From Bacteroidales bacterium (GTDB taxonomy: Bacteria > Bacteroidota > Bacteroidia > Bacteroidales > GCA-2748055): a stretch of 42,518 nucleotides of DNA. The position numbers and the translations under genes were made by a program. The notes under the pieces were generated by a model. That model was not told the DNA's origin, made no database searches, and saw only the letters and a program-made list of their open reading frames with translations. Each line of letters opens with the position of its first letter. The first letter of the stretch is position 1. Where the stretch lies: NCBI GenBank assembly GCA_029210725.1, contig JARGFM010000014.1, forward strand, positions 1-42,518, read 5' to 3'. This document shows, one piece after another, positions 1-42,518 of this stretch.

Positions 1-50
1 GCGGAGCAACGGACAATCGTCAGTACTCAGGGCCGAGAAATAATGTTTTA

Positions 51-179
51 TTAAATGACTTTTTCAGCAGACCCTAAATAGTTATACGAGTTTATATCAC
101 TTGCACCAATTTGGATGAGAAGATTACGTTCATAACCAGCCACATAGAAACCAATAGAATAGTTTGAATTATAATCCAT
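51..179 (-). CDS. possible 42-residue ORF or gene fragment, unknown
   Basis: A short open frame on the minus strand starts at an ATG (177-179) and ends at TAA (51-53). The peptide is rich in Asn, Tyr and Ile and has ordinary protein-like composition. No ribosome binding site is visible, and an in-frame stop lies only a few codons upstream of the ATG. It could be a remnant of a larger gene or chance. It sits in the same AT-rich segment as the next gene and is unlike the rest of the window. I do not recognise it. Confidence 0.2.
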   Translation of the reverse strand: MDYNSNYSIGFYVAGYERNLLIQIGASDINSYNYLGSAEKVI

Positions 180-209
180 AGTCTTATCAGTTTATTAAAA
201 AGCTAAGGA

Positions 210-974
210 TTGACTAAGAAGAAAAGAAATAGTATTGACCTCCTTATTGAGAATCTTGCCCAAGAGTTTGCGAAGATCCCTAATTTCTCATTAACTCAAA
301 CAGGCCCAGAGGCGAATAGGTTATTTAATTTTATTCTCAAGAAGGCGTCGGAAATAAATGATTTTAAGGGGCTTTTTCTACAATACTATATTCCTGCTAC
401 TAACAAAGCTATTGTTTTGGCAAAGAAGGAGATGAGGAACTCATTTTATAAAAATCTCATTCAAATAAGCGAAGATGAGTTAAAAGAGAACCACTATGAA
501 ATAATAAGGTTGGGATATGTGGGCCTTTTTACAAAAATTGAAAATTTCCATAAAGAGTTAATTGCTGAAATTGATGCTGCTTTTAATAATGAAAATGGGG
601 ATTTGGAATTATTTGTATATGAGAAGTTTAATTATAAAGTCAAAAACTGGCATTGGGACTGGACAGTAAAACGCATTAATTGGATCAGTAATAGGGTAAA
701 ACACAATGGAGGATACCCAAATGAAGATCCTCCTATTGGATTAAAACATTTACCAAAAGAACAAAAGATAAGGATTAGTAAGGAGGAGTTTTCTAAAGAT
801 CTGGAGTACGTAGCAACTGAATATTTCAAATTGCTTATTAGTATATATTCAACTTTTGGAATGTACAAGATGATCATTGATAATTCACCCGATATTGAAG
901 ATGAGGACGAATTTAAAGTTAAGATCAAAGAGTTTGAAGAGTCAATTCTTAAGTTGACCTCTTTCGAATATTGA
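210..974 (+). CDS. hypothetical protein, AT-rich, HEPN-like RxxxH motif
   Basis: A 254-residue cytoplasmic protein of unknown function. The frame opens right after a stop at 204-206, so TTG at 210 is the only early start. A purine-rich AAGGA lies almost directly against it, and the next Met is residue 75. There is no signal peptide or membrane segment; the protein is charged and largely helical in character. Around residues 153-167 it has Arg and His spaced as in the R-x(4-6)-H motif of HEPN domains (NRVKHNGG), which often occur in defence or toxin RNases. This is a weak resemblance only. Base composition is far more AT-rich than in the downstream genes, suggesting separate ancestry. It lies next to a tRNA 3'-end fragment, a typical place for mobile or defence cargo. 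Function not assigned. Confidence 0.6.
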   Translation: MTKKKRNSIDLLIENLAQEFAKIPNFSLTQTGPEANRLFNFILKKASEINDFKGLFLQYYIPATNKAIVLAKKEMRNSFYKNLIQISEDELKENHYEIIRLGYVGLFTKIENFHKELIAEIDAAFNNENGDLELFVYEKFNYKVKNWHWDWTVKRINWISNRVKHNGGYPNEDPPIGLKHLPKEQKIRISKEEFSKDLEYVATEYFKLLISIYSTFGMYKMIIDNSPDIEDEDEFKVKIKEFEESILKLTSFEY

Positions 975-1016
975 ACGAATCAAAAAACCATCCACACTAC
1001 CGTCAACATAAAATGC

Positions 1017-1051
1017 AAAGCCCCCTCAGATGCGTGATCTTCGGGGGCTTT
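1017..1051 (-). terminator. hairpin terminator next to the tRNA 3' fragment
   Basis: A perfect 9-bp inverted repeat (1017-1025 AAAGCCCCC and 1043-1051 GGGGGCTTT) encloses a 17-nt loop. On the minus strand it follows the tRNA 3' end at 1065 by 13 nt, and a T-rich stretch lies beyond it. That is the arrangement expected for a tRNA gene's own terminator. It could also end transcription from the gene at 210-974. Confidence 0.6.
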
Positions 1052-1064
1052 CGCGGTTTGGCGG

Positions 1065-1085
1065 TGGTGCCACCAGGAATCGAAC
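1065..1085 (-). other. tRNA 3'-end fragment, candidate att site
   Basis: Read on the minus strand this is GTTCGATTCC followed by TGGTGGCACCA: the T-loop (TTCGATT), the 3' half of the T-stem (CCTGG), the 3' acceptor strand (TGGCACC) and a discriminator A. The expected 5' half of the T-stem (CCAG before the G) is absent, because the bases at 1086-1089 do not pair. The match therefore stops inside the T-arm, and no D or anticodon arm follows. From memory the acceptor sequence resembles Bacteroidota tRNA-Phe, but the isotype is uncertain. Such fragments are left at the far end of elements integrated into tRNA genes. Confidence 0.6.
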
Positions 1086-1150
1086 AATATAAATTGATGG
1101 TTTTGCATGTCTTTCCAAAATCCCGCAGAAGGCTCCGGGCTTCTTTAGAA

Positions 1151-1176
1151 AGGCTCTTGAACGATACCAGAAGCCT
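1151..1176 (-). terminator. possible terminator of the sugar-porter operon
   Basis: AGGCT at 1151-1155 pairs with AGCCT at 1172-1176 just past the stop of the minus-strand sugar porter, and TTTCT follows on that strand. The stem is only 5 bp, so this is weak. Confidence 0.25.
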
Positions 1177-1191
1177 TGTTGTCACCGATTT

Positions 1192-2514
1192 TTAAGACCA
1201 TAGCCCTTCTATCTCTTCCAGGGATTTGCCCTTGGTCTCCCTGAGGAAGAACCAGGCAATCAGCAGCTGGATGAAAGACATGGTGGCCAGGAACAGAAAG
1301 GTGACTGAGCCGCCCAGGGCATCCAGCACATAGGGGAAGAGCAGGACCACCAGGAAGGTAAACACCCACTGGGTGAAGGAGGCCAGTGCCACCGCCTGTC
1401 CCCTGATCCGGTTGGGGAACATCTCTGCCACCAGGGTCCAGAATGCGGGTCCTATGCAGGAGGCAAAAAAAGCGATGAACAGCATGATGCAAATGGTGGT
1501 AAAGATGGGATTCAGCTCAAAATGAAAGGCAGCGGCCAGCATTAGCAGGGTCACGGCCATCCCCGATGATCCGATGATATAAAAGGTCCGGCGCCCCAGC
1601 CGGTCGATCAGCCAGACGGCGAAGAAGGTAAAGGCGAAGTTGACCAGGCCGATCAGGGAGGTTTGCAGCAGGGCATTCCGGATCTCCAGTCCCGCAGCGA
1701 TCAGTATTTTGGGTGCATAATCCACCACCGTATTGATCCCGCTGATTTGCACGAATACGGCCAGCAGCAGGCCCAGGATAATCACCTTCCGGTAGCGGGG
1801 GGCAAAAAGCATGCGGAATGCAGAGCCTGTTCCGGTGTCCTTCAGACTAAGTTCAATTTCAGTAATCTCTGATTCCGCAAACCCGGATCCTCCTATGCGT
1901 TCGAGTACCACGCGTGCCTTCTCCCTGAAGCCGGCTTTCACCAGCCAGCGCGGACTTTCCGGGATAAATATCAGACCCACAAAGAAAATGACCGATGGGA
2001 GCAGACCGGTGGCAAACATCCACCGCCAGTTATTCTCCATATCGTGCAGGGCAAAGTTGATCAGGTAGGAGATCAGGATTCCCAGAGTGATGGCCAGCTG
2101 GTATATGGTGATCAGCGTTCCCCGGATCTTTGGGGGAGCCACCTCTGCCACATACATGGGAGACAGAACCGAAACGGCTCCCACGGCCACTCCCCCCAGC
2201 ACCCTGAAGGAGATAAAAAAGACCTGCGATCCGGCCAGCGCCATTCCCGTGCAGGAGATGGCGAAAAACAGGGCTACGGATATTAACAGCCGCTTGCGGC
2301 CGTATTTTTCGGTCAGGGCTCCTGTGCCGAATGCCCCGATGATGGCTCCCACCAGGATGGAGCTGACGCCCCAGCCCAGTTGCAACTCGTTCCAGCCAAA
2401 ATAGGGCTGGATAAAGGGAATGGCACCGGAGATGATACCCAGGTCAAAGCCGAACATCAATCCCCCGATGGTGGCCACCATGGAGATGAACCACAGGTAG
2501 GTGCTTCCTTTCAC
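1192..2514 (-). CDS. MFS sugar porter family transporter
   Basis: A 440-residue inner-membrane transporter with about 12 hydrophobic segments, of the major facilitator sugar porter family (xylose/galactose/glucose:H+ symporter type). Family marks are visible in order: a GFDLGIISGA first helix, GRKRLL in loop 2-3, PESPRWL after helix 6, a GINTVVDYAPKI helix-7 motif, RLGRR in loop 8-9 and a C-terminal ETKGKSLEEIE. Length is normal. The start is GTG at 2514, and the stop of the upstream DUF1080 gene shares its G (TAGTG), so the two are probably translationally coupled. The context with DUF1080 and a Gfo/Idh oxidoreductase suggests that it imports the sugar or oxidised sugar they release. Substrate cannot be read from sequence. 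Confidence 0.9.
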   Translation of the reverse strand: MKGSTYLWFISMVATIGGLMFGFDLGIISGAIPFIQPYFGWNELQLGWGVSSILVGAIIGAFGTGALTEKYGRKRLLISVALFFAISCTGMALAGSQVFFISFRVLGGVAVGAVSVLSPMYVAEVAPPKIRGTLITIYQLAITLGILISYLINFALHDMENNWRWMFATGLLPSVIFFVGLIFIPESPRWLVKAGFREKARVVLERIGGSGFAESEITEIELSLKDTGTGSAFRMLFAPRYRKVIILGLLLAVFVQISGINTVVDYAPKILIAAGLEIRNALLQTSLIGLVNFAFTFFAVWLIDRLGRRTFYIIGSSGMAVTLLMLAAAFHFELNPIFTTICIMLFIAFFASCIGPAFWTLVAEMFPNRIRGQAVALASFTQWVFTFLVVLLFPYVLDALGGSVTFLFLATMSFIQLLIAWFFLRETKGKSLEEIEGLWS

Positions 2515-3296
2515 TAAAGCTCCTTGATCTTAATGTTCCGGAACCATACTTTGCTGCCATGGTCCTGGAGGCAGATCTTTCCGGTTCCGGACAAGCCGTA
2601 ATCGGGATAGGCATCCCACTTACCGCTGTTGCGTCGTTCGTTCCAATCCTCGCTCCAGGGAACAAACTCCAACACCTTTTTGCCGTTCAGCCAGTATTCC
2701 GCCTTTTCCGGGGTGAAGACTATTTCAGAACTGTTCCAGTCCCGCAGGTTTACCTGCTTCTGGTCGTTGGGCAGGTACATGGCATAGTCGGCGGCAGTTT
2801 TCTGCCACTCTTCCAGGGGATAAGGATTCCCTTCTTCATCCCGGAAGTCATCGTCCTCGATCATCTGGTACTCGGGTCCGGTTTCATAGGCAGCCTGATA
2901 CCTGGCATCCTCTATGACATGGTACATGACCCCGCTGTTGCCATGAGGGCCCAGTTTCCATTCCCACTTCAGATGAAAATTGTCATATTCCTTCTCAGAG
3001 ATAATATCCCCGCCTATATCGCCTCCCAGTCCCTCTCCGACCAGGCAGCCGTCTTCCACGATCCATCCCGAGATGAGTTCCTCGTTCCAGTTATGCCAGC
3101 CCTCGGTGGTCTTCCCGTCAAATAAGAGGGTCCATCCTTCTTTTTCCTCTTCGGCGCTGAGGGTATTGAAAACTGCTTCTTCCGAAGTTTGTACTTCGGC
3201 AGCTTCTCCTTCCTCCGTTTTGGGTTTGCCCTGCTGGTTGCAACTGCTTACGAATATGGCTATTGCAGTAATGGTAAAGAGTTTAATCGATTTCAT
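2514..3296 (-). CDS. DUF1080 (3-keto-disaccharide hydrolase-like) lipoprotein
   Basis: A 260-residue exported lipoprotein. The N-terminus has Lys, a hydrophobic stretch and a lipobox ending VSSC (Cys about residue 19), followed by an acidic linker to about residue 50. The rest is a DUF1080 concanavalin/LamG-like beta-sandwich: WTLLFDGKTTEGWHNW at the start, a GNSGVMYH strand, YQMIEDDD and a C-terminal VWFRNIKIKEL. DUF1080 proteins have been linked to hydrolysis or elimination of 3-keto-glycosides made by Gfo/Idh oxidoreductases. It lies between such an oxidoreductase (upstream) and a sugar porter (overlapping by one base downstream), which supports that role. The exact reaction and substrate are inferred. 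Confidence 0.85.
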   Translation of the reverse strand: MKSIKLFTITAIAIFVSSCNQQGKPKTEEGEAAEVQTSEEAVFNTLSAEEEKEGWTLLFDGKTTEGWHNWNEELISGWIVEDGCLVGEGLGGDIGGDIISEKEYDNFHLKWEWKLGPHGNSGVMYHVIEDARYQAAYETGPEYQMIEDDDFRDEEGNPYPLEEWQKTAADYAMYLPNDQKQVNLRDWNSSEIVFTPEKAEYWLNGKKVLEFVPWSEDWNERRNSGKWDAYPDYGLSGTGKICLQDHGSKVWFRNIKIKEL

Positions 3297-3318
3297 AGTC
3301 TAAGGTTTTGAACTTGTT

Positions 3319-4797
3319 TTATTCCGGAAGGGTCCAACCTTCCCTGTAGTTGTGCCTGATATATTCTTTAACGGTCTCTTCGGCATTGAGGGTGACATAA
3401 CGGGTGTCAAAATGGGGGTGGCCGTCAATGATATGGAAGTCGTCCGATGAGATCACCCGCAGCTCATCGCTGCTGGTGATGTTGGTGAATTTCATATTGG
3501 GCCCATCCCACTGGAGTTCCCGGTCGAGGCTCTGGAGGCGAACGGCCAGAACCCCCATGACGATCATTTCATTAAATGGCCCGGCCATATCAAAGTTGGA
3601 AAAAGGCTCCAGCCGGTTGTCCGGATCCTCCTTGCAGGCCCTGATCCAGTCCTGTTCGTGCGGCCCGTCCTGGATACCGCCAACCGGATAATTATTCACT
3701 CTTCGAAGAGTTTCGGGTACCTCGGGCTTGCGGCCCGAAAGCAGGCGGGGATTGATCCCGCCCAGGTTGCAGATCAGTTTGTCTTTGGAACCCACGAAGA
3801 GGCATCCTCCCATTTCATCTTCCATCATGGGTTCTCCATCGGCCAGTTCCACCGGCCGCGAGGGCATCATTCCACCATCGTACCAGCTTACCCTGACTTC
3901 GGGCAGGCCCTCCCTTTCGGGGAAGGTATACTCCACTTTTTCGGCCTGGGGAGCCGACTCCGTATTGACCAGGGTGGATGATCCCTGTACCCTGGTGGGG
4001 TAGCCCAGTTTGAGCGAACTGAAAACGGGATTCAGGATGTGACAGGCCATATCGCCCAGGGCTCCCGTTCCGAAGTCCCACCATCCCCTCCAGTTCCAGG
4101 GGGTATAGATCTCATGGAAGGGCCGCATGGGGGCCGGGCCAATAAAGAGGTCCCAGTTCATGGTGTCGGGGGCTTTCATCACCTCTTTGGGCCTTTCCAG
4201 TCCCTGCGGCCAGATGGGCCGGTTGGTCCATGCATGGACCTCCCTGACCTCTCCAATCTCTCCAGCCTGGATCCATTCCTCCACGGTACGTGCTTCGGGA
4301 GCAGAGTTCCCCTGGTTACCCATCTGGGTAGCTACCCGGTATTCGCGGGCAAGCCTGGTTAAAAGCCTGGATTCGTAGACCGAGTGGGTGAGGGGTTTCT
4401 GGCAGTAGATATGCTTGCCCATCTTCATGGCTGTCGCCGCAATGGCCGCATGGGTATGGTCCGAAGTGGCGATCATCAGAGCATCGATATCATCTCCCAT
4501 CTCCTCCAGCATGATGCGCCAGTCCCAGTAACGCCTTGCGGCAGGATAATCATCAAAACAAGCCTGTGCATATTTCCAGTCCACGTCGCAGAGGGCCACT
4601 ATATTTTCGCTGGACATGGCCCTGAGATTGACCCTGCCCTTACCGCCGATTCCGATGCCGGCGATATTTAATTTATCGCTGGGAGCCACGTGTCCCAGTG
4701 CTTTTCCCATCACATGGCTGGGGATAATGGTGATTCCGGCAACAGCAGCAGCTGCTTTCTTAAGAAAGGTGCGTCTGTGTAAAGCTGGATTATTCAT
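3319..4797 (-). CDS. Gfo/Idh/MocA family oxidoreductase, Tat signal
   Basis: A 492-residue NAD(P)-dependent oxidoreductase exported through Tat. The N-terminus holds HRRTFLKKAAAAVAG, a twin-arginine motif plus hydrophobic stretch. I chose ATG at 4797 over the upstream TTG (4824) because it puts the twin arginine near the N-terminus. A Rossmann glycine motif (GIGIGGKGRVN) lies near residue 50, the dinucleotide-site QKPLTHS near 132 in place of the usual EKP, and a GDMACHILNP segment holds the likely catalytic His. It precedes DUF1080 and a sugar porter on the same strand, so it probably oxidises a glycoside (often at C3) before cleavage. It is longer than the three other Gfo/Idh proteins in the window and belongs to a different subgroup. 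Confidence 0.87.
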   Translation of the reverse strand: MNNPALHRRTFLKKAAAAVAGITIIPSHVMGKALGHVAPSDKLNIAGIGIGGKGRVNLRAMSSENIVALCDVDWKYAQACFDDYPAARRYWDWRIMLEEMGDDIDALMIATSDHTHAAIAATAMKMGKHIYCQKPLTHSVYESRLLTRLAREYRVATQMGNQGNSAPEARTVEEWIQAGEIGEVREVHAWTNRPIWPQGLERPKEVMKAPDTMNWDLFIGPAPMRPFHEIYTPWNWRGWWDFGTGALGDMACHILNPVFSSLKLGYPTRVQGSSTLVNTESAPQAEKVEYTFPEREGLPEVRVSWYDGGMMPSRPVELADGEPMMEDEMGGCLFVGSKDKLICNLGGINPRLLSGRKPEVPETLRRVNNYPVGGIQDGPHEQDWIRACKEDPDNRLEPFSNFDMAGPFNEMIVMGVLAVRLQSLDRELQWDGPNMKFTNITSSDELRVISSDDFHIIDGHPHFDTRYVTLNAEETVKEYIRHNYREGWTLPE

Positions 4798-4902
4798 GCT
4801 GGCAGTTAAATTTTTGAAGAGCAATAAAAGTAATAAATATTTAAAGGATTTGTTATAATTTGCCGGGTGTAATACGTATGTTTGAGCAAATAACTTCTTC
4901 GC

Positions 4903-6228
4903 ATGTCAAACCGCAGATCATTTATTAAAACCTCGGCCGCAGCTGCAGCCGGTATCGGAATGTCAACGACGCTTTCAGCTTCCGTTTTGTCCCCCTCCCG
5001 GGTGCCGGGGGCCAACGACAGGATCAGGGTGGCCCTTATCGGGGCCCGGAACATGGGCTGGTACGATCTGGAGGATATCCTGAAACAACCCAATGTGGAG
5101 TGTCATACGCTTTGTGATGTGGATCAATCCGTGCTGGCGGATAAGGTGGAACAATTACGAAAAGCAGGAGGGCCGTTGCCGGCGATCACCACGGACTACC
5201 GGGTGGTCCTGGAGGATAAGGACATTGATGCGGTGATCATCGGAACACCCGATCACTGGCACTGCCTGCCCGCGGTGGAGGCCTGCCAGGCAGGGAAGCA
5301 GGTGTATGTGGAGAAACCGCTGGCCAATTCAGTGGGCGAGATTAATGTGATGCTGGATGCGGCCAGGCGATATAAAACCCTGGTGCAGGTGGGCCAGCAG
5401 CAGCGCAGTGGTGCACACTGGCACAGGGCCATCGATTTTGTAAAATCGGGAAAGCTGGGAACCATCCGCCAGGTGAAGTTCTGGGGAAACTTCAGGTACG
5501 GGGCGGGCAATATGCCGGTACCCGATTCGGAGGTTCCGGAGGGCGTCGATTATGACCGCTGGCTGGGACCGGCTCCCCAAAGGCCCTTTAATAAAAACCG
5601 CTTCCATGGTTCCTGGAGGATGTTCAGGGATTACGGGGGAGGACTTTTAAGCGACTGGGGGGTTCACCTGATCGATATGGGACTCTGGGCCATGGAAGTA
5701 GGGACCGCCCCAAAGTCGGTCCAGGCCCTGGGGGGCAATTTTGCAAACCGCGACCGGGCCCTGGAGATGCCCGATACCCTCACTGTGCTCTACGAGATGG
5801 ATGGCTATAATATGATATGGGAACACAATGGGGGGGTGGAGAGCGGACCGTATGGACAGAGTTACGGGGTGAAGTTCATTGGAAGCAATGGCACCCTGGT
5901 GGCGGACCGTGACAAATGGAGGATCTTTCCTGAGAAGGATGGAGAGGAATGGCGTATGGAAGCACTGCCTGAACAGCGCAGTGACTATAAGTCGCATCTG
6001 AACCACTGTGAAAATTTTATACGGGCCATCCGTTACGGCGATCCGCTGAATGCAGAGATCGAATTTGGCCACCGTTCGGCTCTCTATGCCCACCTGGGGA
6101 ACATTGCCTTCTGGGCCGGCGACCGGGTGGTGTATGATGAAAAGCAGCGTAAAATTACCAGCTCAGAGAAGGCCAATGCCCTGCTGACACCCGGGTACAG
6201 GGCACCCTGGAAATTTCCGTCCCTCTAA
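4903..6228 (+). CDS. Gfo/Idh/MocA family oxidoreductase, Tat signal
   Basis: A 441-residue exported oxidoreductase. The leader NRRSFIKTSAAAAAG is a clear twin-arginine signal. The Rossmann segment (VALIGARNMGW) is near residue 45, VEKPLANS near 136 supplies the dinucleotide-binding Lys, and GGLLSDWGVHLIDM carries the probable catalytic His. It is close kin to the protein at 21946-23277: both share GPAPxRPFNxNRFH and a YRAPWK-(F/L)-PS C-terminus. It is transcribed divergently from the gene ending at 3319, from a ~105-bp intergenic space. The likely role is periplasmic sugar or glycoside oxidation. The cofactor is probably held during export, as in Tat-exported glucose-fructose oxidoreductase. 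Substrate unknown. Confidence 0.88.
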   Translation: MSNRRSFIKTSAAAAAGIGMSTTLSASVLSPSRVPGANDRIRVALIGARNMGWYDLEDILKQPNVECHTLCDVDQSVLADKVEQLRKAGGPLPAITTDYRVVLEDKDIDAVIIGTPDHWHCLPAVEACQAGKQVYVEKPLANSVGEINVMLDAARRYKTLVQVGQQQRSGAHWHRAIDFVKSGKLGTIRQVKFWGNFRYGAGNMPVPDSEVPEGVDYDRWLGPAPQRPFNKNRFHGSWRMFRDYGGGLLSDWGVHLIDMGLWAMEVGTAPKSVQALGGNFANRDRALEMPDTLTVLYEMDGYNMIWEHNGGVESGPYGQSYGVKFIGSNGTLVADRDKWRIFPEKDGEEWRMEALPEQRSDYKSHLNHCENFIRAIRYGDPLNAEIEFGHRSALYAHLGNIAFWAGDRVVYDEKQRKITSSEKANALLTPGYRAPWKFPSL

Positions 6229-6257
6229 TAGAATTTCACGGAGGCTTAGAGAACGGA

Positions 6258-7790
6258 TCATGATTTTGATTGCAGGGCACGGATATCCAGGCTGTCGAAA
6301 CCTGCAAGCAGTTTTTCCAGACGGGCCCTGATGCGGTCCACACCCCCTTCTTCGGATGATTCGATATTCAGGGGCAAAACGGGGTCGTGCTGTGACATCC
6401 TGAGCAGAAACCATCCGGACTCCTCTTTGGCCCTGCATTGAATGCGAAGACCTTCATAATTAGGAATCTCAGGCTGCCATTCGTCCTCTGCTTCAATCAT
6501 TCTTGCCAGCTCTTCCAGTAGGTGTGAACCATATCCGGCAAAGTCCTCCGCCCTGATTTTCAGACGGTACTCCCGGCTTTCCAGGGAGCGGGGCAATGGG
6601 GCAATCAGGTCGGTGAGTGTTTTTTTCAGGCGCTTCAGTCCGGCCATCCGGATCAACAGCTTGGCTACCAGGAAAGCCCCGTCGTCCAGGAAATGATTCT
6701 CTTTCAGTGCAGCGTGACCGGAAGTCTCAATAGCCAGCCAGGACTCGCTACCTTCCTGGTTCAAGCGTATGGATTCATTGATCACATTTTTATATCCCCT
6801 TCTGAACCTGTGATGGATACCCCCCAGATGATCTTCAATAAACCACTTCAGTCCGGCCGAAGTAATGGAATCCGTAACGATCACCGTACCGGGATGCTCC
6901 TCGAGGATCACGGCCGAGATCAGGGCAATCAGTTCATTGCGGTTTATGGCATTCCCGGCTGCATCCACCAGGGCCGAACGGTCCACATCGGTATCAAAAA
7001 TAATCCCCAGGTCGGCCTTCTCCCGGACCACTGCCTCACAGATGGAGGCCATGGCTTCCCCGTCCTCCGGATTGGGGACATGGTTGGGGAAGCGGCCGTC
7101 CGGTTGCAGGAACTGGCTTCCGGAGGTGTCGGCTCCCAGTGCTTGCAGTACCTGGCCGGCAAAAAAGCCCCCGGCTCCGTTTCCTGCATCCACAATGATT
7201 TTGAGGCCCTTTAAGGGCGTCTGATAGTGGTCCGGATCATTCATTCCCTTTCGGATGGTATCCACCAGGAAAGCCGAGTATTCTGAAATAAAATCATACT
7301 TTTCCAGTTGACCTTCTTCTGCTTCGGACTCCGGGATTCTTTCTGCTGCTATCTGCAGCAGTTCATGAATATGATCCTTGTCAAAGCCACCCGAGGCAGT
7401 GAAAAATTTCATTCCGTTCCGGTTGAAGGGCAGATGGCTGGCCGTAAGCATCACGCCCCCGTCAACCCCGTGATCCGGAAAAATGGTGGTCATAAACATG
7501 GCAGGAGTGGAGGCAAGGCCGCAATCCAAAACATCAAATCCTTCGCTCCGCAGGCCTTTGATAAAAGCCTGTTTCAGTGCTGCTCCGGATATCCTGGAAT
7601 CGGTTCCGACGGCCACCTTCCCGGAACCCGGGTTGTTCCTCCGGAGCCAGATGGCAAAGGCCCGGCCCAGGCGGGTGGCTACTCCGGGAGTCAGATTCAC
7701 GTCTTCTCCAGGAACACCTTTCAGGGCCACCCCCCTGATATCGGATCCGTTCTGGAGTTTTTTTAAGGTTTTAAAACTAACTTTTGTCAT
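6258..7790 (-). CDS. phosphomannomutase/phosphoglucomutase family
   Basis: A 510-residue cytoplasmic alpha-D-phosphohexomutase that interconverts hexose 1- and 6-phosphates through a phosphoserine. The active-site loop is TASHLPFNRNGMKFF (Ser118), with Leu where most families have Asn, a variant I recall from plant-type members. The metal loop is DTDVDR (Asp266, 268, 270), the sugar-binding loop is ETSGH (355-359), and a C-terminal phosphate-binding domain follows. Its ATG shares one base with the stop of the small membrane protein upstream (TAATG), so it is the last gene of a coupled three-gene operon behind an NCS1 permease. Whether it uses mannose- or glucose-phosphate cannot be told from sequence. 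Confidence 0.9.
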   Translation of the reverse strand: MTKVSFKTLKKLQNGSDIRGVALKGVPGEDVNLTPGVATRLGRAFAIWLRRNNPGSGKVAVGTDSRISGAALKQAFIKGLRSEGFDVLDCGLASTPAMFMTTIFPDHGVDGGVMLTASHLPFNRNGMKFFTASGGFDKDHIHELLQIAAERIPESEAEEGQLEKYDFISEYSAFLVDTIRKGMNDPDHYQTPLKGLKIIVDAGNGAGGFFAGQVLQALGADTSGSQFLQPDGRFPNHVPNPEDGEAMASICEAVVREKADLGIIFDTDVDRSALVDAAGNAINRNELIALISAVILEEHPGTVIVTDSITSAGLKWFIEDHLGGIHHRFRRGYKNVINESIRLNQEGSESWLAIETSGHAALKENHFLDDGAFLVAKLLIRMAGLKRLKKTLTDLIAPLPRSLESREYRLKIRAEDFAGYGSHLLEELARMIEAEDEWQPEIPNYEGLRIQCRAKEESGWFLLRMSQHDPVLPLNIESSEEGGVDRIRARLEKLLAGFDSLDIRALQSKS

Positions 7791-7975
7791 TATTCATCGT
7801 TTTTGGATGTCTTTTTCCCGAGCCACGGGATGGCTCCGGAGAACCACAGCAGCGTACCGATGAACATATAGTTTTTCATCTGTTCTGCTTCTAAAACATC
7901 AAAATAGAACAGGATGGCGGGGATCAGCAACAGCAAAAGGCCTGCAGCTGCAAGCAGGATATAGAAGTACTTCAT
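7790..7975 (-). CDS. small two-helix membrane protein, unknown
   Basis: A 61-residue protein with two hydrophobic segments (about residues 4-25 and 36-52) and a charged KKTSKNDE tail. Its ATG overlaps the stop of the upstream permease by four bases (ATGA), and its stop overlaps the start of the mutase by one, so the frame is protected by coupling on both sides and is very likely translated. It may be an accessory subunit of the permease, by analogy with small proteins encoded beside other secondary transporters. That is inference; I recognise no family. Confidence 0.7.
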   Translation of the reverse strand: MKYFYILLAAAGLLLLLIPAILFYFDVLEAEQMKNYMFIGTLLWFSGAIPWLGKKTSKNDE

Positions 7976-9357
7976 TTTGATTCGGGTTTAATTTCTTTTT
8001 GATACCATTTACTAAACAGCAGAAAGGCTCCCAGGGAGAGGATCCATATGGGGGCCGGAAGAAAGAATACCTCGATCTTCAGGAAGATGCGAAGAGAAAG
8101 TGCAAGCGCCAGCATAGAGAACCAGGTGGCTGCTGCGGCCACGTTGAAATCGATCTTTTTCTTCTCGGCATAGAAGGGCTGCAGACCCAGTTTAGGGATC
8201 AGATAGAAATCGGCCAGGATGACGGCTCCCATGGGTACCAGCAGAAGCCCGTAAATGGCCACGAAATCCAGCAATTTCATAACCAGGGCAGGGAACAGGG
8301 CAGCCGTGGTGGTGATGGCACCGGCCAGCAGGGTCACTTTCCACCGGGACCAGCCCAAAGCCACCTGCAGGGCCATCCCTGCTCTGTAAAGAGTCGGATT
8401 GGCTGTGGTCCATCCGGCAACAACCACGCAGACGGCGCCAGCCAGTCCGATGGCCTCATAGGCTACCACCCCGGGAGCATCTGAATGGGCAGCCGCATAA
8501 AGGATCCCGGAGGCGATCCAGGCCACATAATGCCCCAGGAACATCCCAACCGTGGAAGCAAATCCATACTGCCATTTTCTGGCATAGCGCAGGATGGTCA
8601 GATCAGACATGCCCAGGTGCATGGCAGCATTGGCAAACCAGGTGAAGCACACCACGTGCCAGAAGGTGAACTGAGATTGCCCCTCTTTGGCCACACCGGT
8701 CCAGATACTCTCCCTGGCCACCTCCCAGAAATTGCCTGCACCGGGCGTTATCTCTAATTTGGGGAGCACGGCAATGGCTGCAGCGACAAAGATCAGGAAC
8801 ATCCATGGGGCAGCCACCTTGGCAAAACGCGCCAGGGCGTCAAAACCGAGTATGGCCATGACCGTGATCACCGCACCTACTCCCAATACGGTAAGGACCC
8901 ATCCGGCACTGTTGGGGAAGAAATCGTTGAGTGCGGGCATCTGGATTCCAAAGGGAATGCCCACCGCAGTGGCAGCCACGGCCACCATGGCCCCGGCCAG
9001 GAAACAAAACATCAGGGCATTAACTATGTTGTATATGAAGACCAGCGATGTTCCGCAGATCTTTTTCAATTGCCAGTAGAGGGACAGCCTCACCCTGACT
9101 GCGATGGGAGCCGTCAGGAAGGCCCAGCTGGCAATGGCCAGCAGGTTTCCGATCAGGCCGCCCAGGAACATATCTCTTACAGAGACTCCATGGGCCACGA
9201 AAAGCATGCCAATGACAAATTCGGTGCCGGCCACATGCTCGCCGGCATACAGTCCCAGGAAATTGCCCAGTCCCTGGAGCTTGTTTTTGGTGACCGGTTC
9301 CCGGTCAAACTCATACAGGCTGTCAAGCCGTTTGGAAATAGCAGATTTAGAAGCCAT
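7972..9357 (-). CDS. NCS1-family (cytosine/purine-type) permease
   Basis: A 461-residue inner-membrane secondary transporter with about 12 hydrophobic segments, resembling the NCS1 nucleobase:cation symporters. The N-terminal hydrophilic part (RLDSLYEFDREPVT) is followed by GLGNFLGLYAGEHVAGTEFVIG and alternating helices. I chose ATG 9357 over an upstream TTG (9384). It heads an operon with a two-helix protein and a phosphohexomutase. Its promoter region carries a 12-base motif (9369-9380) repeated exactly upstream of the rhamnose AraC gene, so it may belong to the sugar regulon and carry a sugar instead of a nucleobase. No RhaT-type or other obvious rhamnose carrier is encoded in the rhamnose operon. 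Substrate unproven. Confidence 0.75.
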   Translation of the reverse strand: MASKSAISKRLDSLYEFDREPVTKNKLQGLGNFLGLYAGEHVAGTEFVIGMLFVAHGVSVRDMFLGGLIGNLLAIASWAFLTAPIAVRVRLSLYWQLKKICGTSLVFIYNIVNALMFCFLAGAMVAVAATAVGIPFGIQMPALNDFFPNSAGWVLTVLGVGAVITVMAILGFDALARFAKVAAPWMFLIFVAAAIAVLPKLEITPGAGNFWEVARESIWTGVAKEGQSQFTFWHVVCFTWFANAAMHLGMSDLTILRYARKWQYGFASTVGMFLGHYVAWIASGILYAAAHSDAPGVVAYEAIGLAGAVCVVVAGWTTANPTLYRAGMALQVALGWSRWKVTLLAGAITTTAALFPALVMKLLDFVAIYGLLLVPMGAVILADFYLIPKLGLQPFYAEKKKIDFNVAAAATWFSMLALALSLRIFLKIEVFFLPAPIWILSLGAFLLFSKWYQKEIKPESK

Positions 9358-9368
9358 GGTATAGTTAT

Positions 9369-9380
9369 CAAAATGTGCAA
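9369..9380. promoter_or_regulatory. shared 12-mer, copy 1 (upstream of NCS1 permease)
   Basis: CAAAATGTGCAA, followed by ACAA, lies 12 bases before the permease ATG. The same 12 bases occur at 10348-10359 upstream of the AraC gene, in the same orientation relative to both minus-strand genes. Candidate binding site for the AraC protein encoded between them. Confidence 0.4.
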
Positions 9381-9450
9381 ACAAGATAAGCCACCCTCTT
9401 TTTCATTACAATGTACATTCTGTCCTTTTATTTGTACTTTTTGGACCTGA

Positions 9451-10323
9451 TCAGGTGGTTTTCCTTATTTGGGAGGGCGCCACCCCGGTTTTCTTCTTAA
9501 ATATCCTGCTGAAGTAGTGAATGGACTGGAATCCCAGTTCAAAAGCGATCTCCTTGATACTTAAATCGGTCGAAGCCAGCATCTCCCGGGCTCGACGAAT
9601 CTTCAGATCCAGCTGGTATTGCACGGGTGCAATACCCGTGTACTGTTTGAACATCTTCCGGAAATAGGAGTAACCCATATTGTTCTGCTCTGCATAGCCC
9701 TTGAAATCAATCTCTTTCCCGATATTCTCCCGGATCTCGAAGCAAACCTCCCGGATCACTTTTTCCATCCGTTTACCCGAAAAGTTGCGCTGCTTTTCCA
9801 GGGAGACCATAAAACCCAGGAGTTTCATGATCATTCCGGATGCAACCTGTTGAAAACCTGGCTTTTCCTCCAGCACAATCTCAAATATCCTATGGTAAGT
9901 ATCAATAAACTCCTCCCGGTTTCCGATATAATGGACCGGTTTCCCGGCCCAGGGCCGGCCCTGGCTGAAGATTTCCCTGGGTATCCGGCCATCAAAGCCG
10001 GCATAATTCTCTGTCCAGCCACTCTTTCTGTCGGGACGGTAGCGGTGCCAGGTCCCGGGGCGCGTCACCAGCAGGGATCCGGCCTTAACCGGATAACGGC
10101 CCGACCGGGTTTCATACACTCCCGAACCGTGGGTGATGTAGTTGATCTGGAATTCGTTCAGAATCCGGCCTTTCTCCCAGGTAAAATGATATTCTGTAGG
10201 ATGTTCCTGACTGGGATAGAAAGGGGCATCAGGGAGGATATTCGCCTTTCCGGCATCGTTGATAAAGATGCCCCAGGCCCTGTCCTCCTCTCCCGGAGTC
10301 AGGTATTTAAAAAAATCGTTCAC
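9451..10323 (-). CDS. AraC-family regulator, probable rhamnose regulator
   Basis: A 290-residue transcription factor. Residues ~1-170 form a cupin-like sugar-sensing domain (HFTWEKGRILNEFQINYI, RPGTWHRYRPD). Residues ~190-288 form the AraC double helix-turn-helix, with KEIAFELGFQSIHYFSRIFKKKTG in two pieces typical of the second motif. The GTG start sits directly on a TAGGAGGTG Shine-Dalgarno-like run, and no other start fits. It is divergent from the rhaA operon, the usual arrangement for a rhamnose activator in Bacteroidota. A 12-base motif 25 bases upstream of its start recurs in front of the NCS1 permease, suggesting that it controls itself, the rha operon and the permease. Inducer inferred to be L-rhamnose or a catabolite. 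Confidence 0.85.
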   Translation of the reverse strand: MNDFFKYLTPGEEDRAWGIFINDAGKANILPDAPFYPSQEHPTEYHFTWEKGRILNEFQINYITHGSGVYETRSGRYPVKAGSLLVTRPGTWHRYRPDRKSGWTENYAGFDGRIPREIFSQGRPWAGKPVHYIGNREEFIDTYHRIFEIVLEEKPGFQQVASGMIMKLLGFMVSLEKQRNFSGKRMEKVIREVCFEIRENIGKEIDFKGYAEQNNMGYSYFRKMFKQYTGIAPVQYQLDLKIRRAREMLASTDLSIKEIAFELGFQSIHYFSRIFKKKTGVAPSQIRKTT

Positions 10324-10347
10324 CTCCTAAATGTATGTAAACTATCC

Positions 10348-10359
10348 CAAAATGTGCAA
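10348..10359. promoter_or_regulatory. shared 12-mer, copy 2 (araC/rhaA intergenic)
   Basis: CAAAATGTGCAA, followed by CAA, in the intergenic region between the AraC gene and rhaA. It matches 9369-9380 exactly, and both copies are preceded by a TATC. Candidate operator for divergent control. Confidence 0.4.
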
Positions 10360-10427
10360 CAATAGGAGCAATTTATCCATTGATGATGGAAGCGGAAACA
10401 CCTATTTTTATATCAAAATTGCCATTT

Positions 10428-11708
10428 ATGACCCATACAGATACCATCGAACTGAGTTATCAACTGGCCAGAGAGCAGTATGCTGCCCTCGGGGTGGATA
10501 GCGACCAGGCACTGGAGCACCTGAAGGAATTCGAAATTTCGCTGCATTGCTGGCAAAGCGATGATGTGGGTGGTTTTGAAACCCCCGGTGCAGCCCTGGG
10601 CGGTGGAGGTATTGCCGTTACAGGCAATTATCCGGGGAAAGCCGGAAGCGTGGAAGAGATGCGCTCTGACCTGGAAAAGGTACTGCAGCTGCTTCCGGGA
10701 AAGCAACGATTAAATCTGCATGCCAGTTACGGGGAATTCGGAGATCGTTTTGTGGACCGCGATCAGATTGAAGCGGCCCATTTTCAGGGGTGGATCGACT
10801 GGGCAGCCGAACAGGATATCGGACTGGATTTTAACTGTACCTGTTTCTCCCATCCCAGGGCGGAGGATGGTTTTACCCTCTCCAGCAAGGATGAAAAGAT
10901 CCGGGCTTTCTGGGTGGAACATACCCGGAGGAGCAGGGCCATTGGTGCTGAGATGGGAAAACAGCTGGGGAAAACCTGCATTCACAATATCTGGATCCCC
11001 GATGGTTCCAAGGATGTTCCGGTAGACCGCTTTACCCACCGGGCCCTTCTGAAGAGGTCCCTGGATGAGATCTATAAGGTGGATTATCCGGACGAATATC
11101 TCAAGGATTCCATTGAAAGCAAACTGTTTGGAATTGGGGCGGAATCCATGACCGTGGGTTCTCACGATTTTTACCTGGCCTATGCCGTGCAGAATCATAA
11201 ACTGATCTGCCTCGATAATGGTCATTTTCATCCCACGGAGCAGGTTGGAGACAAAATCTCGGCCTGCCTCCAGTTCATGGATGAGCTGATGCTGCATGTC
11301 ACCCGGCCGGTAAGGTGGGACAGCGATCATGTGGTTACCTTGAATGACGATATCCTGCTCATTGCCCAGGAGATTATCCGTTCCGGGGCATTTAAGCGGG
11401 TTCATATGGGCCTGGATTTCTTTGATGCAAGCATAAACCGGATCGGGGCCTATGTCATTGGGACCAGGGCGGCACAGCAGGCGATGCTTTATGCACTTCT
11501 GGAGCCCCGGGATACGCTGCTTCAATATGAAAATGAGGGAAAGAACTTTGAACGCCTGGCCTTGCTGGAGCTGATGAAAACGAAGCCTTTCGGGGCAGTC
11601 TGGGATTATTTCTGCCGGCAGGAGGGGGTTCCGGTTGGCGAGTCCTATATTGCGGAGGTACAGCGTTATGAGAAAGAAGTATTAAGTAAAAGAAAGGAGA
11701 GCAGATGA
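10428..11708 (+). CDS. rhaA: L-rhamnose isomerase
   Basis: Cytoplasmic enzyme converting L-rhamnose to L-rhamnulose, the first step of rhamnose catabolism. It matches the E. coli-type RhaA along its whole length: SLHCWQSDDVGGFE, AVTGNYPGKAG, HNIWIPDGSKD, ESKLFGIGAES, CLDNGHFHPTE, HVTRPVRWDSDHVV and GLDFFDASINRIGA, carrying the metal-binding His and Asp residues. I chose ATG 10428 (about 426 residues) because it aligns with known N-termini. In-frame ATGs at 10383/10386 and an AGGAG at 10364 leave a 14-15-residue longer form possible. The stop overlaps the next gene by four bases (ATGA), making it the first gene of a coupled rha operon. Confidence 0.95.
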   Translation: MTHTDTIELSYQLAREQYAALGVDSDQALEHLKEFEISLHCWQSDDVGGFETPGAALGGGGIAVTGNYPGKAGSVEEMRSDLEKVLQLLPGKQRLNLHASYGEFGDRFVDRDQIEAAHFQGWIDWAAEQDIGLDFNCTCFSHPRAEDGFTLSSKDEKIRAFWVEHTRRSRAIGAEMGKQLGKTCIHNIWIPDGSKDVPVDRFTHRALLKRSLDEIYKVDYPDEYLKDSIESKLFGIGAESMTVGSHDFYLAYAVQNHKLICLDNGHFHPTEQVGDKISACLQFMDELMLHVTRPVRWDSDHVVTLNDDILLIAQEIIRSGAFKRVHMGLDFFDASINRIGAYVIGTRAAQQAMLYALLEPRDTLLQYENEGKNFERLALLELMKTKPFGAVWDYFCRQEGVPVGESYIAEVQRYEKEVLSKRKESR

Positions 11709-12826
11709 GCCGGCTGGACCAACTGATAGAGATTTCACGCTATTACGGGGATAATCCGGCCTACGTAATTGCCGGGGGCGGAAATACCTCCTTTAAAACC
11801 AAAGATACCCTCTGGATCAAGGCCAGCGGAATTCCGCTGGCGGGGATCGGGGAAGAGGGCTTTGTATCCCTGTCAAGGGAAAAACTGGCCCTGATCGGGT
11901 CCCAAACCTTCAGTGAAGATGCGGCTATTCGGGAGGAAGAGGTGAAGGCACGCATCAATGAGGCCGTTCTCTCGCCCAAAAATCTTCGGCCTTCGGTGGA
12001 AACCTCTTTGCACAACCTGATCGATTATAGCTATGTGATTCATACCCATCCAACCCTGGTAAATGCCCTGATGTGCGCCAGTCATGCGACGGAGGAGGTG
12101 GAGCGGCGTTTCGGAGACAGGGCTCTGATGGTGGAGTATACCGATCCGGGTTACATCCTCTTTAAAAAAATGCAGCAGCGGATAGGGGATTACCGGGCAG
12201 CATACGGCCAGGATCCCCGGATTATATTTCTTCAGAACCATGGGGTCTTTGTGGGTGCCGACAGCGTGGAAGAGATTAAGGAACTATATGGTGAGATCGA
12301 TACCGGGATTAAGGAAGGAAAGGATCTTACGCTGCCATCTGTCGAATGCACCGATTATCGCTCGCCGGTCATTGAGTCACTTTCCGCTTATTTCTCTGTT
12401 CGGTCTTTATTGACCAGATCTGTGAACTGCGATCTGGTCAGCCATTTTACCCGGAACCAGGAGAGCCTGGCTAAGGTATCGAAACCTTTCTCTCCCGATA
12501 TCATTGTTTACTGCAAGTCAAATTATCTCCGCCTGGAACCGGATGTGAAACCCGGCGAAATAGCCGGGCTGATTGAGCAATTTGAAAAAAGGCATGGCTA
12601 TTATCCCAAAGTAATCCTGCAGGAGGGAGGCGGACTTACTCTTGTGGAAGAGAATACAAAATCGCTGGAAACAGTTCAGGAAGTATTCACGGATCTGATG
12701 AAAATCTCCTATCTCTCAGAGCAGTATGGCGGTCCCCACTTTATGACAGCTGAACAGATCCGTTTTATTGATAACTGGGAGGTGGAAAACTATCGCCGGA
12801 AGGTGGCAAAAAGAGATTTGGAATGA
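11705..12826 (+). CDS. class II aldolase, probable rhamnulose-1-phosphate aldolase
   Basis: A 373-residue zinc-dependent class II aldolase/adducin-family protein that would split L-rhamnulose-1-phosphate into dihydroxyacetone phosphate and L-lactaldehyde. Visible marks are [19 protein letters not shown] (substrate phosphate loop), [14 protein letters not shown] (zinc-binding His pair) and [11 protein letters not shown] (third zinc His). The sequence resembles the aldolase half of the bifunctional aldolase/short-chain-dehydrogenase enzymes of Bacteroidota, but the dehydrogenase half is missing. The last ~120 residues are a less conserved extension. It overlaps rhaA upstream and the mutarotase remnant downstream by ATGA junctions. 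The fucose cluster in this window has no aldolase, so this one may also cleave fuculose-1-phosphate (inference). Confidence 0.82.
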
Positions 12827-12972
12827 AGCGTGTAGCATTTAAAATGTACCTGAAGGAAGGTCAGAAAGAGATTGTTCAGAGGTGGTGGGATCATATGGCC
12901 GATATCATGGAGGTGAATCCCGATAATTCACCGGTATCGGAAGAACTGGAAGAAGTTTTCTATCTCCCCTGA
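12823..12972 (+). pseudogene. rhaM: L-rhamnose mutarotase with in-frame internal deletion
   Basis: A 49-codon frame joins the N-terminus of L-rhamnose mutarotase ([16 protein letters not shown]) directly to its C-terminus ([20 protein letters not shown], then an ending EVFYLP nearly identical to E. coli RhaM). The intact protein has about 104 residues; about 55 middle codons are gone, with the join near 12868-12873. The lost part holds the conserved His and Tyr used for anomer interconversion, so activity is very unlikely. The frame is kept, and ATGA overlap with the aldolase plus a 4-base gap to the kinase preserve translational coupling through the operon. It is either a remnant kept for coupling or an assembly deletion. 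Confidence 0.85.
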
Positions 12973-12976
12973 TGGG

Positions 12977-14347
12977 ATGGCGAAAGAAGAAGTCATACTG
13001 ATCTTTGATGTGGGGAAGACCCACAAGAAGATGCTTCTTTTCGACAGGAACCTGAAGGTGGTTCGAGAGGAGGAATACATTTTTCAGGAGACTTTGGACG
13101 ATGAAGGTTTTCCGTGTGATGATGCGGAAAAGCTGGAGCAGTGGATCGGGCAGACGATAGAGGACACGATCACAGGGGGGGAATACCTGGTAAAGGGAAT
13201 TAATTTCACCAGCTATGGAGCCACCCTGGTTTACCTCGATAAAGAAGGTAAGAGACTGACCCCCGTATACAATTATCTGAAGCCGCTGCCTGAAGAGGCG
13301 ATGGAAGGTTTTTACGATCGCTATGGAGGTGAGGAAGCGTTTTCCAGGCAAACGGCATCCCCGGTACTGGGAATGCTCAATTCAGGGCTGCAGTTGCTTT
13401 GGCTGAAAAGGAAAAAACCGGAGGTTTTTGCAAAGGTTGCTCAGATTTTGCACTTTCCCCAGTACCTTTCCAGACTGGTTCATGGACAGGTGGTTTCGGA
13501 ACATACCTCCATCGGCTGCCATACCATGATGTGGGATTTCGAACGGATGGCCTACCACTCCTGGTTAAAGGAGGAGGGAATATCCCTGCCCCCTCCGGCA
13601 CCTGTATCAGAAAGCTTTCTGGTGGACCGGGGAGGAATTCTGGTGGAAAGCGGGGTGGGGATCCACGACAGCTCCTCCGCACTTGCCCCTTATCTGATGG
13701 CGGCAGCTGAGCCCTTTATCCTGGTCTCAACCGGGACCTGGTGCATCAACATGAATCCCTTTAATCAGGATCCGCTCAGCAGGGAAGAATTAAGGAAGGA
13801 CTGCCTTTGTTTTCTGGGTGTACATGGGAAAGCAGTGAAATCGTCCCGTTTTTTCCTGGGACGAATTCACGATTTGAATGTGGAACGGATCCTGGAGCAT
13901 TTCTCCCCGGGATCGACGGCCTGGAAAAATATTCAGCCCGGGATCCGTCTGATCAGCGAATACTGGAAACAGGGAAAGGAGGGGCAGCTCTTTTTCCGGA
14001 ATGGAATTCCGGAGGGAAGGGTGGATACTCAGGCAGATCCGGGACAATTTGGTTCTTTTGAGGAGGCCTATACGCGCTTGATGGTTGACCTGTCTGTACA
14101 GGTGGTAAAATCCATTGAACTGATCCTTCCCGGGGAAGACAGGACGAAACATCTGTATATCTCAGGCGGCTTTGCCAGGAATCCCATATTCAGGACCATT
14201 CTATGTCTGGCTTTCCCGGGAAAGCAGGTTTATACGTCAGAAATAGATAATGCCAGTTCTCTGGGAGCGGCCCTGGTCATATCCGCTAAAATCTGGAAGG
14301 AAGCTGCGGTCCATCTCGATCTGGGCCTCCGTGAAGTGAAGCCCTGA
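12977..14347 (+). CDS. FGGY-family sugar kinase, probable rhamnulokinase
   Basis: A 456-residue cytoplasmic ATP-dependent sugar kinase of the FGGY/actin-like fold. The N-terminal phosphate-1 loop is IFDVGKTHKKMLLFD, a GVGIHDSSSALAPYL motif near residue 230 contains the conserved HD, STGTWCINMNPF forms the phosphate-2 region, and a C-terminal SGGFARNPIF is the adenosine loop. Being last in the rhamnose operon, it most likely makes L-rhamnulose-1-phosphate. It is not the classical RhaB type; the RhaB-type kinase of this window is in the fucose cluster instead. It is convergent with the HAD gene, with only four bases between the stops. Confidence 0.82.
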   Translation: MAKEEVILIFDVGKTHKKMLLFDRNLKVVREEEYIFQETLDDEGFPCDDAEKLEQWIGQTIEDTITGGEYLVKGINFTSYGATLVYLDKEGKRLTPVYNYLKPLPEEAMEGFYDRYGGEEAFSRQTASPVLGMLNSGLQLLWLKRKKPEVFAKVAQILHFPQYLSRLVHGQVVSEHTSIGCHTMMWDFERMAYHSWLKEEGISLPPPAPVSESFLVDRGGILVESGVGIHDSSSALAPYLMAAAEPFILVSTGTWCINMNPFNQDPLSREELRKDCLCFLGVHGKAVKSSRFFLGRIHDLNVERILEHFSPGSTAWKNIQPGIRLISEYWKQGKEGQLFFRNGIPEGRVDTQADPGQFGSFEEAYTRLMVDLSVQVVKSIELILPGEDRTKHLYISGGFARNPIFRTILCLAFPGKQVYTSEIDNASSLGAALVISAKIWKEAAVHLDLGLREVKP

Positions 14348-14351
14348 GGTT

Positions 14352-15011
14352 TTACCAGTCCAGTACCTCGTCACCCACCTCGCTGAGCAGGCCGGCGGTC
14401 CAGTCAGCTCCGGCGAGCTCTTCCGCCGTAAAGGAGGTGGTCAGTGCCAGAACTTTGGCCCCGGCCGCCTTTCCGGCTGCCACTCCGCTTACCGCATCTT
14501 CTATCACCAGGCATTCGGATGCATCCACTCCCAGATTTGCAGCAGCTTTCAGGAAAATGTCGGGCGATGGTTTCTTGTGTTCAATATCCAGCCCGGTAAC
14601 CACCGTTCCGAAAGTGGAAGCAGGGATCCCGATCTCGGCCAGGTTGATTTCCACCTTGGGCGGATCTGCACTGGAAGCTACCGCCATTTTCAGTCCCCTG
14701 GAACGGCACCTGCCGATAAACTCCGGCACTCCCTCAAAGGGTTTCAGTTTTCCGGCCACGATCTGCCCGTAAATCTCATAGGTCCGGGCCTTGTCCCTCT
14801 CCACTTCAAAGGGGATCCCGTGTTTTTCGGCCACCCCTCCCAGGTATCTGTTTTCTCCCATTCCGGTAAACTCCAGAAAATCATCGGCCGAAACCTCGTA
14901 CCCCTTATCCCTGAACATCCTGATGCCGGCCTGGCATATATAGGCCTCCGAATCGAGCAGCACTCCGTCCATATCAAACAGAATTGCTTTGAGTCGTTTT
15001 TCTTTTTTCAT
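14352..15011 (-). CDS. HAD-IA hydrolase (sugar phosphatase / beta-PGM-like)
   Basis: A 219-residue cytoplasmic HAD hydrolase. Motif I is FDMDGVLLDS (nucleophile Asp13 and acid/base Asp15), motif II is the VASSAD Ser, motif III is the Lys in HKKPSPDIFLKAA, and motif IV is VIEDAVSGV. A helical cap between motifs I and II marks the subfamily of sugar phosphatases and beta-phosphoglucomutase. The cap lacks clear substrate hallmarks, so phosphatase or mutase cannot be decided. It is encoded opposite the rhamnose kinase and may dephosphorylate sugar phosphates that accumulate during catabolism (inference). Confidence 0.85.
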   Translation of the reverse strand: MKKEKRLKAILFDMDGVLLDSEAYICQAGIRMFRDKGYEVSADDFLEFTGMGENRYLGGVAEKHGIPFEVERDKARTYEIYGQIVAGKLKPFEGVPEFIGRCRSRGLKMAVASSADPPKVEINLAEIGIPASTFGTVVTGLDIEHKKPSPDIFLKAAANLGVDASECLVIEDAVSGVAAGKAAGAKVLALTTSFTAEELAGADWTAGLLSEVGDEVLDW

Positions 15012-15158
15012 GCCTGGATGTTTTTAGTTCCGGTCCAATCAATAAATATAATAAAATACCGGAGGAAAGGTACCCGACTCCCATTATAGATGGGCCCGGA
15101 TTGGCAAAGCTTGATTTTATAAAGTATCTTGATACCTTAATTCTCAAATAGGCCCGAA

Positions 15159-17729
15159 ATGAATCTAATGAAAAGAGCTGCAGGCACGCTGGGTTTGCTG
15201 GCATTCCTGGGTTTTACTGCCTGTTCACCAGGCTCCCCTGAAGTCCTGGATCCGGAATGGGACCAGCGTTTCAATTTTGACTGGAGATTTGCCAAAGGCG
15301 ATCAGCAGGCTGCCATTGCAGCGGATTTTGACGATACGGACTGGGAAGTGGTCGACCTGCCTCACGACTGGGCCATCAGTGGCCCTTTTGGTCCATTGAA
15401 ATCAAGTGGTAACACAGGCAAGCTGCCCTGGCAGGGAGAAGGCTGGTACCGGAAGAGTTTCGAACTGCCTGCTGAGGCGGAGGGAAAAAGGCTTCAATTC
15501 CTGTTTGACGGGGTCATGGCCAGTCCTGAAATCTATCTCAATGGCCAGAAGGTGGGCTCCTGGATTTATGGCTATAACTCCTTTTGGATAGATGCCACCG
15601 AAGCTGCTCGCTTTGGAGAATCCAATGTCCTGGTGGTGCATGCCGATACCCGCGAACACGGGTCCCGCTGGTATCCGGGTGCCGGGATCTACCGGAAGGT
15701 GGGAATGCGCCTGGTGGAACCAATGCATATTCCGGTTTGGGGGATTTGTGTGACTACCCCGGAAGTCTCGGAAGAGAGAGCCCTGATCCGTACCCTTGTG
15801 GAGCTTGAAAACAGTTCACCCTCAGAGGAGAAGCTTAAGCTTGAACTCAGCATTCTGGATCCTGCCGGGGTGACCGTGTCGCATGTGGAAAAGGTAATGA
15901 AGCTGACACCCGGTGCTGGGGTACGGGCCGAATTCGACTTCTCCCTTGATAACCCGGCTATCTGGGATACCGAACATCCGGAGCTGTATACCTGTGTGGC
16001 CGAACTGCTAAGGGCCGGCAAGAGGGTTCAAAGAGTATCTGAGACATTTGGAATCAGGACTTTTCAATGGACCGCCGACGATGGGTTCCACCTCAATGGC
16101 AGGCGGGTTCAGTTATACGGGGTCAACCTGCACCACGATCATGGACCACTGGGTGCGGCATTTTTTCCCAGGGCCATGGAACGGCAGCTGGAAATTATGA
16201 AAAATATGGGGGTGAATGCCCTGCGAACCAGCCACAATGCCTGTGCGCCGGAAGTTCTGGAGCTGTGCGACCAAATGGGCATCATTGTGTTTAATGAGTT
16301 ATTTGACAAATACGGCCCCACGGCGGGGGTGGACTGTTCCACGGCGGAATATGTGGATAAGTATGCGGAAAGGGAAGTCAGGAACTTTGTTCTCCGCGAC
16401 CGGAACCATCCCAGTGTATTTCTCTGGTCCATAGGCAATGAGATACCCGACCTGTTAAGCGACAGCGATGGCCTGGCCGCGCAGCACGTGGCCGGTATGG
16501 TCCGTTATTTTGAAGCTTACGATACCACCAGGCCCATTACCATGGGCTGTCATATTCCCTCGGCCTCGGGAGAAGGGAAGCATATTCTGGATGCCCTGGA
16601 GACCTCGGGCTGGAACTATGGCAGGAGGTATGTATCTACCCGGAAGGCCTACCCGGAAATGCCTCTGATTTACAGTGAATCCGCTTCCGCCTTTGGTACC
16701 CGGGGAGCTTATAAGCTGCCTGTTCCCGAAAGCAAGACGGATTTTACCGACGATGGAGAGATGACCGCCTATATGCTTACCTCCGCCAGATGGTCGGATA
16801 TTCCGGAGATAGAATTTGAGTACATGCGCATTGATACCTTTATAGCCGGGGAGTTTGTCTGGACGGGATTTGATTACCTGGGCGAACCCACTCCGGTGAT
16901 GAATTTGGATGCCCCCTGGGCAGCGGGTGGTTTTCTTCCCACGAAAGAGGGCTATGAGGCACGCAGCAGTTATTTTGGAATCGTTGATCTCGCAGGACTT
17001 CCCAAGGACTCTTATTACAACTACCGGAGTCTCTGGAACAAAAAGGAGCACACGGTATTCCTGTCGCCGCACTGGAACTGGCTGGGACAGGAAGGCCAGG
17101 CCATTCCGGTGATTCTTTATACAGACGGGGATGAAGCAGAACTCTTCCTGAATGGAGAGAGTTTGGGCCGGCGGAAGAAGCTGGATCCGACTGCGGTTAG
17201 GAGCTCCCGGGAAGCAGCCCGGAATTTTGACTATTCGGTAGATGCGGATGACCCGGATTTTCCCTATTTTGAAATCGTGGATGCCTATCGCCTGCGCTGG
17301 ATGGAGGTGCCTTACGAACCCGGGGAATTGAAGGCGGTAGCCTACAAGGATGGGGAAAAAATCGGAGAATCCATGGTGGAAACCGCCGGCGAGCCCTTTG
17401 AACTTCGCCTGACACCTGACCGGACCCGCCTGGAAGCCGATGGAATGGATCTGTGTTATGTCACCGTTGAGATGGTCGATGCAAAGGGCCGGGTAACCCC
17501 CCTGGCCATGGACCTGCTGGAATTCTCGGTGGAAGGGGCTGCCAGGCTGATGGGGGTGGCCAACGGGAACCAGATGGGGCATGATGTTTTTACCGATAAA
17601 ACCCATCCGCTCTTCTACGGGAAAGCAGTTGCGGTCCTGCGCAGTATTCCCGGACAATCGGGGGAGGCAACACTGCATATCAGGTCCGAATCCGGATTTG
17701 AAGACACGGCCGTGATGAACTTCATATAA
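15159..17729 (+). CDS. GH2 glycosidase lipoprotein (beta-galactosidase-like)
   Basis: An 856-residue exported exo-glycosidase. The signal peptide ends in FTAC (Cys22), so it is lipid-anchored. An N-terminal jelly-roll sugar-binding domain (to ~185, with ARG/GAGIYRKV-type motifs) precedes an immunoglobulin-like domain and a TIM barrel (~300-590). The barrel carries RTSHNACAPEVLELCDQMG, the acid/base SIGNEIPD (Glu428), the probable nucleophile LIYSESASAFG (Glu507) and GEFVWTGFDYLGE. The C-terminal ~260 residues contain GH2 C-terminal/DUF4982-like beta domains. Length is typical of Bacteroidota GH2 enzymes. Beta-galactosidase is the default label; related enzymes act on glucuronides or other sugars. 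It is followed on the same strand by Gfo/Idh and DUF1080 genes. Confidence 0.88.
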   Translation: MNLMKRAAGTLGLLAFLGFTACSPGSPEVLDPEWDQRFNFDWRFAKGDQQAAIAADFDDTDWEVVDLPHDWAISGPFGPLKSSGNTGKLPWQGEGWYRKSFELPAEAEGKRLQFLFDGVMASPEIYLNGQKVGSWIYGYNSFWIDATEAARFGESNVLVVHADTREHGSRWYPGAGIYRKVGMRLVEPMHIPVWGICVTTPEVSEERALIRTLVELENSSPSEEKLKLELSILDPAGVTVSHVEKVMKLTPGAGVRAEFDFSLDNPAIWDTEHPELYTCVAELLRAGKRVQRVSETFGIRTFQWTADDGFHLNGRRVQLYGVNLHHDHGPLGAAFFPRAMERQLEIMKNMGVNALRTSHNACAPEVLELCDQMGIIVFNELFDKYGPTAGVDCSTAEYVDKYAEREVRNFVLRDRNHPSVFLWSIGNEIPDLLSDSDGLAAQHVAGMVRYFEAYDTTRPITMGCHIPSASGEGKHILDALETSGWNYGRRYVSTRKAYPEMPLIYSESASAFGTRGAYKLPVPESKTDFTDDGEMTAYMLTSARWSDIPEIEFEYMRIDTFIAGEFVWTGFDYLGEPTPVMNLDAPWAAGGFLPTKEGYEARSSYFGIVDLAGLPKDSYYNYRSLWNKKEHTVFLSPHWNWLGQEGQAIPVILYTDGDEAELFLNGESLGRRKKLDPTAVRSSREAARNFDYSVDADDPDFPYFEIVDAYRLRWMEVPYEPGELKAVAYKDGEKIGESMVETAGEPFELRLTPDRTRLEADGMDLCYVTVEMVDAKGRVTPLAMDLLEFSVEGAARLMGVANGNQMGHDVFTDKTHPLFYGKAVAVLRSIPGQSGEATLHIRSESGFEDTAVMNFI

Positions 17730-17790
17730 CAAAATCTATATTTAAGCCATAAACAAAGAACTAAGTACTAAACAGACCAACAAGATTATT

Positions 17791-19170
17791 ATGGAAAACA
17801 GACGAACTTTTATTAAGAAAACGGCCCTCGGAGCTGCCGGAGTTTCAGTAGGCCTTAGTGCAGTATCTGCCAGATCCTATGGCAGGATCCTGGGTGCCAA
17901 CGAGCGTATTCATATGGGCGTGATCGGACTCCGGGGACGTGGAAAGGACTTAATGCATGGCTTCTCAGAGATGTATGGAGAAGGTGTATTTGTTAAGACG
18001 GTATGTGATGTGGATACTCAATATCATGAAGCATCCAGGGAGCTGGTGGCCAAAAACCAGAAAGGAAGCAAGCCCGATGCAGTGCAGGACCTGAGGAAGA
18101 TTTTTGAAGATCCGGAGATCGATGCAGTGGCCATGGCCACGCCCAACCACTGGCATGCGCTGGGAACTGTATGGGCCTGCCAGGCCGGGAAGCATGTCTA
18201 TGTGGAGAAACCCAGTTCACACAATATCTGGGAAGGAAGAAAAATGGTGGAAGCCGCCAGGAAGTATGATCGTATGGTGCAGGTGGGATTCCAGAACCGC
18301 TCTATTTCCAATGTGATGCAGGCTATGAACTTTATGCATTCCGGAGGGATAGGCGATGTCTTTATGGCGCGTGGGACCTGCTTCAAGCCCAGGGACTCCT
18401 TTGGTATTTCGCCCGATAGTGAAGCCCCTGGAACACTGGATTATGATCTGTGGCTGGGGCCGGCATCCTATCGTCCATACAATGAAAAGAGGGGACATTA
18501 TAACTGGCACTGGCACTGGAATACCGGAAACGGAGATACCGGGAACCAGGGTCCCCACCAGTTCGACATTGCCCGCTGGGGATTGGGAAAGAAGGTACAC
18601 CCGGTGAAAGTGCAGTCCATGGGCGGTATTTTTGGAATCTCTCCCCGGGAGTGTTCCCAGGAGACGCCCAATACCCAGACATCCCTCTTCGAATATGAGG
18701 ATGGAAAGATCCTGGAATTTGAAACCCGGGGACGTTATACCAATAGTGAAGCACCCTCCGGAGTCCGGATAGGAAACCTGTTCTACGGCACCGAAGGATG
18801 GATGGAGATCAACGGATCCAGCTGGAAGGCATACCGGGAACGTGAGGAGACCCCGTTTGCCGGATCTGGCATGGAAGCCACGGATGCAGCAGTTGGCGGA
18901 GACCGGAGCTTTCTGGCTGCCCCGGGTGGCGGAGGACATTTCTCCAACTTCATAGCAGCACTCAGATCGGGCAGGCGCTCCGACCTTACCTGCGATATCC
19001 TGGAAGGTCATATGTCTACCTGTCTGCCACACCTGGGCAATATTGCCTACCGGGTGAGTGAAACCCTTGAATTTAACGGGGAATTTGAGAGCTTTATGGA
19101 TAACCAGCAGGCCAATATGCTGCTTACCCGAAAGTACAGGCATCCCTATGTGATCCCGCAGGTAGTATAA
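17791..19170 (+). CDS. Gfo/Idh/MocA family oxidoreductase, Tat signal
   Basis: A 459-residue exported NAD(P)-dependent oxidoreductase. The leader ENRRTFIKKTALGAAG is a twin-arginine signal. The Rossmann motif GVIGLRGRGKDL is near residue 45, VEKPSSHN supplies the dinucleotide-site Lys near 140, and a NGDTGNQGPHQFDIARWGLG segment holds the likely catalytic His. It sits 60 bp after the GH2 gene and just before a DUF1080 lipoprotein, repeating the oxidoreductase + DUF1080 pairing seen at 2514-4797. The likely role is oxidation of a glycoside or sugar outside the cytoplasm so that the DUF1080 partner can break the bond. Substrate unknown. Confidence 0.88.
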   Translation: MENRRTFIKKTALGAAGVSVGLSAVSARSYGRILGANERIHMGVIGLRGRGKDLMHGFSEMYGEGVFVKTVCDVDTQYHEASRELVAKNQKGSKPDAVQDLRKIFEDPEIDAVAMATPNHWHALGTVWACQAGKHVYVEKPSSHNIWEGRKMVEAARKYDRMVQVGFQNRSISNVMQAMNFMHSGGIGDVFMARGTCFKPRDSFGISPDSEAPGTLDYDLWLGPASYRPYNEKRGHYNWHWHWNTGNGDTGNQGPHQFDIARWGLGKKVHPVKVQSMGGIFGISPRECSQETPNTQTSLFEYEDGKILEFETRGRYTNSEAPSGVRIGNLFYGTEGWMEINGSSWKAYREREETPFAGSGMEATDAAVGGDRSFLAAPGGGGHFSNFIAALRSGRRSDLTCDILEGHMSTCLPHLGNIAYRVSETLEFNGEFESFMDNQQANMLLTRKYRHPYVIPQVV

Positions 19171-19214
19171 GAGATATTAAATGAATATATGCTAATATAT
19201 TGAAATTCAAAGAG

Positions 19215-19814
19215 ATGAAAAATATACAAAAGACAGCTGTCATCTGTATGGCCGTCCTGCTTCTGGCCGGCTGCAACTCCAGGGAAGCCCTTTTTGACGG
19301 CAAGAGCCTGGAAGGGTGGGAGTGCGATCCGGCAGAGCAATCCGGAGACTGGAAAGCTGTGGATGGAGAGTTGCTGGGCGAGAACCCCGGAGAACAGGCC
19401 TCCATCATCTGGACCACCCGCGTATTCCGGGACTTCGAGGTGGAACTGGAGTATCTGGCCCTAAGCGGTGACTATGATTCGGGGATTTTTTTACGGGGAC
19501 TGAGCCACCAGGCCCAGATCGGGATCTCCAGATCGCTGCAGAAGGATATGACCGCCTGCATCTATGCCCCGGAAGATGAGAGGGGTGGTTATCCCGGACA
19601 GACCGATCAGGTGGCTGAAATCCACCGGACTGGGGAGTGGAATCATTTGAAAGTGATCGTGACCGGAAAACGTATCCAGACCCTTCTGAACGGGGAGCCC
19701 ATGGTAGACTATACCGGTCTTGTCCTGCCGGATGAGGGCCCCATTGGCCTGCAGCTGCACGGGGGGGTGCATATGTCGGTGAAGTTCAGAAATATCCGGG
19801 TACGGGAACTCTAG
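19215..19814 (+). CDS. DUF1080 lipoprotein, short form
   Basis: A 199-residue exported lipoprotein with signal peptide and lipobox LLAGC, followed almost at once by EALFDGKSLEGWE, the first strand of a DUF1080 beta-sandwich. Other marks are YDSGIFLRG, a GEWNHLKVIVTGKRIQTLLNG strand pair and a C-terminal VKFRNIRVREL. ATG 19215 is preferred to TTG 19200 because it sits in front of a normal signal peptide. It is shorter than the DUF1080 protein at 2514-3296 because it lacks the linker. It follows a Gfo/Idh gene by 45 bases and is probably its functional partner in 3-keto-glycoside cleavage (inferred from known pairings). Confidence 0.83.
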   Translation: MKNIQKTAVICMAVLLLAGCNSREALFDGKSLEGWECDPAEQSGDWKAVDGELLGENPGEQASIIWTTRVFRDFEVELEYLALSGDYDSGIFLRGLSHQAQIGISRSLQKDMTACIYAPEDERGGYPGQTDQVAEIHRTGEWNHLKVIVTGKRIQTLLNGEPMVDYTGLVLPDEGPIGLQLHGGVHMSVKFRNIRVREL

Positions 19815-19864
19815 TAGATAAACTGGCAATTGGAAACAGAATACATGACTAAAGATTTTCAGAT

Positions 19865-21166
19865 ATGAAAAGAATACAGCAGATTATTTTTCTGTGTTTG
19901 GCCGTGACGGTGATTTCCGCCTGCAATACTGGCAGCGGGAGCACGGCCCGAAAGGTGGAACTTAAGACCAACGATTCGGGCTATTATCGCCTCTATGTGG
20001 ATAATCAGGAGTTTTTTGTTGAAGGGGCGGGGCTGGAGTTTGGCAATATCGAAGCCCTGGCCGAATATGGCGGAAATTCATTCAGGACCTGGCGCACACG
20101 AAATGAAAACGAGGATGCCCTGGAAGTGCTTGACCGTGCAGAACAGAACGGGTTAATGGTGTTGATGGGCCTGGATGTAGCGCGGGAGCGGCACGGCTTT
20201 GACTACAATGACAGCGAGGCCGTGCAAAAGCAGTTTGATTTTATCCGGGGAGAAGTGGAACGCCTGAAGGACCATCCGGCACTGCTGGGCTGGGCCATTG
20301 GAAATGAACTGAACCTGGAGGCAGAGAACCTCAAGGTCTATGATGCAGTCAACGACATTTCCCTGATGATTCACAAAACAGACCCGAATCATCCCACCAC
20401 CACCACCATGGCCGGAATCGGCAAACGGGAGGTGGATTACATCAGGGAACACTGTACGGATATCGATTTTTTGTCCATTCAGATGTATGGCGATATTGTG
20501 AATCTCCAGCAACGCATCAGTGATGCGGGATGGGAAGGACCCTATATGGTTACCGAATGGGGAGCCACCGGTCACTGGGAAGTGGCCAGAACCGGGTGGG
20601 ATGTGGCCATTGAGCAAACCAGCAGGGAGAAGGCCGAAGCATTTATTGAACGATATAAGCTGGCTATTGAATCTGATCCCGTTTTTTGTATGGGTTCCTA
20701 CGTATTTCTCTGGGCCCAGAAGCAGGAACGCACCCCGACCTGGTATGGCATGTTCCTGGCCAATGGCCATGTCACGGAGACGGTCGATGCCATGCAATAC
20801 CTATGGACAGGAGAATGGCCCGAAAATCGTTGTCCCATGCTCAAATCCTTTACCCTGGACGGGAAAACGGCCTATGATAATACCAGATTAAAGGCCGGAG
20901 GGAAATATGTGGCCAGGGTACTTGCTTCGGATCCTGAAAACGACCCCATGATGTATCGCTGGGAAATTCTTCCGGAAAGTACCGATCTGGGAATGGGGGG
21001 CGACTATGAAAGCACTCCGGAGACCCTGTTATCCACGGAAGTCCCGAAGGCTGAAATAGAGGTGGAGGCACCCAAAAATCCCGGAGCATACAGACTCTTC
21101 GTATATGTTACAGATGAGGGGAACAGATCTGCTACCGCAAATATCCCGTTTTTTGTTGAGGAGTAA
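19865..21166 (+). CDS. clan GH-A glycoside hydrolase lipoprotein
   Basis: A 433-residue exported lipoprotein (ISAC, Cys20). A TIM-barrel glycosidase domain spans about residues 35-320. WAIGNELNLE gives the acid/base Glu148 and MVTEWGATGHW the nucleophile Glu231, both placed after strands 4 and 7 as in clan GH-A (GH2/GH5/GH72-like). A GGNSFRTWRTRN strand forms the early barrel. The last ~100 residues are an Ig-like beta domain (MMYRWEILPE to the end). It resembles glucanosyltransferase- or endo-glucanase-like proteins of Bacteroidota, but the family number and substrate cannot be fixed by eye. It follows the DUF1080 gene on the same strand, probably in the same operon. Confidence 0.75.
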   Translation: MKRIQQIIFLCLAVTVISACNTGSGSTARKVELKTNDSGYYRLYVDNQEFFVEGAGLEFGNIEALAEYGGNSFRTWRTRNENEDALEVLDRAEQNGLMVLMGLDVARERHGFDYNDSEAVQKQFDFIRGEVERLKDHPALLGWAIGNELNLEAENLKVYDAVNDISLMIHKTDPNHPTTTTMAGIGKREVDYIREHCTDIDFLSIQMYGDIVNLQQRISDAGWEGPYMVTEWGATGHWEVARTGWDVAIEQTSREKAEAFIERYKLAIESDPVFCMGSYVFLWAQKQERTPTWYGMFLANGHVTETVDAMQYLWTGEWPENRCPMLKSFTLDGKTAYDNTRLKAGGKYVARVLASDPENDPMMYRWEILPESTDLGMGGDYESTPETLLSTEVPKAEIEVEAPKNPGAYRLFVYVTDEGNRSATANIPFFVEE

Positions 21167-21192
21167 GCCGGATCACATGCTAACTGGCCGGA

Positions 21193-21852
21193 TCAGAGCT
21201 CTCTGCCAGTCAGATCCGGATCGGCCATAATCTTCTGGTTCAGATCATTTAAGGCCTTTTTCAGGGCTTTCTGATGCTGAGTACGCCTGGAATAGTTCTG
21301 GTTGTAGAGCGTTTCAGCCACTTTGGCCCTGCCCACCCCCCGGTGGGTGGCAAGGATCTGATTGCTTTGATCATAGAATACGGCTTCCACCTCCAGATCC
21401 GTGACTCCCGTGGAAAAAGGAATTCCAAGGAAGGCGCCAATTCCGAGAGTCAGAATGTCAAAGATGGTTCCCGGGTTCACCCGGCTTCGTGAATTGTAAT
21501 AAATGATGCTCATCTCCAGGGAACCGCTTTCAGGCTCTCCCGGGGCTAGGAGCTGATCTTTTAAATAGAATTCCAGGAAGCGGATGGCATCCACTGCCTT
21601 CACATCTGAGATCATGGAAGTGGAGGTCTGCTCCAGGGTCTCATTCCCCAATCCTGTAATCTCTGTCGTATAGAGGTTTCCCAGGGTCTGGTAAGTGCTG
21701 GCAATCTCTTCCGTATTGATCCGGACCTCCATGGGCGGGAGCCTGTAGCTGTTTTCAAAGGGAAAAGTATAGACCGATTTCTGGGCTAACAGAAGTGTCG
21801 TAGAGCTAATCAGGAAGAAAAGCATGGCTGGCAGGTGGTATCTTTTTATCAT
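21193..21852 (-). CDS. secreted hypothetical protein
   Basis: A 219-residue protein with an N-terminal signal peptide (hydrophobic stretch ending in LLLAQK), so periplasmic or secreted. The mature part has a short glycine-rich hydrophobic stretch (residues ~133-150, DILTLGIGAFLGIPF), which may be membrane-associated, and a charged helical C-terminus (QHQKALKKALNDLNQKI). No catalytic motif is visible and I do not recognise a family. It stands alone on the minus strand between two plus-strand sugar genes, divergent from the Gfo/Idh at 21946. Confidence 0.7.
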   Translation of the reverse strand: MIKRYHLPAMLFFLISSTTLLLAQKSVYTFPFENSYRLPPMEVRINTEEIASTYQTLGNLYTTEITGLGNETLEQTSTSMISDVKAVDAIRFLEFYLKDQLLAPGEPESGSLEMSIIYYNSRSRVNPGTIFDILTLGIGAFLGIPFSTGVTDLEVEAVFYDQSNQILATHRGVGRAKVAETLYNQNYSRRTQHQKALKKALNDLNQKIMADPDLTGREL

Positions 21853-21945
21853 TTTTTTAGGTTTATAAGAACTGGTATACTTTGTTCACTACAAAATGTG
21901 TTCCGGAATTTTATTAACTTTCTGCTCCTTACGATAACCGTTTAA

Positions 21946-23277
21946 ATGCTACCCATGAAAAGAAGAGATTTTATCCAGAAAAGCGCGGGCGTTGCAGCCG
22001 CAACAGGACTGATAACTGTACTTCCAGGCACACTGCGTGCAACTTCCCGGATCCTGGGGGCCAATGAAAGAGTCAACGTTGGGGCCATCGGTCTCAACGG
22101 AATGGGCATGTCGGATCTGCGTTCTTTTCTGAAGATGGACGGAGTGGAATGCCTGGCACTTTGCGATGTGGACCGGAATGTCCTGGAGAAACGCGCCGCC
22201 GAGGTGGAGGAGATCCAGGGGAAGAAAGCAATACTTTACGATGATTACAGGAAGTTACTGGAGCATAAGGATCTGGATGCTGTTATTATTGGCACACCGG
22301 ACCACTGGCACACCCTGCCCATGATTGAGGCCTGTCAGGCGGGTCTGGATGTGTATGTGGAAAAACCCATTGCCAATTCCATTGAGGAGATCGATCTGAT
22401 GATTGCCGCGCAGAAGAAATACGGGAGTGTGGTACAGGTGGGACAGTGGCAGCGAAGCGATCCTCACTGGAAAAATGCGGTTGACTTTGTACATAGCGGG
22501 AAACTGGGGAGAATCAGGACCGTGAAAGCCTGGGTTTATCTGGACTGGAAACACTATCTGCCAGTTCAGGCTGACGGACCGGTGCCTGAGGGGGTCGATT
22601 ATGATTTTTGGCTGGGTCCTGCCCCCGGGCGTCCCTTCAATATCAACCGCTTTCATTTTAACTTCCGGTGGTACTGGGATTATGCAGGCGGATTAATGAC
22701 CGACTGGGGCGTACACCTGCTGGATTATGCCCTGTACGGGATGAATGAGTATGTGCCCAATTCGGTGATGTCCTCGGGAGGTAAATATGCCTTTCCGGAT
22801 GATGCCAGGCAGACACCCGATACCCAGTTCGCCATGTATGAGTTTAATGATTTTGCCCTGCTCTGGGAGTCCACCCTGGGAATTGGTCAGGGAAACTACG
22901 GGCGAGAGCATGGGGTATCCTATATCGGAGAGAACGGAACCCTGGTGGTAGACCGTCAGGGATGGGAAGTGATTGCGGAAGCTCCTGAGGGTAAAGCCCG
23001 GATGGAAGCGGTACCCCTTATCAAAAAGACCGGAGCAAGCGGATTGGACCTGCATGTGAAGAATTTCCTGGAGTGTTTGAAAACCAGGGAAACACCCAAT
23101 GCCAGTGTGGAGATCGGGGGACATATTGCCAGGATTGCCCAGCTTGGAAACCTGGCCCTGAGAACCGGGCATAAGATATTCTGGGATGGAGAGAAAGGTG
23201 AGGTGATCGGTGATGAGAAAGCTGCCGCCCTTACCCAGGCCGATTATCGTGCTCCCTGGAAGCTGCCTTCCATTTAA
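21946..23277 (+). CDS. Gfo/Idh/MocA family oxidoreductase, Tat signal
   Basis: A 443-residue exported oxidoreductase. It has a twin-arginine leader (KRRDFIQKSAGVAAATG), a Rossmann segment (VGAIGLNGMGMSDL), VEKPIANS with the dinucleotide-site Lys near residue 141, and GGLMTDWGVHLLDY with the likely catalytic His. ATG 21955 (three residues shorter) is an equally good start. It is a paralogue of the protein at 4903-6228, with matching C-terminal YRAPWKLPS and GPAPGRPFNINRFH segments. It stands without a DUF1080 neighbour, and its stop overlaps the convergent GntR gene by three bases (23275-23277 against 23274-23276). Confidence 0.87.
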   Translation: MLPMKRRDFIQKSAGVAAATGLITVLPGTLRATSRILGANERVNVGAIGLNGMGMSDLRSFLKMDGVECLALCDVDRNVLEKRAAEVEEIQGKKAILYDDYRKLLEHKDLDAVIIGTPDHWHTLPMIEACQAGLDVYVEKPIANSIEEIDLMIAAQKKYGSVVQVGQWQRSDPHWKNAVDFVHSGKLGRIRTVKAWVYLDWKHYLPVQADGPVPEGVDYDFWLGPAPGRPFNINRFHFNFRWYWDYAGGLMTDWGVHLLDYALYGMNEYVPNSVMSSGGKYAFPDDARQTPDTQFAMYEFNDFALLWESTLGIGQGNYGREHGVSYIGENGTLVVDRQGWEVIAEAPEGKARMEAVPLIKKTGASGLDLHVKNFLECLKTRETPNASVEIGGHIARIAQLGNLALRTGHKIFWDGEKGEVIGDEKAAALTQADYRAPWKLPSI

Positions 23278-23987
23278 AACCGGCCGGTTAGGCTGTAATC
23301 ACTTGTATTGCAGAATATCTGGCTGAAAAAGGAGAAACCCACGCGATTGGTCTCCATTTTCCGGTCGATCCGGAGGATGGGATGGTCCCTGGCAACAGCA
23401 AAATGTTTCCGGATCCTCTCATCGGCGGTAATGGCCTGTATCTTTTGTTCCCCCCCTTTTACCTCCAACTGGTAGTTTTTCCTGAGAATTTCGAAGAGGG
23501 AGCGGTTTTCAAAGGTCCGGGAGGTAAATCTGGGCAGGTTCAGGTTGGGAATCATGGTGATATCATAGAATACCGGACGGTCATTTATCAGTCTCAGGCG
23601 TTCCATATAGATACAGCCCATGCTCTTCTCCTGTTCGCTTAATTCAAAACCAAAGGCCTGCTCCCAGCGGATGATTTTTGGTTTTACAATGATCCGGGTA
23701 GTCAGGTTTTCCTGGCCGATGGCAGAAGTGGTTCCGGTCAGGGAGAGGATTCCGATCCCTTTGGACTGTCCCTGGACGATGGAGCCCAGGCCCTGGTGCC
23801 GGAGGATGAAACCCTCGTTTACCAGCATATCCAGGGCCTTGCGCACTGTGGGGCGCGTCAGGTGGTGGGCAGCACACAATTCATTTTCGGACGGAAGCAG
23901 GTCCCCCCGCTTGTAAGTGCCATCCTCCATCAGTTTACGCAGCTTTTCATACAATCTCCGGTAGGAGGGAACTTCTTTTAGAGCCAT
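23274..23987 (-). CDS. GntR regulator, HutC/UTRA type
   Basis: A 237-residue transcription factor. Residues ~8-72 form the winged helix-turn-helix (LLPSENELCAAHHLTRPTVRKALDML, then the wing RHQGLGSIV). Residues ~90-235 form a UTRA/chorismate-lyase-like effector domain (RLRLINDRPVFYDITMIPN, FENRSLFEIL). HutC-type GntR proteins sense sugars, sugar phosphates or amino-acid breakdown products. It is divergent from the E2/E1 operon, and a perfect 16-bp palindrome with the HutC-type GT-n-TA-n-AC core lies just after that operon's -7 box. Local repression of the operon is therefore likely, with an imperfect palindrome at its own promoter for autoregulation. Confidence 0.88.
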   Translation of the reverse strand: MALKEVPSYRRLYEKLRKLMEDGTYKRGDLLPSENELCAAHHLTRPTVRKALDMLVNEGFILRHQGLGSIVQGQSKGIGILSLTGTTSAIGQENLTTRIIVKPKIIRWEQAFGFELSEQEKSMGCIYMERLRLINDRPVFYDITMIPNLNLPRFTSRTFENRSLFEILRKNYQLEVKGGEQKIQAITADERIRKHFAVARDHPILRIDRKMETNRVGFSFFSQIFCNTSDYSLTGRF

Positions 23988-24003
23988 GGTTCCGAAACAC
24001 TGG

Positions 24004-24023
24004 ATTTGTAAATATCCACAAAT
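24004..24023. promoter_or_regulatory. imperfect palindrome at gntR promoter
   Basis: ATTTGT (24004-24009) and ACAAAT (24018-24023) form an inverted repeat around 8 bases, 17 bases upstream of the GntR start. It overlaps a minus-strand TATATTTG (24019-24026), an exact match to the Bacteroidota -7 box TAnnTTTG. Possible autoregulatory site. Confidence 0.35.
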
Positions 24024-24158
24024 ATAGTTGTAAATATATGTATATGGAAATATTTTACCAATACTTCTTAATATAATGACATAAAAAATTATAAATCAAT
24101 AATATATGTAATTATCACTTTCATTGGATATTTTATTTTTATATTCAGAAAAAGCTAT

Positions 24159-24166
24159 TATATTTG
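24159..24166 (+). promoter_or_regulatory. Bacteroidota-type -7 promoter element for the E2/E1 operon
   Basis: TATATTTG exactly fits the TAnnTTTG -7 consensus of Bacteroidota primary sigma factors. It lies 49 bases before the E2 ATG in a very AT-rich intergenic region. A good -33 TTTG is not evident at the expected distance. The same octamer occurs on the other strand for the divergent GntR gene. Confidence 0.5.
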
Positions 24167-24167
24167 C

Positions 24168-24183
24168 ACTTGTATATACAAGT
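24168..24183. promoter_or_regulatory. perfect 16-bp palindrome, probable GntR operator
   Basis: ACTTGTATATACAAGT is its own reverse complement. Its core GTATATAC fits the HutC-subfamily operator pattern GT-n-TA-n-AC. It begins one base after the -7 box, covering the transcription start region, an ideal place for repression. Confidence 0.65.
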
Positions 24184-24214
24184 AATACTTTTAACCCTTA
24201 TAAAGCATAATCAA

Positions 24215-25543
24215 ATGGCCCATGCAGTTATCATGCCCAGGCAGGGACAGTCCGTAGAGAGTTGCATTCTCACCGAATGGTATAAGGCTGTGGGGGAAAG
24301 CATCTCCAGGGGAGACCTGCTGTTTGCTTACGAAACAGATAAGGCCGTCTTTGAAGAGGAGGCTCCTGAGGATGGAATCCTGCTGGCCCGTTTCTATGAA
24401 GAGGGTGACGAGGTGCCTGTATTGCTGAATGTGGCAGTGATCGGAGCCGAGGGGGAAGCTTTTGAAACATTCCGGCCGGAGGAGTCTTCAGGCAGCAGGA
24501 TGGAGCCTGCTTCCACAGGCCCCTTTACGGAAGCTGTTTCCCTATCTCAGGCAGTGAAAGATGCTTCCTCCATTTCCCCCAGGGCCCGGAAGCTGGCCCG
24601 GGAGAAACGGGTTGTCCTGGAAGGGGTGTCAGGCACCGGTCCCGGTGGGCGGATTATCGAGCGGGATATTGTGGAAGCAATCAGGCAGGGTAAACGACTC
24701 ACTCCACTGGCTCAAAAGAAAATGGAGGCCGGGGGACTGACGGTCTCCTCTGACTTTCCCGGCTGCGGAAAGTATAAGGTGGAAGATCTGGTCTCACCCT
24801 CTTCAGATCCCCACCCACGGTCTGTCAGTCAGGGAACGGGCTCCTTTTCGGATGTACCTCTCAGTAATGTCAGAAAGATCATTGCCGGTGCCATGCACAG
24901 GTCCTTGCAGAATTCGGCTCAGCTTACTCACCATCTCAGTGCCAATGCCTCTGCCATGTTGCAGCTGAGGCGAGAGGTAAAGCTCCGGCTGGAGGGTGGC
25001 TATCCCTGCAACATCACCCTGAACGATATGGTCTGCTACGCGCTTATTCAAAGTCTCCTGTTGCATCGCGGAGCCAATGCTCATTTCCTGGGGCAGCATA
25101 TCCGGATCTTCGAACAGGTAAATCTGGGTCTGGCCGTTGATACGGATCGCGGATTGATGGTTCCGGTCCTGTTAAACGCCGATCGTTATAACCTGCCGGA
25201 ACTCTCGGTCAGGCTGAAGGAAATCGCCGGCAGTTCCAAAAAGGGAAGTATTTCTCCCGACCTGATTGTGCCGGAAGCAGCCACTTTCACCGTATCTAAC
25301 CTGGGCAACTATGGGGTGGAGATGTTTACTCCGCTTATAAACCTCCCCCAGGTAGGGATCCTGGGTGTGAATACCATTATTCAGCGACCCGCTATCCTGG
25401 CCGACGGAACATTTGCTTTCCAGCCTTTTATCGGATTGTCCCTGACTTATGACCACCGGGCACTCGATGGTGGACCGGCCACCCTGTTCCTGGCCGAGAT
25501 TAAAAAGCAGATCGAGCAACTTTCCCCCGATCTTCTCAGATAG
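24215..25543 (+). CDS. 2-oxo acid dehydrogenase E2 (dihydrolipoamide acyltransferase)
   Basis: A 442-residue core subunit of a 2-oxoacid- or acetoin-dehydrogenase-type complex. The lipoyl domain (residues 1-80) has the lipoyl Lys43 in YETDKAVFEE. The peripheral subunit-binding domain lies at ~120-155 (SPRARKLAREKRVVLEG, GTGPGGRI). A second stretch at ~163-193 (TPLAQKKMEAGG) looks vaguely like a degenerate copy. The acyltransferase domain ends in SLTYDHRALDGG, with the catalytic His at 414. I chose ATG 24215, since the upstream in-frame TTG would start inside the -7 box. It is the first gene after the GntR operator and is followed 38 bases later by fused E1. No E3 (lipoamide dehydrogenase) gene is present. 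Confidence 0.9.
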   Translation: MAHAVIMPRQGQSVESCILTEWYKAVGESISRGDLLFAYETDKAVFEEEAPEDGILLARFYEEGDEVPVLLNVAVIGAEGEAFETFRPEESSGSRMEPASTGPFTEAVSLSQAVKDASSISPRARKLAREKRVVLEGVSGTGPGGRIIERDIVEAIRQGKRLTPLAQKKMEAGGLTVSSDFPGCGKYKVEDLVSPSSDPHPRSVSQGTGSFSDVPLSNVRKIIAGAMHRSLQNSAQLTHHLSANASAMLQLRREVKLRLEGGYPCNITLNDMVCYALIQSLLLHRGANAHFLGQHIRIFEQVNLGLAVDTDRGLMVPVLLNADRYNLPELSVRLKEIAGSSKKGSISPDLIVPEAATFTVSNLGNYGVEMFTPLINLPQVGILGVNTIIQRPAILADGTFAFQPFIGLSLTYDHRALDGGPATLFLAEIKKQIEQLSPDLLR

Positions 25544-25581
25544 ACATAGCTTTACATAACGAAAACCTATAAACCATTCCC

Positions 25582-28050
25582 ATGCCAAAGAAACAATATA
25601 TCAACCCGTCGGAGCTCAGGCAGAGCCAGGTCCTGGAACTGGGTTCCATTCCCGTAAACAGCTACCGCAGATCGGTCAAAGATGAGCTGTCGGGTTTCTC
25701 CGGGGAAGATCTGATCCGTATTTACCGGGATATGCAGATTATCAGGGAGTTTGAGAGTATGCTGAACCTGATCAAGACCACCGGGGAATACAAGGGGATC
25801 AGTCATTCCCATCCCGGTCCGGCTCACCTCTCCATCGGGCAGGAAGCAGCGGCGGTGGGCATGGCTTATAAGCTGGGTATCGATGATTATATTTTTGGCT
25901 CGCACCGCTCTCACGGAGAAATCCTGGCCAAAGGGCTTTCTGCCATTCAGAAGCTGGATGAGGATAAGCTCTACGGGATCATGAAGGATTTTTTTGATGG
26001 CCGCATCCTGGGTATCGTAGAGAAAGGACATCAGGGTGATATCAGGTCACTGGCTCTTAAATTCCTGGTATACGGCACCCTGGCCGAAATTTTTGCCCGG
26101 GAGACCGGTTTTAATAAGGGACTGGGCGGCTCCATGCACGCTTTCTTTACGCCCTTTGGGATTTATCCCAACAACGCCATTGTGGGTGGTTCGGGCGATA
26201 TTGCCGTTGGAGCGGCACTCTATAAGAAAGTGAACCGGAAACCTGGCATTGTGGTGGCAAATATTGGTGATGCATCCCTGGGATGCGGTCCAGTATGGGA
26301 AGGAATGACCTTTGCAGCCATGGACCAGTTCAGGGAGCTGTGGGAAGGGGATATGAAGGGCGGTTTGCCGATCATTTTCAATATTATGAACAACCAGTAC
26401 GGCATGGGGGGACAGACCTGCGGGGAAACCATGGGATATGCCATAGCAGCCAGGGTGGGAGCAGCTCTGAATGCGGAGAAGATGCATGCAGAGCGTGTAG
26501 ATGGATACAATCCCCTGGCGGTGATCGATGCCTATGAGCGGAAGATGAAGATCATTGAAGAGAAAAAGGGTCCGGTCTTTCTGGATGTGCTGACCTACCG
26601 CTACAGCGGGCACTCTCCGTCCGACTCCTCCTCTTACCGCTCCCGGGAAGAGGTTGAGGCATGGGAATCGGTCGATTCCATTGTCTCCTATGGCCGGGAA
26701 CTTATGGATGCCGGCCTGGCCGCTCAGGCAGATCTGGATCAGATCAAGGCAGCCTGCGATGAGCTCATCATGGATGCATTTAAACTATCCATTGATGATC
26801 AGCTGTCTCCACGAATGGACCTGATCTCCAATCCCGGTCTGATCGGGGAGATGATGTTCTCCAACCAGTCCGTCGACCGCATGGAGGAGGGAGTTCCCGA
26901 AGTGAACCACCCCATGGAGGAGAATCCAAGGGTCATACAAATTGCCCGAAAAGAGAGATTTGCCTTTGATAAGGAGGGCCGGGCACATTCGGCCATGAAA
27001 CAGTACCAGTTCAGGGACGGGCTCTTCGAGGCCATCATCGATCGCTTTTACAAGGATCCGACCCTGGTGGCCTACGGGGAGGAAAATCGTGACTGGGGAG
27101 GAGCCTTTGCGGTATACCGGGGACTCACCGAGGCCCTGCCCTATAACCGGCTTTTCAATTCTCCCATTTCGGAAGGGGCCATCGTGGGTACCGCCATTGG
27201 ATATGGCATGTGCGGGGGGCGGGTTATTCCGGAGATCATGTATTGTGATTTCCTGGGGCGTTCCGGCGACGAGGTTTTTAACCAGTTGCCCAAGTGGCAG
27301 GCCATGAGTGGAAATCTGATTAAAATGCCGGTAGTGCTGAGGGTGTCGGTAGGTTCCAAATACGGGGCCCAGCACTCCCAGGACTGGTCCTCCCTGGTGG
27401 CCCACATACCAGGGATCAAAGTGGTATTCCCTGCCACCCCCTACGATGCGAAGGGCTTGATGAATGCCGCCCTGCAGGGAACCGATCCGGTGATCTTTTT
27501 TGAGAGCCAGAGGCTGTATGGCATCGGGGAGGAGTTCCATAAGGAGGGTGTTCCGGAAGGATACTATGAGATCCCCATTGGCGAACCCGATATCAAACGA
27601 AAAGGGGAGGATATTACCATCCTGACCATCGGAGCCACCCTGTACCGCGCCATGAAGGCAGCCGGTACGCTCCAGGAGAAATACGGGATGTCGGCAGAGA
27701 TTATTGACGCCCGCTCCCTGGTACCCTTCAATTACGATCTGGTCCTGAGTTCCTTGAAAAAGACGGGTCGCATTGTCCTGGTCAGCGACGCCAGTGAACG
27801 GGGATCCTACCTGAAGGATGTGGCCCAGAACATTACAGAACTTGCTTTTGATGACCTGGATGCCCCGCCGGTAGTGGTGGGTTCGCGGAACTGGATAACC
27901 CCTGCCTATGAGCTGGAGGATTATTTCTTTCCTCAGGCTTTCTGGATTATCGATGCTATTCATGAGAAGATCGTACCTTTAAAGAATCATGTATGCTCCC
28001 AGAACTTTACCAGGGGCGAACAGTTGCGAAGAAGCAGGCTGGGGGTTTAA
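25582..28050 (+). CDS. fused E1 alpha-beta thiamine-diphosphate dehydrogenase
   Basis: An 822-residue protein joining both E1 subunits of a 2-oxoacid dehydrogenase complex, which decarboxylates or cleaves a keto substrate and passes the acyl group to E2. The alpha part (~40-450) has GSHRSHGEILAKG, GGSMHAF, the thiamine-diphosphate motif from GDAS (229) to NN (270-271), and a SGHSPSD phosphorylation-loop-like segment. The beta part (~473-800) has YGEENRDWGG, NSPISEGAIVGTAIGYGM and VLVSDASERGSY. It lies directly behind the matching E2 gene. The insert between the halves and the N-terminal ~40 residues make it longer than many fused Bacteroidota E1 proteins. The acyl donor is unknown; the alpha half also resembles acetoin dehydrogenase. 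Confidence 0.9.
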   Translation: MPKKQYINPSELRQSQVLELGSIPVNSYRRSVKDELSGFSGEDLIRIYRDMQIIREFESMLNLIKTTGEYKGISHSHPGPAHLSIGQEAAAVGMAYKLGIDDYIFGSHRSHGEILAKGLSAIQKLDEDKLYGIMKDFFDGRILGIVEKGHQGDIRSLALKFLVYGTLAEIFARETGFNKGLGGSMHAFFTPFGIYPNNAIVGGSGDIAVGAALYKKVNRKPGIVVANIGDASLGCGPVWEGMTFAAMDQFRELWEGDMKGGLPIIFNIMNNQYGMGGQTCGETMGYAIAARVGAALNAEKMHAERVDGYNPLAVIDAYERKMKIIEEKKGPVFLDVLTYRYSGHSPSDSSSYRSREEVEAWESVDSIVSYGRELMDAGLAAQADLDQIKAACDELIMDAFKLSIDDQLSPRMDLISNPGLIGEMMFSNQSVDRMEEGVPEVNHPMEENPRVIQIARKERFAFDKEGRAHSAMKQYQFRDGLFEAIIDRFYKDPTLVAYGEENRDWGGAFAVYRGLTEALPYNRLFNSPISEGAIVGTAIGYGMCGGRVIPEIMYCDFLGRSGDEVFNQLPKWQAMSGNLIKMPVVLRVSVGSKYGAQHSQDWSSLVAHIPGIKVVFPATPYDAKGLMNAALQGTDPVIFFESQRLYGIGEEFHKEGVPEGYYEIPIGEPDIKRKGEDITILTIGATLYRAMKAAGTLQEKYGMSAEIIDARSLVPFNYDLVLSSLKKTGRIVLVSDASERGSYLKDVAQNITELAFDDLDAPPVVVGSRNWITPAYELEDYFFPQAFWIIDAIHEKIVPLKNHVCSQNFTRGEQLRRSRLGV

Positions 28051-28064
28051 AACCGGAAGAACTG

Positions 28065-29279
28065 ATGAGTTATTTAAAGCAGTTTCCCAAACAGCTTTCC
28101 CTGTTGAATTCCTACCAGGCGGCTAAGCCTCTCCGGGCTTTAAAGGTCAACAACCACATTCATACTCCCTGTTCATTCAGTGCATTCGGAAGCATGGAAG
28201 AGGCCGTTAAGATGGCCGGAGAAGAAGGTGTCAGGATATTGGGAATCAATGATTTTTATGTGACTGACGGCTATGGGGAGTTTATTGAAAAGTGCCGGAA
28301 GTACCGGCTCTTTCCCCTCCTGAATGTGGAGCTTATCGGTATCAGCAAAGAGGAGCAGGAGGCAGGAATCAGGGTGAATGATCCCAGTAATCCGGGGCGG
28401 ACCTATATCAGTGGCAAGGGACTGGCATTTCCCTCCATACTTCCTGCAAGCCAGCAGGAGAAATTAAACAGGGTGGTCCTTGAGAGTAATAAGCAGGTCG
28501 AAAAGATGATCGGTCTGCTTAAGGCCTGGCTGGAGTTTCAGAGGACCGGCATCTCCATTTCGGTGGAAGGGATCATGAAGGAACATGCCCTTCATTTGCT
28601 CCGGGAGAGGCATGTGGCCAAAGCCTTGCGGCTGAAGCTTGAAGCAGCATCAGCAAATGATGATTCCTTTTATAAACTGCTGGAACGGGTTTATGGCGGC
28701 CTGCCCACTGAAAAAAAACGTGAAGATATTGCCGGCATCGAGGAGGAACTTCGGACCAGGCTGCTGAAGGCAGGATCCCCCGCTTTCGTGCCGGAAGATG
28801 AGAAAGCCTTTTTAAAGCTGGATGAGATTATGGAGATCATCAGAGCTGCGGGCGGGATCCCTACCTATCCCATGTTGCTGGATGGGGCCGGGAGCGGGAT
28901 CACTCCCTTTGAGAGTGACCGGGTGAACTTGCTGAGTGTGCTGAAAAAGTGGGGCTTTAATTCTGTGGAGCTGATTCCCCTGCGCAACAGGGCAGAGGTT
29001 TTAAAGGAGTACGCCGGATACTTCTATGAGAATGGCTTTGTGGTTTCCTTTGGAACCGAGCATAATACAACAGCCATGAGGCCCCTGACGGTCAGCTGTA
29101 AAAACGGCGTAGCCCTGGAAAACAGTCTGCTTGAAATATCCTTTAATGGTGCCGCCTACCAGGCAGCGCATCAGTACCTTACGGCTCAGGAAGGTCCGGC
29201 TTACAGGCCCTTGCTGCGTGATCAGATGGAGGAACTGGGAAGGGCGGTACTGAATCACTATTTTAAAACAACAGAATAA
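28065..29279 (+). CDS. PHP-domain protein, unknown substrate
   Basis: A 404-residue protein with a PHP (polymerase and histidinol phosphatase) metal-dependent hydrolase fold. The first metal motif is VNNHIHTPCSFSAFG (HxH, residues ~30-32), followed by GINDFYVTDGY and a C-terminal FGTEHNTTAM holding further metal ligands. A helical insert lies between. ATG 28065 is preferred; an upstream start would overlap the E1 end. PHP proteins are usually phosphoesterases, so it may remove a phosphate from an intermediate of this operon. It is cytoplasmic, with no signal sequence. The location between E1/E2 and sugar-phosphate dehydrogenases is distinctive. Confidence 0.78.
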   Translation: MSYLKQFPKQLSLLNSYQAAKPLRALKVNNHIHTPCSFSAFGSMEEAVKMAGEEGVRILGINDFYVTDGYGEFIEKCRKYRLFPLLNVELIGISKEEQEAGIRVNDPSNPGRTYISGKGLAFPSILPASQQEKLNRVVLESNKQVEKMIGLLKAWLEFQRTGISISVEGIMKEHALHLLRERHVAKALRLKLEAASANDDSFYKLLERVYGGLPTEKKREDIAGIEEELRTRLLKAGSPAFVPEDEKAFLKLDEIMEIIRAAGGIPTYPMLLDGAGSGITPFESDRVNLLSVLKKWGFNSVELIPLRNRAEVLKEYAGYFYENGFVVSFGTEHNTTAMRPLTVSCKNGVALENSLLEISFNGAAYQAAHQYLTAQEGPAYRPLLRDQMEELGRAVLNHYFKTTE

Positions 29280-29286
29280 AACCAAT

Positions 29287-30471
29287 ATGATGGAACAGAA
29301 AAAAGAAAGTGTCCTTGCACTGGTTCCCGCCATCCGGATGATTTTGTCTGAAAATGCTCTGAAGAGTGGAAGCTTTGTACTGCTGGATCAACTTACCGAA
29401 CGCGATCCCGAAAAGATCACCATTCGCCTGGGACGCACCATTTCGGTATTCAGGGGGGAGCCTGAAGAGCTTCTGAAACAGATTGAAGCTTCCAAAGCGG
29501 ATATCGGAGAGTATATTTTTATCGAAGAGCTTGGACTGCTGGGCCTGTCTTCCAATAAATCCAAGGTAGAGCAGAAGCTGGCCACGGTCCGCAAGGAGGG
29601 CCGGGGGGCCGGACTTCCCGAGGCGGTGGCTTCGCCCCAGTCTCGTAAACCTCTTTACAATAAAGTGATAGCCATAACCGGAGGAGCCATGGGCTTTGGG
29701 GAAGGCATAGCCCGGCAGCTGTTCGGAGAAGGGGCCAATGTGGTCATTATGGATATCAACAGGCAGGAGGGAACGCGTCTGGCAGGGGAGCTGAACCAGC
29801 ACAGGTCGCCTAACAGAGCCTGGTTTATTGAGGCGGATGTAAGCAGCCTGGAGTCCATGGAGCAGGCGGTATATGAGACGGTCCTGGAATTCGGAGGATT
29901 GGATGTGATGATCAGCAACGCCGGCGTGTTAAGGGCCGGAGCCATTGACGAGCTGGAAGAAAGTGAGTTCGATCTGGTGACCGGGGTCAACTACAAGGGC
30001 TATTACAACAGTGTAAAAGCCGTGGTCCCCGTCATGAAGCTGCAGAACAGGTTCTCGGGCGATAACTATGGCGATATCATCCAGATAAACTCCAAATCGG
30101 GTCTGGAGGGAAGTAAAAAGAATTTTGCCTATTCGGGCAGCAAATTTGCAGGGATCGGACTGACTCATTCCTTTGCCATGGAACTGATCGGCGACAGGAT
30201 CAAGGTCAATGCCATTTGTCCGGGCAATTATTTCGAAGGGCCCCTGTGGTCCGATCCGGAGAAAGGGCTGTTTGTTCAGTATCTGAAAGCAGCCAAGGTC
30301 AGTGGTGCCAAAACAATCATGGATGTGAAACGTCATTATGAGTCCATGGTTCCGGCAGGGCGAGGATGCAGGGTGGAGGATGTGGTGAAGGCTATTAAAT
30401 ATGTGATCGACCAGGAGTATGAAACGGGACAGGCCATTCCGGTAACCGGCGGACAGGTCATGCTAAGTTAA
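29287..30471 (+). CDS. SDR dehydrogenase, sorbitol-6-phosphate-2-dehydrogenase-like
   Basis: A 394-residue protein. Residues ~125-394 are a classical short-chain dehydrogenase: cofactor loop TGGAMGFGEG (131-140), NAG (211-213), catalytic Ser269 in QINSKSG, and Tyr282/Lys286 in YSGSK. The segments IIQINSKSG, GSKKN, GIGLTHS, PAGRGCRVEDV and VTGGQVM closely follow E. coli SrlD, which oxidises D-glucitol-6-phosphate to fructose-6-phosphate. Residues 1-125 are an additional domain not found in SrlD. Its EELGLLGLSSNKSKVEQK part faintly recalls the end of class II aldolase domains in bifunctional aldolase-dehydrogenases. It pairs with the sorbose-1-phosphate-reductase-like gene downstream. Confidence 0.82.
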   Translation: MMEQKKESVLALVPAIRMILSENALKSGSFVLLDQLTERDPEKITIRLGRTISVFRGEPEELLKQIEASKADIGEYIFIEELGLLGLSSNKSKVEQKLATVRKEGRGAGLPEAVASPQSRKPLYNKVIAITGGAMGFGEGIARQLFGEGANVVIMDINRQEGTRLAGELNQHRSPNRAWFIEADVSSLESMEQAVYETVLEFGGLDVMISNAGVLRAGAIDELEESEFDLVTGVNYKGYYNSVKAVVPVMKLQNRFSGDNYGDIIQINSKSGLEGSKKNFAYSGSKFAGIGLTHSFAMELIGDRIKVNAICPGNYFEGPLWSDPEKGLFVQYLKAAKVSGAKTIMDVKRHYESMVPAGRGCRVEDVVKAIKYVIDQEYETGQAIPVTGGQVMLS

Positions 30472-30480
30472 GGCAGAGGA

Positions 30481-31131
30481 ATGAAAATCGAAGGAATTAT
30501 TTTTGACCTGGACGGAACACTGATCCATACCATTGAAGATATTGCAGGGGCGGCCAATGAGATGTTTGCCAGGCACGGACTGCCCGGACATGATCTGGAT
30601 TATTATCTGAAATGGATCGGGAATGGCGCCGTGAAGTTTGTTGAGAGGGCGCTGGGGGAACCGGTCGGTGAGAAACAGCTAAGGGCCTATGTGTCGGAAT
30701 TTAAGGAGATCTATGCAGAGAACCTGCACGACAGGAGCCGGGTATATGAAGGGGTCCCGGCTATGCTGGATAAGCTGGTGGATCATAGGATTAAGATTTC
30801 TGTGCTTTCAAACAAGCCTCATCTGCTGACCCGTAGGGTATGTGAGTTCTACCTGTCTTCATGGCCCTTTGATCCAGTACTGGGCCAGCGTGAGGAGGTG
30901 CACCGCAAGCCCGATCCGGCAGCAGCATTTGAGATTGCAGAACAATGGGGGATGGCCTCTGAAAAGATCCTTTTTGTGGGAGATTCGGACAACGATATCC
31001 TTACGGCACAGGCTGCAGGAATGGTTCCCCTGGGGGTCACCTGGGGCTATGGCCGGCTGGCCGGCACACCGGTGGAGGGAATGGGAGAGTTAATTAGTGA
31101 TCCGGCCCGGATCCTCGATTTTATATCCTGA
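30481..31131 (+). CDS. HAD hydrolase, phosphoglycolate-phosphatase-like
   Basis: A 216-residue cytoplasmic phosphatase of the HAD family. Motif I is FDLDGTLIHT, motif II is VLSNKPH, motif III is the Lys in HRKPDPAAAFE, and motif IV is FVGDSDNDILTAQAAG. Overall it resembles Gph, with the usual small helical cap. It is 9 bases after the SDR gene and overlaps the frame but not the preferred start of the dehydrogenase that follows. In this operon it may remove phosphate from a sugar- or polyol-phosphate (inference). Confidence 0.87.
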   Translation: MKIEGIIFDLDGTLIHTIEDIAGAANEMFARHGLPGHDLDYYLKWIGNGAVKFVERALGEPVGEKQLRAYVSEFKEIYAENLHDRSRVYEGVPAMLDKLVDHRIKISVLSNKPHLLTRRVCEFYLSSWPFDPVLGQREEVHRKPDPAAAFEIAEQWGMASEKILFVGDSDNDILTAQAAGMVPLGVTWGYGRLAGTPVEGMGELISDPARILDFIS

Positions 31132-31144
31132 TAAACACGAGTCT

Positions 31145-32413
31145 ATGAAAACCAAGGCGGTCCGCTTATATGGCAAAAGAGATTTGAGGATGGAAGAGTT
31201 TGAACTACCTGCCATTCAGAAGGATGAAATCCTGGCAAAGGTGGTCAGTGACAGCCTGTGCATGTCTTCCTACAAAGCGGCCATCCAGGGAACAGCCCAT
31301 AAACGGATTCCTGATGATGTTTCAGAGAACCCGGTGATTATCGGGCATGAATTTGCCGGAGAGCTTGTGGAGGTGGGGGCCAGGTGGAGCGGGCAGTTTA
31401 AGGCGGGGGATAAATTTGCCATCCAGCCGGCGCTTAATTACCCGGACGGACCGGTGGGAATCCTGGGGGCCCCCGGTTATTCCTATCAGTTTCTGGGAGG
31501 GGATGCCACTTATGTGGTGATTCCCAGGGAGGTAATGGAAATGGGCTGTCTGCTGGTTTACAAGGGTCCTGGCTATTACCAGGCATCCATGGCGGAGCCT
31601 TATTCCTGCGTTATCGGGGCCATGCATGCCAACTACCATATCAAGCCCGGCACCTATGTCCACGACATGGAGATTGTGGATGGCGGAAAAATGGCCATTC
31701 TGGCCGGGGTGGGGCCGATGGGACTTGCTGCCATCAGCTATGTACTGAACCGTCAGGACCGGAAACCCTCCTTACTGGTGGTCACCGATATTGATCCGGA
31801 GCGGCTCAGGCGGGCCGAAGAGCTTTTTCCTCCATCCATGGCCCTGGCCCGGGGTATCGGCTTGCACTACGTAAATACAGGTATGCTCAGCGATCCCGCG
31901 TCTTATATCAAAGGCCTCAACAAAGGGGAGGGCTACAATGATGTATTTGTTTTTGCCCCGGTCGCCTCTGTCGTTGAAGAGGCCGATAAATTGCTGGCTT
32001 TTGATGGCTGCCTGAACTTCTTTGCGGGTCCGTCCGACCCGGATTTCAGTGCAAAACTGAATTTCTACAACGTCCACTATGCCTATACCCATATAGTGGG
32101 AACCAGCGGAGGGAATACGGACGATATCAGGGAGTCGCTGGCTTTGATGGAGAAGGGGATGGATACATCCGGACTGATCACTCATATCGGGGGACTGGAT
32201 GCCGTGCCGCAGGCAACCCTCAACCTTCCTGAGATATCCGGGGGCAAAAAGCTGATTTATACGCACATTGAGCTGCCTCTTACGGCCATTGCCGATTTCA
32301 GGAAACTGGGTGAAAGCAAGCCTCTGTTTCGCAAACTGGCCGATATCTGCGACCGGTACGGCGGACTTTGGTCCGTAGAGGCGGAAGAACTCTTGCTATC
32401 CGAAAAACCCTAA
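31145..32413 (+). CDS. zinc-type MDR dehydrogenase, L-sorbose-1-phosphate reductase-like
   Basis: A 422-residue medium-chain dehydrogenase. The N-terminal catalytic domain carries SLCMSSYKAAIQGTAHKRIP and IIGHEFAGELVEVG, the pattern of the SorE L-sorbose-1-phosphate reductase group. It lacks the four-Cys structural zinc loop. The Rossmann domain has AILAGVGPMGLAAISY followed by an acidic VVTDIDPERL. ATG 31145 is used because the longer frame would run into the preceding HAD gene. SorE turns L-sorbose-1-phosphate into D-glucitol-6-phosphate, and the SDR in the same operon resembles the next enzyme, so the two may act in series. A terminator follows at 32432-32472. Confidence 0.82.
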   Translation: MKTKAVRLYGKRDLRMEEFELPAIQKDEILAKVVSDSLCMSSYKAAIQGTAHKRIPDDVSENPVIIGHEFAGELVEVGARWSGQFKAGDKFAIQPALNYPDGPVGILGAPGYSYQFLGGDATYVVIPREVMEMGCLLVYKGPGYYQASMAEPYSCVIGAMHANYHIKPGTYVHDMEIVDGGKMAILAGVGPMGLAAISYVLNRQDRKPSLLVVTDIDPERLRRAEELFPPSMALARGIGLHYVNTGMLSDPASYIKGLNKGEGYNDVFVFAPVASVVEEADKLLAFDGCLNFFAGPSDPDFSAKLNFYNVHYAYTHIVGTSGGNTDDIRESLALMEKGMDTSGLITHIGGLDAVPQATLNLPEISGGKKLIYTHIELPLTAIADFRKLGESKPLFRKLADICDRYGGLWSVEAEELLLSEKP

Positions 32414-32431
32414 ACGCTGGATTCCGGCGAT

Positions 32432-32472
32432 CCGGCACCTTATGGCCAGGAACTTCATTCTGCCGGCTTTTT
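32432..32472 (+). terminator. intrinsic terminator of the GntR-controlled operon
   Basis: CCGGCA (32432-32437) pairs with TGCCGG (32461-32466), and CTTTTT follows at 32467-32472. It lies 18 bases after the stop of the last operon gene. Confidence 0.55.
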
Positions 32473-32474
32473 CT

Positions 32475-34746
32475 TCAACGCTCCAGCTTTACAATAATAT
32501 AGGGCGTTTCAACATTAAAATCAGGATACATGCGGCCATAACCATTCGTATTCATCACTTCAAGGAAATACATAAAATCGTATTTTTCATCCATTTCCCC
32601 GGCCGGGACGGTGGCCTCATAGGAATCGCTCCCTGCTTCGGGGGTCATGTCTAAAGTCTTGTAATCCAAATGCTGGTTCACAGAGCGGTAGCGGAGCCGC
32701 ACCCATCGGATCCCTGAAGGAGCAGTGACAGTCGCCCGGATGGTGATGTTTTCATTCAGGGGGGCTGTTCTGACTGCCTGATGTTGAATCTGGAACAAAG
32801 CCCGGGGATCATGTTCAGGAGCTGCCTGGTATAAGGGAGCCGTTCTGGCTGTCTTTTCCATACCTAAGGTACTTCTTTGGGATTTAAGTTTTTCCAGTCC
32901 GTTCTCAAGGTAGCCTAATTCATCCCTCCAGTGTCCGGTAAGATGATGGTGAATGTCCATGAATAAGTATTCCTGTACCCCCATCTTAATATCGGAAGCA
33001 TAGATATCAGCTGTGGCGGCCACTATATTTTCCCAGGCTTCAATGGCTTTGCTTTCGTAAGCAATGGCATCATCCAGGGCATGCGGATCGCCGGTACGTT
33101 CAAAGATGCAATAAGAAACCGCGGCAGGAATCCTGCGGGAATGAAAGAGGGCCAGGTTGGAAAGAATGCTCAGGTCGCACAGGGTGGACTGGAATTCCTT
33201 GTTCTGATTGCCTGACAGCTCAAGCCTGGCCTTGCCCATGAGTTCTTCAATCTCCTGATGTCTTTGAAGGAACCACAAGGACGTGGTTGAAGGCAGTGTT
33301 TTAACACTTGCTCCATTTTCGATAAGCAGTTTTGCCTCTGTATAAAAGCTGGCAAACTGCTGTATATCAATTCCTTCAGCATTGGCAACTGGGGCAGATC
33401 ACCAAAGCGTTGCATCTCTGCCCAGCCCATGGTGGTGGGGAATTTCCCGTAGGGAGCACAGGCTGCCATCACTCTGGGCAGAATGGCACTGGCCTTGTGA
33501 AGCGCTTCCTGAATATGGGGTCCCGCTTCCTTGCCAAAACGATGATTAAATTCCCGGATCCAGACTTCCGGAGAGGTGTCCGGATTATAGGAGAGACGGC
33601 CAAATACCTGAAAGAAATGCCAGTAGCGCTCGAACTCATAGTCGTAGTACCTGTAAGGAAGGTTCAATAAATCAAAGGGTTCTTCATCATGGGGCTGGGC
33701 TTCCATTTTAGTGGCCAGAGGTTCATTGATTTCGAAACCGACTCCATCGTACAGGTGGGTGCTTTCAGAAAAACGCCGCACATATCCGGGGTCGCCCCAA
33801 AGGAGCACTCGCTGGGTTCCACCGCTCCAGAGGCGCCAGAGGATTTTGTATTCTTGCGGATACCGGAGCATATCTGCATAGCCATGCCTGCGCTCTAATT
33901 GATTTTCCCGGTTAATATGGGTCGGATGGAAGGGGAGACCAAGCTGCTCCATCCAGTATTTAGTGGTGACCGTAAAGTCCAGCTTCAGTTCTCTCGCAAT
34001 TTGAATAATGGATTCCGGCAGTTCTTTGGCCCGCAGTTCGACCTGGAGTCCGGGTGCTGTCGCTTTCATCATTCCAAACACTTCGGTCCAGAATATTTCC
34101 ATCTCTTCTCCCCTTTTCAGGCCCGACTCATTATGCATTCTCAGCGGTTCTTTGCCAGCATGTCCATGTAGCCGGCCCAATAAGCCTCATCGTAGAACCG
34201 GCTTTCCCAGTAGGCACGATTCATGGTATACAGGGAAACAGCCCGGGTGCTAACATCAGCTTGCTCAAAGGTGTCTTCCAGTTCATTGAACGGGGCTTTG
34301 ATATCATTGCTCCATTGCAGGCATTCTGCTGCATCCAGGAGGGAATACATTAATCCACGGTCATCATATCCTGTCAGTACCCAGGCCGCTTTCCCCCGGA
34401 TCTCCATATTCCAGATAGAAAATGCTTCGGGCAGCTCCGGTTTTTGCCTTTTTGTATCCGACAACAACTTTGCAGCTTCGCCCGTCCCACCGGATAAGCC
34501 GGCTACCACGAGGATTTCACCCCGGGCTTTGCTTAAATCACTGACTTTCTCATAGGAAATATTATTCTGATCCAGCTGGGAGGAAAGTTTTGCAATGCCA
34601 TATTCTACAGGACTACCATATGTTTCATCTGTAATAATTGATATGCCCGGGATCTGATTACCGGTTCATGCGGCAAGGCCGCTTAAAAAAAGTAAACAAA
34701 GGAAGGCCAGACTTATCCCGTTCAGAACCTTAGCTATCCTTTCCAT
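32475..34746 (-). pseudogene. secreted glycoside hydrolase (alpha-glucuronidase-like), broken
   Basis: Remains of one lipoprotein glycosidase gene. From ATG 34746 there is a clean signal peptide (SLAFLCLLFLSGLAA) whose lipobox Cys codon reads TGA (34666-34668). The frame then continues sensibly through GYDDRGLMYSLLDAAECL and AYWAGYMDMLAKNR to about 34144. There a deletion removes the first half of the barrel and shifts frame to MHNESGLKRGEEMEIFW. That frame runs to about 33391, where a one-base loss in a G/C run moves it again (continuing NAEGIDIQQFASFY) to the end at 32475. RVLLWGDPGYVRRF and WAEMQRFGDLP resemble large alpha-glucuronidase-like enzymes. Exact family uncertain. No functional product is expected. 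Confidence 0.8.
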
Positions 34747-34799
34747 ACGCCATTTTTTTATACAAAATGGTGTTTTCCGCTTTTGATCTGTTTGTTTCC

Positions 34800-35777
34800 T
34801 CATGGCTTAATATTAGTATATTTTCCCGGCATAATATTCTTTCTGTAGGCCCCGGGCGATACTTTCATGGTACGGCTAAAGATCCGGGTGAAATAATACC
34901 GGTCGGAGAACCCGCAGGCCGCGGCAATCTGGTCGATGCTCAGGTCGCTGTGATGTAGCATGTTGCAGGCCTTTTCCACGCGCATGCGAACCAGATATTT
35001 GTGGGGAGAATAGACCGTTTGTTGCTTGAACAGTCTTGCAAAGGCATTGACCGACATGCCTCCCCTTTGTGCAAGAAGCTTGTTGCTTATCTCTGTATCC
35101 CTGATGTGTTGCTCCATATACCGGATACCCTGCAGAATTCTGCGATCCAGCTTCTGCTTTTTCCAGGTGGTCGAAGGCAACTGGTGAAGCAGGGAGAAGA
35201 GCAGGGAGTATAACTCCAGGCTGCCGGTCTGTTCAAACCTGACCTGACCGGCTATAAGCTGCCTGCTTATTGACATAAGCAGTTTACGCTGCAGCGAAGA
35301 GTTTTCGAAGACAAAAATATCCGGTGAAATGGTATCATAGGGGTAGCCCAGGGTAAAATGAATGAACATATGCAGAACGGTTCCCTTCTCCAGCATGGCT
35401 TTTTCCATGGCCCTGCTTTCGACCCGTCCGCCTCTGAGGGAATAGGGCTGACCGGGCGGGACCCTGGAGTGATCGATATCTGAAGCAAAGGGTGTGTTCG
35501 GGGGGATCAGTACCAGCCTGTCAGCATCCAGGTAAATTGTTTTATTGTACACAACCCAGGCTCGTCCCGAACGGTTCCAGTACAGCCTCCAGTATGGAAA
35601 GGACATTTGCTGGCTTTTCCATTCAGACATCCACCAGTACCTGCAGCATAAGAGTCTTGGCAGGACTTCCTGAAATTCCTGGATCCTTCCTGAGGGATCG
35701 CCTTCCGGGGGTATTTCCTGGAACCTGAACATGGAGGAAATGGTTGGTTTGTACACAAAACTAAGAGAATTTTCCAT
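34800..35777 (-). CDS. AraC-family regulator, probable fucose regulator
   Basis: A 325-residue transcription factor. The N-terminal part (~1-210) is a sensing domain (FPYWRLYWNRSGRAWV, DADRLVLIPPNTPFASDI). Residues ~225-318 form the double AraC helix-turn-helix, with LAQRGGMSVNAFARLFKQQT and IDQIAAACGFSDRYYFTRIF. The ATG at 35777 lies only 50 bases from the start of the divergent fucK, so the two share a promoter region, and control of fucK-fucI is the natural inference. A GDPSGRIQEFQEVLPRLL stretch near the N-terminus is not typical and may contact the inducer. Confidence 0.85.
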   Translation of the reverse strand: MENSLSFVYKPTISSMFRFQEIPPEGDPSGRIQEFQEVLPRLLCCRYWWMSEWKSQQMSFPYWRLYWNRSGRAWVVYNKTIYLDADRLVLIPPNTPFASDIDHSRVPPGQPYSLRGGRVESRAMEKAMLEKGTVLHMFIHFTLGYPYDTISPDIFVFENSSLQRKLLMSISRQLIAGQVRFEQTGSLELYSLLFSLLHQLPSTTWKKQKLDRRILQGIRYMEQHIRDTEISNKLLAQRGGMSVNAFARLFKQQTVYSPHKYLVRMRVEKACNMLHHSDLSIDQIAAACGFSDRYYFTRIFSRTMKVSPGAYRKNIMPGKYTNIKP

Positions 35778-35827
35778 TTAAAAGGCTTATAATCCTTTCT
35801 ATCTTGCAGATTCATGTAGTCCGGGAA

Positions 35828-37294
35828 ATGAGCTCAGAAGGAGAGGTTTTTAAAGCGATCGCCATCGATATGGGGGCCGGCAGCATCCGGGTGATGCTTG
35901 GCTCGCTGAGCGGGGAGAGTCTTGAACTGGATGAAATATGCAGGATCCATCATGAGATTCAGGAAGCGGATGGACGGGACACCTGGGACATGGATCATAT
36001 CATCCGCGAAATCAAAAAGGGGATAGCCAAAGCCATAGAGGCATCCGGGGAGGCTCCTCAAAGTATCGGTGTCGATTCCTGGGGAGCGGACTATGTTCTG
36101 ATAGATGCCCATGGAGAACTGGTGGATACCCCTGTGGCCTACAGGGACAAGCGTACGGCAGGAATGCGGGAGCAGTGGAGAAAGCACATGAGTGACCGGG
36201 ATACCTTTTTACGCACCGGGATTAATTTTTACCTGTTCAACACGCTTTTTCAGCTATGGTCTGTCAGGGAACAAAAGGTGCTGGAGCGGTGCTCAAAAAT
36301 TCTCTTTATCCCCGCTTATATCTCTTATATTCTATCTGGTTCGGCGCTGAATGAACTGAGCATTTCCTCCACGTCTCAGATCCTGCAGGTAGATGGAGCT
36401 CAGTGGGATCATGAAATTCTTTCCAGGCTCGGGTTGGAAGAGGAAAAACTTGGAGAAGTGATTCCTTCCGGGACCAGGCTGGGAAGGGTTACCATAGCGG
36501 AAGCGGGTCATATTCAGCTGGAAAATGTGGCCGTATGCGGACATGATACGGCCTGTGTGGTGGCCGCCCTGCCGGTGGAAAATCCTGATTTTGCTTTTAT
36601 TTCGGCGGGCACCTGGTGCATCGTGGGCATAGAATCGTCCCGGCCCCTGCTCAGTGAGGAGGCCATGGAGCTGGGAATTACCAATGAAAGAGCCTACGGG
36701 AACGGCTACCGTCCCCTGAAGAACATTGTGGGCCTCTGGTTGCTGCAGGGATTGAAGAAGCAGCTGTCTGCGGATATCTCTTTTGCACAGATGGAGGAGA
36801 TGGTCCGGGAAGATAAACCTGTCAGTCAGCTTATAGATCCGGAGGATGCCGGATTCTACCACCCCCCCGATATGAAAATGGCCTTTGACCGTTTTTTTGA
36901 AAGATCGGGTCAGCCTGTTCCGGAGAATTTCAGCGATTATATCTCCTGTGCCTATGATAGTCTCTGCTTCTCCTTCAGGTACTACATGGAGCAGCTGGAA
37001 ATGCTCTCTCAGAGGTCCATCGAGGTCCTGCACCTGGTGGGTGGGGGAAGCCAGTCGGATTATCTCTGCCAGCGCATAGCCTCCATTTGTCAGCGGGAGG
37101 TCATATCCGGTCCGGTGGAAGGAGCGGCCATGGGCAATTTGATCATTCAGGGCATTGCCATGGGAAAGCTCGGGGATCTGCAGGAAGGAAGGGATCTGGT
37201 TAAAAAATCATGCAGGCTGAAAAGATACCGCCCCGGGGCCATACTGCCCCGGGCAGAGCAACGATACAACTTATATCTGTCACTTAAAACATAA
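35828..37294 (+). CDS. fucK: L-fuculokinase of the RhaB (rhamnulokinase) type
   Basis: A 488-residue cytoplasmic FGGY sugar kinase making an L-ketose-1-phosphate from L-fuculose (or L-rhamnulose). It follows the RhaB pattern: [57 protein letters not shown] near residue 237, [23 protein letters not shown] and [16 protein letters not shown] chose ATG 35828 over TTG 35804. It is seven bases from fucI, so the product is probably L-fuculose-1-phosphate; RhaB-like kinases serve as fuculokinases in Bacteroides. Rhamnulokinase activity cannot be excluded, since the rhamnose operon has a different kinase. Confidence 0.83.
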
Positions 37295-37301
37295 AAAAAT
37301 C

Positions 37302-39083
37302 ATGAGTACTGGAAGATTACTGGGAACAGCCCCTAAAGTGGGAATCAGGCCCGCCATCGACGGACGTCAGAAAGGGATCAGGGAGTCCCTGGAGGATCAA
37401 ACCAAAAATATGGCCCGGAGTGCGGCCACCTTGATTGAATCAAAACTCAGACATGCCGACGGTTCCAGGGTGGAGTGCGTGCTGGCCGACAGCTGTATCG
37501 GGGGAGTGGCAGAAGCCGCTGCAGCGGCCGATAAATTTGCCCGGGCCGGTGTGGGAGTGAGCCTGACCGTAAGCCCCTGCTGGTGCTACGGAAGTGAGAC
37601 CATCGATATGGATCCCCTGCTTCCGAAGGCTATCTGGGGATATAACGGAACGGAGCGTCCGGGAGCTGTCTACCTGGCTGCAGCCCTGGCCGGACATAAT
37701 CAAAAAGGTCTTCCAGCCTTTGGGATATATGGAAAGGATGTGCAGGATCCGGACGACACAAGCATTCCTGAAGATGTACAAGAGAAGATCCTCACCTTTG
37801 TCCAGGCTGGCCTGGCAGTGGCCACCATGAAAGGAAAATCCTATCTCTCCATGGGCAGTGTATCCATGGGAATCGCGGGCTCTATGGTGGATTCCCGCTT
37901 CTTTGAAGAGTATCTGGGAATGCGCTGTGAATATGTGGATATGTCGGAGTTTACCCGGAGAATTCAGGAAGGCATCTATGATCCGGAAGAATTGAGTGTG
38001 GCACAACAGTGGATCCGGAAGAACTGTAAGGAGGGCAAGGATTACAATCCGCCCGAAAAGCAGAAACCAGCCGGAAAGAAAGCAGAAGAGTGGGAATTTG
38101 TGGCCAAAATGGCCCTGATCGGGCGCGACCTGATGGTGGGAAATCCAAAATTAAAGAAGCTGGGCTTTGGAGAGGAGGCCATGGGGCACAATGCCATTGC
38201 AGCAGGATTCCAGGGGCAGCGTCAGTGGACCGATCATTTCCCCAACGGGGACTTTATGGAGGCCATTCTTTGTTCTTCCTTTGACTGGAACGGCATTCGT
38301 CAGCCCTATATGCTGGCCACCGAGAATGACAGCCTGAACGGGGTTTCCATGCTTTTTGGTCACCTGCTGACCGGCGCCGCCCAGGTATTCAGCGATGTAC
38401 GTACCTACTGGAGTCCCGAAGCGGTAAAACGGGTTACTGGATTTGAACTGAGCGCCGAGGCCGGGAATGGATTTATCCACCTGATCAATTCGGGGCCCTC
38501 GGCCCTGGATGGCTCCGGGGAGCAGCTTATCGAAGGGAAACCTGCCATGAAACCCTGGTATGATATCAGTGAGGAAGAGGCCCGGAAATGTCTGGAAAGC
38601 ACTACCTGGGGCCCGGCCGATCTGGGCTATTTCTGGGGGGGCGGATTCTCTTCTACCTTTAATACCCGGGGCGGCATGCCCATTACCATGAGCCGGATCA
38701 ATATCATCAGGGGACTCGGACCTGCCCTTCAGATTGCCGAAGGGTATACCATCGACCTGCCGGAGGAAGTGCATCATACCCTTACCGAAAGAACCAATCC
38801 CACCTGGCCAACTACCTGGTTTGTTCCGCGTCTGACAGGGGAGGGGAACTTCAGGGATGTCTATTCGGTCATGGCCAACTGGGGCGCCAACCATGGTGCT
38901 TTCTCTTACGGGCACCTCGGTTCCAGGCTGATGGCCCTGGCCGCCATGCTCCGGATCCCGGTCTGTATGCACAATGTGCCCGAAGAGCAAATCTTCAGGC
39001 CCAGCGCCTGGTCAGCCTTTGGAATGGATAAGGAGGGGGCCGACTACCGGGCCTGTGAGGCCTATGGCCCCCTTTACAAATAG
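37302..39083 (+). CDS. fucI: L-fucose isomerase
   Basis: A 593-residue cytoplasmic Mn-dependent isomerase converting L-fucose to L-fuculose. It matches E. coli FucI from end to end: [105 protein letters not shown] (metal/base Glu), [12 protein letters not shown] (metal Asp), [15 protein letters not shown] and VCMHNVPE. A hydrophilic insert with Lys-rich [15 protein letters not shown] near residue 255 is the main difference. It follows fucK by seven bases under the divergent AraC gene. No fuculose-1-phosphate aldolase or fucose mutarotase gene is found beside it. Confidence 0.96.
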
Positions 39084-39099
39084 GAAGGGCAGGTTATAG

Positions 39100-39135
39100 G
39101 AGCAGAGGGAATCAGTTCTGTTTCCCTGCCTGCTC
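39100..39135. terminator. bidirectional hairpin between fucI and the sulfatase gene
   Basis: GAGCA (39100-39104) pairs with TGCTC (39131-39135), and GGGAA (39107-39111) with TTCCC (39122-39126), giving an interrupted stem between two convergent genes. T-rich tails are short. Confidence 0.4.
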
Positions 39136-41645
39136 TATAAAAGGTCTGTGGCGCCTATCTCTCCGATGATTTGTTTTCGCCGGGCTTCCCACAGGGAAAC
39201 CAGCTCGCGGAGTTTCTCCGGATGACGCTCTGCCAGGTTGTTGGTCTCACCGCGGTCCTTTGATAAATCATAAAGCTCCCATTCGCCACCATCCTCGATG
39301 GTAACGATCTTCCAGTTTCCGTCCCTGAGCACTTTTTTATTTTCGTGGTGGAAAAAGATGGGAGGCCTGTCGGACTCGATATCCTGTTGGAGAACAGGCA
39401 GCAGACTGATACCGGGTGCTTCGGCCCTGCCTGTCTCCGCGGAATCGATCCGGGTAATCAGCTCTTCCGGAGTGAGGTTCCAGGGGGCAAAGCGCTCCGG
39501 CTCCAGGGGATTCACCTGATGTACCTCAAATCCAAGCGCTTTTCTGTTTTCGGTCCTCATTTTCCGGATCTTATCCCATCCCGGAAGATACTTCTCCCGG
39601 TACTTGTCGATATCTTCCTGAAGGGCCTGCAGGGGAAAGTGGGGGGCGATAAAGGCAATATACTCGAAAAATGGTTCCTGGCTGTGTTCCCGATGGTGTT
39701 CTTCCAGGTACCGGATGGCATGATCCACAATAGCCACGGATGCCTCATAGTCCGAGCCCTCCTCCGGGAGAGGGATCTCTTTTCCATCCTCCCAAAGGTG
39801 GCGGGGACGCAGGTGCCTGCCATCCTCGGTCCGGTAGGAGTGGTCAAATCCCACCTCTGCATGGCTCATCTGGCTTTGCACGGGGACTTTTCTCAGGATG
39901 TGCCATTTGCCCGAGTGGTAGGTGTGGTATCCTTGTCTTTTCAGGATAGCAGGGAGCCAGGTGCTGTTTACCGGCAGCACGGAGGCATCCGAATAGTCCA
40001 CTCCCGGCATAGGGTCAGAAAGGACCTGGTGGGAGTAGTATCCGGAGAGCAGGCTGGTCCGGGTGGGCCAGCACCTGCCTGTGTTGTAAAAGTTGGTAAA
40101 GCGGAGCCCCCCGGCTGCCAGGGCATCAATATGGGGGGTCTCCAGTATTTCTGACCCATAACAACCCGGATCGGAATGGCCCATATCATCGGCCAGGATA
40201 AAGACGATGTTGGGTGGTTCCGGCCTGGAAGCTTTCCGGGTACCGGCTTCGGACCTGCGAAGCATGTGAATGCAGCTAAGCATTCCACGGGTATTGTGAT
40301 AGGTGGTCTTCCAGATATGACTTTTGCCCTGCATAGCACTTTCAGGAGAGGTATCCAGGGCTGCATTGTACCATCCGCCATGTTCTTTATCGATCAGCCA
40401 GGCATCGATGTGCTCCCAGGATTTCAGGAACTTCTGACCGTAGTCCGCGGGATCATCCGGGTAGAGCCGGTGCATCAGAAGCAGTGCGTTCATCCCTTCC
40501 ACCAGTCCCCACCAGGATTTGTTCCGGTTTATGATGGTGATTTTTCCATCCAGCTCCCTGCCTGCATCAAAAAAACCACCGGCTTCCCGGTCCCAGCCCG
40601 ATTCCAGAGAATGATCCACCAGCTTCTTTGCGATCCTGTGTGTCTTTTCATCCTCCTCCAGTCCCAGTGCGTGAGCCGTTTCCAGAAGAAGGAAAGCGCT
40701 TTCAACATCGTGACCATAAGTGAAATGCCGGGTGTACCAGTGGTTGTCAGGGGAGCGCTTTTCCATCTCCTCCTCCGGTACCAGGGTCCAGTCGGGGTAG
40801 AAGTATAACTGCAGATAGCCATCGGGATGCGTAAAGGTATCCCTGATGAGCAGGAACATCTCCTCCAGCCTTGTCCTGACGAGCGCATCGGGCCAGATAC
40901 GGTATAATTCCGTGAAGGCTTCCATGATATGGATGGAACTGTTGTAATCCTTTAATCCGATGCCGGGGGTATCTCCCAGGGTCACCCGGAGGGAGTCCTG
41001 CCCGGTCATGGGTGTTCCGTTTCGCCACAGGAACTCGTAGTATCCTCCATGTAGCGGATCGTGGGCATGGTCCTCCATCCATTGAAAGGCTTTTTTAGCC
41101 AGCACCAGCGCATCCGGATCCTGGCTTACACGGTAATACTGCGCCAGGGCATAAACAGCAAAAGCCTGGCCATAGATCCGTTTCTCATGGATGCGTTCAG
41201 GGATGCCTGTTCCATCCCGATTGCAATAGGCATGAAATCCACCTGATTCCTTGTCCCACATCGTTTCTTGCAGAAAGGAGAAACCGTGAGCGGCATACTC
41301 CAGGTACCTGGTGCTGTCAGGGTAATTTTCCGCAACATGGGCGGTGGTCCAGAGATGCCTTGCCTGCTGAACCAGAGCCTTCATCTGGGAGTCCTCCGAC
41401 AGGGACCAGTCATGGTTGAAAGCAGAAATATAACCTCCAGAGACCGTGTCGATATTTCTTGGATACCAGGGGTTCAGGATATAAAGGAACAGACTCTCTT
41501 TCATTTCATCGGCCAGTACAGCAGCTGTCTGATCGTTCAGCCCGGAATTGTTTTCGGATTTATTGCCTGATATGCAGGAGCCCAGGGTAATCATGGCCAC
41601 GATGGTCAGGGAGATGGCCACGAAGTAGTTGTGAATAATAATCAT
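39135..41645 (-). CDS. AGE-family epimerase fused to internally deleted sulfatase, lipoprotein
   Basis: An 836-residue exported lipoprotein (LGSC near residue 24). Residues ~45-465 form an alpha/alpha-barrel of the N-acylglucosamine/cellobiose 2-epimerase family: KRIYGQAFAVYALAQYY, YNSSIHIMEAFTELY, FTYGHDVESAFLLLE, KSWWGLVEGMNALLL and WKTTYHNTRGML, with both usual catalytic His. From ~478 a sulfatase starts: NIVFILADDMGHSD (metal Asp pair), the formylglycine site CWPTR (Cys525, TGC at 40071-40073) and SGKWHI. At ~741 (39418-39430) it jumps from RIDSAETGRA to APGISLLPVL, skipping about 170-190 residues that normally carry the DNG metal ligands and catalytic His/Lys. The frame is intact, but the sulfatase is probably inactive. 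The epimerase half may still work. Confidence 0.82.
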   Translation of the reverse strand: MIIIHNYFVAISLTIVAMITLGSCISGNKSENNSGLNDQTAAVLADEMKESLFLYILNPWYPRNIDTVSGGYISAFNHDWSLSEDSQMKALVQQARHLWTTAHVAENYPDSTRYLEYAAHGFSFLQETMWDKESGGFHAYCNRDGTGIPERIHEKRIYGQAFAVYALAQYYRVSQDPDALVLAKKAFQWMEDHAHDPLHGGYYEFLWRNGTPMTGQDSLRVTLGDTPGIGLKDYNSSIHIMEAFTELYRIWPDALVRTRLEEMFLLIRDTFTHPDGYLQLYFYPDWTLVPEEEMEKRSPDNHWYTRHFTYGHDVESAFLLLETAHALGLEEDEKTHRIAKKLVDHSLESGWDREAGGFFDAGRELDGKITIINRNKSWWGLVEGMNALLLMHRLYPDDPADYGQKFLKSWEHIDAWLIDKEHGGWYNAALDTSPESAMQGKSHIWKTTYHNTRGMLSCIHMLRRSEAGTRKASRPEPPNIVFILADDMGHSDPGCYGSEILETPHIDALAAGGLRFTNFYNTGRCWPTRTSLLSGYYSHQVLSDPMPGVDYSDASVLPVNSTWLPAILKRQGYHTYHSGKWHILRKVPVQSQMSHAEVGFDHSYRTEDGRHLRPRHLWEDGKEIPLPEEGSDYEASVAIVDHAIRYLEEHHREHSQEPFFEYIAFIAPHFPLQALQEDIDKYREKYLPGWDKIRKMRTENRKALGFEVHQVNPLEPERFAPWNLTPEELITRIDSAETGRAEAPGISLLPVLQQDIESDRPPIFFHHENKKVLRDGNWKIVTIEDGGEWELYDLSKDRGETNNLAERHPEKLRELVSLWEARRKQIIGEIGATDLL

Positions 41646-41687
41646 GAAAGCTAAGTTAATGGATTAGTGTATCGTTGAAATGGCCGG

Positions 41688-42518
41688 TCAGAGTGTCCCG
41701 GGTTCGGGGAAGTTTTTGGAGGCATCATCGATCACCAGCACCCAGTCGACCCCCGCAAGCGGAACCGTAAATCGTTCTCTGGGTTCACCCTGCACCTCCC
41801 GGATAAACGTGCTTTCGCCTGTACGGGGATTGTACCACCAGGTCTTGAAGGCATCCCCTTTGATTCTCGAGAATTCTATGACAACCCCGAAGTTGGACGG
41901 AAGATAAACAAAGGCATAGCCATCCCCCTGTGTTGCGGCAATATGATTCACGGTTCCGCCGGCATTTCCGGAAATAACAGACTGATCCGGATAGCGTTCC
42001 AGCATGGGCCTGGATTCCATCAGTTGTCTTACATGCAGCATATCCCATGCGCCTGGAAGATCCATGGCTTCGTACCAGGGCATGGGAGGGTAGTTGACCG
42101 CTTTCACTTTAGCGGAGTAGAACTGCCAGATACAGTGGTTCCCGTAGGTATGTCCGTGTGCACCGGAAAAGAGGGCCCAGTAGGCAGCCCGGCGTACCTC
42201 ATCTTCTCCGGCAGTCCCGTTTTTCGGATTCCATCCAAAGGGGTGCGATTCATAGATGGGTTCGGCATCCATGCAAGGTTTGGGCGGATCCAGGGCATAA
42301 TCGGCATGGATCTTCCGGTAATTGGGAATGTAGCGGTCGCTGTGTCCCGATTGGTGCATATTGAAATCGAGCCATTCAGCCTGGTGAAAACACTCCGAGG
42401 AAGACCTGGAGCCCATGGGATGAAAGGTCATCAGGTGATTTCCATCGGTCGAACGGATCCCCCTGGCCAGTGCCTCCCAGACCGGTTCATTGCCTTTACA
42501 CGGGCGGTCTCCGCCAAT
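41688..42518 (-). CDS. DUF4038 (apiosidase-like) glycoside hydrolase, 5' end outside window
   Basis: The C-terminal 276 residues of a glycosidase whose start lies beyond the right edge; the frame is open to the last base. It contains GGDRPCKGNEPVWEALARGI, HLMTFHPMGSRSSSECF, WLDFNMHQSGHSD, CMDAEPIYESHPFG (likely catalytic Glu), AAYWALFSGAHGHTYGNHCIW and a C-terminal beta domain (GYAFVYLP, DAFKTWWYNPRTGE, WVLVIDD) like the collagen-binding-type end of DUF4038 proteins. Characterised relatives (GH140) remove apiose from rhamnogalacturonan II, but the family is broader and the substrate here is not known. It probably is secreted, and it shares the minus strand with the epimerase-sulfatase gene 42 bases downstream. 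Confidence 0.85.
   Translation of the reverse strand: MGGDRPCKGNEPVWEALARGIRSTDGNHLMTFHPMGSRSSSECFHQAEWLDFNMHQSGHSDRYIPNYRKIHADYALDPPKPCMDAEPIYESHPFGWNPKNGTAGEDEVRRAAYWALFSGAHGHTYGNHCIWQFYSAKVKAVNYPPMPWYEAMDLPGAWDMLHVRQLMESRPMLERYPDQSVISGNAGGTVNHIAATQGDGYAFVYLPSNFGVVIEFSRIKGDAFKTWWYNPRTGESTFIREVQGEPRERFTVPLAGVDWVLVIDDASKNFPEPGTL

Follow-up and report, generated by a model that had tools for sequence, protein, structure and literature searches.

We tentatively propose that a six-gene operon in a Bacteroidales bacterium forms the later steps of an alternative L-fucose/L-rhamnose catabolism that replaces the aldolase/lactaldehyde branch, a reading that we regard as close to evenly balanced. The operon lies in a stretch of 42,518 nucleotides (the window), and its link to fucose and rhamnose sugars is well supported. 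The chemistry that we suggest for it, a carbonyl transposition followed by thiamine/lipoate cleavage to acetyl-CoA and tetrose-4-phosphate, so that fucose and rhamnose merge on one product, is plausible but falls somewhat short of an even chance. No description of such a pathway was found among the titles and abstract openings listed by searches of the open-access PMC literature.

Operon structure and gene products

The E2, fused E1, PHP, SDR, HAD and SorE-like MDR reading frames all lie on the + strand behind a divergent GntR gene (Table 1), and the six same-strand genes with short gaps described by the first-pass annotation are all present. With the starts of E2 (ATG 24215), PHP (about 28065, from alignment) and MDR (31142) refined, the intergenic distances are 7-38 bases. 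The start of E2 was set at this ATG because the listed TTG at 24164 would run into the putative operator. This palindrome, ACTTGTATATACAAGT, is matched once in the window when up to 3 mismatches are allowed (0.05 matches expected) and nowhere else in the genome when up to 2 are allowed, and at up to 3 mismatches it lies 5' of E2 in 23 of the 26 fetched order loci that have E2. The promoter-like element TATATTTG was read against TAnnTTTG, which we take to be the Bacteroidota -7 element. The single operator of the first-pass annotation stands; its terminator is weak: the candidate just past 32413 has a GC-rich stem of 5-6 bp, a long loop and then five U, 17 of 200 shuffled sequences fold equally well, and a consensus scan gave no terminator match 3' of the MDR gene.

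Table 1. Positions of the operon and of the sugar genes around it in the window
Feature	Position	Strand	Remarks
L-rhamnose isomerase RhaA	10380..11708	+	upstream of operon; over cut-off, two models
Aldolase-like half (373 aa) of fusion found in relatives	11705..12826	+	adjoins RhaA
FGGY kinase of rhamnose operon	12977..14347	+	profile search
GntR/HutC-type repressor (GntR + UTRA)	23274..23987	-	domain profiles; relatives in 20/28 fetched order loci
Promoter-like element	24159-24166		directly 5' of palindrome
Palindromic putative operator, 16 bp	24168..24183		just 3' of promoter-like element
E2: lipoyl, E3-binding and acyltransferase domains	24215..25543	+	domain profiles
E1: TPP-dependent alpha-beta fusion, 822 aa	25582..28050	+	domain profiles, alignments
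PHP-family protein	28065..29279	+	predicted fold nearest RNase AM, other PHP phosphoesterases
SrlD-like SDR, apparent N-terminal remnant of aldolase-SDR fusion middle domain	29287..30471	+
HAD phosphatase	30481..31131	+	best NCBIfam phosphoglycolate phosphatase, under cut-off
SorE/YggP-type zinc MDR (L-sorbose-1-phosphate reductase family)	31142..32413	+
AraC-type regulator beside kinase/FucI genes	34800..35777	-	named from translation
FGGY kinase, rhamnulokinase/L-fuculokinase type	35804..37294	+
L-fucose isomerase FucI	37302..39083	+	1046.7 bits, cut-off 850

The first two genes encode the domain set of a 2-oxo acid (or acetoin) dehydrogenase, with E1_dh, Transket_pyr and Transketolase_C joined in the single E1 chain. 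By eye, E2 has kept its lipoyl-lysine motif, and E1 the TPP motifs typical of such enzymes as well as QHSQ in the beta chain; from these motifs the complex looks competent. The beta portion of E1 aligns to solved E1 beta chains across the catalytic His region, and E1 is strongly conserved (mean column identity 74% in an alignment of 17 rows). Its scores are under the cut-offs of the PDH models matched, and its predicted model has pLDDT below 50 at several loops, including those with the catalytic motifs. The possibility, raised in the first-pass annotation, that E1/E2 is the only pyruvate or branched-chain dehydrogenase of the cell is ruled out, because the host genome also encodes PFOR (contig C18) and other E1 proteins (C5, C7 and C12), two of which are just 23-30% identical to the operon E1.

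The MDR is 49-51% identical over 99% of its length to genes annotated sorE and yggP, while its next matches are at 44% (linked to a sorbose PTS) and then 28%; its full-length similarity to the SorE/YggP family is thus well above that to other MDRs. Together with the match of the SDR to the SrlD family, this would suit sorbose/sorbitol-type catabolism with E1/E2 merely co-located. However, the annotated sorE-type genes adjoin sorbose PTS genes, whereas the partners of the operon are FucI/RhaA, FucU, RhaT and fucosidase, and no PTS gene was present among those locus neighbours that were run through Pfam. A sorbose/sorbitol operon of the PTS type was judged unlikely, and we consider the sorbose/sorbitol reading as a whole very improbable. 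For the PHP protein, a fold search with the predicted model (E 0.001) returned solely PHP phosphoesterases and the PHP parts of DNA polymerase III; among 395 genomes of the phylum its sequence matched the copy in the window and five others weakly.

Association with L-fucose and L-rhamnose genes

The first-pass annotation left the substrate open and stated that no sugar kinase is present. While this is true within 23274-32413, an FGGY kinase (425 bits for rhamnulokinase, cut-off 528; 112 bits for fuculokinase) and the L-fucose isomerase gene follow shortly after, and a 72-74% identical relative of the neighbouring AraC-type regulator adjoins the kinase in another locus. A relative of alpha-L-fucosidase is encoded farther along the same contig. 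That the sugars are L-fucose and L-rhamnose is indicated by the kinase, FucI and RhaA in the window, by this fucosidase relative and by an association seen across 247 order genomes. In the host genome, RhaD had no match at E 1e-40 and FucO had none at E 1e-60. The class II aldolases found there, as we read their sequences, are a FucA-like protein (C9), an AraD-like protein (C3) and the protein of 373 aa encoded next to RhaA; the combination of RhaD or FucA beside an isomerase with a lactaldehyde reductase in the genome was not found in this host. The FucA-like protein is unlinked to the operon, and its presence counts against an aldolase-free route.

E1 (at least 68% identity) is present in 35 of the 247 order genomes, and RhaA or FucI accompanies it in 33 of these, against 43 of the 212 genomes that lack E1 (Fisher p 1e-17, kinship ignored). 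Among genomes with RhaA, a RhaD-type aldolase was found in 3 of 30 with E1 and in 22 of 26 without (p 1e-8); in two of the three exceptions, G400 and G614, the E1 gene has no adjoining SDR or PHP gene. A two-domain class II aldolase occurs in at least 17 of 78 genomes, 15 of them with E1 (counted among the matches listed), so absence of RhaD is not always absence of an aldolase. Among the 150 matches listed, none of 24 genomes with E1 has a class II aldolase at 10 kb or less from FucI, compared with 13 of 28 without. FucO over the cut-off was found in none of the 35 genomes with E1; among isomerase-bearing genomes, the counts were 0 of 33 with E1 and 18 of 43 without. Weaker FucO-family matches were present in eleven genomes with E1. 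One of them, in G489 (495 bits, cut-off 523), adjoins the two-domain aldolase of that genome, and judging from this arrangement G489 probably keeps the lactaldehyde branch.

The search for a conserved neighbourhood that the first-pass annotation had called for showed that the gene set is kept together: among 28 fetched order neighbourhoods of E1, E2 was found in 26, PHP in 22, SDR in 21 and MDR in 20, with an E3-type gene inside the locus in 11. The same set occurs across many families of the order and also in other phyla. Locus L071 has E2-E3-E1-PHP-Ald/SDR-MDR-RhaT-RhaA-kinase on one strand, and in genome G629 (locus L069) the series E2-E3-E1-PHP-SDR-HAD-MDR is accompanied by FucI, an L-fuculokinase over the cut-off, FucU, an MFS transporter, GntR and an FSA/transaldolase-type enzyme. 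Among the matches listed, G629 had no class II aldolase at E 1e-8; this is not unique to it, since G552, which has FucI and lacks E1, likewise had none at that threshold among those matches. Ten of 32 SDR loci, some of them short, had no E1 match, and seven of these had no MDR either.

The extra enzymes differ among loci (MtlD-like, AKR, FSA/transaldolase type), with an FSA/transaldolase-type enzyme in or beside three loci, transketolase in two and a KdsD-like isomerase in three; the last three enzymes speak for the route proposed below. Such variation, and an association with RhaA/FucI that holds whatever the order of reactions, would also fit a 6-deoxyhexose operon in which E1/E2 cleaves another alpha-hydroxy-ketone or keto-acid, for example the product of an aldolase or epimerase, while MDR and SDR act elsewhere in the route. 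Since the SorE/SrlD pair would already yield a suitable methyl ketone with no added step, we find this version doubtful and give it little weight.

The proposed aldolase-free route and the RhaEW-like alternative

SorE and SorD/SrlD convert a ketose-1-phosphate to a hexitol phosphate and then to a ketose-6-phosphate. In the route that we propose, an isomerase and a kinase would supply L-fuculose-1-phosphate or L-rhamnulose-1-phosphate, the SorE-like MDR would reduce the C2 ketone to give a 6-deoxyhexitol-1-phosphate, and the SrlD-like SDR would oxidise C5 and so place the carbonyl beside the methyl group. Counted from the opposite end, this product would be a 1-deoxy-ketose-6-phosphate. The TPP-dependent E1 would attack the methyl ketone in the manner of acetoin dehydrogenase, the acetyl group would pass via lipoyl-E2 to acetyl-CoA with E3 making NADH, and the remainder would be freed as tetrose-4-phosphate for sugar-phosphate metabolism. 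PHP and HAD may trim or recycle phosphorylated intermediates, which is a guess. The two ketose phosphates differ solely at C4. As this carbon would become the aldehyde, fucose and rhamnose would end in one and the same tetrose phosphate, predicted by Fischer analysis as D-threose or L-erythrose 4-phosphate. Neither is a standard pentose-phosphate intermediate, a point against the route. What the computation shows is the gene set and how it is conserved, its link to FucI/RhaA, how rarely it occurs with RhaD, FucO or a FucI-linked aldolase, and the enzyme families; we infer every substrate and the order of the reactions. The earlier suggestion of SorE/SrlD-type oxidoreduction followed by acetoin-dehydrogenase-like cleavage is retained as the best reading, although it had left the substrate open and had noted no sugar kinase.

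The main rival grows out of another earlier suggestion, that the SDR handles lactaldehyde from rhamnose or fucose. Here a class II aldolase (the protein of 373 aa that adjoins RhaA, the fused domain of relatives or the two-domain aldolase) would split the ketose-1-phosphate to DHAP and L-lactaldehyde, the SDR would form lactate, and E1/E2 would be a co-regulated pyruvate dehydrogenase giving acetyl-CoA. Of the 21 order SDRs of these loci, 15 carry a class II aldolase-like domain in the same chain, the arrangement to be expected of a RhaEW-like aldolase, and the metal-site residues of this domain appear to be preserved; the other six and the window SDR are unfused. The prevalence of fusions speaks for this rival and against our route, and the aldolase half adjoining RhaA in the window also speaks for the rival. 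Three fused relatives scored 219-264 bits with the RhaEW models (cut-off 568), a distant relationship, and for RhaEW both rhamnulose-1-phosphate aldolase and lactaldehyde dehydrogenase activities are reported as measured in proteins of two species (PMC3870299).

The window SDR, however, is not a single-chain RhaEW over the cut-offs (TIGR02632/NF006189): it lacks the aldolase domain and scored 124 bits with TIGR02632 (cut-off 568). Its best NCBIfam match is the SrlD sorbitol-6-phosphate 2-dehydrogenase NF009050 (204 bits), yet under the cut-off of 307. In a tree for which the tool warned that long branches meet, the 51 operon SDRs grouped with E. coli SrlD (branch length 4.81) and away from a separate, starred set of four RhaW C-terminal domains, with two SorD proteins outside the group. 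The additional N-terminal domain that the first-pass annotation assigned to the SDR is rejected as a new domain; in the alignment it looks like a shortened middle domain of the aldolase-SDR fusions. Moreover, the rival gives no role to the MDR or PHP, the SDR of the G629 fucose cluster lacks an aldolase domain in a genome with no class II aldolase among the matches listed, and the host already has PFOR and other E1 proteins. Weighing these points, we regard the RhaEW-like route as unlikely but far from negligible. AraD-like chemistry occurs in the superfamily of the class II aldolase domain, and by this analogy the domain could possibly be a C4 epimerase linking rhamnulose-1-phosphate and fuculose-1-phosphate.

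Mucins, algal fucoidan and plant pectin are rich in fucose and rhamnose, and genome-based readings of how these sugars are degraded usually lead to lactaldehyde and then to 1,2-propanediol or lactate. If the aldolase-free route is true, lactaldehyde-based predictions would be wrong for these lineages, the products being acetyl-CoA and tetrose phosphate, and a gene set present in several phyla would be accounted for. A textbook enzyme complex would gain a new substrate class and would amount to a CoA-dependent equivalent of phosphoketolase. To our knowledge, it would be the first complex of the 2-oxo-acid-dehydrogenase type with a sugar phosphate substrate.

Comparison with known systems

The operon and its partners share with the canonical FucI-FucK-FucA and RhaA-RhaB-RhaD pathways with FucO the isomerase, the FGGY kinase, FucU or RhaT/MFS transport and the sugars. 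Unlike them, genomes with E1 seldom have RhaD, lack FucO over the cut-off and have no class II aldolase within 10 kb of FucI among the matches listed; MDR, SDR and E1/E2 are present instead. RhaEW is similar in its rhamnose linkage and in the fusion of most order SDRs (15 of 21) to an aldolase-like domain, whereas the operon SDR groups apart from RhaW, scores are under the RhaEW cut-offs, the window SDR has no aldolase part, and the operon adds MDR, PHP and E1/E2/E3. With sorbose/glucitol catabolism (SorE, SorD/SrlD) the operon shares the reductase family and an SrlD-like dehydrogenase, while its setting differs in having a kinase instead of a PTS, in its 6-deoxyhexose partners and in the presence of a TPP/lipoyl complex. 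Like acetoin dehydrogenase and the TPP-lipoyl 2-oxo acid complexes, it has E1 alpha/beta, a lipoyl-E2 with an E3-binding domain and, in 11 of 28 order loci, an E3-type gene; unlike them, its conserved fused E1 is tied to deoxyhexose genes, and the proposed substrate of its complex is a sugar phosphate.

Gene content and predicted regulation of the operon

The first-pass annotation had described six plus-strand genes with a divergent GntR gene, and all of them are present among the frames of the window. HMM families identify the regulator as GntR plus UTRA, the E2 as a protein with lipoyl, E3-binding and acyltransferase domains, and the E1 as a fused alpha and beta chain of 822 aa, followed by the PHP protein, the SDR, the HAD protein and the MDR. 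The E2 start was placed at ATG 24215 because a longer TTG frame would run into the operator; an alignment of the PHP protein put its start near 28065. With these starts, the gaps within the operon are 7 to 38 bases. The weak terminator-like hairpin found 3' of the last gene was not picked up by the terminator consensus scan. A perfect 16-bp palindrome, ACTTGTATATACAAGT (24168-24183), lies directly 3' of a TATATTTG element. With up to 3 mismatches allowed, it matches once in the window (0.05 expected); with up to 2, it matches once in the whole genome. Of the 26 E2-holding loci fetched from the order, 23 carry a similar site (up to 3 mismatches) upstream of E2, the exceptions being L086, L088 and L089 (L numbers denote fetched loci, G numbers genomes of the order). 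Because the palindrome is single in the genome and recurs upstream of E2 in the order, the operon looks like the sole predicted target of its own regulator.

The conserved neighbourhood, suggested earlier as a check, was borne out by genome searches, in which the gene set recurs with E1 across several phyla and in the window's own order. With the SDR as query against genome contigs, 32 loci were obtained, of which 22 have an E1 match (at 36% in L044) and 10, some of them short, have none (L027, L031-L033, L035-L037, L039, L040 and L045, the last with an SDR only 28% identical to that of the window). The E1-bearing loci come from Bacteroidales, Cyclobacteriaceae, Oscillospiraceae (Bacillota), Atribacterota, Fimbriimonadaceae and others; a pyridine-nucleotide-disulphide oxidoreductase between E2 and E1 in L041 was taken for a putative E3. 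An operon-type E1 (at least 68% identity) is encoded in 35 of 247 genomes of the order. Neighbourhoods were fetched for 28 of these, the window being the 29th, and some stretches stop at contig ends; they contain E2 (26), PHP (22), SDR (21), MDR (20), GntR (20), E3-type (11) and HAD (7) genes, and L079 and L088 carry E1/E2 without adjoining dehydrogenases. In L044, a myo-inositol-1-phosphate synthase (7320-8636) lies between the divergent fused E1 and an aldolase-SDR/MDR pair. A mannitol-1-phosphate 5-dehydrogenase-like gene is found in or near the cluster in L016, L023, L026, L029, L030, L085, L090 and L091, directly 3' of E1 in several of them.

Association with fucose and rhamnose genes

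Sugar genes and other features around the operon in the window
Feature	Position	Location	Remark
L-rhamnose isomerase (RhaA)	10380-11708	upstream of operon	over model cut-off
Class II aldolase-like protein, 373 aa		upstream of operon, among rhamnose genes	
Second FGGY kinase		upstream of operon	
AraC-type regulator		downstream of operon	
FGGY kinase	35804-37294	downstream of operon	
L-fucose isomerase (FucI)	37302-39083	downstream of operon	over model cut-off
Gfo/Idh/MocA oxidoreductases (n = 4)	3319-4824, 4903-6228, 17791-19170, 21946-23277		
Overlapping frames, apparent pieces of one gene	32475-33278, 33170-34180, 34141-34509 (minus strand; 32475-34509)		likely a disrupted gene or errors of assembly; first frame weakly matches alpha-D-galacturonidase model
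GlcNAc 2-epimerase domain + sulfatase domain, single 836-aa chain	39135-41645 (minus strand)	adjoining fucose genes	

Beyond the window, the same contig encodes an alpha-L-fucosidase relative with 78% identity to the fucosidase of L020. At about 51.2-53.9 kb of contig C14 (L093) lies a 902-aa protein, 91% identical to a neighbour of the L020 fucosidase and with an 89% relative in L021. The genome also encodes PFOR and further E1 proteins; those on contigs C5 and C7 share 23-30% identity with the operon E1 over the aligned parts.

Association was assessed in the same 247 genomes, uncorrected for shared ancestry. RhaA is present in 30 of the 35 genomes with the operon-type E1 versus 26 of the 212 without, FucI in 24 of 35 versus 28 of 212, and either isomerase in 33 of 35 versus 43 of 212 (p 1e-17); G528 and G560 are the E1 genomes with neither. 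Among RhaA genomes, a RhaD-type aldolase (called at E 1e-40, the model cut-off being reached by none) is found in 3 of 30 with E1 versus 22 of 26 without (p 1e-8), the three being G457, with the full set, and G400 and G614, in which PHP and SDR are not beside E1 in the fetched stretch. FucO, the lactaldehyde reductase, exceeds its cut-off in 0 of 33 isomerase-bearing genomes with E1 versus 18 of 43 without. Among the 150 strongest class II aldolase matches listed, 0 of the 24 FucI genomes with E1 have one within 10 kb of FucI, versus 13 of the 28 without, and a part of these matches gives the same result. The operon is very likely tied to fucose and rhamnose use, and it probably replaces the canonical lower branch of their breakdown.

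Several observations point in the opposite direction. E1 shares its contig with RhaA in 5 genomes (at a distance of up to 16 kb) and with FucI in 4 (up to 12 kb in three, 116 kb in one). Other aldolases also occur in these genomes. A two-domain class II aldolase is encoded in at least 17 of 78 genomes, 15 of them with E1 (by frame length; the G437 frame is incomplete), and 13 of the 30 genomes with E1 and RhaA have neither this protein nor RhaD. In two rhamnose-linked clusters a 432-aa form lies directly 3' of the MDR (L070, 2717-4015; L086, 18447-19745), and others lie near RhaA in further genomes; it is a possible alternative rhamnulose-1-P aldolase. FucO-family matches under the cut-off occur in 11 E1 genomes. 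Since one of these, in G489 (495 bits, cut-off 523, on C10), adjoins a two-domain aldolase, G489 probably keeps a lactaldehyde branch. URO-D-family proteins adjoin fucose-linked clusters in L034 (522-1628) and L066 (17745-18989).

Candidate chemistry and a rival aldolase route

Over 99% of its length, the MDR shares 51.3% identity with its best plasmid match, 50.8% with a yggP-annotated gene and 49-50% with three genes annotated sorE; the next matches fall to 44% (Lactiplantibacillus, adjoining a sorbose-type PTS) and thereafter to 28%. The best NCBIfam for the SDR is sorbitol-6-phosphate dehydrogenase (204 bits, under the cut-off of 307). A 60-row tree places the 51 operon SDRs in one starred set that includes E. 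coli SrlD; four RhaEW C-termini form a separate set, and two SorD fall outside the operon set. Because of the long branches (the tree carries a long-branch warning, with SrlD at 4.81) and the two outlying SorD, this is support and not proof for a kinship with SrlD rather than RhaEW. The predicted PHP structure (mean pLDDT 88) most resembles RNase AM and other PHP phosphoesterases; in the predicted E1 structure (mean 79), several loops have low confidence.

Both SorE and SrlD act at C2, SorE reducing L-sorbose-1-P and SrlD oxidising glucitol-6-P. Acting on L-fuculose-1-P or L-rhamnulose-1-P, the MDR and SDR would shift the ketone from C2 to C5, next to the methyl group; in both sugars the hydroxyl to be oxidised would have the orientation that SrlD accepts in glucitol-6-P (Fischer projection). 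The resulting CH3-CO-CHOH- unit would be the motif cleaved by acetoin dehydrogenase, and E1/E2 could release acetyl-CoA and a tetrose-4-P. C4, the sole differing centre of the two ketose phosphates, would end up as the aldehyde, and therefore the two sugars would yield a common product, D-threose or L-erythrose 4-P depending on the MDR face. FSA/transaldolase-type enzymes in or near L069, L073 and L081, transketolase in or near L023 and L026, and KdsD-like isomerases in or near L029, L073 and L085 would be consistent with a product that is a small sugar phosphate. Every step is inferred, and we give this specific chemistry slightly less than an even chance.

The clearest locus is L069 of genome G629. 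There, the genes after FucI (C5:125338) encode, in order, an L-fuculokinase scoring above its cut-off, FucU, an MFS transporter and regulators of the AraC and GntR types; next come E2-E3-E1-PHP-SDR-HAD-MDR and an enzyme of the FSA/transaldolase type. The SDR of this locus is unfused, and no class II aldolase was found at E 1e-8 in the whole genome (99% complete), nor was one found in G552 (FucI without E1) or G630 (without E1, 65% complete). L071 has E2-E3-E1-PHP-Ald/SDR-MDR-RhaT-RhaA-kinase on a single strand, with 308 bases ahead of RhaT, and the gene run of L081 includes a transaldolase-type gene 5' of E2.

In L025, L030, L036 and L037, a single chain joins a class II aldolase-like N-terminal half to the SDR as its C-terminal half, and sequence matches indicate the same fusion in L027, L032, L039, L040 and L044. 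In the order, 15 of the 21 SDRs of operon loci are so fused; the SDRs of L066, L068, L069, L073, L081 and L087, and that of the window, are not. FucI is encoded in all six genomes of the order with an unfused SDR, and G535, G545 and G437 have RhaA, no FucI match and a fused SDR. In the window the aldolase-like half is encoded separately, inside the rhamnose operon. By eye, the glutamate and three histidines that we take to be the class II aldolase active site are conserved in the aligned fusions and the 373-aa protein, except in L038, which we think is a misread frame.

These fusions are accounted for by the strongest rival, a route through a RhaEW-like aldolase and lactaldehyde with a pyruvate dehydrogenase under the same regulation. 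Their predominance in the order, together with G489 and G552, counts in its favour and against the specific chemistry. We consider this rival less likely than that chemistry; it leaves the MDR, the PHP protein, the SrlD-like SDR and G629 unexplained. RhaEW, a bifunctional rhamnulose-1-P aldolase/lactaldehyde dehydrogenase, is described in PMC3870299.

Among the mostly open-access titles and abstract beginnings searched, none was found to describe a pathway of the ketone-shift type. Tentatively, the operon may encode a further phosphorylated 6-deoxyhexose route, distinguished by carbonyl transposition, thiamine/lipoate-dependent cleavage and the merging of L-fucose and L-rhamnose on one product.
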